Assembly (NCBI GenBank): GCA_937132085.1
Contig: CAKZNV010000234.1
Coordinates: forward strand, 1-32,782
Source of the DNA: an uncultured Rubritalea sp.
Lineage (GTDB): Bacteria > Verrucomicrobiota > Verrucomicrobiia > Verrucomicrobiales > Akkermansiaceae
DNA length: 32,782 bases
Reading direction: 5' to 3'
This document shows, piece after piece, positions 1 through 32,782 of this stretch (positions are counted from its first letter, which is position 1; every line of letters starts with the position of its first letter). A program made the translations under genes and the position numbers. The notes beneath the pieces were generated by a model. The model was not told the DNA's origin. It worked only from the letters and a program-made list of their open reading frames with translations, and did not search any database.

Positions 1-78
1 AATCCCCTTGGAGCTTTTTAAATTCATTAAACCTGTTTATTCGAAATCTCAAATTTCAAATCACAGATCTCAAATACC

Positions 79-1482
79 CTAGTATCTATATGTCTCAGGC
101 TTGTATGGGCCGTCTACTGACACGTTGATGTAGTCAGCTTGTTCTTGTGACAGAGTCGTGAGCTTAGCTCCGATTTTCTCAAGGTGGAGACGAGCTACTT
201 CTTCGTCGAGCGCCTTAGGTAGAAGGTAGAGCTTATTTTCGTAAGTCTCTTTGTTCTCCCAGAGGTCGATCTGAGCGAGTGTCTGGTTAGCGAAGCTGTT
301 AGACATGACGAATGATGGGTGTCCAGTGGCACAACCGAGGTTGATGAGACGACCTTCAGCAAGAAGATAGAGGCTGTTGCCTGCTGGGAAAGTATATTTA
401 TCTACCTGTGGCTTGATGTTTGTGTGAACGATACCTGGTGAGCTTACAAGTGCTTCACCTTGGATCTCGTTATCGAAGTGACCGATGTTACAAACGATTG
501 CTTGATCCTTCATATTCTTCATGTGCTCAAGAGTGATGATGTCTTTGTTGCCAGTAGTGGTAACGTAGATATCAGCAGTTCCGAGTGTGCTTTCGATGGT
601 GTTAACCTGATAACCTTCCATTGCAGCCTGAAGCGCACAGATTGGGTCGATCTCAGTCACTGTCACGATAGCGCCCATGTTCTTAAGAGCTTGTGCAGAG
701 CCTTTGCCCACATCACCGTATCCACATACTACTGCATGCTTACCTGAAATCATCACGTCTGTAGCACGCTTGATGCCGTCTACGAGTGACTCACGGCAAC
801 CGTAGAGGTTGTCGAATTTTGATTTAGTTACTGAATCGTTTACGTTGATCGCCGGGAAGAGAAGTTCTCCGTTTTCAACCATCTGCTGAAGCCTGTGAAC
901 ACCAGTAGTAGTCTCTTCAGAAACACCTTTACAGTCAGCAACTACGCCGCCCCAGAAACCTGTGCGTTCGCCGTTTACCTTCTTAAGAAGCTCCTTGATG
1001 CAGCCTTCTTCAGTGTTTGATGCAGGTGAATTCACCCAATCGCATCCGTTCTCTAGATCATAACCTTTGTGAATAAGAAGAGTAGCGTCTCCACCATCAT
1101 CTACGATAAGCTCAGGGCCTTTGTTCCCAGGGAAAGTAAGCGCATTGATTGTGCAGTCCCAATATTCCTCAAGTGTCTCGCCCTTCCAAGCAAATACAGG
1201 AACGCCAGTCGCTGCAATCGCTGCTGCTGCGTGATCCTGAGTAGAGAAGATGTTACATGAACACCAGCGAACATCAGCACCGAGATCTACCAGAGTCTCG
1301 ATGAGAACTGCTGTCTGAATAGTCATGTGGAGTGACCCCATGATACGCACACCAGCGAGTGGCTTAGTAGCTGCATGCTTTTTGCGGATTGCCATCAGTC
1401 CTGGCATCTCGTGCTCAGCAACTTCGATTTCTTTTCTTCCCCAGTCAGCTAGGGAAATGTCTGCGATTTTGTAATCTGTCAT
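79..1482 (-). CDS. ahcY: Adenosylhomocysteinase
   Basis: S-adenosyl-L-homocysteine hydrolase, a cytosolic NAD-dependent enzyme that splits SAH into adenosine and homocysteine and so relieves product inhibition of methyltransferases. The 467 residues fit the bacterial family. Visible landmarks are the N-terminal [18 protein letters not shown], the ethanol-sensitive core [12 protein letters not shown], the Rossmann segment [17 protein letters not shown] that binds NAD, the [14 protein letters not shown] segment, and the hallmark C-terminus [10 protein letters not shown]. The ATG at 1480-1482 gives the normal family start. It lies 35 bases downstream of metK on the same strand, so the two are probably co-transcribed, linking SAM synthesis with SAH removal. 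Family assignment is secure; the operon is inferred from spacing. Confidence 0.97.
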
Positions 1483-1517
1483 AATTTTAATGTGTTAGGT
1501 TGTTAAGTTTTTATGTG

Positions 1518-2693
1518 TTAAAATTGAGCTTTAAGAGCTTCCACCATGTTTGTCTTCTCCCATGTGAGAGCAGACAGGTTGTCTTCGCGGCCGAAGTGAC
1601 CGTAGTTGGTGGTGTGTTTATAGATAGGTCTTAGTAGGTCTAGCTGTGTAATGATGTCAGCAGGCTTGAATGAGAACACCTCTTGGATTGCCTTCTCGAT
1701 GGCTTCTTCGTCCACTGTGTTCGTGCCGAATGTGTCTACGCTGACACTCACTGGATGTGGGTGGCCAATAGCGTAGGCTACCTGAAGCTCAGCTTTAGTA
1801 GCAAGCCCTGCTGCAACAATGTTCTTAGCTACCCAGCGGCACATGTAGGCTGCTGATCTATCCACCTTAGAAGGATCTTTTCCTGAGAATGCTCCGCCAC
1901 CATGACGACCCATGCCACCGTAAGTATCTACGATGATTTTACGTCCTGTAAGACCTGCGTCACCTTCAGGGCCACCGATTACGAATTGGCCAGTTGGGTT
2001 AATAAGAAGCTCAGTGTCTTTAGTGATGAGTGATGCTGGGATCACACGTCTAACGAGATCTTTCTCCAGAATCTGACGAATCTCCGGAGTAGTGATAGTA
2101 TCAGCATGCATGGTAGAAACAACGACTGCTGTAACATGAGTCGGCTTGCCATCTACATACTGCATAGATACCTGAGTCTTGGAATCTGGGCGAAGCCATG
2201 TGTGCTTGCCTGACTTACGTAGTAGAGTGAGTTCCTTACCGAGCTTGTGCGCCCATGAAACTGGTGCTGGCATTAGCTCTGGAGTTTCGTCACATGCGTA
2301 ACCGAACATGATTCCCTGATCGCCTGCGCCCTGCTCTTCTGTGTCCTTATGGTCTGCGCCTTCAGCATCCACACCCTGTGCTATGTCTGGAGATTGCTGG
2401 CCAATGAGATTCATTAGGAAGAAGCTATCTGCATTGAATTTACAAGCTGGATCTACGTAGCCGATCTCTCTAAGAGTCTTCTCTACGATCGCTCTAGTAT
2501 CGAAATCAGCATGAGTCGTGATCTCACCAGCAAGTCCTACGACATTGTCTTTAACAAATGCCTCACACGCTACACGGCTGTTGATATCTTGAGCTAAGCA
2601 AGCATCGAGAATAGCATCTGAAATGGTATCACATACCTTATCTGGGTGTCCTTCTGTAACGGACTCTGAAGAGAATATAAATGGTCTAGACAT
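1518..2693 (-). CDS. metK: S-adenosylmethionine synthetase
   Basis: Methionine adenosyltransferase makes SAM from methionine and ATP in the cytosol. About 391 residues from the chosen start, normal for the family. Motifs seen: [16 protein letters not shown] at the N-terminus, [12 protein letters not shown] (ATP/methionine binding), and the [16 protein letters not shown] phosphate-binding loop. The open frame extends upstream to 2720 through a TTG and an ATG at 2712-2714, but the ATG at 2691-2693 yields [12 protein letters not shown], which matches the usual MetK N-terminus. The longer version would also run through the inverted repeat proposed as an operator. First gene of the metK-ahcY pair, divergent from the ArsR-methyltransferase gene, which probably regulates it. 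Confidence 0.96.
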
Positions 2694-2712
2694 AATTTTA
2701 GTTCTTGTTGGC

Positions 2713-2736
2713 ATCAACAAATCTTGATACGTTGAT
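2713..2736. promoter_or_regulatory. Candidate SahR-type operator between metK and the regulator
   Basis: The intergenic region contains ATCAA-N6-TTGAT (2713-2728), with a further TTGAT at 2732-2736 that also pairs with the first half as ATCAAC-N12-GTTGAT. Only 58 bases separate the two divergent start codons, so a protein bound here would affect both promoters. ArsR-family regulators bind inverted repeats of this general form. Assignment to the adjacent regulator is inference. Confidence 0.5.
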
Positions 2737-2751
2737 TTAAACCATTATTCC

Positions 2752-3666
2752 ATGACGTCAATTCTAAATTCACTAAAAATCATCTCTGATCCGACAAGAG
2801 TTCGTATACTTAGTATATTAGAAGACCAAGAACTTAGCGTCGCAGAACTCCAAGAGGTTTTAAACATGGGACAGAGCAGAATTTCTACTCAGCTAGCACA
2901 ATTACGCTCTGAAGAACTCGTCTCTGATCGGAGAGCTGGAAAGAACAATCTCTACACAGCTCACATCCCTGACAACCTAAGAAACATCATCGATCTAGCA
3001 GTAGTAGAAATCCCTGAAACCCAACAGGACAAATCAGCACTCACTCACCTACTTAGTAAGCGTAGAGATAAATCTAGAGCCTACTTCGATGAACTTGCCG
3101 GCAAATTCGGCAAGCATTACGTCCCCGGTAGATCATGGAAGGCACTCGCTGAGGCATTGCTTAAAATACTCAATTACAATGTGGTAGCTGATTTAGGAGC
3201 TGGAGAAGGAACCCTTTCTCAATTACTCGCTCAACGAGCTCAACACGTCATCGCTGTCGATAACTCAGAGAAAATGGTCGAATTTGGCACACAGCTAGCG
3301 AAGGATCATAACTTGCCGAATCTCGAATACAGACTCGGAGACATTTCTGATCCACCTATCGAGGAAGGCTCAGTAGATCTAGCTATCTTCAGTCAAGCTC
3401 TCCACCACGCTGAACGCCCTGGCAAAGCTCTTCGCAAAGCTTACCAAATCTTGAAACCTGGCGGAACACTAGTCGTCCTCGATTTACTCCAGCACAGCTT
3501 TGAACAAGCTCGCGAGCTCTATTACGATGCTCACCTTGGATTCTCAGAGGTGGAATTGTTCAGCATGATCACTGAGGCTGAGTTTCAGAGTGTGGAAGTC
3601 GTTGTCGCAGACAAGGAATTAGAACCACCCCACTTCCAGACGATTTTAGCAGTAGCTCGAAAGTAA
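2752..3666 (+). CDS. ArsR-family HTH / SAM-dependent methyltransferase fusion (SahR-like)
   Basis: A 304-residue two-domain protein. Residues about 1-85 are an ArsR winged helix (LKIISDPTRVRILSILEDQELSVAELQEVL, then the recognition region GQSRISTQLAQLRSEELV). Residues about 125-300 are a class I methyltransferase fold with the SAM-binding loop VVADLGAGEGTLSQLL, the acidic strand-2 end VIAVDNSEKM, and motif LAIFSQALHHAERP. This architecture is known from SahR regulators, which sense SAH through the methyltransferase-like domain and repress ahcY/metK-type genes. Its divergent position next to metK-ahcY supports that role. No metal-binding ArsR cysteine motif is seen. It could alternatively be an active methyltransferase; the sensor role is inferred from context. 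Confidence 0.85.
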   Translation: MTSILNSLKIISDPTRVRILSILEDQELSVAELQEVLNMGQSRISTQLAQLRSEELVSDRRAGKNNLYTAHIPDNLRNIIDLAVVEIPETQQDKSALTHLLSKRRDKSRAYFDELAGKFGKHYVPGRSWKALAEALLKILNYNVVADLGAGEGTLSQLLAQRAQHVIAVDNSEKMVEFGTQLAKDHNLPNLEYRLGDISDPPIEEGSVDLAIFSQALHHAERPGKALRKAYQILKPGGTLVVLDLLQHSFEQARELYYDAHLGFSEVELFSMITEAEFQSVEVVVADKELEPPHFQTILAVARK

Positions 3667-3701
3667 GTTAACTTTCCAAGCGTAGTAAGAGTAATGCTAG
3701 T

Positions 3702-3717
3702 TGCGAATGATTTCGCA
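3702..3717. repeat. Small hairpin after the ArsR-methyltransferase gene
   Basis: TGCGAA-TGAT-TTCGCA forms a 6-bp stem with a 4-base loop, 35 bases past the stop codon at 3666. No U-run follows directly, so it is a weak terminator candidate only. Confidence 0.3.
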
Positions 3718-3760
3718 GCATGTAGGTTATTTCTTAACTCTAAGCTCTAAATTTAACTAA

Positions 3761-4606
3761 ATGCTACTCTCTAAATCGACATCACTCAATCTGTGGCTAG
3801 CTCTCTGCGCTAGTGCATTAACATCTTGCTCTGCTCCTCCTGCGAAGATTACACAGCTCCCTAAGGAGGTTAAATCAGCAGCTATTTCAGCAACACCAGT
3901 TGTAAAAAAACCTAGAAAACAACAAAAAATACTATTAACTAAATCACATAAAATTAATCACAACAATATTACGTTTAACATATTAACTTATGATTCAAGA
4001 TCTAATTATTTGGAAGTAGCGGATCAATCAGCAGGACCAGGTTCACTATGGAGAGATTCCGAGACAGCGGCCAAATCAAAGGCTGGAATTGCAGCGATCA
4101 ACGCAGGTTTCTTCACACCAGAAGGCAAGCCGCTTGGACTAATAATCGATGATGGAGTCAAACGAGGCTCATTCAATAAGTCCTCACTTGGCGCAGGGAT
4201 TTACTACACTACCGACAGTGGAGCGAAGATCGCAAGGAGCCGGCATTGGTCGATTATTTCTAAAACTAAGCCTAAGTATCTACTCCAGTCTGGACCAATG
4301 TTGGTCGAACTCTCTTCACCCGTTAAAGGCCTTTCGACTAAAAGCTCCCGAGTTAGATCGTTCATAGCTACCGATAATGCCAACCACTGGATCATTGGTC
4401 ACGCGAGCGAATGCACCCTCGATGAACTCGCTAAGGCATTGAACACCATTAAAATACCTAATTTCACCCTTAAAACTGCGCTTAACCTTGACGGAGGTCG
4501 TTCTTCTGACCTATGGGTAGCCGCATCAGTAACTGGCGGACCGAAAACGGTTCGAGCATTTTGGAACAAATCAGTGAGAAACTTTCTCGTATTAAAAAAG
4601 AAGTAG
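3761..4606 (+). CDS. Phosphodiester glycosidase family (NAGPA/DUF2233) lipoprotein
   Basis: 281 residues with a signal sequence ending in a lipobox (ALTSC, Cys22), so probably membrane-anchored in the envelope. The body shows NAGPA/DUF2233 landmarks: AGIAAINAGFFTPEGKPLG, where the family has an NGGFF-like motif, followed by GLIIDDG, the QSGPMLV segment, RSFIATD, and the C-terminal NLDGGRSSDLWV, the usual acidic DGG motif. The family includes the uncovering enzyme that removes GlcNAc from mannose-6-phosphodiester and bacterial exopolysaccharide or peptidoglycan-related proteins; the substrate here is unknown. The stop is followed one base later by a degenerate paralogue, so the two are probably co-transcribed. 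Confidence 0.8.
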   Translation: MLLSKSTSLNLWLALCASALTSCSAPPAKITQLPKEVKSAAISATPVVKKPRKQQKILLTKSHKINHNNITFNILTYDSRSNYLEVADQSAGPGSLWRDSETAAKSKAGIAAINAGFFTPEGKPLGLIIDDGVKRGSFNKSSLGAGIYYTTDSGAKIARSRHWSIISKTKPKYLLQSGPMLVELSSPVKGLSTKSSRVRSFIATDNANHWIIGHASECTLDELAKALNTIKIPNFTLKTALNLDGGRSSDLWVAASVTGGPKTVRAFWNKSVRNFLVLKKK

Positions 4607-4607
4607 T

Positions 4608-5213
4608 ATGATCACATTCAAACAATTCACCGCAGTAGCTCTAGGTCTCATGGCCTATACCTGCCTCATCTCATCTGGCCTAGCCATGCATGAGAATAAA
4701 CCTTTGCCTATTAATGACTCAGGCAGACAAATGACGATCACGTTTTTCCACTTCAGTAAAACTAGTGACGCCGTCGTTCTCCCATTAAATGAAAACTTGG
4801 GATTAACCTTAGCAAAAGGCTATGCAGCAGGCGTTTCACTATCAAACTCTGCTGGGCTCACCCTAAAAAGTGGAGTGATCACTATTAATGACAAAGCTGA
4901 CTACATTCTAAAAGACTCTAAGATGCACCCTAGCATGCACATCAGAAACCATGCTAACGGGAAACACACTTTCTTACTCAGCAACGGTAAAGGTAAATAT
5001 GCTATCGGATACGCTCCATTTATGAGCATTACAGAACTCAACCATGCGCTTGAAAACTATATCAAATCAGCAAAACAAGCTTACGTGCACGCTATCATTT
5101 TAGCCAACGGAAACCAATGCGCTTTCTACAAAAGTAATAAAGGTTACCACCCGTTCTATCTAAAAGAGCTTAACTCACCGGCCAAAGTGCTAGCGGTGAA
5201 AAGACTCAGATAA
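4608..5213 (+). CDS. Secreted protein, probable degenerate NAGPA-like paralogue
   Basis: 201 residues with an N-terminal hydrophobic signal (LGLMAYTCLISSGLA). By eye it follows the upstream NAGPA-like protein segment for segment: SLSNSAGLTLKSGVITIND corresponds to INAGFFTPEGKPLGLIIDD, KYAIGYAPFMSITELNHAL to HWIIGHASECTLDELAKAL, and IILANGNQCAFY to LNLDGGRSSDLW. The key motif residues are replaced (DGG becomes NGN, the NAGFF element becomes SNSAG), so it is probably not an active enzyme of that type. It starts one base after the upstream stop, indicating co-expression. Homology is inferred from manual comparison and is weaker than for its neighbour. Confidence 0.6.
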   Translation: MITFKQFTAVALGLMAYTCLISSGLAMHENKPLPINDSGRQMTITFFHFSKTSDAVVLPLNENLGLTLAKGYAAGVSLSNSAGLTLKSGVITINDKADYILKDSKMHPSMHIRNHANGKHTFLLSNGKGKYAIGYAPFMSITELNHALENYIKSAKQAYVHAIILANGNQCAFYKSNKGYHPFYLKELNSPAKVLAVKRLR

Positions 5214-5234
5214 GACGTAATCTTAACTTAAAGA

Positions 5235-6194
5235 CTATTTCTGGCGGCGTAGCAAGATAGCTATGCCACCTAGCCCGAGAAGCAATGTAGAACTAGGCTC
5301 AGGAACTGATCCCACTTCACCTGTGATCTCAAAAAACGTCTGAGTAGAACTCCATGATGAATGGTTGTTATCAATACCTCTAGTATCTTCTACATAAACA
5401 GACCACTCAAAGCCGCCTATTTCAGTGTTAGCAGCGAGACCCACGTCATTGTAATCTAGAATAGAATTACCATTAGTCGACGTAAGATTCTCCTTAGATC
5501 CATCATTACCAAGACCTATAGCAGTTAGATTAGTGCCGACATCTTTCACTGTCGCAGTGGATGCAGCTACAAACCAGCCTTCTGAAGGTGATCCAGATGC
5601 ACTACCAGGCCCCTCTGCTCCGATGTTCCAGCCAGGTTGAGTTTGATTAACTGCCTCCCAGGTAAGATAATCACCCACCACTGGTGCGCTGGTGAAATAC
5701 GAACCATCTGGCTTAAGATAAGTAAGCTCAGAATGCTCCCATGTCCTGCCTCTTGTATTTAGACTTCTAAAATCTGTCGTAAAGTTACTCACTGCTACAT
5801 GACTAGCAAATGTCATGCGAATCGTTTGCTTGATCACTGATCCAGGGTTGTTACCTGTCCCGCTAGTATAAGTATTCGCAAATGTCTTATTGTAGCCGTG
5901 TGATGATCTAAGTTCACCACCTGCTAAAATTTCCAATGTAGCTACAGCACCATCAGCATTTGATGGAATACTGCTAATCACCTCAATAAAGAAATCATCT
6001 AAATCACCATTATCAGAACCTAGCTTGGCTCCAGTAACGTCATCTAAGATATTGAAACCGTTCGTTCCAGAGAGAGTTCCAGCTGTAAACGCCGCTTCAC
6101 TAAAATCAAAATTTAGTGAATTAAAGGTCTGAGCATTTGATATCGAAGACATCAAACACGTCGTCAAAAGAAGCTTAGTAGGAAGTTTGTTCAT
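5235..6194 (-). CDS. PEP-CTERM sorted secreted protein, copy A
   Basis: 319 residues: an N-terminal signal peptide (LLLTTCLMSSISNA then QTF), a beta-rich extracellular body with no recognised enzyme motif, and a C-terminal sorting signal VPEPSSTLLLGLGG, hydrophobic helix and LLRRQK. PEP-CTERM proteins are processed by an exosortase/archaeosortase system and displayed at the cell surface; no exosortase is in this window. It is a same-length, gap-free paralogue of the protein at 6519-7478, roughly three quarters identical by eye. Strongly shared blocks include NTRGRTWEHSELTYLK and LDYNDVGLAA-TEIGGFEW. The function is unknown. It converges on the NAGPA pair with a 21-base gap. Confidence 0.85.
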   Translation of the reverse strand: MNKLPTKLLLTTCLMSSISNAQTFNSLNFDFSEAAFTAGTLSGTNGFNILDDVTGAKLGSDNGDLDDFFIEVISSIPSNADGAVATLEILAGGELRSSHGYNKTFANTYTSGTGNNPGSVIKQTIRMTFASHVAVSNFTTDFRSLNTRGRTWEHSELTYLKPDGSYFTSAPVVGDYLTWEAVNQTQPGWNIGAEGPGSASGSPSEGWFVAASTATVKDVGTNLTAIGLGNDGSKENLTSTNGNSILDYNDVGLAANTEIGGFEWSVYVEDTRGIDNNHSSWSSTQTFFEITGEVGSVPEPSSTLLLGLGGIAILLRRQK

Positions 6195-6518
6195 GGAGGG
6201 GGAAAGATTTAACTGAACTAATTATAATGCCAAAACTAGCGAATAGTCAAGTTGCGCTTATTGGATTTTTGAAAACAACCTACTGTTTTTTTTTAAAAAA
6301 AACTTTTTGTATCTATATTGGTAGTATCTAGCTGAAGCCTCCTAGTTCGCTATAAGCGATAGAGCCAATCCCTTTACCAATCCCTTTACCATTTTCATTT
6401 TCTCAATATTCATAGGAGCCCTAAGGTTAGGCAGACTTCTTGGGGAATAATCTCGGAGGTAGATGTTAAGTTTATAATCAGCTTAAAAGTTCTATAATTC
6501 AGCGCCGAATGGGAGTCG
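6195..6518. other. Intergenic segment with duplicated upstream sequence of the PEP-CTERM genes
   Basis: This 324-base gap holds an A/T tract (T9A8, 6286-6302) matching a T7A8 tract at 7545-7559 upstream of the second copy, then a stretch at 6350-6378 similar to the 3' end of the HIT gene. Within it is a 12-base tandem repeat (CCAATCCCTTTA twice, 6365-6388). The rest, 6391-6518, shows no coding potential or clear terminator. Confidence 0.6.
6350..6378 (-). pseudogene. Fossil of the HIT gene 3' end left by tandem duplication
   Basis: Read on the minus strand, this stretch gives GGTAAAGGGATTGGCTCTAT followed by CGCTTATAG. The true HIT gene ends GTAAAGGAATTATCTCTA followed by TCGCTATAG at 7594-7620. 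Both sit at equivalent places upstream of a PEP-CTERM gene, beyond an A/T tract. The simplest explanation is a tandem duplication whose left boundary lay inside the HIT gene. The match is short, so confidence is moderate. Confidence 0.5.
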
Positions 6519-7478
6519 TTACTTTTGACGTCTTAGTAAAATAGTCACAGCGCCTAGTCCTAGGAGTAGTGTTGAGCTTGGCTCAGGCACTGACTCTACT
6601 TCCCCAGAGATCTCAAAAAATGTTTGGGTCGACGTCCAGGTAGAATGATTGTTGTTTACTCCTCTTGTGTCTTCAACGGATACAGTCCATTCAAAGCCGC
6701 CGATTTCTGTATCAGCAGCAAGACCTACATCATTGTAGTCGAGAACAGAGTTTCCATTAGTGCTGGTGAGGTTCTCCCTAGATCCATTACCACCATCACC
6801 TGCGACAGTCAGGCTAGAGCCGACGTCTTTTACTGTGTCAGTGGAGCCAGCGATAAACCAACCTTGTGACGGTGAACCAGACGCACTGCCTGCGCCCTCT
6901 GAGCCAATATTCCAGTCAGGTTGAGCTTGATTAGCTGCCTGCCAAGTTAGGTAATCTCCGATTACAGGAGCACTCGTGAAGTAAGAACCATCCTTTTTAA
7001 GGTAAGTAAGCTCAGAATGTTCCCAAGTTCTACCTCTCGTGTTTAAACTCCTGAAATCTGTTGTGAAATTTTTAATGGCCACGTGATCTGCAAATGTCAT
7101 GCGGATCGTTTGGCTTACCTTTGTTCCCGGATTATTGCCTGGTGAGACTGCGTAGGTATTAGCATACGTTTTACTGAAGCCATGTGATGATTTGAGTTCG
7201 CCGCCAGCTAATATCTCCAACGAAGCTATTGCTCCATCCGCACCTGCTGGGACATTGCTAATCACCTCGATAAAGAAATCATCTAAATCACCATTATCAG
7301 AACTCAACTTAGCGCCAGTGACATCATTTAATAGATTGAAACCAGTAGTTCCAGAGAGTGCCCCGACAGAAAAAGCAGCCTCACTGAAATCAAAATTCAG
7401 AGAATCAAATTTCTGACCGTGAGATGTCGAAGACATCAAACACATTGTCAAAAAGAGTTTAGAAGGCAGTTTATTCAT
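6519..7478 (-). CDS. PEP-CTERM sorted secreted protein, copy B
   Basis: 319 residues, paralogue of the product at 5235-6194, with signal peptide (LFLTMCLMSSTSHG), the same beta-rich body, and C-terminal VPEPSSTLLLGLG plus hydrophobic segment and LLRRQK. No insertions or deletions separate the two copies over their whole length, so selection appears to preserve the fold; differences are scattered substitutions, denser in the signal peptide. The upstream region keeps the T-A tract and adjoins the intact HIT gene, so this copy probably occupies the ancestral location. Function unknown; presumably a cell-surface or matrix protein. Confidence 0.85.
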   Translation of the reverse strand: MNKLPSKLFLTMCLMSSTSHGQKFDSLNFDFSEAAFSVGALSGTTGFNLLNDVTGAKLSSDNGDLDDFFIEVISNVPAGADGAIASLEILAGGELKSSHGFSKTYANTYAVSPGNNPGTKVSQTIRMTFADHVAIKNFTTDFRSLNTRGRTWEHSELTYLKKDGSYFTSAPVIGDYLTWQAANQAQPDWNIGSEGAGSASGSPSQGWFIAGSTDTVKDVGSSLTVAGDGGNGSRENLTSTNGNSVLDYNDVGLAADTEIGGFEWTVSVEDTRGVNNNHSTWTSTQTFFEISGEVESVPEPSSTLLLGLGAVTILLRRQK

Positions 7479-7593
7479 AAGGGGGATGCTTAACTTACTG
7501 GGATTCTAGCTAGTAGATAATTGATAGTCAATATATGTTTAATGTTTTTTTAAAAAAAATCACATAACTAAATACCCCTACTCCCCTTTCCCA

Positions 7594-8076
7594 CTATAGC
7601 GATAGAGATAATTCCTTTACCACTGTTCCAACATCCACAGGAACCAGACCTGATTGATCGGCCCTTTCTGTTAGTTCTCTCCAGATGTAGTATAAATAGT
7701 CGGCTGCATCATACTTAAGGCCATCAGTCTCTTCTGTGAGTTCGGCAACAAAGGAATACCTTGGGTCATCTTCGATCCTCTGATCCATCCAATCATAAAC
7801 TGGGATGACATGAAAGTGGACAAGGTTGCCTGGCACAACACCATAGCGAGAAACAAAAACATGCTTTGGCTTATAGACTCTCTTAATAGCAGATACACAG
7901 TTCTTAATTACCAATCCCATCTCAGACAGTGATTCACTCGACAATTGATCAAAATCATAGCCTTCAGGATCTAGCGCCCCGATCATCAAATAGCCCTCAA
8001 CACGAGAATGCAGATTATGGTGAACCCTCCAGTGCTCTGTTTGACTGAGAATACTATGGCTTGGTGGTGTGAACAT
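7594..8076 (-). CDS. HIT-superfamily (histidine triad) protein
   Basis: 160 residues resembling the HIT fold: N-terminal GYLMIGALDPEGYDFDQLS, the VFVSRYGVVPG strand, and NLVHFHVIPVYDW where the active-site HxHxHxx motif lies. His87 and His89 are present, but the first triad position is Leu85. HIT enzymes hydrolyse or transfer nucleotidyl groups using the central histidine, so activity could survive, though this variant is atypical. The C-terminal codons (KELSLSL then TAG) are the segment found as a fossil at 6350-6378. The protein is cytosolic (no signal). Substrate unknown. Confidence 0.7.
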   Translation of the reverse strand: MFTPPSHSILSQTEHWRVHHNLHSRVEGYLMIGALDPEGYDFDQLSSESLSEMGLVIKNCVSAIKRVYKPKHVFVSRYGVVPGNLVHFHVIPVYDWMDQRIEDDPRYSFVAELTEETDGLKYDAADYLYYIWRELTERADQSGLVPVDVGTVVKELSLSL

Positions 8077-8174
8077 AATGATCCCAGTGTTCTATTGATT
8101 TTATTAAATATGTGAAGAGTTTACTCCAACTTATTTTATGGAGTCCTTACACAGCGACTAGATCACTACTATGT

Positions 8175-8213
8175 AAAAAACTGAGTCATTCTACAAACAG
8201 GAGGATGACTCAG
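8175..8213 (-). terminator. Rho-independent terminator of the secreted-protein gene at 8245
   Basis: Read on the minus strand: CTGAGTCAT, a 15-base loop, then ATGACTCAG followed by six T. The 9-bp stem is perfect (8181-8189 with 8205-8213) and the U-run is at 8175-8180. It lies about 30 bases after the stop codon at 8245. Confidence 0.85.
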
Positions 8214-8244
8214 AAACACTAAATCAAAAATAAATGAGCGAGCA

Positions 8245-8832
8245 CTATTTAGGAGTCACGCCTTCTGAAACAACACTAACATTATCGACATAAAGATCTC
8301 TAGAGATGCTGTCTGTAGAGATCTGCACCCAGCGAACATAGATTTCATCTCCTAAATCATCTTTGGTAAGCTTGTAGCTAAATTTAACTGTCTCCTCTAT
8401 AGAATCTTGCTTTTTCTGCAGTCTTTTCATGCCTGATGTCGCTAATACCTTTTTATCTGTCTTATTGAAAAGTTGCACTTCATAGCTCACGTAAGAGGCA
8501 TTCACATTAAAAACATTCGTGCTGACTGTAAGCTTAGAGTCTGCTGCAGCAGCTTTACCCAAAAACATCTGAGCTCCATACTTACCACCTAGGCTAAGAC
8601 TATTAATCTGCACTCCACCATCAGACTTACCATCACCACCATCAAGATCATTTTGCACTACTCTCACGACAGGCACCTTCGCTTCAATCTCTCCATCTGG
8701 AGCTTCTACGATGACTCCTTTAAGAACTCTCAGCAAATCTTCTTTCGATTGAAAGTTAACTGTTTCAATTCCTGCCATAGCAGATTGCAAACACATTAAA
8801 GCAACAACTGGGATTATATATTTAATTTTCAT
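8245..8832 (-). CDS. Secreted protein with RD-YVDN-SV jelly-roll-like domain, no PEP-CTERM
   Basis: 195 residues with a clear signal peptide (IIPVVALMCLQSAMA then GIE). The C-terminal part (DEIYVRWVQISTDSISRD then LYVDNVSVVS) matches the end of the domain in the PEP-CTERM protein at 12298 (VLQIRFIEDHNSTARDVYVD then NFSV). The sequence after it is only EGVTPK, so the surface-sorting tail is absent. The pattern suggests a beta-sandwich, possibly carbohydrate-binding, but no known family is recognised with confidence. It diverges from the first PL8 lyase across an intergenic region with two candidate IclR sites, which ties its expression to glycosaminoglycan use. Confidence 0.75.
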   Translation of the reverse strand: MKIKYIIPVVALMCLQSAMAGIETVNFQSKEDLLRVLKGVIVEAPDGEIEAKVPVVRVVQNDLDGGDGKSDGGVQINSLSLGGKYGAQMFLGKAAAADSKLTVSTNVFNVNASYVSYEVQLFNKTDKKVLATSGMKRLQKKQDSIEETVKFSYKLTKDDLGDEIYVRWVQISTDSISRDLYVDNVSVVSEGVTPK

Positions 8833-8896
8833 AACATTTAAACACTAGTCTAGCACCATGGCATCTCAAGCCATAAAACGACGTTATCCCTCTAGC

Positions 8897-8912
8897 GTTT
8901 CATATGTGAAAC
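8897..8912. promoter_or_regulatory. Candidate IclR operator 1
   Basis: GTTTCATATGTGAAAC, an inverted repeat with 6-bp arms GTTTCA/TGAAAC around TATG. It lies 64 bases upstream of the secreted-protein gene (minus strand) and 102 bases upstream of the PL8 gene at 9015. This is the most symmetrical of the five sites and defines the motif. Confidence 0.65.
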
Positions 8913-8947
8913 CTCATCGTTTAAAATAATAAAATTTCACCTCAACT

Positions 8948-8962
8948 GTTCACATATGGCAC
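8948..8962. promoter_or_regulatory. Candidate IclR operator 2
   Basis: On the minus strand this reads GTGCCATATGTGAAC, sharing CATATGTGAA with site 1 and lying in the opposite orientation 52 bases before the PL8 start at 9015. Two sites in one divergent promoter region suit cooperative control. Confidence 0.55.
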
Positions 8963-9014
8963 TCCATGGTGGTGAAGAATTGCTAGTTATTTAAATACAT
9001 GCAAACTATCAACA

Positions 9015-12005
9015 ATGAAAAAATCTACTATACTTGGTGGCATCTCACTAACACTAACACTCTTTGTGCCCTGCTGTAATAAGCAAACTAAAGAAGCGAA
9101 GGACTCCAACACGATTGAAACTATTCTCTTCACATCAGGAAAAACAGAGACAACACAAGAAGTAGAGTCGGACATTAGTTTTACAAGCGACGAGCTACCT
9201 TCTTCTATGGAATGGATTGACTCTAAACTCACTCTAGATTCAACACGTTCAATCTGGAGTGATCAATCATTACGCTGGGACTGGAAATGCAATGGTTCAC
9301 TGACCTTTCACCGACCAATCAATTGGGTGCAACCCAAAGAAGCTCGAAGAATACACAAGTTTTTTCATCCAGTAGAGAACTGCTTCGTATTCTGGGTTTA
9401 CAATGAAAAGCCCTTACCAGACTCATCTCTCACACTTCATTTTGGTGATGAACAAAAAGACATCACTCATTTCAAATTCAACCTAAACTTCAGTGGCTGG
9501 CGAACAGCTTGGGTTTCCTATGACAGTGATATGAAAGGTTCTGTAAAAAAAACTCTATCTCGTATCCGTATAGAAGCACCTAGTAACATTAAGGAAGGAA
9601 CCCTCTGGTTAGGAGACATCAGCCCACACAAATTCATCGACGAAAGACATCGCCACGGAGACGCTCAGGTTCCTACTGTTAGAAACTCGCATAAACTAAC
9701 AGAAGGTCACTGGGATCCTATTATGTATTGGTATAAACTCGGTAAAACGAACCAATCTGAGTTTGAAATCACAGAGAGTCACATAGCTGGACTAGCCCAG
9801 CTAAAGGCAAAACGTCCAAAACAAAAAACAAAGACTATTTCTGACCAACTTGTTCAACAGTTAGAAAAACAATTTAGCGCATTCAATATTAAATACACAG
9901 ATCAAGGTATCTCCGGAGATCACATCTACATGACCCATCAAAGTGAAGGTGCTCCTAATAAAAAGACGAACAAAGGCCATAAGCTGAAGGTCTATACTCA
10001 GTTCATGTTGCAGCTAGCTAAAGCATGGTCAAACACTCCAGAAGCAGAACGCTCCGAGACGAATGCTATCAAGGTTAGCTCTATGTTCTGCGACATGGTT
10101 CGACACATGTTAGACCAAGGATTCACTGCGGAAAGTGCTCTAGGAACCATGCACCATTTTGGCTACACAGCTAGAGCGTGGGTGCCAGCTATCGATCTCA
10201 TGCAAAAGCCTCTTCTCGATAACGGTTTACTAGAACAAGCCAGAGAGTCTCTCACGTGGTTTTACAATAGTAATCAAATGTATACCCCTGCGCCACATGG
10301 AGCAAATATGGATTACCTCAACACCCTTTCAGCCTCAGACTTCATGATCCACAACCTTGGCGCTGATGATGCAAACAAAGCAACTAGACTCCTTACTTTT
10401 TCTAAGTGGTTAAGTGAGATGATTGCCTCTGAATCGAATGGTAAATCAGGAGGTTTCAAACCTGATGGTTCACTTTATCATCATCAAATGCACTACTTCG
10501 GCTACGGCATCCCAGCTCTAACAACAATCATTTCAAAAGTGGTCAAACCTCTAGATGATACTCCCTTTGAGATTTCAGATGAAGCATACCTTGTTCTGAA
10601 GAAATCCTTACTCAGCGCCCAACGTTGGGGCTATCCTTATGGAGGTTGGAATGCTTGTGGCCGCCATCCGATCACAACTTCAGGTAACAGTTTTAAATCT
10701 GCTCTACTCACTCTAGCTAGATCTAAGCCTGGCACTACTAAAGTCGATACAGAACTTGCCTCAGCATACCTTAGCATGTTCGGCGGTGACAGCCTCGCCT
10801 TGTTTGGTGAATCTGTAAAACCAACAAGACAAGACGGTCTATGGGCAATGAATTACAATGCGGCTGCAAGTTATCTCCACGAAGGCAACACCGTTCAGGT
10901 AAAGGGCTATGGTGACGGCATCAAATCACATGAAACCTATAAAGCTGATAACCGCTACGGTAGATACAATAGTCATGGTTCGATCCAAGTGTTCAAGAAC
11001 ACAACCAGCCACACAAGTGGGGTTAAGCAAGCGGGATGGAATTGGAGCAAAAACCCAGGGACAACCTCTCTCCTGCTCCCACTAGATACTCTTGAAGGCA
11101 GTAAAAGTTTCTATGGTTCGGGTCCAAAGCAGAACACCAGTCCATCAGGAGCAGGCTCATTAAATAATAAGTTTGGCGCCTTCCTTTTCCAGCTAAACCC
11201 AACTTCAGATGATCAGTCACTCAAAGTTCGCAAATCTGTATTTTTCATTGATGACAAGCTCATCTGTCTAGGCAGTAACATCACTAACCAGCATAACAAG
11301 TTTGAAACAATCACCACTCTTTTTCAAACCTCACATATTGATCAACTCAGAGATAGTTTAGCTCCATCTGAAAACCAGCCATGGTTAGTCGACAACTTCG
11401 AAACAGGGTATTACCTCCCTGAAAAAGTTAACGACATTCAGTATAGCAGCGGAGAACAGGTCTCCAAACATAACAAAACTAGAGCTAAGACTCAGGGCGA
11501 ATTCTCCACCGCATGGATAAATCATGGTATTACTCCAAGCAATGCTCGTTACCAATACCACATGCTATTAAATGCTTCAGCTGATAAGCTTGAACAATGG
11601 CATAAGCAACAAAACTCAGCACAAAAAATACAAATCATTCAACAGGACGAAACAGCTCACGCTATACATGATCCATCAAATCAAATCACTGCATATTGCC
11701 TGTTCGCTCCATTTTCTAACGAGGACAACACTGTTCTCTTAAATTCGACAGATCGTTCATGCATCGTATTGTTCAAAAAGGAAACTCCATCCAGCCTACT
11801 CTTGAGTATCACAGACATTGATCTCCCTGATCTAGGTAAACGTAATGATAAGTTAGAATCGACAGTTATATTGAATGGTAAATGGCTACTAGATAAACCT
11901 ACCAAGCCATCAGTGCAAATCATTCACGAGAACAACACTACACGCATTCGCACACCATCTAATAGAGGCCAATCTATAAACCTTAGACTGACACTCGCTC
12001 CATAA
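9015..12005 (+). CDS. Chondroitin ABC lyase-like polysaccharide lyase (PL8), probably lipid-anchored
   Basis: 996 residues, close to the length of Proteus chondroitinase ABC. The N-terminus (LTLTLFVPCC then NKQ) looks like a lipoprotein signal with an atypical lipobox. Domain order: N-terminal beta-sandwich (about 40-200), helical toroid with catalytic residues (about 210-620), super-sandwich (about 620-890) and C-terminal beta domain. Residues aligning by eye with the chondroitinase ABC set are all present: His490 and Tyr497 in YHHQMHYFGY, Arg550 in CGRHP, Glu640 in SHETYKADNRYGRY. Beta-elimination of a uronate-containing glycosaminoglycan, leaving an unsaturated uronate end, is therefore expected. 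Chondroitin, dermatan or hyaluronan are all possible. It has its own upstream operator pair and is separated from the other lyase genes by a PEP-CTERM gene and the regulator. Confidence 0.9.
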   Translation: MKKSTILGGISLTLTLFVPCCNKQTKEAKDSNTIETILFTSGKTETTQEVESDISFTSDELPSSMEWIDSKLTLDSTRSIWSDQSLRWDWKCNGSLTFHRPINWVQPKEARRIHKFFHPVENCFVFWVYNEKPLPDSSLTLHFGDEQKDITHFKFNLNFSGWRTAWVSYDSDMKGSVKKTLSRIRIEAPSNIKEGTLWLGDISPHKFIDERHRHGDAQVPTVRNSHKLTEGHWDPIMYWYKLGKTNQSEFEITESHIAGLAQLKAKRPKQKTKTISDQLVQQLEKQFSAFNIKYTDQGISGDHIYMTHQSEGAPNKKTNKGHKLKVYTQFMLQLAKAWSNTPEAERSETNAIKVSSMFCDMVRHMLDQGFTAESALGTMHHFGYTARAWVPAIDLMQKPLLDNGLLEQARESLTWFYNSNQMYTPAPHGANMDYLNTLSASDFMIHNLGADDANKATRLLTFSKWLSEMIASESNGKSGGFKPDGSLYHHQMHYFGYGIPALTTIISKVVKPLDDTPFEISDEAYLVLKKSLLSAQRWGYPYGGWNACGRHPITTSGNSFKSALLTLARSKPGTTKVDTELASAYLSMFGGDSLALFGESVKPTRQDGLWAMNYNAAASYLHEGNTVQVKGYGDGIKSHETYKADNRYGRYNSHGSIQVFKNTTSHTSGVKQAGWNWSKNPGTTSLLLPLDTLEGSKSFYGSGPKQNTSPSGAGSLNNKFGAFLFQLNPTSDDQSLKVRKSVFFIDDKLICLGSNITNQHNKFETITTLFQTSHIDQLRDSLAPSENQPWLVDNFETGYYLPEKVNDIQYSSGEQVSKHNKTRAKTQGEFSTAWINHGITPSNARYQYHMLLNASADKLEQWHKQQNSAQKIQIIQQDETAHAIHDPSNQITAYCLFAPFSNEDNTVLLNSTDRSCIVLFKKETPSSLLLSITDIDLPDLGKRNDKLESTVILNGKWLLDKPTKPSVQIIHENNTTRIRTPSNRGQSINLRLTLAP

Positions 12006-12024
12006 GCTATAATTCCTAAAGTTT

Positions 12025-12052
12025 TGCTCTGGATTTAATCAAACCCAGAGCA
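12025..12052 (+). terminator. Weak hairpin after the first PL8 gene
   Basis: TGCTCTGG, a 12-base loop, then CCAGAGCA: an 8-bp perfect stem 20 bases after the stop. No T-run follows on the plus strand, so a transcript-end or stabilising role is only possible. Confidence 0.35.
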
Positions 12053-12138
12053 GTGAACACAATAACAGTTCGCATACCCTATCCATGCCAATAGTTAAAA
12101 CGGCTTCAATAATTCACCCTAAACACCACTTTATACTA

Positions 12139-12159
12139 GTTCCGTTTCAAATGCGGAAC
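12139..12159. promoter_or_regulatory. Degenerate candidate IclR operator 5
   Basis: GTTTCAAATGCGGAAC (12144-12159) matches the site-1 motif at 13 of 16 positions. It also sits inside a second inverted repeat, GTTCCG-N9-CGGAAC (12139-12159). It lies about 140 bases upstream of the PEP-CTERM gene at 12298. Operator function is tentative. Confidence 0.35.
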
Positions 12160-12297
12160 GCGGCCTTAGATGGATAGTGACAAGCTATAAGCCCCCTGTA
12201 AGTTGAAAAACAAATCCTACTCATGGAGTGGGTGAACCTTTCTCTGGCATTAAAAATTGCTGAGAAATTTCATAATAAAAAAACTACAACTAACAAT

Positions 12298-12939
12298 ATG
12301 AATAGAAAAATAACAACAGCATGTATCCTTACAGCAAGCACTCTAACAGCATCCGCTGCCATCACGGCAACCAGTGATGACTTCGACACAGCTATCGGCG
12401 GCACTTGGCTTAGTGTGGGCTCTGTGGCTACGAACATTCTTCACGACGGCACATCTACATTTGACGGAGGACTCACCGGCGGTGATATGCTCGATGATGA
12501 CGGAGGTCTTCGTTTGGACACAACCAACTCCACTGCTGGCGATGAGGCAATGGGGCTCAACATTGGTGGCACGATGGAAGAAGGAAACATCATCACCTTC
12601 AGCTACGGCCTCTACAATGACAATGGTAGCTTCAACAGAGCCACGGCCCAGCTATTTAACCTTACAGACAATACCATCTTGATGACTTCTGCTGCACATA
12701 CAATTGATGGCACAGGTGGTCAGCCAACTCCGGAGAATATTGATGACTCATTGGTTTATATCGCACAAAACAGCGATGAAGGAGATGTTCTGCAAATCCG
12801 CTTTATTGAGGATCACAACAGCACTGCTCGTGACGTTTATGTGGACAATTTCAGTGTCACATCTGTAGTTCCTGAGCCATCCTCCACAGCCCTTCTCGGC
12901 CTCGGTGGTCTAGCCCTGATTCTTCGTCGTAGAAAATAG
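12298..12939 (+). CDS. PEP-CTERM protein with RD-YVDN-SV domain
   Basis: 213 residues from the ATG at 12298. An in-frame ATG at 12223 would add 25 residues before the signal peptide (ITTACILTASTLTASAA then ITA), so the later start is preferred. The extracellular domain has alternating strands ending in STARDVYVDNFSV, then the sorting tail VPEPSSTALLGLGGLAL and RRRK. The domain end matches the unanchored protein at 8245-8832. It is probably a surface-displayed carbohydrate-associated protein serving the lyase locus; that role rests on position and shared regulation-like sites, not on a recognised binding family. Followed by a strong terminator. Confidence 0.8.
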   Translation: MNRKITTACILTASTLTASAAITATSDDFDTAIGGTWLSVGSVATNILHDGTSTFDGGLTGGDMLDDDGGLRLDTTNSTAGDEAMGLNIGGTMEEGNIITFSYGLYNDNGSFNRATAQLFNLTDNTILMTSAAHTIDGTGGQPTPENIDDSLVYIAQNSDEGDVLQIRFIEDHNSTARDVYVDNFSVTSVVPEPSSTALLGLGGLALILRRRK

Positions 12940-12959
12940 AATTCACCTCAGTATTTTAC

Positions 12960-12999
12960 AGAGCCCTATTACACTACATGTGTAATAGGGCTCTTTTTT
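12960..12999 (+). terminator. Strong rho-independent terminator
   Basis: AGAGCCCTATTACAC, loop TACAT, GTGTAATAGGGCTCT, then TTTTT. The 15-bp stem is perfect and the T-run immediate, 21 bases after the PEP-CTERM stop. It isolates the PL8/PEP-CTERM unit from iclR. Confidence 0.95.
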
Positions 13000-13319
13000 A
13001 TTATGTTCGTAGTTAGCTTCTCCCTCAAGTCTATGCAAACCGTCATGCTACAGAAAATACGCTACCCCCCCCAAAAAAAACAATATTCTGTGTAAAACTT
13101 GTAACAACAGATTTTTTAAGACGCCGTTTAAACCTAATGATCCACCCAGGACAAACTAAATAGCTTCATCGCCTACTCTTCTAGAAACCTAGAAGAGTCT
13201 AACATTTCACACAAGATAGTCCTCCATTTAATTTATGTCTCTATGACATTGATCCAATTTTCATATTTATGAAGAAGAGAGAAAATAACCACTTTCCATT
13301 CCACACGTAGAACTCAGTC
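13000..13319. other. Intergenic region upstream of iclR
   Basis: Between the terminator and the operator are a homopolymer pair C8A8 (13065-13080), a perfect 10-bp hairpin ACTCTTCTAG-AAAC-CTAGAAGAGT (13175-13198), and a TTCATA-TT-TATGAA inverted repeat (13260-13273). No coding potential is apparent. The hairpin lacks a U-run on either strand, so it is not a standard terminator. Confidence 0.5.
13175..13198. repeat. 10-bp perfect inverted repeat
   Basis: ACTCTTCTAG, loop AAAC, CTAGAAGAGT, in the long leader of iclR. It could be a structured 5' UTR element, a small RNA or a protein site. No U-run is present to support termination. Confidence 0.6.
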
Positions 13320-13334
13320 GTCCATATATGAAAC
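13320..13334. promoter_or_regulatory. Candidate IclR operator 3 (autoregulation)
   Basis: GTCCATATATGAAAC differs at one base from the site upstream of eda (GTCCATATGTGAAAC). It lies 74 bases before the iclR start codon, consistent with autoregulation and with control of the downstream GH105 and PL8 genes. Confidence 0.6.
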
Positions 13335-13408
13335 AAAGTTCAATTCCCGTCTTTCACTTGCTCACAAAAAACATACCTTTGTAATCAACGAAAAAACCAT
13401 TTTCAACT

Positions 13409-14164
13409 ATGAGTGATTACAAAATTCCTAATATAGCAAACACCTGTCACATCTTTCAACTTCTCACCAAAACCAAGAAGATCATGAATGCGAGTGAAAT
13501 AGCCAAGGAGCTAGAGCTGCCGAGAACTTCAGTGTATCGCATTCTAAAAACTCTAGAGGGAGAAAATATGGTTCGTAAAGTAGGTAAAGGTTACGTCATG
13601 GGCCATCGCCTCATTAACTTAGGTCTCCAGGTTATTTCAAAAGTCCCAGAACGTCAAATTTGCGTTCCTATTCTTCAGGAACTCACTAGAGAAATCAATG
13701 AGTCAACTCACTTTGCCATTCTATCGGGTCGCAATATGTTGCTCATCGAAGTTTGTGATAGTCCACACGCTCTTAAAGTAGCTAGTCGTCCTGGATCGCT
13801 AGCCGACATACACTGTTCAGCATCAGGAAAATGTTTCTTAGCATACGCTCCAGCAACTGCTGCAGAAGAACTCATGGACAGCCTTACTTATACTAAGAGG
13901 ACGGAGAAGACACACACATCCAAGGAATCACTACTAGCCGAACTCCCTAGCGTAAAAAGTAAAGGCTTTGCTATTGATGACATTGAATACGCTGAGAATA
14001 TTCGTTGTTTAGCTGCTCCTGTTTTTAATAGATCTGGGCAGATCGTTGGTGCGATTGGCACTACCGCTGCCACCTCTCGCTTCCCTAAATCTAAAATCCC
14101 ACAAATGGCTAAAGCAGTCATACTAGCAGCCAATAAACTATCTAAGAAATTCGGTAAAATCTAA
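13409..14164 (+). CDS. IclR-family transcriptional regulator (KdgR-like role)
   Basis: 251 residues. Residues about 8-70 are a winged helix (NASEIAKELELPRTSVYRILKTLEGENMVRKVGKGYVMG) and about 80-250 the IclR effector domain, with LEELTREINESTHFAILSG-like strands, GSLADIHCSASGKCFLAY and GAIGTTAATSRFP. IclR proteins of this kind control uronate catabolism; KdgR senses KDG or related keto-deoxy acids. It is first in an apparent operon with the GH105-DUF4861 and second PL8 genes, 30 bases upstream of the former. Recurrent CATATGTGAAAC sites near the locus promoters are the likely targets. Effector and sign of regulation cannot be read from sequence. Confidence 0.9.
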   Translation: MSDYKIPNIANTCHIFQLLTKTKKIMNASEIAKELELPRTSVYRILKTLEGENMVRKVGKGYVMGHRLINLGLQVISKVPERQICVPILQELTREINESTHFAILSGRNMLLIEVCDSPHALKVASRPGSLADIHCSASGKCFLAYAPATAAEELMDSLTYTKRTEKTHTSKESLLAELPSVKSKGFAIDDIEYAENIRCLAAPVFNRSGQIVGAIGTTAATSRFPKSKIPQMAKAVILAANKLSKKFGKI

Positions 14165-14194
14165 CAATAATCCACTAATAATAAACTACTTAAT

Positions 14195-16498
14195 ATGATG
14201 AATAAATCCACATTACTACTGAGTGCGTTCACTAGCACATTCCTACTCACCCAACCAACTGTTTACGCTCAAGAAGCAACAGTTAAAGAAGCTACTAAAG
14301 AGTCTATATTCTCTGCTAAGCTCACCACTGCTGACATCCTAAAAGTGAGTAACGCAGTCGCAGACTGGCAGCTAGCTAATCCGTCTAAGCATATAGACAC
14401 CGACTGGACGAGCGGAACACTCTGGGCAGGATTAATCGCACACACTCACACTACAGGCAACAAGCGCTATAGCGATTATCTCCGAGCGATGTCTAAGAAA
14501 AACAACTTTCAACTCGGCCCCCGTCATGGATTCGCTGATGACCACATCGTAGGTAGAGCGTATATTTGGCAATACATGCAGGATGAAATTCCTAGTCAGC
14601 TAGCCCCTACTGAGCAGGTTATGAAAGAATTTATTTCACGACCACATGAGGAGTCTCTCTTCTGGGTGAATCAAATCCACCTTAGAGAATGGGCTTGGTG
14701 CGATTCACTCTACATGTCCCCACCCGTTCTTGCGCAGCTCTACACGGCTACAGGAAACAAAGAATATCTCGATGCAATGGATAAGCTCTGGTGGAAGACC
14801 TCTGATTATCTATACGATGAAGAAAGCAATCTCGTATGGAGAGATTCTAATTACTTTAAGCTCCAGGAAAAAAATGGCGAAAAGGTCTTCTGGGCACGAG
14901 GCAACGGCTGGGTCATCGCAGGACTCTGTGACATCATGCAGAACATGCCAGCTGACTATCCTACTCGTCCTAAATATGAAAAACTCTTTAAAGAATTAGC
15001 AGCCAAATTAAAGTCGATCCAGTGTGAAGACGGTTCTTGGCATGCAGCTCTGTTAGATTCTGAGACATATACTTCACCAGAGTCTAGTGGCACAGCATTC
15101 TTCGCCTACGCATTTGCATGGGGCATCAACCACGGTCTTCTAGAGAAGGAAGAATACATGCCTAGCATCAACAAAGCATGGACTCGCTTGGTAGCAAATG
15201 TTCACCCAGATGGAAAACTAGGATATGTCCAAGCGATTGGTAAAGATCCTCAGGCTGTCACAATGGATGAAACAGATGTCTACGGAGTAGGTGGATTCCT
15301 CCTAGCTGCTCATGAGCTATTCAAGCTCAAGCTAACAGAAGGATCTAACAGTATTGATGTAACTATAACAAACCCTAGCTCAGCGCATCGTCTGAACAGC
15401 GTCATCGAACTAAACTGGGAGCAACTAAAAGAAAAATCACCAGGGATTACTGCTAAAAATGTAGCTATTCAAGACACTAGAACTGGCTATTTTCTTCCTG
15501 TCCAATTGTTTGATAATGGAACATCTGACACACTACTCACTCAGGTAAACCTACCTCCAAATCAAAGCAACACTCTACGAGTCTACAAGCTCAACAAGAA
15601 GCAACCTGCATTCCTGCCATCACGCCTACACTTAAGATTCGTCCCCGAGCGCAAGGACGACTTTGCTTGGGAAAATGATCGCCAGGCATTCCGTATGTAT
15701 GGTCCAGCCCTAGCAGAGGAAGGAGCTAGCAGCGGTGTTGATATCTGGAGTAAACGCACTCGTGGATTAGTCATCGATGACTGGTATAAAGATGGACCTA
15801 CTCAATACCACACTGACCGTGGAAATGGTATGGATGTCTACAAGGTGGGTCCTACACTCGGTGCAGGTGGACTAGGCTTCATGGATGCTGAGAACAAACT
15901 CATCGTTGGTCCTCAGTTCCAATCTTGGAAAATCATTGATAAAGGACCACTTCGTTTGCGCTTTCAGTTCAACTACGCACCTATCGAAATAGGTAAAAGT
16001 GGAGGCAAGGTTTCTGAGACCCGCACTATCTCAATGGATGCTGGTTCCCATTTCTTCAGCACACGTTCAGAGTTCCGCACCGAAGGTGATGTGACCGGAG
16101 TGCGTCCAGCAACTGGACTCTACGTTCACAATCCTAAAAAGCTCAAGCTCAAAGGATTTGAAGATGATCAAGTGATCATGCAGAGTTCACAGTCGATCGC
16201 TCTATGGGAAATGTTAGGTCACGATAAAGATAAAGCTGGCAGCATAGGAACAGCCATTGTCTTCCCTCAGGGAGGCATCGTCTCTGAGTTCAAGAAAGAT
16301 CAGCCAAATACTTACGTCGTTCACCGTGACAAAAAGCATGTCTATCTACCACTAGCTCCATCACTGGAAAAGCCAGTGGAGTGGCAAGTTGGCACTTCTT
16401 GGGAACAAGTAGATTGTCCAAATGAAACGAAATTCCAAAGCCGAGTGTTTAAACATATTCATAAGGCGATCAATCAACCAATTGAAGTGAAGTTTTAA
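14195..16498 (+). CDS. Secreted GH105 unsaturated uronyl hydrolase fused to DUF4861
   Basis: 767 residues; signal peptide LLLSAFTSTFLLTQ then PTVYA. Residues about 40-385 are a GH105 (alpha/alpha)6 barrel: RHGFADDHIVGRAYIWQ, WCDSLYMSPPVLAQL (candidate acid Asp170), WARGNGWV (233-240), ESSGTAFFAYAFAWG, MDETDVYGVGGFLLAAHE. Residues about 390-765 match DUF4861: ITNPSSAHRLNSVIELN, then RKDDFAWENDRQAFRMYGPAL. GH105/GH88 enzymes hydrate the C4=C5 double bond left by lyases, releasing the keto-deoxyuronate precursor, which fits between the PL8 lyases and KduI. GH88 is the more usual partner of chondroitin lyases; the WxRGNGW form points to GH105. DUF4861's role is unknown. The start could be either codon of the ATGATG. 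Confidence 0.88.
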   Translation: MMNKSTLLLSAFTSTFLLTQPTVYAQEATVKEATKESIFSAKLTTADILKVSNAVADWQLANPSKHIDTDWTSGTLWAGLIAHTHTTGNKRYSDYLRAMSKKNNFQLGPRHGFADDHIVGRAYIWQYMQDEIPSQLAPTEQVMKEFISRPHEESLFWVNQIHLREWAWCDSLYMSPPVLAQLYTATGNKEYLDAMDKLWWKTSDYLYDEESNLVWRDSNYFKLQEKNGEKVFWARGNGWVIAGLCDIMQNMPADYPTRPKYEKLFKELAAKLKSIQCEDGSWHAALLDSETYTSPESSGTAFFAYAFAWGINHGLLEKEEYMPSINKAWTRLVANVHPDGKLGYVQAIGKDPQAVTMDETDVYGVGGFLLAAHELFKLKLTEGSNSIDVTITNPSSAHRLNSVIELNWEQLKEKSPGITAKNVAIQDTRTGYFLPVQLFDNGTSDTLLTQVNLPPNQSNTLRVYKLNKKQPAFLPSRLHLRFVPERKDDFAWENDRQAFRMYGPALAEEGASSGVDIWSKRTRGLVIDDWYKDGPTQYHTDRGNGMDVYKVGPTLGAGGLGFMDAENKLIVGPQFQSWKIIDKGPLRLRFQFNYAPIEIGKSGGKVSETRTISMDAGSHFFSTRSEFRTEGDVTGVRPATGLYVHNPKKLKLKGFEDDQVIMQSSQSIALWEMLGHDKDKAGSIGTAIVFPQGGIVSEFKKDQPNTYVVHRDKKHVYLPLAPSLEKPVEWQVGTSWEQVDCPNETKFQSRVFKHIHKAINQPIEVKF

Positions 16499-16517
16499 TC
16501 CATCTAACACTATCCTC

Positions 16518-19500
16518 ATGAAACACTCACTCATAAAAGCTCTTTGCTCACTCACCCTCATCACTAGTTTGTCTGGAGTTGGGTATGGAGCTGACGTCTA
16601 TTCATTTGAAACTGCTTTGAGCAAGGATTTCCAAGCTCAAGTCAAACTAGGAATGACGGTGAGTGTCTCTGACAAGCAGGCTGTGTTAGGCAAAAAATCA
16701 TTGCGCCTAGCATGGTCAGAGGAAGGCGGAAGCGTCACTATCCCAGTGAGTATCACCACAGATAACCAACTCATTGACAACAGAAGACATGCTGCCGTGT
16801 TCTCCACTTGGATTTATCAAGATACGGCACTGAGTGGACAGAAACTCAGCGTTGAGTTCGGTGTTGATAAGCAAACTAAACCTCAATGTTCGTTTATCTA
16901 TCAACTTGGTCATCAGGGATGGAGAACCGTTTTCTATCCGTTTAATCGGATGGAAGGAAAGCATGGTGGTAAACTAAATTGGATAAGAATCACAGCGCCT
17001 GAAGGCAAGGCAGGAGAAGCCTATCTGGATCTCCTAGTTCCCTCTGTGCAGTATGATCGGAGACACGCTTCGGAAGATGAAAGCTATCAGTTTACTAAAG
17101 ACGACGAGCATTCGAGAATTCGTAAAGGTGAACCTATCGATATCTATCATCAAGGTTTCCGCAAAATTGCTACTACGCCGATCACAGAAGAACAGAAAAA
17201 ATCGATCAAGGCACTGGAAGCAACCATGCAGAGATCGATCGTTGGTTCTAAGAAGAAGAGCAACTTAGAAGCTCTCACTAAGCAGTTTAATACCTACGAT
17301 ATCGAACAAGGAGGTAAGCACATCTTTTTCCTGCATACCACCGATCTTTACAAAGGACTCTCGATAGAAAAAGGCATCAAGAAACAACTCAAATTTGACA
17401 TCAAAGCAACGGGTGATTTTCTGCTTAAACTAACGCAAGCTTGGTATCATGCGGATGATCTAGAAGAGAAGTCATCGCTAGAGGATATGATCATTTCGAT
17501 GCATAAACTTCTGCTCAAATCTGGCTGGAACAAAGGTCATGCCCACGGCACCATGCATCACTTTGGCTACAATAGCAGAGGCTATTACAGAGCTAGTTTT
17601 ATCGCTAGAGAGTTACTAGAGAACCACCAACTCCGTGAACCTGTAGCCGCCGCATTACAATGGTTCAATGACGCTCTCTATTGTTACGAAAAAGGAGCAC
17701 CTCAGCATTATGCAAATTTAGATTACTACAACACACTCGCTCTAGAACAGCTATTCGCGATCCTGATGACTAAAGACGATAGCCAGCGCTATCAAGCCAC
17801 GGTGCAGTGGACTAAAACTCTTAGCCAAAGCATCGCACTAAAAACTCATAGCATAGAGGGTGGCTTCAAGGAAGACGGCTCTGCATACCACCATTGGGGA
17901 CACTATCCTGCTTATCAAGTGGGCGCCATGAGTTCTATTGCTAAGTTGTTTTATCACTTTCATGACACCCCATTTAGGCTCACACCTGAAGCATATAGAA
18001 ACTACGAAAACTCACTACTCGGGATGCGTATCTGGAGTAATAAATATAATTTTCCTCGTGCTCTCAGTGGCCGCCATCCTATGCCAAGAGACGGACAATT
18101 CGGACTTCCAGCAGTCAAAGACGCTTTTATAAAGTTTGCTCTATCAGGCTCAGCAGATGGCAAACAAACGCTAAACCAAAAGGTAGCCGCAGCAGCACTA
18201 AGACTCTATCCTGATGCCGCTTCTAAATTCCCTAACAGCATTACTCCAGAAACCACTCCATCCGGACACTGGTCATTCCCTTACGCAGCGACCAGCGCAC
18301 ATAGACGAAGCGAATGGTTAGCAGTAGCTCGTGGTCACAGTAAAAATGTCTGGGCTTCTGAGATCTACGGAGCTGTCAATCTCTACGGAAGATATCAGAG
18401 CCACGGCACACTAGAAATTCTACCTAACGGTGGACTAGCTGCATCAGGGGTCAATGAACTAGGCTGGGACTGGTCCCGACCTCCAGGATCAACAGTAACC
18501 TATCTTCCTACTGAGCAGATCCCCTTCGATAGCGTGGTCATGATGTCTACATCCCTCACAAACTATGCCGCTACAGTGCACAGCGATAATGAGAATGGAC
18601 TATTTGCGCTTCAGTTAGCCGAGAAAACAGAACCTAACAGAACTGAGTTCGGACTCAGAGCGAGGAAGAGTTATAGCTTTTTTGATAATGTCATCGTCTG
18701 TCTTGGTAGCGACATCCATGGACCTAGCCCAGACCATCCAGTGCAGACAAACCTCTTCCAACAATTCCTCAAAACCGCCGATACTCCAACAGCGATCAAT
18801 GACAAAGTAATCACCGCTTTGCCCTGGAAAGAACAACTGAATTCCCCCGCTCTACTGAAAGATGCAGTGGGTCATTACTACTACGTCCCTCAGAAAGAAA
18901 AGGGCCAGAACTTAAACCTCAGCAGATCTACTCAGCATTCTAGATACCACTATCCGACGATGAAGACTCGACCTAAATCGGTTGCCAGAGCCAAACAGAA
19001 TCCTGCTACACAAGCAGACTACGCATGTGCCTGGATAGATCATGGAATTCAGCCAAACGGCGCTAGCTACGAATATGCCGTCATCGTTTATCCATCAGCA
19101 GACCAAGTGAAAGACTGGAAGCCAAGCTACCAGATCATCCAGCATGATGCAGACGCACACATCGTGAAGTCTGGTGACACCGAGTGTTTTAGCTTGTTCA
19201 CAGGGAAATCGATCAAACATGATTTCATCGCCTCAGTCTCTGCTCCATGTGCCATCATCACTAAACAAGTAGGCAAGCAAATCAAACTCAATCTAACAGA
19301 CCCGGACCTTCGTTTCCCGGGTGATAATGGCGGTGATCTACACGGAGAAATCCATCTAGCACCTAGCGATATCCCAGAAGAAGCTAAACTCACGATCATC
19401 CTCAAAGGGAACTACCAAAGTAATTCACCAGGACTAAGATTGAAGCAATCTAACAACACGACCGAGCTAACCTTTACTACCAAAAGAGGTCGCACTCTCG

Positions 19501-19529
19501 AATGTCTGTTAACTCCAGCCTCACGATAA
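16518..19529 (+). CDS. Chondroitin ABC lyase-like polysaccharide lyase (PL8), secreted
   Basis: 1003 residues with a cleavable signal peptide (LCSLTLITSLSGVGYGA then DVY). The N-terminal domain has SFETALSKDFQAQVKLGMTV as in chondroitinase ABC; then come the helical catalytic domain (NLDYYNTLALEQL, GGFKEDGSAYHHWGHYPAY), the super-sandwich (VNLYGRYQSHGTLEI, ELGWDWSRPPGST) and a C-terminal beta domain. The inferred catalytic set is complete: His459, Tyr466, Arg519, Glu615. It starts 19 bases after the GH105 gene, so lyase and hydrolase are probably made together. It is clearly diverged from the PL8 at 9015 and has a different type of N-terminal targeting, which suggests division of labour (for example endo- versus exo-acting, or different sulfation patterns); that is inference. 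Confidence 0.92.
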   Translation: MKHSLIKALCSLTLITSLSGVGYGADVYSFETALSKDFQAQVKLGMTVSVSDKQAVLGKKSLRLAWSEEGGSVTIPVSITTDNQLIDNRRHAAVFSTWIYQDTALSGQKLSVEFGVDKQTKPQCSFIYQLGHQGWRTVFYPFNRMEGKHGGKLNWIRITAPEGKAGEAYLDLLVPSVQYDRRHASEDESYQFTKDDEHSRIRKGEPIDIYHQGFRKIATTPITEEQKKSIKALEATMQRSIVGSKKKSNLEALTKQFNTYDIEQGGKHIFFLHTTDLYKGLSIEKGIKKQLKFDIKATGDFLLKLTQAWYHADDLEEKSSLEDMIISMHKLLLKSGWNKGHAHGTMHHFGYNSRGYYRASFIARELLENHQLREPVAAALQWFNDALYCYEKGAPQHYANLDYYNTLALEQLFAILMTKDDSQRYQATVQWTKTLSQSIALKTHSIEGGFKEDGSAYHHWGHYPAYQVGAMSSIAKLFYHFHDTPFRLTPEAYRNYENSLLGMRIWSNKYNFPRALSGRHPMPRDGQFGLPAVKDAFIKFALSGSADGKQTLNQKVAAAALRLYPDAASKFPNSITPETTPSGHWSFPYAATSAHRRSEWLAVARGHSKNVWASEIYGAVNLYGRYQSHGTLEILPNGGLAASGVNELGWDWSRPPGSTVTYLPTEQIPFDSVVMMSTSLTNYAATVHSDNENGLFALQLAEKTEPNRTEFGLRARKSYSFFDNVIVCLGSDIHGPSPDHPVQTNLFQQFLKTADTPTAINDKVITALPWKEQLNSPALLKDAVGHYYYVPQKEKGQNLNLSRSTQHSRYHYPTMKTRPKSVARAKQNPATQADYACAWIDHGIQPNGASYEYAVIVYPSADQVKDWKPSYQIIQHDADAHIVKSGDTECFSLFTGKSIKHDFIASVSAPCAIITKQVGKQIKLNLTDPDLRFPGDNGGDLHGEIHLAPSDIPEEAKLTIILKGNYQSNSPGLRLKQSNNTTELTFTTKRGRTLECLLTPASR

Positions 19530-19547
19530 GAAAGTAATTAAACTCAC

Positions 19548-19573
19548 TACTCACTTAGGTGGAGCGGTGAGTA
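19548..19573 (+). terminator. Weak hairpin after the second PL8 gene
   Basis: TACTCAC, 12-base loop, GTGAGTA, 18 bases past the stop, followed by an A/T-rich stretch without a proper T-run. A weak terminator at best. Confidence 0.35.
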
Positions 19574-19625
19574 TTAAAATTCATCTTAGAGAAGAGACTG
19601 TATCACCTATCTATTAACTCATTTT

Positions 19626-19640
19626 GTCCATATGTGAAAC
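19626..19640. promoter_or_regulatory. Candidate IclR operator 4 upstream of the KDG operon
   Basis: GTCCATATGTGAAAC, matching the iclR-leader site at 14 of 15 positions and sharing CATATGTGAAAC exactly with site 1. It lies 100 bases before the eda start and is the only such site upstream of the seven-gene catabolic operon. Confidence 0.65.
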
Positions 19641-19740
19641 ACGGTGCAAGTATCAACTTCCGTGATTCACTATCACCACTTAAGCTAAATTTACGTCAGA
19701 GATAAATTAAACTCTAATAAAAACGACTCTATCATCCATC

Positions 19741-20355
19741 ATGTTTTCCCAAGCCATCATACCAGTCATAGTTATTAAAAATGCTCAGCATGCGACAGCT
19801 CTTGGGCAGACACTAGTCGACAATGGTCTGCCAATCGCAGAAGTGACACTTCGCACCGAATCAGCACTTCTCTCCATCCAAGCGATGAGTCAGATAGAAG
19901 GTTTACAGGTAGGAGCTGGGACAGTGCTTACTGTTGAGCAAGCCAGACAAGCCATTGAATCTGGTGCTACGTTTCTCGTTAGCCCTGGGATTCATCAAGA
20001 TGTTATAGAATACGCCCAGTCTCAGTCTATTCCCATCATCCCAGGAATCACATCTCCTAGCGAAATGGCGAAAGCGATCGATCTAGGACTAGACACAGTC
20101 AAGTTTTTCCCAGCAGAGGCTCTTGGAGGAATCAAGCTGCTCAAAGCAATCGCCAGTGTTTATCCCCACATCAAGATCATGCCTACCGGTGGTATTTCAC
20201 CATCAAATGTGCTCGACTACTTAGCACTCGATAGTGTGATAGCCTGCGGAGGTTCTTGGATGGTTCCTGAGGATTTAGTAAAAGCTCAAGATTTCGATAC
20301 CATCGCAGGACTCATCAAAGAGGCTGTTCAACTCTCAACTCCTCTTAATAACTAA
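19741..20355 (+). CDS. eda: 2-keto-3-deoxy-6-phosphogluconate (KDPG) aldolase
   Basis: 204 residues, the normal length of the bifunctional KDPG/KHG aldolase. It cleaves KDPG to pyruvate and glyceraldehyde-3-phosphate through a Schiff base. Motifs: AEVTLRTESAL with catalytic Glu34, the GAGTVLT loop, and DTVKFFPAEALGG with the Schiff-base Lys121, then MPTGGISPSNV for phosphate binding. Cytosolic. First gene of the operon eda-kdgK-kduI-TRAP-kduD, with an IclR-type site 100 bases upstream. The last two pathway steps come first in transcription order. Confidence 0.95.
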   Translation: MFSQAIIPVIVIKNAQHATALGQTLVDNGLPIAEVTLRTESALLSIQAMSQIEGLQVGAGTVLTVEQARQAIESGATFLVSPGIHQDVIEYAQSQSIPIIPGITSPSEMAKAIDLGLDTVKFFPAEALGGIKLLKAIASVYPHIKIMPTGGISPSNVLDYLALDSVIACGGSWMVPEDLVKAQDFDTIAGLIKEAVQLSTPLNN

Positions 20356-20360
20356 TTGTT

Positions 20361-21386
20361 ATGTTCATCAGTCTCGGAGAAATCATGTTGCGCTTCTGTC
20401 CTGGGGATACTCCTCTTAGGGCTGCTCAGCAGTTCACCTTTTCTGAAGGTGGAGGCGAATACAATGTCGCTCGTGCTCTCAGCCGTTGCTTCGAGATTGA
20501 CGCATCTATTATCACGTCATTAGTAGACAACGAAATCGGACACTTGGTGCAGCAGCTAGTCAGAAGCACTAACGTTAATACTCAGCATATTCTCTGGAGA
20601 GACTTTGATGGTATCGGTAAAGAAGTGCGTAACCCACTCTATTTTGCTGAACGAGGGTTAGGACACAGAGCACCTAAAGCCACTATGGATCGTGGCCACT
20701 CTGCACCGAGTCAGATCAAGACTGAAGACTTCGATTGGGATGCTATTTTTTCAGACTCATCCGTCAAATGGTTTCACACAGGAGGCATCTTTGCAGGGCT
20801 TTCAGACTCCACACTAAAAGTAGCCGAGCATGCAATGAAAGTTGCTCGTAAACATGGCGTCTATGTCTCTTACGACCCAAACTACAGAGCATCTTTATGG
20901 CAGGACAAAGGTGGCGCAGAGGCCGCAAGACTAGCCAATTTCACCTTAGCGCAATATGCAGACACTCTATTCGGCGTAGCTCCCCTTCTCCATTCAGTAG
21001 CTCCACCTACTGATCAGGCTCAGCTTGAACAACTCATTTTAGAAACCGCACAAGCCTTCCCACAGGTGGAAACGATTGTAGTAGGTCAACGCACGATCCA
21101 ATCCGCCAGCGTCCACGACTATGCATCCACATTCTACCAGCAAGGTGAAATCAGCACAGTAACAGGCTATCAAAATATTCAGGTTTTAGACCGAATTGGT
21201 AGCGGCGACGCATTCGCAGCAGGTTACATAGCAGCCATACTCACTCAGCAATCCACTGAATTTGCAGCCCAGCAAGGTTGCGCCACAGCCGCTCTCACCA
21301 TGAGCACACCTGGAGATGCCGTTCTAGTCTCAAAACAGGACGTCTTAGCTCTAACAAACCAAACCCACTTCTCGGAATCCCGATAA
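20361..21386 (+). CDS. kdgK: 2-keto-3-deoxygluconate (KDG) kinase, PfkB family
   Basis: 341 residues of the ribokinase/PfkB fold. The N-terminus ISLGEIMLRFCPGD and EGGGEYNVARALSR carry the family's substrate-binding glycines; the C-terminal signature VLDRIGSGDAFAAGYIA contains the catalytic base Asp283. It phosphorylates KDG to KDPG in the cytosol, feeding Eda, whose gene ends five bases upstream. The KDG-specific assignment rests on context (eda, kduI, kduD) together with the LYFAERGLGHR region typical of KDG kinases. Confidence 0.9.
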   Translation: MFISLGEIMLRFCPGDTPLRAAQQFTFSEGGGEYNVARALSRCFEIDASIITSLVDNEIGHLVQQLVRSTNVNTQHILWRDFDGIGKEVRNPLYFAERGLGHRAPKATMDRGHSAPSQIKTEDFDWDAIFSDSSVKWFHTGGIFAGLSDSTLKVAEHAMKVARKHGVYVSYDPNYRASLWQDKGGAEAARLANFTLAQYADTLFGVAPLLHSVAPPTDQAQLEQLILETAQAFPQVETIVVGQRTIQSASVHDYASTFYQQGEISTVTGYQNIQVLDRIGSGDAFAAGYIAAILTQQSTEFAAQQGCATAALTMSTPGDAVLVSKQDVLALTNQTHFSESR

Positions 21387-21413
21387 CTTTTAACAATATA
21401 AACAACACTATTT

Positions 21414-22244
21414 ATGAATAACCACCGAACATCTAGCAGCGACGCATACCCTACTTTCAATACAGAAAAGGTGCGCGATTCTTACTTACTTCAGTCACTC
21501 TTCAACAAAGGCCAACTAGACCTCGTCTATACTGATCTCGACCGAGCAATAGTCGGATCTGCTGTCCCTACTGACACTGACCTAACTCTTGAAGCTGGTG
21601 ACCAACTCCGCTCAGATTACTTCTGCGAACGCCGCGAGCTTGGAATCATTAACCTAGCTGGACCAGGAGTCGTCACAGTAGATGGCACTAGCTACGCATT
21701 AGAAAACCGCGAATGTCTCTACGTCGGTCGTGGATCTAAAAGCATTAGTTTCAGCTCTAACAAGTCAGATAACTGCGCTGAATTCTACCTTCTTAGCTAT
21801 CCAGCACACGCTACCTACCCTACTACTCACGCAGTAGTCGCTGATGCGAACAAACTAGAGCTAGGATCGTCTGAAGAAGCTAACGAACGCCACCTCTATC
21901 AATACATCCACGAGAACGGCATCCAATCTTGCCAACTTGTCATGGGATACACAGTGTTACAAACTGGTAGCGTCTGGAACACCATGCCACCGCACACACA
22001 TGATCGCCGCTCTGAAGTCTACTGTTACTTCGACATCGCACAAGGCCACCGTGTCGCTCACTTCATGGGTGAACCTCAGGAAACTAGAGCGCTATGGATG
22101 GGTGAAAAAGACATTGCTCTATCCCCATCTTGGTCGATCCACTCAGGTGTTGGCACAGGGTCATACGCATTCATCTGGGGCATGGGCGGTGAAAACCAAC
22201 GTTTCGATGACATGGACGGCTTCCCTATCTCTGAACTTCGTTAA
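21414..22244 (+). CDS. kduI: 5-keto-4-deoxyuronate isomerase
   Basis: 276 residues, matching the length of E. coli KduI. This cupin-fold zinc enzyme converts 5-keto-4-deoxyuronate (4-deoxy-L-threo-5-hexosulose uronate) to 2,5-diketo-3-deoxygluconate. The metal ligands are visible: His194 and His196 in PPHTHDRRSE, Glu201, and His243 in SWSIHSGVGT, each two residues earlier than the E. coli positions. N-terminal landmarks are SYLLQSLFNKGQLDLVYTD and the RRELGIINL segment. It takes the product of the GH105/PL8 reactions. Cytosolic; 12 bases upstream of the TRAP binding-protein gene. Confidence 0.96.
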   Translation: MNNHRTSSSDAYPTFNTEKVRDSYLLQSLFNKGQLDLVYTDLDRAIVGSAVPTDTDLTLEAGDQLRSDYFCERRELGIINLAGPGVVTVDGTSYALENRECLYVGRGSKSISFSSNKSDNCAEFYLLSYPAHATYPTTHAVVADANKLELGSSEEANERHLYQYIHENGIQSCQLVMGYTVLQTGSVWNTMPPHTHDRRSEVYCYFDIAQGHRVAHFMGEPQETRALWMGEKDIALSPSWSIHSGVGTGSYAFIWGMGGENQRFDDMDGFPISELR

Positions 22245-22256
22245 ACTATTCTCACT

Positions 22257-23288
22257 ATGAAAAAAAGCAGTCTATATTTCGGATTACTCCTAGGAGCACT
22301 CATCGCGTGTGGCGTATTTGCTGTTATCTTGCAGCAAAAGACGACCTCTCAAAATGCTCAAAGCTCTACTGTTAGAGAACTTAAGATTGCTCACTCACTA
22401 CCAACAAGCCATCCCGTCCACCAAGGCGTAGAACACTTTAGAAAGAGACTAGAGGAACTTTCAGGCGGCGCTATCACCTGCAATATCTTCCCTAACAACC
22501 AATTAGGAAAAGAGACTGAATATCTAGAAAAACTACAAACTGGTAGCCTCGATATAGCGAAGACTAGTGCTGCTCCGATAGGCAATTTTGTTCCTCGCAT
22601 GAAGGTTCTATCACTCCCTTATCTCTTTAGAGACCGTGAGCATTATTGGCAGACTCTCGATAGTGAAATAGGCCAAGGTCTACTAGAAAAACTCAGTGAT
22701 CGAGGAAATGGAAAGCCGTCAGGCATCCGAGGCCTTTGTTACTTTGACGCTGGAAGCAGAAATTTCTACTCGATGGATCCTGTGAAATCTCCTGAAGATC
22801 TGAAAGGTAAGATCATCCGAGTCATGGGTGATTCCATTTCCATGAAGATGGTTGAGTCCTTTGACGCTACTCCTAAATCTATGGGTGGTGGAGAGATCTA
22901 CGGAGCTCTAGAAAAAGGCGTGATTAATGGCGCTGAGAATAACCCACCAACATTCATTGCGCAGTCTCACTACGAAGTGTGTAAACATTTCACCTTCGAT
23001 CACCACTCACGCATCCCTGACATCCTCAACATCTCTAATTCCTTATGGGATCAGCTCTCAGATCAGGAGAAATCATGGTTCATGACTGCCGCTAAAGAAG
23101 CCAGTCAACTGCAACGCAAACTCTGGGAAAAAGACTCAAAGGCTGCGATTGAAAAGATGAAGGCTCATGGCGTCACGATCCATCATCCAGACACAAAACC
23201 ATTCGAAGCGCTGGCTGGATCTAGTTCAGAAAAAGAACTAAATGCAGAACAGAAACAACTCAAGAAATCCATCCGAGAGATCAAGTAA
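22257..23288 (+). CDS. TRAP transporter solute-binding protein, DctP family
   Basis: 343 residues: N-terminal signal or lipoprotein segment (FGLLLGALIACG), then a TRAP extracytoplasmic receptor (LKIAHSLPTSHPVHQGVEHF, LEKLQTGSLDIAKTS, LSLPYLFRDREHYWQ). LKGKIIRVMGDS carries the conserved arginine that binds the ligand carboxylate, and ALEKGVINGAENNPPTF completes the site. Given the operon, the ligand is probably a unsaturated or keto-deoxy uronate released outside the cytoplasm. The ALIACG sequence could act as a lipobox, giving a tethered receptor. Directly abuts the small permease gene. Confidence 0.92.
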   Translation: MKKSSLYFGLLLGALIACGVFAVILQQKTTSQNAQSSTVRELKIAHSLPTSHPVHQGVEHFRKRLEELSGGAITCNIFPNNQLGKETEYLEKLQTGSLDIAKTSAAPIGNFVPRMKVLSLPYLFRDREHYWQTLDSEIGQGLLEKLSDRGNGKPSGIRGLCYFDAGSRNFYSMDPVKSPEDLKGKIIRVMGDSISMKMVESFDATPKSMGGGEIYGALEKGVINGAENNPPTFIAQSHYEVCKHFTFDHHSRIPDILNISNSLWDQLSDQEKSWFMTAAKEASQLQRKLWEKDSKAAIEKMKAHGVTIHHPDTKPFEALAGSSSEKELNAEQKQLKKSIREIK

Positions 23289-23753
23289 ATGCTCAAACCT
23301 ATATCCAACTTTCTAAAGGCAGCCAACGTCCTTTGCATGGCAGCATTACTTCTCACAGTATTGCTCGTCATCATCGACGCTAAGCTAAAACTAGGCGCCA
23401 CGTGGGCCAGTGAACTATCCACCTTCCTACTAGGCTGGACAGTCATGCTAGGTGGCTCACTCGCCTATGCTCAGAAAGCTCATCTAGGTTTAGATATCCT
23501 CGTCAGTAAGTTCGACAATGACACACAGGCTGCAACTAAAACCACTGGCCATATTATCATCCTAGCCTTTGCATGCTTAGTGATGATCTACGGAGGAGCC
23601 CGCATCACATTCCAACGCTACGAAATGGAACAGCTACTCCCAGGTCTAGGTATCTCTAAAGCTTGGTATTACCTATGTCTCCCACTAGCTGGCACCCTCA
23701 TCGGTCTCATCGCTACCGCCCATATTTTCAACAACTCTAGCTCTAAGAACTAA
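23289..23753 (+). CDS. TRAP transporter small permease, DctQ family
   Basis: 154 residues with four predicted membrane helices (about 12-33, 46-64, 88-107, 124-145). The second helix has WASELSTFLLGWTVMLGGSLAYA, typical of DctQ, followed by the amphipathic KAHLGLDILVSKF. DctQ forms a complex with DctM in the inner membrane and helps dock the loaded binding protein. The start codon follows the dctP stop with no gap, and the TAA stop overlaps the dctM start by one base (TAATG), indicating translational coupling. Confidence 0.92.
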   Translation: MLKPISNFLKAANVLCMAALLLTVLLVIIDAKLKLGATWASELSTFLLGWTVMLGGSLAYAQKAHLGLDILVSKFDNDTQAATKTTGHIIILAFACLVMIYGGARITFQRYEMEQLLPGLGISKAWYYLCLPLAGTLIGLIATAHIFNNSSSKN

Positions 23754-25036
23754 TGTTTCTTGCCATCCTCATCATCTCCTTTACTTGCCTGCTATTACTA
23801 GAGGTCCCCGTTGCATTTGCAGTTGGTGTTGCAAGTTTGCTTGCTCTCGTCTCGCTTGGTAAAATCAATGTGTTAGAAAACGTAGCTAGTGACATGCTAA
23901 ACGGAGTCGATTCCTTCTCTCTCCTCGCTATTCCCTTTTTCATCCTAGCTGGAGAAGTCATGGGAGCTGGTGGATTAGCGAAGCGCCTCATCACTTTTGC
24001 TTCGGCCCTAGTAGGTCGAGTCCCAGGAGGACTCTCCCTCATCAATACACTCACTTGTATGCTTTTTGGCGCTATCTCTGGATCAGCAGCCGCTGCTGTA
24101 TCGTCCATCGGAAACACTCTTATTCCGGAAATGGAAAAGGAAGGTTACGATAAGGATTTTGCAGTGGCTACTACGGTATCAGGGTCTATCACCGGGTTAT
24201 TGATCCCCCCGAGTAATGTGATGATAGTCTTCTGCGTAGTAGCCTCCGGAGTAGTGCCAATCTCTGTTTCTAAACTATTCATCGCAGGTATCATTCCCGG
24301 TATTTTACTAGGACTTAGCCTCATGCTCGTATGTTTTGTCCTCTGTAAAAAGAAAGGATATGGACAGGCATCCACCGTCAAAACAGCATTCTATCCTGCC
24401 ATCAAAGCAGCTGGACCTTCGTTATTTCTAGTCATCATTGTGCTAGGTGGAATCTTCGCTGGCTGGTTCACTCCTACCGAGGCCTCAGCGGTAGCCGTAG
24501 TCTGGGCGCTCCTGTTAGCCACAGTGTTCTACCGTGAACTTCCCGTAAAAAAGCTTCCTGAAGTCTTTGCCAGAGCAGCTTGCACCACCGGGGTTGTCTT
24601 ATTCTTAGTAGCCACCAGTGTCGTATTAAGCCGTCTTCTAACAGAACAGCAAATCCCACAGCTAGTCAGTCAAGTGCTTCTAGCTCTCTCAGACAACCCG
24701 ATCATCATCCTTCTGATTATCAACCTAGCTCTGCTACTCGTAGGCACCTTCATGGATATCACCCCTGCTATCCTCATCTTCACCCCTATTTTCCTACCTG
24801 TCGCCATGGGGCTAGGTATGGATCCCTATCACTTTGGTATCATGCTGATTGCCAACCTCTCCATTGGCCTCTGCACACCTCCTGTTGGCACCTGTCTGTT
24901 CGTTGGTTGTAGTGTGGGCAAGGCTCGCATCACGGGAGTTTCTCGTCACATGTTGCCCTTCTATATCGCAATGATTGCCATCCTCTTACTCATCACTTTT
25001 TGCCCACTCATATCTACAGCACTCCTCCCTAACTAA
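23753..25036 (+). CDS. TRAP transporter large permease, DctM family
   Basis: 427 residues, highly hydrophobic with about 12 membrane helices; the ion-coupled translocation subunit (usually Na+ in marine bacteria). Motifs: PFFILAGEVMGAGGLAKRLI, GAISGSAAAAVSSIGNTLIP, the repeat-two counterpart LLVGTFMDITPAILIFTPIF, and ANLSIGLCTPPVGTCLFVGC. These match the DctM fold with two inverted repeats. Together with the DctP and DctQ genes upstream it forms one complete TRAP system, the only recognisable carbohydrate importer in the window. No TonB/SusCD genes are seen here. Confidence 0.94.
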   Translation: MFLAILIISFTCLLLLEVPVAFAVGVASLLALVSLGKINVLENVASDMLNGVDSFSLLAIPFFILAGEVMGAGGLAKRLITFASALVGRVPGGLSLINTLTCMLFGAISGSAAAAVSSIGNTLIPEMEKEGYDKDFAVATTVSGSITGLLIPPSNVMIVFCVVASGVVPISVSKLFIAGIIPGILLGLSLMLVCFVLCKKKGYGQASTVKTAFYPAIKAAGPSLFLVIIVLGGIFAGWFTPTEASAVAVVWALLLATVFYRELPVKKLPEVFARAACTTGVVLFLVATSVVLSRLLTEQQIPQLVSQVLLALSDNPIIILLIINLALLLVGTFMDITPAILIFTPIFLPVAMGLGMDPYHFGIMLIANLSIGLCTPPVGTCLFVGCSVGKARITGVSRHMLPFYIAMIAILLLITFCPLISTALLPN

Positions 25037-25054
25037 CAACACACCGAAACAATC

Positions 25055-25816
25055 ATGAATATCTTTAATCTATCAGGAAAGACAGCACTCGTCACAGGAT
25101 GCAAACGCGGTATTGGTCTGGCTATGGCAGAAGGTCTAGCCAAGGCTGGAGCAAACATCATCGGCGTATCTGCAAGCCTAGAAGCCTCTGGGTCTGACGT
25201 CGAAAAAGCAGTAATTTCTCACGGTAGAACATTCACCTCTTATCAATGTGACTTCTCTGATCGAGCAGCAGTCAAACAATTCACAGCCTCAATTCTCAAA
25301 GAGCACGGAGCACCTGACATCCTTATCAACAACGCTGGCACTATCCTCAGAGCACCAGCAGCAGAGCACTCAGATGAATACTGGGATAAAGTGATCGAAG
25401 TGAATCTTAATGCTCAGTTTGTAATCAGTCGTGACCTAGGAGCTAAAATGATTGAGCGAGGTAGTGGCAAAATCATCTTCACCGCTTCCCTACTCACCTT
25501 CCAAGGCGGCATCACAGTCCCTGGCTACGCAGCCTCCAAGGGAGCCATCGGCCAACTCACCAAAGCACTCTCTAACGAATGGGCAAGCAAAGGCGTCAAC
25601 GTCAACGCCATCGCACCTGGCTACATCTCTACCGATAACACAGAAGCCCTACGCAGCGATGCAACACGCTCAGAGCAAATCCTCGGCCGCATACCAGCAG
25701 GCAGATGGGGCAAACCTGAAGACTTCGTCGGCCCTACAATCTTCTTATCATCTGAAGCATCTTCCTATGTGCACGGAGAAACTCTCGTCGTAGATGGCGG
25801 ATGGATGGGACGATAA
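25055..25816 (+). CDS. kduD: 2-dehydro-3-deoxy-D-gluconate 5-dehydrogenase (SDR)
   Basis: 253 residues, classical short-chain dehydrogenase. The N-terminal cofactor motif TGCKRGIG is of the TGxxxGxG type; NNAGTILRAP follows; the catalytic set is Ser145, Tyr158 and Lys162 in YAASKGA. The end VHGETLVVDGGWMGR is typical of KduD. It reduces 2,5-diketo-3-deoxygluconate (KduI product) to KDG, the KdgK substrate. It is last in the operon, 18 bases after dctM. The KduD call combines sequence similarity with context; other SDRs share the general motifs. Confidence 0.93.
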   Translation: MNIFNLSGKTALVTGCKRGIGLAMAEGLAKAGANIIGVSASLEASGSDVEKAVISHGRTFTSYQCDFSDRAAVKQFTASILKEHGAPDILINNAGTILRAPAAEHSDEYWDKVIEVNLNAQFVISRDLGAKMIERGSGKIIFTASLLTFQGGITVPGYAASKGAIGQLTKALSNEWASKGVNVNAIAPGYISTDNTEALRSDATRSEQILGRIPAGRWGKPEDFVGPTIFLSSEASSYVHGETLVVDGGWMGR

Positions 25817-25864
25817 ATCCACTCAGCAATCACTACTTAACCAGTAATAAACACACATAAAACC

Positions 25865-26458
25865 ATGAAAACTACATCAAAACAACTTCGCCGAGGATTC
25901 ACATTGGTAGAACTCCTTGTCGTCCTAGCGATCATCGGAGTGCTCGCTAGCATCTCATACGCTACTTTAACGTCAGTAAGAGATAAAGCCAGAACCGTGG
26001 AGACGAAACTACGTATGAAAGAATTTGAAGCTGCTTTTCAGAAATTCTATGCGGACAATGGACGCCTACCATTTTCGGGAGACACACACCCTAGCGGCGA
26101 CGTCACTCTTTCTGGTGAAGAACTGCGACAAGTCGTTCGTATTCTGCTAGGCAACGATTACCAAAACACTGGCAAAGGCGGAGGAAATACCAAATCCAAA
26201 AGATACCTCGACATGCCAGATGCCAAAGGCGGAAAAAATGGCATTACCTATTATAGCGCCGACTCTCTCCCTAGAAGTATCGTTGATGCTTGGGGCAACG
26301 GTTACTATATCAGAGTTAATTACGACTTTGACTCTGAACTTGCACAATACCATTCCTCTGACACAGAGAAAATCGTCCAAGGCAAGATTGTCATTTTACT
26401 TTCAAAAGGAGCCGATGGCGCAGCAAATGGAAAAGATGATGTCTATAGCTGGGAATAA
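25865..26458 (+). CDS. GspG-like type II secretion / type IV pilin-like prepilin
   Basis: 197 residues with a class III signal: an 11-residue basic leader (KTTSKQLRRG), then the cleavage/methylation site FTLVELLVVLAIIGVLASI, with the conserved Glu at mature position 5. The following region (RMKEFEAAFQKFYADNGRLP) resembles GspG major pseudopilins, but the C-terminal domain is longer than usual and has DDVYSW at the end. It lies 48 bases after kduD, on the same strand, and might be read from the same transcript. Verrucomicrobiota have many dispersed prepilin genes of unknown function, so a true secretion role is unproven. Confidence 0.85.
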   Translation: MKTTSKQLRRGFTLVELLVVLAIIGVLASISYATLTSVRDKARTVETKLRMKEFEAAFQKFYADNGRLPFSGDTHPSGDVTLSGEELRQVVRILLGNDYQNTGKGGGNTKSKRYLDMPDAKGGKNGITYYSADSLPRSIVDAWGNGYYIRVNYDFDSELAQYHSSDTEKIVQGKIVILLSKGADGAANGKDDVYSWE

Positions 26459-26473
26459 CAACAGCTTAACTGC

Positions 26474-26589
26474 ACGACATTCAGGAACACCCATTTTGTC
26501 ACCACTGATTATACTGATTTCAAACTGTCCTCAGCATGATGAAACATCATGTTAATCTAGAATGCCAGATAGTGCTGAAACAAACTAAC
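26474..26589. repeat. 116-bp dispersed repeat, copy 1
   Basis: Matches 32025-32140 along its full length with scattered substitutions and no apparent gaps. Internal features are a 9-base periodic ACTGATT/ACTGATT pair (about 26503-26519) and a perfect CATGATG-AAA-CATCATG hairpin that carries a mismatch in copy 2. It is noncoding, and the only other copy in the window is in the accessory region. Confidence 0.85.
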
Positions 26590-26620
26590 CATATCTAAAG
26601 GCCTTAAACCAAACAGTCCA

Positions 26621-26643
26621 AAATCAGTGAAATCAGTAGTTTC
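26621..26643. repeat. Inverted partial copy of the ACTGATT motif
   Basis: AAATCAGTGAAATCAGTAGT (26621-26640) is close to the reverse complement of the periodic core in copy 1 (ACCACTGATTATACTGATTT). The two lie about 100 bases apart in opposite orientation, so this locus may be a longer palindromic repeat unit. The downstream part is not present next to copy 2. Confidence 0.5.
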
Positions 26644-26745
26644 TACAAGTTCTCTCATTAAACTGTGAACTTAAGATAAAGCATAAGAATACAACCACCC
26701 GATCCTAAAGAATCCTCAGCACAACATTTTATCATCAACCTAGAC

Positions 26746-26942
26746 CTAAAGACTAAGCACAGTCTTGATCTTGTCTCTGAGTTCCTCAGACAGGCTGTTG
26801 ATTTCAGATTCTTCTAGAACCCCCACTCTAGCCATCCTTATTAGCTGAAACTCTGCCGTTGATCTACGATAGTCATATCGAGTGCTGCAGGATTAATGGT
26901 TCTAAACAATTGCCAGTCGGATTCTTTGATTGATTCATTCAT
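26746..26942 (-). pseudogene. Internally deleted, frameshifted remnant of a small hypothetical gene
   Basis: Read on the minus strand from the ATG at 26940-26942, frame 1 gives MNESIKESDWQLFRTI then NPAALDMTIVDQRQSFS and a stop. In another frame the same stretch continues as YDYRRSTAEFQLIRMAR then VGVLEESEINSLSEEL to a stop at 26746. The two halves resemble the beginning (ESDWK-F--I---AL) and end (RRSTA--QL---R--GLL) of a family of roughly 110-residue proteins I recall from Planctomycetes and Verrucomicrobia, with the middle missing. Family recall is from memory; the split reading frame is seen directly. Confidence 0.55.
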
Positions 26943-26984
26943 AGCTTATTTACAGTAGAAATTTAACGGGTTGATCGAGAAAAT

Positions 26985-27491
26985 TTACTTCGACTTCTCT
27001 TGCTTTGGTTTTGCGATGAGTTTGAGGGCTGTGACTCTAGTGATGAATGCTTTCATTTCTTTCTTAGGTAAACGCAAGTGCAACACAACGGACTCATAAG
27101 GTTTAATGGTTTCAAATCGCAATCTAGCACCTAAATCACACATCTCTACAGCGACAAAGTGACCATACGTTTTTCTCAAAGGATCAATACTCTTAAAAAG
27201 ACTCTTTAAAATTTCAACATCTATTTCACCTGCTGGAATGAGTGTTATCTTCTTGGATACTAACTCACCTGCAGCGACTAAATCATTAAGTGCCTTATCT
27301 ACAGCTTTGAGATCTTCTTCATGTGTTGCAGGGTCAAGCCCAACACCTGGACCAAGAATTAAAATTTCACGGTGTAGGTTCTGCGATTTAGCAGAAAGTT
27401 CTATCCACTTCCTAGTGTTGTTTGGTTCATCACCTCTAGCTAGAAAAGTGAAGAGGAATGAGATAGTGAGGAGCGAGTAGATTAGTTTCAT
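26985..27491 (-). CDS. Secreted protein of unknown function
   Basis: 168 residues with a signal peptide (SLLTISFLFTFLARG then DEP). The body is charged and mixed alpha/beta, with KWIELSAKSQNLHREILILG near the start and VVLHLRLPKKEMKAFITRV near the end, finishing in a lysine-rich tail. No family is recognised. It heads away from the pseudogene and is 57 bases downstream of the gene at 27549, on the same strand. Confidence 0.6.
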   Translation of the reverse strand: MKLIYSLLTISFLFTFLARGDEPNNTRKWIELSAKSQNLHREILILGPGVGLDPATHEEDLKAVDKALNDLVAAGELVSKKITLIPAGEIDVEILKSLFKSIDPLRKTYGHFVAVEMCDLGARLRFETIKPYESVVLHLRLPKKEMKAFITRVTALKLIAKPKQEKSK

Positions 27492-27548
27492 AATTGTAGT
27501 GGGTTGTCCTAGTTTAATCGTCTCTGACGAAGCGAACTAAGAATTTTG

Positions 27549-27953
27549 TTAAAGGGATATCATTCTATTTATTACACCGTTTTCAATATGCCACTGAGCA
27601 ATAATTATGTCCAGATCGGCTTTTGTTTTTCCATAAGCAATAGCTCCAGAGTCGAGTAGAAACCTATCAATGCGCTTTGCATCCCTATCGAAGGGAAAGG
27701 GGCGAGATTCTCTACAATCAGCAACTATATAAAGAATCTTTCGACAAGGTTGCAGATCTCTTTGTGGTGTCGCAGCAATCCCTTGTAGAACAATCTTTCC
27801 TCTGCTTGTAACGAAATGGATCCCAGATGTTGTCACTTGATTAGAAGTTGGTCTTAGAGGATCAGTGCCAACGAGTTTGATTCCTGATCCGTCAGGTAAT
27901 TCATCTGGCAGATTACGACAGACCTGCTCTGATATTTCGTAGAGTTTATGCAT
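27549..27953 (-). CDS. Small hypothetical cytosolic protein
   Basis: 134 residues without a signal or membrane helix. Notable stretches are TSGIHFVTSRGKIVLQGIA, CRKILYIVADCRE and KTKADLDIIIAQWHIENG. The alternating hydrophobic strands suggest a small alpha/beta fold. No family recognised. Its 3' spacer begins with TTTAACA shortly after the stop, one of the GTTRRR-like spacer ends discussed in the findings. Confidence 0.5.
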   Translation of the reverse strand: MHKLYEISEQVCRNLPDELPDGSGIKLVGTDPLRPTSNQVTTSGIHFVTSRGKIVLQGIAATPQRDLQPCRKILYIVADCRESRPFPFDRDAKRIDRFLLDSGAIAYGKTKADLDIIIAQWHIENGVINRMISL

Positions 27954-28201
27954 TTTTTTCTTAACAGAGTTTAAGGCCTCTACTTATTTTTCGTAAATAG
28001 CTTATTTAAATTCCCGTAATCATCTAATTCGTAATCGAGTATTTGAAGCATCTTGATTCTCTTATGAAAAGACAAACGACCAAAAGAGTAGCGAATATTA
28101 GAGGAATACTAACGGTTACTGAAATTGATTAGTGGTAGAATTGTAAGTATTTAGACTTAATGTGTGGTTGCAATTAGGGTAACGCGAGCTGTTAGACTGG
28201 T
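27954..28201. other. A/T-rich spacer without a recognised gene
   Basis: 248 bases. It begins, in gene orientation, with GTCTAAC ten bases after the stop at 28202. Inspection of the frames gives no convincing coding sequence, terminator or repeat. Confidence 0.4.
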
Positions 28202-28738
28202 CTATTCAGCAATCTCAACAATCATTTTCTTAGTAGTAGTTGCGTATCTAGTAGGCTGATAAAGTATAACATCTTTAGCACCTTTCACTGATACTGTAAT
28301 TCTAAATATCTTAAGAGTCGGTTCAGCTGTATACAGCCATGGGCTGGTTTCTTTTGAAATAAGCAGTGGTTTAGCATCATCTTTCCAAGAACCTTTAGCG
28401 ACCTTAGGGGCTTTACTATCTATCAAAGTAACCGCTTTAGTTCCGGAGACATCCTCAACAGTGATGCGTGTAGGTAATTTATCAGTAGATAGTTTAAGTC
28501 CAAAAGTGAAAATCAAAAAGGCATCATTGGCTCCCTCTTCTCGATTGAGCATCATGCCTGCAACACTCACCTTATAAGGTCCACTCTCTGCCGGTAGTGG
28601 CTCTCCAGTATCCGAAACCATACATTTCACTTTCTTGCCTCCTGAGATATCAAATTCGACTATCTTGTTCGTGTCTTGGCTTTGAGCCAACAGAGAACTA
28701 CTGAGGGTTAGTAATAGGGCAATTAGTTGTGTTTTCAT
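28202..28738 (-). CDS. Secreted protein of unknown function
   Basis: 178 residues with signal peptide (LIALLLTLSSSLLAQ then SQD) and a beta-rich body (VEFDISGGKKVKCMVSD, LPTRITVEDVSGTKAV, KIFRITVSVKGAKDVILY). No catalytic motif seen. Its ATG overlaps the stop of the upstream lipoprotein gene by four bases (28735-28738), so the two are translationally coupled and probably act together in the envelope. Confidence 0.65.
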   Translation of the reverse strand: MKTQLIALLLTLSSSLLAQSQDTNKIVEFDISGGKKVKCMVSDTGEPLPAESGPYKVSVAGMMLNREEGANDAFLIFTFGLKLSTDKLPTRITVEDVSGTKAVTLIDSKAPKVAKGSWKDDAKPLLISKETSPWLYTAEPTLKIFRITVSVKGAKDVILYQPTRYATTTKKMIVEIAE

Positions 28739-29151
28739 TTTTTTGGTTTATGGATTCGTTCGAAATCAGCAACATAACCGTAAGTTGCATCTAAATTATA
28801 TCTGAGTTTAATATCATCACCAGATTTTAAGCATTGGAAATGGCTTCCAAGCGCATATATAGACCAAGTGCCACTTGGTGTAATTCCTGGTCTAGAAAGA
28901 CTCCAAGTGTTTGTGAAATCTTGAACATGTCCAGGGAAATTGGTGGCTACGAATGAACCGTCTTCCGATATGATTAATTTTGGTAGTTCTTTGTTTGCCG
29001 AAATCCCCTCTCTACGCGTGAACCCATCAGGAAGTTTTTTACAAACCCATGTTCCTATTAATTGCTCAGTGGATGGTTCTTTCTCTACAGGTTTGTCTCC
29101 ACAACTCGTGAGAAAGATGAAGCATGGTAGAGAGTATAGAAACGATTTCAT
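28735..29151 (-). CDS. Lipocalin-like lipoprotein
   Basis: 138 residues: lipoprotein signal with lipobox LTSC (Cys17), then QLIGTWVCKKL, where G-x-W is the lipocalin-like strand-A signature. Repeating strands follow (LIISEDGSFVATNF, GTWSIYALGSHFQCL, LRYNLDATYGYVADF). Small lipocalin-like lipoproteins of this type are common in bacterial envelopes and mostly uncharacterised; ligand unknown. Coupled to the secreted protein gene at 28202 through a 4-base overlap. Confidence 0.65.
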   Translation of the reverse strand: MKSFLYSLPCFIFLTSCGDKPVEKEPSTEQLIGTWVCKKLPDGFTRREGISANKELPKLIISEDGSFVATNFPGHVQDFTNTWSLSRPGITPSGTWSIYALGSHFQCLKSGDDIKLRYNLDATYGYVADFERIHKPKK

Positions 29152-29275
29152 AATAGCTAACGTCCTATCACAAACGACCCCAGATGGAAGAGCGATGGTG
29201 ATATGTAGTTTAAGTGTTTAGTCATATAAAAGGTGCGATAATAGCAGTTTTCTAGGATTGGTTGCGGCTTCCCTG

Positions 29276-30007
29276 TTAAATGTTTTTTGTTAGTTTGATT
29301 AGGAATTTAGCTAGTTGTTTTTCGAAATCTTCTGCCTCTGTATACACCCTATCTTCTAAAGCATCTTCAACTCCTTCTTCAAAATCATATTCTTTCTTGT
29401 TCCATGATTTTCTGGATGCTTTGACAACTAGAGCAGAGTCATGAAGCCCCATTAGTTCGAATCCTTTTATTGTTTCTTTATCAAACTTCTTTGACACTTG
29501 TTCTATATATGAACTTATTCCATCACCTGACATTATGCCCCAGAATTGATAGGCAGCATTTAATTCTCTGTAAGGTCTAGGAATCAGCTTCAAACCCTTA
29601 TAAAGGCTATCAAAGTTGAATATTAATGGTTCGCATAAATATAAGAAATCCTCAGACAGCTCTTCTAAGTTTGTCTGGTTTCTTTTTGCTATAGTCTTAA
29701 CCGCAATTTGAAAATCAGCTTCCGTAAAATCATTATAGTTTATAAGCTTAGGTAGAAGACCTAATAGAAACATCTCAAACCAATTACCTTCCGTTTCATG
29801 TTTATTAAGTATGTGTTTAATGTCTTCTTTGTTCTTAGGAGGCGATTCAAAATAAATCCTCTTTATAGTGTCTTGCTCTTTTCTAAATTTAGCTTGTTCC
29901 CAGTCACGTTCACATATGGCACAACGCCCTTCGCATCGTTCTGCTGTTTGATGCAAAATCATACGTTCGCAATTGGGATTGATGCAATTAATTCTTTCTG
30001 CGGTCAT
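29276..30007 (-). CDS. Zinc-ribbon protein with DUF4375/DMP19-like C-terminal region
   Basis: 243 residues, no signal. Cysteines at 8, 13, 25, 29 and 32 (CINPNC, CEGRCAIC) form an N-terminal zinc-binding cluster. A helical region spans about 35-130. Then comes NAAYQFWGIMSGDGISSYIE and AIR-like helices ending GFELMGLHDSALVVKAS, similar in pattern to DUF4375/DMP19 domains, which are often found near toxin-immunity or accessory loci. The gene is A/T-rich with many Ile, Lys and Asn codons, unlike the region-3 genes, suggesting separate acquisition. Domain call is tentative. Confidence 0.55.
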   Translation of the reverse strand: MTAERINCINPNCERMILHQTAERCEGRCAICERDWEQAKFRKEQDTIKRIYFESPPKNKEDIKHILNKHETEGNWFEMFLLGLLPKLINYNDFTEADFQIAVKTIAKRNQTNLEELSEDFLYLCEPLIFNFDSLYKGLKLIPRPYRELNAAYQFWGIMSGDGISSYIEQVSKKFDKETIKGFELMGLHDSALVVKASRKSWNKKEYDFEEGVEDALEDRVYTEAEDFEKQLAKFLIKLTKNI

Positions 30008-30067
30008 TGTTTTAAGTGGAATGCCTTAATGGTTATAGTTAGTTGAAAGCTTAGTGAATCGACGTCT

Positions 30068-30574
30068 TTAGAGCTTGGCTAATGCGGCTTCCTCTGTTGC
30101 TTTATCGATGTGCCCTCCGAGTGGTATAGCAGGTAAGTTTGTTTTGAAAAATCTTAATAGTTCAGGACGACTTTTAAAGCCTACTACATTTGCGATGTAG
30201 GGGAAACGAACTTGAGCCCCCTCTTTAGTGGTCATCTGCAGTTGGAAGCTATCTGAGTCATCCCAGTAAATCTGAGTCACGTCCTGAATATCCAATTGCT
30301 TTTCCTTCCCCATAAATCCCCAAACTACTTTATGTTGATCGAGGCTAAAGACATGGATCAACGCCCTTCCTGTCATCATCCAGGCACCTCGTATGCAGAT
30401 GACAAACAGAGCTAATCCAGCAAACCCGAAAATCAACTCTATCGAAGCCCGTCCTTCTTCAATTGTTGAGTAAAAGCCTAACAACATGAAAATCATAGCT
30501 AGAAAAAACGCAACAGCTAAGGCGATGAATCCGAGAACGCGTGACTCTCTTTTTGTGCGATGAAATGACGGCAT
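30068..30574 (-). CDS. Membrane protein with two N-terminal helices and PH-like domain
   Basis: 168 residues. Helices at about 15-35 (FIALAVAFFLAMIFMLLGFY) and 46-68 are followed by a soluble, strand-rich domain: HVFSLDQHKVVWGFMGKEKQ then DVTQIYWDDSDSFQLQMTT and VRFPYIANVV. The layout resembles bacterial PH-domain membrane proteins, but no family is certain. It lies 60 bases upstream of the zinc-ribbon gene, same strand. Confidence 0.6.
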   Translation of the reverse strand: MPSFHRTKRESRVLGFIALAVAFFLAMIFMLLGFYSTIEEGRASIELIFGFAGLALFVICIRGAWMMTGRALIHVFSLDQHKVVWGFMGKEKQLDIQDVTQIYWDDSDSFQLQMTTKEGAQVRFPYIANVVGFKSRPELLRFFKTNLPAIPLGGHIDKATEEAALAKL

Positions 30575-30631
30575 AATTACTATACGTTTTGTTTCTTACG
30601 AGAATAATTAAGTTTAGCCTTTTCTGCCTTA

Positions 30632-30737
30632 GTCAGCGAATCTTCATGAGAGAAGTTAGACAAGCTAACTAGTGTTGCACTTTGAGATAGAAACTAGACA
30701 TTTTTACTGTTATTCACTTGAGTGAAGATTCATTGAC
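30632..30737. repeat. Nested inverted repeat between small genes
   Basis: Outer arms 30632-30646 (GTCAGCGAATCTTCA) and 30723-30737 (TGAAGATTCATTGAC) pair at 13 of 15 positions. Inside lies a second hairpin, AGTTAG-ACAAG-CTAACT (30654-30670). A 106-base structured spacer element of unknown nature. Confidence 0.6.
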
Positions 30738-30754
30738 CTTCATCTTGTTGTTTT

Positions 30755-31063
30755 TTACATCTCTGCATCAGATACTTCTCTATTAAGGGCTAAGGAAAGA
30801 CGTGCACAAATCTGAGTGAACCATCCTGTCCAAATCTCAGCTCCAATATTCCCCTCACACAGAAGTCCACTCGGCTCTACTGAGACACAAATATACTGTG
30901 CATCACTTTCAGTGCCATACCACGACGGAACATTATTCTCAGTTGGTTCAATATAGCCATTGATGCTTTTGTAAACAGTTACGACCTTCTTCCAGTCATC
31001 ATCAGAAAGATCATATGGAAGGTTGAGAGTAATGTTGTGATCTGTGATTATAGGAGTGGTCAT
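30755..31063 (-). CDS. Small hypothetical protein
   Basis: 102 residues, no signal. The C-terminal half (SWYGTESDAQYICVSVEP then SGLLCEGNIGAEIWTGWF then LSLALNREVSDAEM) has the look of a conserved small protein scattered in Proteobacteria and other phyla as an orphan. I recognise the SVEPSGL / W--WF / ALG-EV-DAE pattern but not a function. An immunity-type role is possible but not shown. Confidence 0.55.
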   Translation of the reverse strand: MTTPIITDHNITLNLPYDLSDDDWKKVVTVYKSINGYIEPTENNVPSWYGTESDAQYICVSVEPSGLLCEGNIGAEIWTGWFTQICARLSLALNREVSDAEM

Positions 31064-31213
31064 AGGAGATATGTGTTTTTAGTCGAACATCATCATTTAA
31101 TCGTCTGAATGATTATTTTGCGGTAACATGCGCCGATGAGGTTAGCTACTGCGCCTCGTTCGCTGTTTTTGTTAGGTTTCATATTGATTGAAGCTATTTT
31201 CTTCGGTTTGAAT
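31064..31213. other. Structured spacer with cassette-site-like sequence
   Basis: In gene orientation it contains ACCTAAC (RYYYAAC form) 33 bases after the upstream gene's stop, then an imperfect hairpin around GAGGCGC/CCTCATCGGCGC, and CAGACGATTAAA, which also occurs (CAGAGACGATTAAA) in the spacer at 27492-27548. Reminiscent of, but not matching, a canonical integron attC. Confidence 0.3.
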
Positions 31214-31672
31214 TCACTGTTGTTCGTTCCGCCAAGATTTGTAGATTGAGTTGACTTCTGTTGAGAGTGCATCTTTATCATAATCTTCAAACTGGACATC
31301 AATCTGTTTCACAGTGAAATCTTTCTTAAGAATAAAGAGTTCGCCTTGATCAAGATTGAATTTGTGACCAGCAACCTCGGCTACACCAACTCCCACTGAG
31401 TATAGAATTGGAGAACCATTGTTACATTGATACTTTTTTGTCCAATAGGTATTGCCTGTTTTAGTAAGCGAACCCATTTTGAAATCACCTGACTTCTTAC
31501 TGTCGAGAGGAAATGTCGATACAAAAACAAATTCAACTTTGCCTTGTTGGTATCCTAGACTGCAATTGAACCCTTCTTCGATCACCAAATGTCCATTGCC
31601 AACAGGGGTGTTTTTCTTACAGGCAACAATACTCAGGAGAAAGGTTAGTAGAGTTATTTGGATGAGTGTCAT
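31214..31672 (-). CDS. Lipoprotein of unknown function
   Basis: 152 residues with lipobox (TLLTFLLSIVAC, Cys18) followed by KKN. The body is beta-rich (LVIEEGFNCSLGYQQGKVEF, GNTYWTKKYQCNNGSPILYS, ILKKDFTVKQIDVQFED), with Cys37 and a second Cys near 83 that may pair. No family recognised. The chosen ATG gives a standard lipoprotein signal. An overlapping frame at 31093-31302 was rejected. Confidence 0.6.
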   Translation of the reverse strand: MTLIQITLLTFLLSIVACKKNTPVGNGHLVIEEGFNCSLGYQQGKVEFVFVSTFPLDSKKSGDFKMGSLTKTGNTYWTKKYQCNNGSPILYSVGVGVAEVAGHKFNLDQGELFILKKDFTVKQIDVQFEDYDKDALSTEVNSIYKSWRNEQQ

Positions 31673-31748
31673 TTTTTAGCGAGATTCTATGGCTGAAGCT
31701 CATTGTGAGCCACGCCTTGGTTAAAGGGTATGATTAGCTTAGGGTTTT

Positions 31749-31794
31749 TCCCGCAGTTGCGGGACTACTCTCTGACACGAGGTCGGAGAGTAGT
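31749..31794. repeat. Two abutting palindromes
   Basis: TCCCGCA-GT-TGCGGGA (31749-31764) is perfect. It shares its last base with ACTACTCTCTGAC-ACGAG-GTCGGAGAGTAGT (31764-31794), 13-bp arms with one T/G wobble. The density of pairing is far above background and resembles REP/BIME-type or terminator-like elements. Confidence 0.8.
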
Positions 31795-32024
31795 ATACAG
31801 CATATATAGAATACCTAAACTCATCTTGAAAGAAATATACTACATCGAGCTAGACGTGCACAAGGACACAATGGGGAGGATCAACATAGACGACTAAAAG
31901 TAGCCCGAAGGATGAACACGGGAGAGTTCATCAATTGCTATAGCATCTATTAAATCAGGTTTTCGCTCAGAGGCTATCTACCAATGAACCTGTGAAGAAT
32001 TACTTCAACCTATTTCCTCATTCA

Positions 32025-32140
32025 ACGACATTCAGGAGCACCGATTTTGTAACCACTGATTATACTGATTTTAAACTGTTCTCAGCATGATGAAACATCC
32101 TGTTAATCTAGAATATCAGATAATGGTGTATCAAAATAAC
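32025..32140. repeat. 116-bp dispersed repeat, copy 2
   Basis: Counterpart of 26474-26589 in the same orientation. The hairpin is weakened to CATGATG-AAA-CATCCTG. It stands in noncoding DNA between a palindrome pair and the last gene, with no transposase gene near either copy. Confidence 0.85.
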
Positions 32141-32262
32141 TGCATCAAATTTACGGAATACTCAAATCTGGAGAGCCTTATAACCCAGAAAAAGGAGAAT
32201 TCCAAAACAACCAAAAACCTTTAAGACCTAGTGCATAAACAAACAGAATTATCGTTAACAAT

Positions 32263-32679
32263 TCAGCGCAGTATCTTGTCCGATGATTTTATTTCGATTA
32301 ACATCTTTCCAGTAATACTGTCGAAACTCTCAATCTTATGTGAGAAAGACTTATTGATTGCGTTGTCGTCAAGTCCCACAAATGAGTAATACATTCTTTT
32401 GATAATTAAAACCCCTTCTATACTTTTGTAGGAGACAAGTAATTGTCCTCCACCAACCAGCCAGCTCGCAGTAAAAGTAATATCTTTGAATTCCTTTTTT
32501 TCTCCTGTTGTGGCTAATTCTTTATACTTTGCTTTATGCATAGATACCACAAAGTCATTATATTTGCTACCTACCTTAAATTCTGTTGGATTGATGTCTG
32601 TTCCTGCTTTTAGTTGAGTAGCCGGGTCAGCGGATGAATTTAATGAACTTAAGATAAAAAGTATGATTAGGTATTTCAT
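32263..32679 (-). CDS. Secreted protein of unknown function
   Basis: 138 residues with signal peptide (IILFILSSLNSSA then DPA). The mature part is a compact beta-rich domain: VGSKYNDFVVSMHKAKY, DITFTASWLVGGGQLLVSY, VLIIKRMYYSFVG. No enzyme motif is seen. It is the eighth consecutive small minus-strand gene in the accessory stretch. The sequence after its start (32680-32782) shows nothing recognisable. Confidence 0.6.
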   Translation of the reverse strand: MKYLIILFILSSLNSSADPATQLKAGTDINPTEFKVGSKYNDFVVSMHKAKYKELATTGEKKEFKDITFTASWLVGGGQLLVSYKSIEGVLIIKRMYYSFVGLDDNAINKSFSHKIESFDSITGKMLIEIKSSDKILR

Positions 32680-32782
32680 ATTAACTAAGATAGCAGGAAA
32701 TTGGGATTCCAGTGTAAAAATTTAGTAAATTTTTAAGCACACGTCATAGCATAGACGACTCCACGGAGAGAGCGAACGTTGA

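Follow-up and report, generated by a model that had tools for sequence, protein, structure and literature searches.

Two secreted proteins with a CBM-like predicted fold at a PL8 lyase locus of a Rubritalea belong to an unclassified domain family

The closest described relative of the arrangement reported here is the PL8 hyaluronate lyase of S. pneumoniae, which, according to the accessible text of its description, carries an N-terminal hyaluronan-binding CBM70 with a basic groove (residues R112, R145 and K185) and is sortase-anchored but also found in soluble form (PMC4175358). The available part of a review places hyaluronan-specific modules only in PL8 enzymes, with CBM70 as the example (PMC11669647). 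CBM100, a beta-sandwich that takes chondroitin sulfate according to the available text (PMC11122601), has a ligand of the class proposed below and is likened to our domain by description only. For Pontiella, PL8 chondroitin lyases and the use of sulfated polysaccharides have been reported, and the term 'carbohydrate-binding' is absent from the portion of that text available (PMC7356697). Excerpts of other accounts give Akkermansia muciniphila 23 predicted PEP-CTERM proteins, nine of them detected (PMC4960237), and list CBM70 among the modules of a PL17 enzyme of Verruconatronum, with no PEP-CTERM in the excerpt (PMC13274419). In the literature covered, mostly papers available without subscription, we found no description of the domain discussed here or of its arrangement; the writer of an earlier note on this DNA did not know the arrangement as described for GAG use.

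The window, that is, the whole 32,782-nucleotide stretch of DNA analysed, is one entire contig (G000:C234) of a 4.46 Mb genome in 254 contigs that is 98.7% complete. Two small proteins, A and B, stand on either side of a PL8 lyase, as the earlier note had said and Pfam matches confirm; it had placed both genes correctly, leaving the minus strand of A unmentioned. Our analysis computed the domain that A and B share, its fold class, its fusion and linkage to PL8, the palindrome common to the promoters, the sorting signal and the exosortases. The features are as follows:

8245..8832, minus strand: protein A, 195 aa; Sec-type signal peptide (by eye) and type I (clade I) predicted jelly-roll domain, no sorting tail
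8897..8912, no strand assigned: palindrome GTTTCATATGTGAAAC, probable regulator site between A and PL8 lyase 1; its G080 counterpart, GTTTCACATGCGAAAC, lies upstream of the A ortholog
9015..12005, plus strand: PL8 lyase 1, chondroitin ABC lyase-like, with its own Lyase_N (PF09093 3.3e-63, PF09092 9.1e-35, PF02278 1.5e-25)
12144..12159, no strand assigned: palindrome-like site GTTTCAAATGCGGAAC, upstream of B, 138 bp ahead
12298..12939, plus strand: protein B, 213 aa; signal peptide (by eye), type II (clade II) predicted jelly-roll domain and PEP-CTERM tail
12868..12936, plus strand: PEP-CTERM sorting signal of B (PEP motif, hydrophobic stretch, RRRK); B residues 191-212 match PF07589 and TIGR02595 (4.8e-7)
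12958..12996, plus strand: probable terminator hairpin followed by a T run, after B
13319..13334, no strand assigned: related site with 2 mismatches, upstream of the IclR-family gene
13409..14164, plus strand: IclR-family regulator (PF01614 1.4e-40)
14195..16498, plus strand: GH88 and DUF4861, unsaturated uronyl hydrolase type (PF07470 5.8e-78, PF16153 1e-69)
16518..19529, plus strand: PL8 lyase 2 (PF09093 5.1e-70, PF02278 1.1e-28)
19625..19640, no strand assigned: related site with 2 mismatches, upstream of the KDPG aldolase operon
19741..25816, plus strand: KDPG aldolase, PfkB kinase, KduI, TRAP transporter (DctP, DctQ, DctM) and short-chain dehydrogenase (Pfam), for unsaturated uronate uptake and catabolism

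PL8 lyase 1 matches chondroitin ABC lyase (7eip/1hn0) at E 3e-105. PL8, an unsaturated uronyl hydrolase, KduI, the KDG/KDPG pathway and uptake genes are all present, which is the content of a GAG-type PL8 locus, the substrate class being predicted from the genes. Protein A ends in ...SISRDLYVDNVSVVSEGVTPK and protein B in ...TARDVYVDNFSVTSVVPEPSSTALLGLGGLALILRRRK; the longest ORF for B opens at 12223, and its 213 residues are counted from 12298.

A and B share far more than the RD-(L/V)YVDN-(V/F)SV signature by which the earlier note had paired them. BLASTP aligns them at 33% over 94 residues (E 4e-12, as a single comparison), and their local alignment score of 138 compares with a highest value of 64 among 1,000 shuffles of B. 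With the terminal YVDN stretch removed, the score is still 100 against a shuffle maximum of 57 (n=1000), so the signature is real and forms the visible end of a larger common domain, about 25-28% identical between A and B in family alignments. This domain is an unclassified family that no Pfam or NCBIfam model covers: the domains of A and B match none at E 1, and a single one of 16 family members matches CBM_4_9 (PF02018), at E 0.026, short of the curated cut-off. Positions conserved across the alignment are N107, S111, N121, D160, R168 and R178 in B numbering, and the sole conserved tryptophan column holds W in 12 of 16 members and a gap in A, a point against a CBM-like role. We also considered YVDN as a generic strand end of PEP-CTERM proteins and rejected it. 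Among 32 such proteins of the window's genome, taken from the 30 loci best matching B with one match, A itself, left out, the full RDx(Y/F)VDN occurs only in B and a paralog, and looser D(N/D)-type ends occur in six. The domain profile likewise matches only two of the 32, B and this paralog, which is 80% identical and lies on contig C164.

Relatives were sought with A, B, a six-row profile and later a sixteen-row profile, in overlapping genome sets drawn from the window's family (195, then 260), the phylum (387), the class of G465 (327) and the order (326); a related-locus search with A alone as query returned no relative. Strong matches fall in 14 genomes (G000, G080, G022, G129, G465, G331, G657, G661, G684, G670, G698, G432, G439 and G317). 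Weak matches in G159 (2.3e-6), G032 (1.4e-4) and G093 (3.5e-4) lie within large unrelated-looking proteins and were left out of the 14. Among the 14, G465 corresponds to Pontiellaceae bacterium B12227 and G657 probably to Pontiella sulfatireligans. In a tree of 18 domains, two clades are separated by a branch with a support of 99/97. Clade I contains A, its G080 ortholog, the modules fused to PL8 in G022 and G129, and both domains of a 360-residue protein of G465; all five of these proteins are PL8-fused or lie within a PL8 locus, and no PEP-CTERM tail was seen in them (by eye for the G080 ortholog). Clade II contains B, its paralog and ten more, with PL8 linkage in 5 of 12 rows. Both clades have Kiritimatiellae members, so that A and B form an old two-type set and did not arise by the split of one protein. 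The types occur next to each other at PL8 both in the window and in G465, genomes two classes apart, which supports a functional set. A recent soluble and anchored pair derived from one gene was rejected on the same branch, and the earlier note's picture, in which one domain comes in a soluble form and a surface-bound one, is not supported as worded: A and B come from two old clades, have diverged to the identity given above and carry unlike charges.

Other members place the domain in varied company. G432, G439 and G317, from another family of the order, encode lone PEP-CTERM-like proteins with the domain, whose tails score below the Pfam cut-off. In another family member it is joined to a sialidase-like BNR domain (PF13859 7.9e-27), and in the L079 protein to weak DUF4962/heparinase II-III matches (9.5e-4 and 0.0034, both below cut-off). 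A phmmer search of the L079 protein against the PDB gave no match, so its heparinase-like character rests on those two sub-cut-off Pfam matches. Joining to modules as different as these is the shuffling that would be expected of a CBM.

The connection to PL8 is most direct in G022 and G129, which encode proteins of 1118 and 1110 residues with the domain at the N-terminus and PL8 in the remainder (PF02278 9.3e-21 and 2.7e-21). These fusions, the only PL8 genes of their genomes at E 1e-10, match PF02278 and PF09093, and Lyase_N (PF09092) is undetected in them. Lyase_N is the usual N-terminal domain of chondroitin ABC-type PL8, and the fused domain occupies the equal position in the chain; as a divergent Lyase_N, however, it was rejected at an hhalign probability of 0.3%, and the window's PL8 enzymes carry Lyase_N already. 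In G080 the A ortholog (61% identity) sits beside PL8 in a locus composed as in the window, with two PL8, GH88/DUF4861, IclR, KDPG aldolase, kinase, KduI, TRAP transporter and dehydrogenase plus a sulfatase, genes recognised mostly by eye from their likeness to those of the window. In G465 a type II protein (709 aa), the two-domain type I protein (360 aa), PL8 and a sulfatase follow one another on one strand in an operon-like order, adjoined by a further type II protein. Pontiella sulfatireligans and G661 encode a type II protein and then PL8 after ~100 bp, and in G331 PL8 genes lie ~4 and 8 kb from the domain protein.

PL8 is thus fused or at most 10 kb away in 8 of the 14 strong-match genomes, which are not eight independent events, as the search sets overlap and some genomes are closely related. 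From the PL8 counts per genome (2, 1, 2, 1, 5, 8 and 16 in seven of the eight linked genomes) we estimate the chance that a random gene lies within 10 kb of PL8 at roughly 0.5 to 5%. Within the window's family, all four strong domain genomes fall among the 30 of 260 with PL8 (p ~1.5e-4 by hand, ignoring relatedness). The domain also occurs in G432, G439 and G317, which have no PL8 at E 1e-10, and in G684, G670 and G698, which show none on the fetched stretches; the contigs of these last three are short (26.7; 4.6; 4.6 and 3.6 kb), and PL8 may lie beyond their ends. L078 coincides with G684, and its genome contains a single PL8, which lies on a different contig; G009, of the same genus, has four PL8 genes without the domain. 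Like a CBM, then, the domain is a non-catalytic module fused to (two genomes) or adjoining a carbohydrate-active enzyme, PL8, and it is a likely candidate for a substrate-holding module of the PL8 system. A profile search beside PL8 genes in other Verrucomicrobiota, proposed in the earlier note, bore out the linkage. The fear expressed there that the domain might lie mainly outside polysaccharide loci does not hold overall, although part of clade II does lie outside (the C164 paralog and the three PL8-less genomes). Its interpretation is supported in part, with a single family, CBM-type predicted folds, PL8 linkage and shared upstream sites in its favour and that same part of clade II against it.

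Of the pair only B carries a sorting tail, as had been noted before: it matches PF07589 (PEP-CTERM) at E 1.4e-6 with 28.6 bits, above the cut-off of 20.7, and A has no such match. The window's genome encodes two exosortases (PF09721, E 1.4e-49 and 1.9e-40). By its sequence B qualifies as an exosortase substrate, and its anchoring is probable. PEP-CTERM proteins are common in this genome (104 matches to B, mostly to its tail, or ~1 per 43 kb), so that one near a lyase is unremarkable in itself. The neighbours of the C164 paralog include no lyase and are genes for other things (functions by eye). In G080, B is absent, the sole match to its domain being the A ortholog, and the gene between IclR and that ortholog encodes a different PEP-CTERM protein of 274 residues. 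In Pontiella sulfatireligans (two copies), G661, G331 and L078 the module of this protein and the type II domain are parts of a single chain, and in L078 the module also occurs beside the type II domain (match range E 2e-98 to 7e-48). The surface slot by the lyases can thus hold either of two modules, which are found joined in Kiritimatiellae.

The upstream sites that the earlier note ascribed to both genes are also there. The 16-bp pattern GTTTCANATGNGRAAC, written after viewing the window's sites, occurs twice in the window (8897-8912 and 12144-12159), once before each of A and B, and not at all in 100 shuffles. With a looser pattern and at most two mismatches the number of sites rises to four, and these precede A/PL8, B, IclR and the KDPG aldolase operon; the shuffle mean is 0.2. 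The exact 16-mer has no further exact match in the window's genome. Among the fetched loci beyond the window's contig, GTTTCANATGNGRAAC appears only in G080, upstream of the A ortholog, where L035, L040, L048 and L053 are one and the same place; the G080 sites provide independent support. The IclR-family protein may bind these palindromes.

AlphaFold2 models made from 14 aligned sequences for A (pLDDT 73, pTM 0.71) and 16 for B (pLDDT 85, pTM 0.83) make both domains CBM4/CBM22-type beta-jelly-roll sandwiches (Z 12.9-14.7). The structure prediction and fold search suggested in the earlier note thus yielded folds that are by no means unrelated. For A the matches are FamC1 5yvk (Z 13.1, rmsd 2.5, 142 aligned) and CBM4-2 4bj0 (Z 12.9, rmsd 2.8, 137 aligned); for B they are CBM22 4xup/4xuo (Z 14.7, rmsd 2.6, 142 aligned) and HpiC1 types at ~Z 14. 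At the top, the matches of each are tied or nearly so between two groups that have one fold in common, the Stig cyclases and the CBM4/CBM22 jelly roll. In predicted fold the CBM4/CBM22/CBM_4_9 group is the best or tied-best likeness, yet its identity with A and B is about 9-16%. Jelly-roll folds are common, and likeness to them by itself reveals no function. CBM70 (4D0Q) is not among the 50 best fold matches listed for A and B, which excludes nothing. Against the PDB the 16-row profile found chance matches only (for example, antibody chains), and 5yvk, at E 0.77, was all that the 6-row profile found; neither matched a chain at E <0.1.

Our best reading is of something real, coherent and ordinary in kind, namely CBM-like accessory proteins at a GAG-type PL8 locus. 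To its full form, in which A and B belong to a GAG-type system, share a CBM-like domain, hold substrate (A) or are fixed at the surface (B) and are switched with the lyase operon by the IclR-family protein, we assign a probability of about 0.58. A (type I), released or periplasmic, would hold substrate for the PL8 lyases, and in other species the type I module would do so attached straight to the PL8 enzyme. B (type II), fixed to the cell surface through its exosortase signal, would keep the polymer, or an enzyme-polymer complex, near the cell, and the local IclR-family regulator would switch on both together with the lyase operon. We infer ligand binding, a chondroitin- or hyaluronan-like ligand, anchoring and regulation by the IclR-family protein. 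Compared with CBM70, as far as its description is accessible (PMC4175358), a beta-sandwich jelly roll is likewise placed N-terminally on PL8 in the G022 and G129 fusions; there, however, module and enzyme form one polypeptide whereas here they are mostly separate proteins, and the groove there is basic whereas the domains here are acidic.

Acidity is where the second protein invites other explanations. In the B domain 27 residues are acidic and 4 basic (net -23, pI 4.05), which argues against simple polyanion binding by B; the corresponding numbers in the A domain are 25 and 21 (net -4, pI 4.97), and the PL8 enzymes of the window are basic (pI 8.48 and 8.85). For B to bind a polyanion directly, calcium or a local patch of basic residues would be required, and docking of a basic lyase is an alternative. 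B might act as a surface or matrix protein, acidic and loaded with calcium, and display the lyases, or A, by protein-protein or electrostatic contact, with only type I touching sugar. The charge difference between B and the PL8 enzymes (pI 8.5 and 8.85) speaks for this, as do the alignment of the YVDN Asp with the residue that binds calcium 2 in Stig cyclases and CBMs, the restriction of the G022 and G129 fusions to clade I, and the other anchored module that takes the B slot in G080. But a pI below 4.5 is common in the family set (13 of 16 domains), and type II shares polypeptides with other extracellular and catalytic-like modules, in Kiritimatiellae and in the sialidase-like protein, as CBMs do; we consider this reading unlikely, though worth keeping in view. 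Slightly less probable still is an accidental position of B, as one among roughly a hundred surface proteins of PEP-CTERM type in this genome, with only A belonging to the PL8 system. The many genome matches to its tail, the 80% paralog elsewhere, the clade II members of PL8-less genomes and the lack of B in G080 fit an accident; the locus palindrome in the promoter region of B and the recurrence of clade II beside PL8 in G465, G331, Pontiella sulfatireligans and G661 do not.

By far the least probable reading makes the domains Stig-cyclase (HpiC1) enzymes. Cyclases of this type rank with the top fold matches (Z 13-14) and end in a comparable (Y/F)xDN strand, and PF22825 (HpiC1-like) is weakly matched by 3 of 16 members (best 7.6e-4; one observed score of 17.3 bits against a cut-off of 27). 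In the weak FamC1 alignment (E 0.77), with published cyclase residue numbers matched to the FamC1 chain through the spacing of the DxD pair, the Asp of YVDN falls on the second Asp of that pair, which belongs to calcium 2. The accessible text on Stig cyclases gives the catalytic role to the first, D214 (PMC9063808). Alignment column 204, paired with this residue through the same E 0.77 alignment, holds Y, F, V, A, C, I or N and no Asp in 16 of 16 members, so cyclase activity is unlikely; the replacement already contradicts this reading, which we rejected, and A/B-type domains sit, unlike the cyclases, in secreted proteins of polysaccharide loci. A more ambitious scheme, which we regard as a long shot, would combine docking with substrate holding in a two-part, non-covalent lyase display: free type I would hold polymer and lyase, and the acidic, exosortase-fixed type II would dock the complex. 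Such a system would parallel, by way of PEP-CTERM, the display of enzymes on scaffolds; it would have been retained in two Verrucomicrobiota classes and, in some species, reduced to a type I-PL8 fusion.

Under the favoured reading of A and B as CBM-like accessory proteins, what is new is an unclassified domain family with a PL8-bound clade, whose members are free, tandem or fused, and a paired, surface-sorted clade. The PL8 fusions of G022 and G129 are ready constructs for a binding test. An unannotated domain family gains a testable role: it may be a new CBM family linked to PL8, within a phylum whose members degrade sugars in the sea and the gut. Finally, a few PEP-CTERM proteins, whose roles as exosortase cargo are mostly obscure, gain a hypothesis of what they may do: retain substrate or enzyme at the cell surface.

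Further proteins of interest, here and in other genomes, are listed below; the YVDN domain is the predicted jelly-roll domain common to A (the free secreted protein) and B (the PEP-CTERM protein):

Window 5235-6194 and 6519-7478, minus strand: two PEP-CTERM proteins in tandem, 319 aa each
Window 25865-26458: protein with pseudopilin-like start GFTLVELLVVLAIIGVLAS (judged by eye)
L048:8434-9255 (genome G080): PEP-CTERM module protein, 274 aa
L088:2899-4644 (genome G698): YVDN-family and BNR sialidase-like domains in one protein
L069:8787-10913 and L070:9705-12023 (Kiritimatiellae): large secreted proteins, mutually related

The G698 protein carries its YVDN-family domain N-terminal to the sialidase-like domain. 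In G080, the 274-aa module family stands in B's place next to A, and in four Kiritimatiellae proteins this family shares one chain with the type II domain, the form found in B.

The tandem pair adjoins the A/PL8/B locus; its members are ~78% identical (251/320 positions, stop included), and neither matches the YVDN domain profile. The pseudopilin-like protein directly follows the uronate catabolism genes.

Both large Kiritimatiellae proteins match Malt_amylase_C near the cut-off and may represent a glycoside hydrolase not yet described, one that turns up repeatedly next to the PL8 loci considered here.
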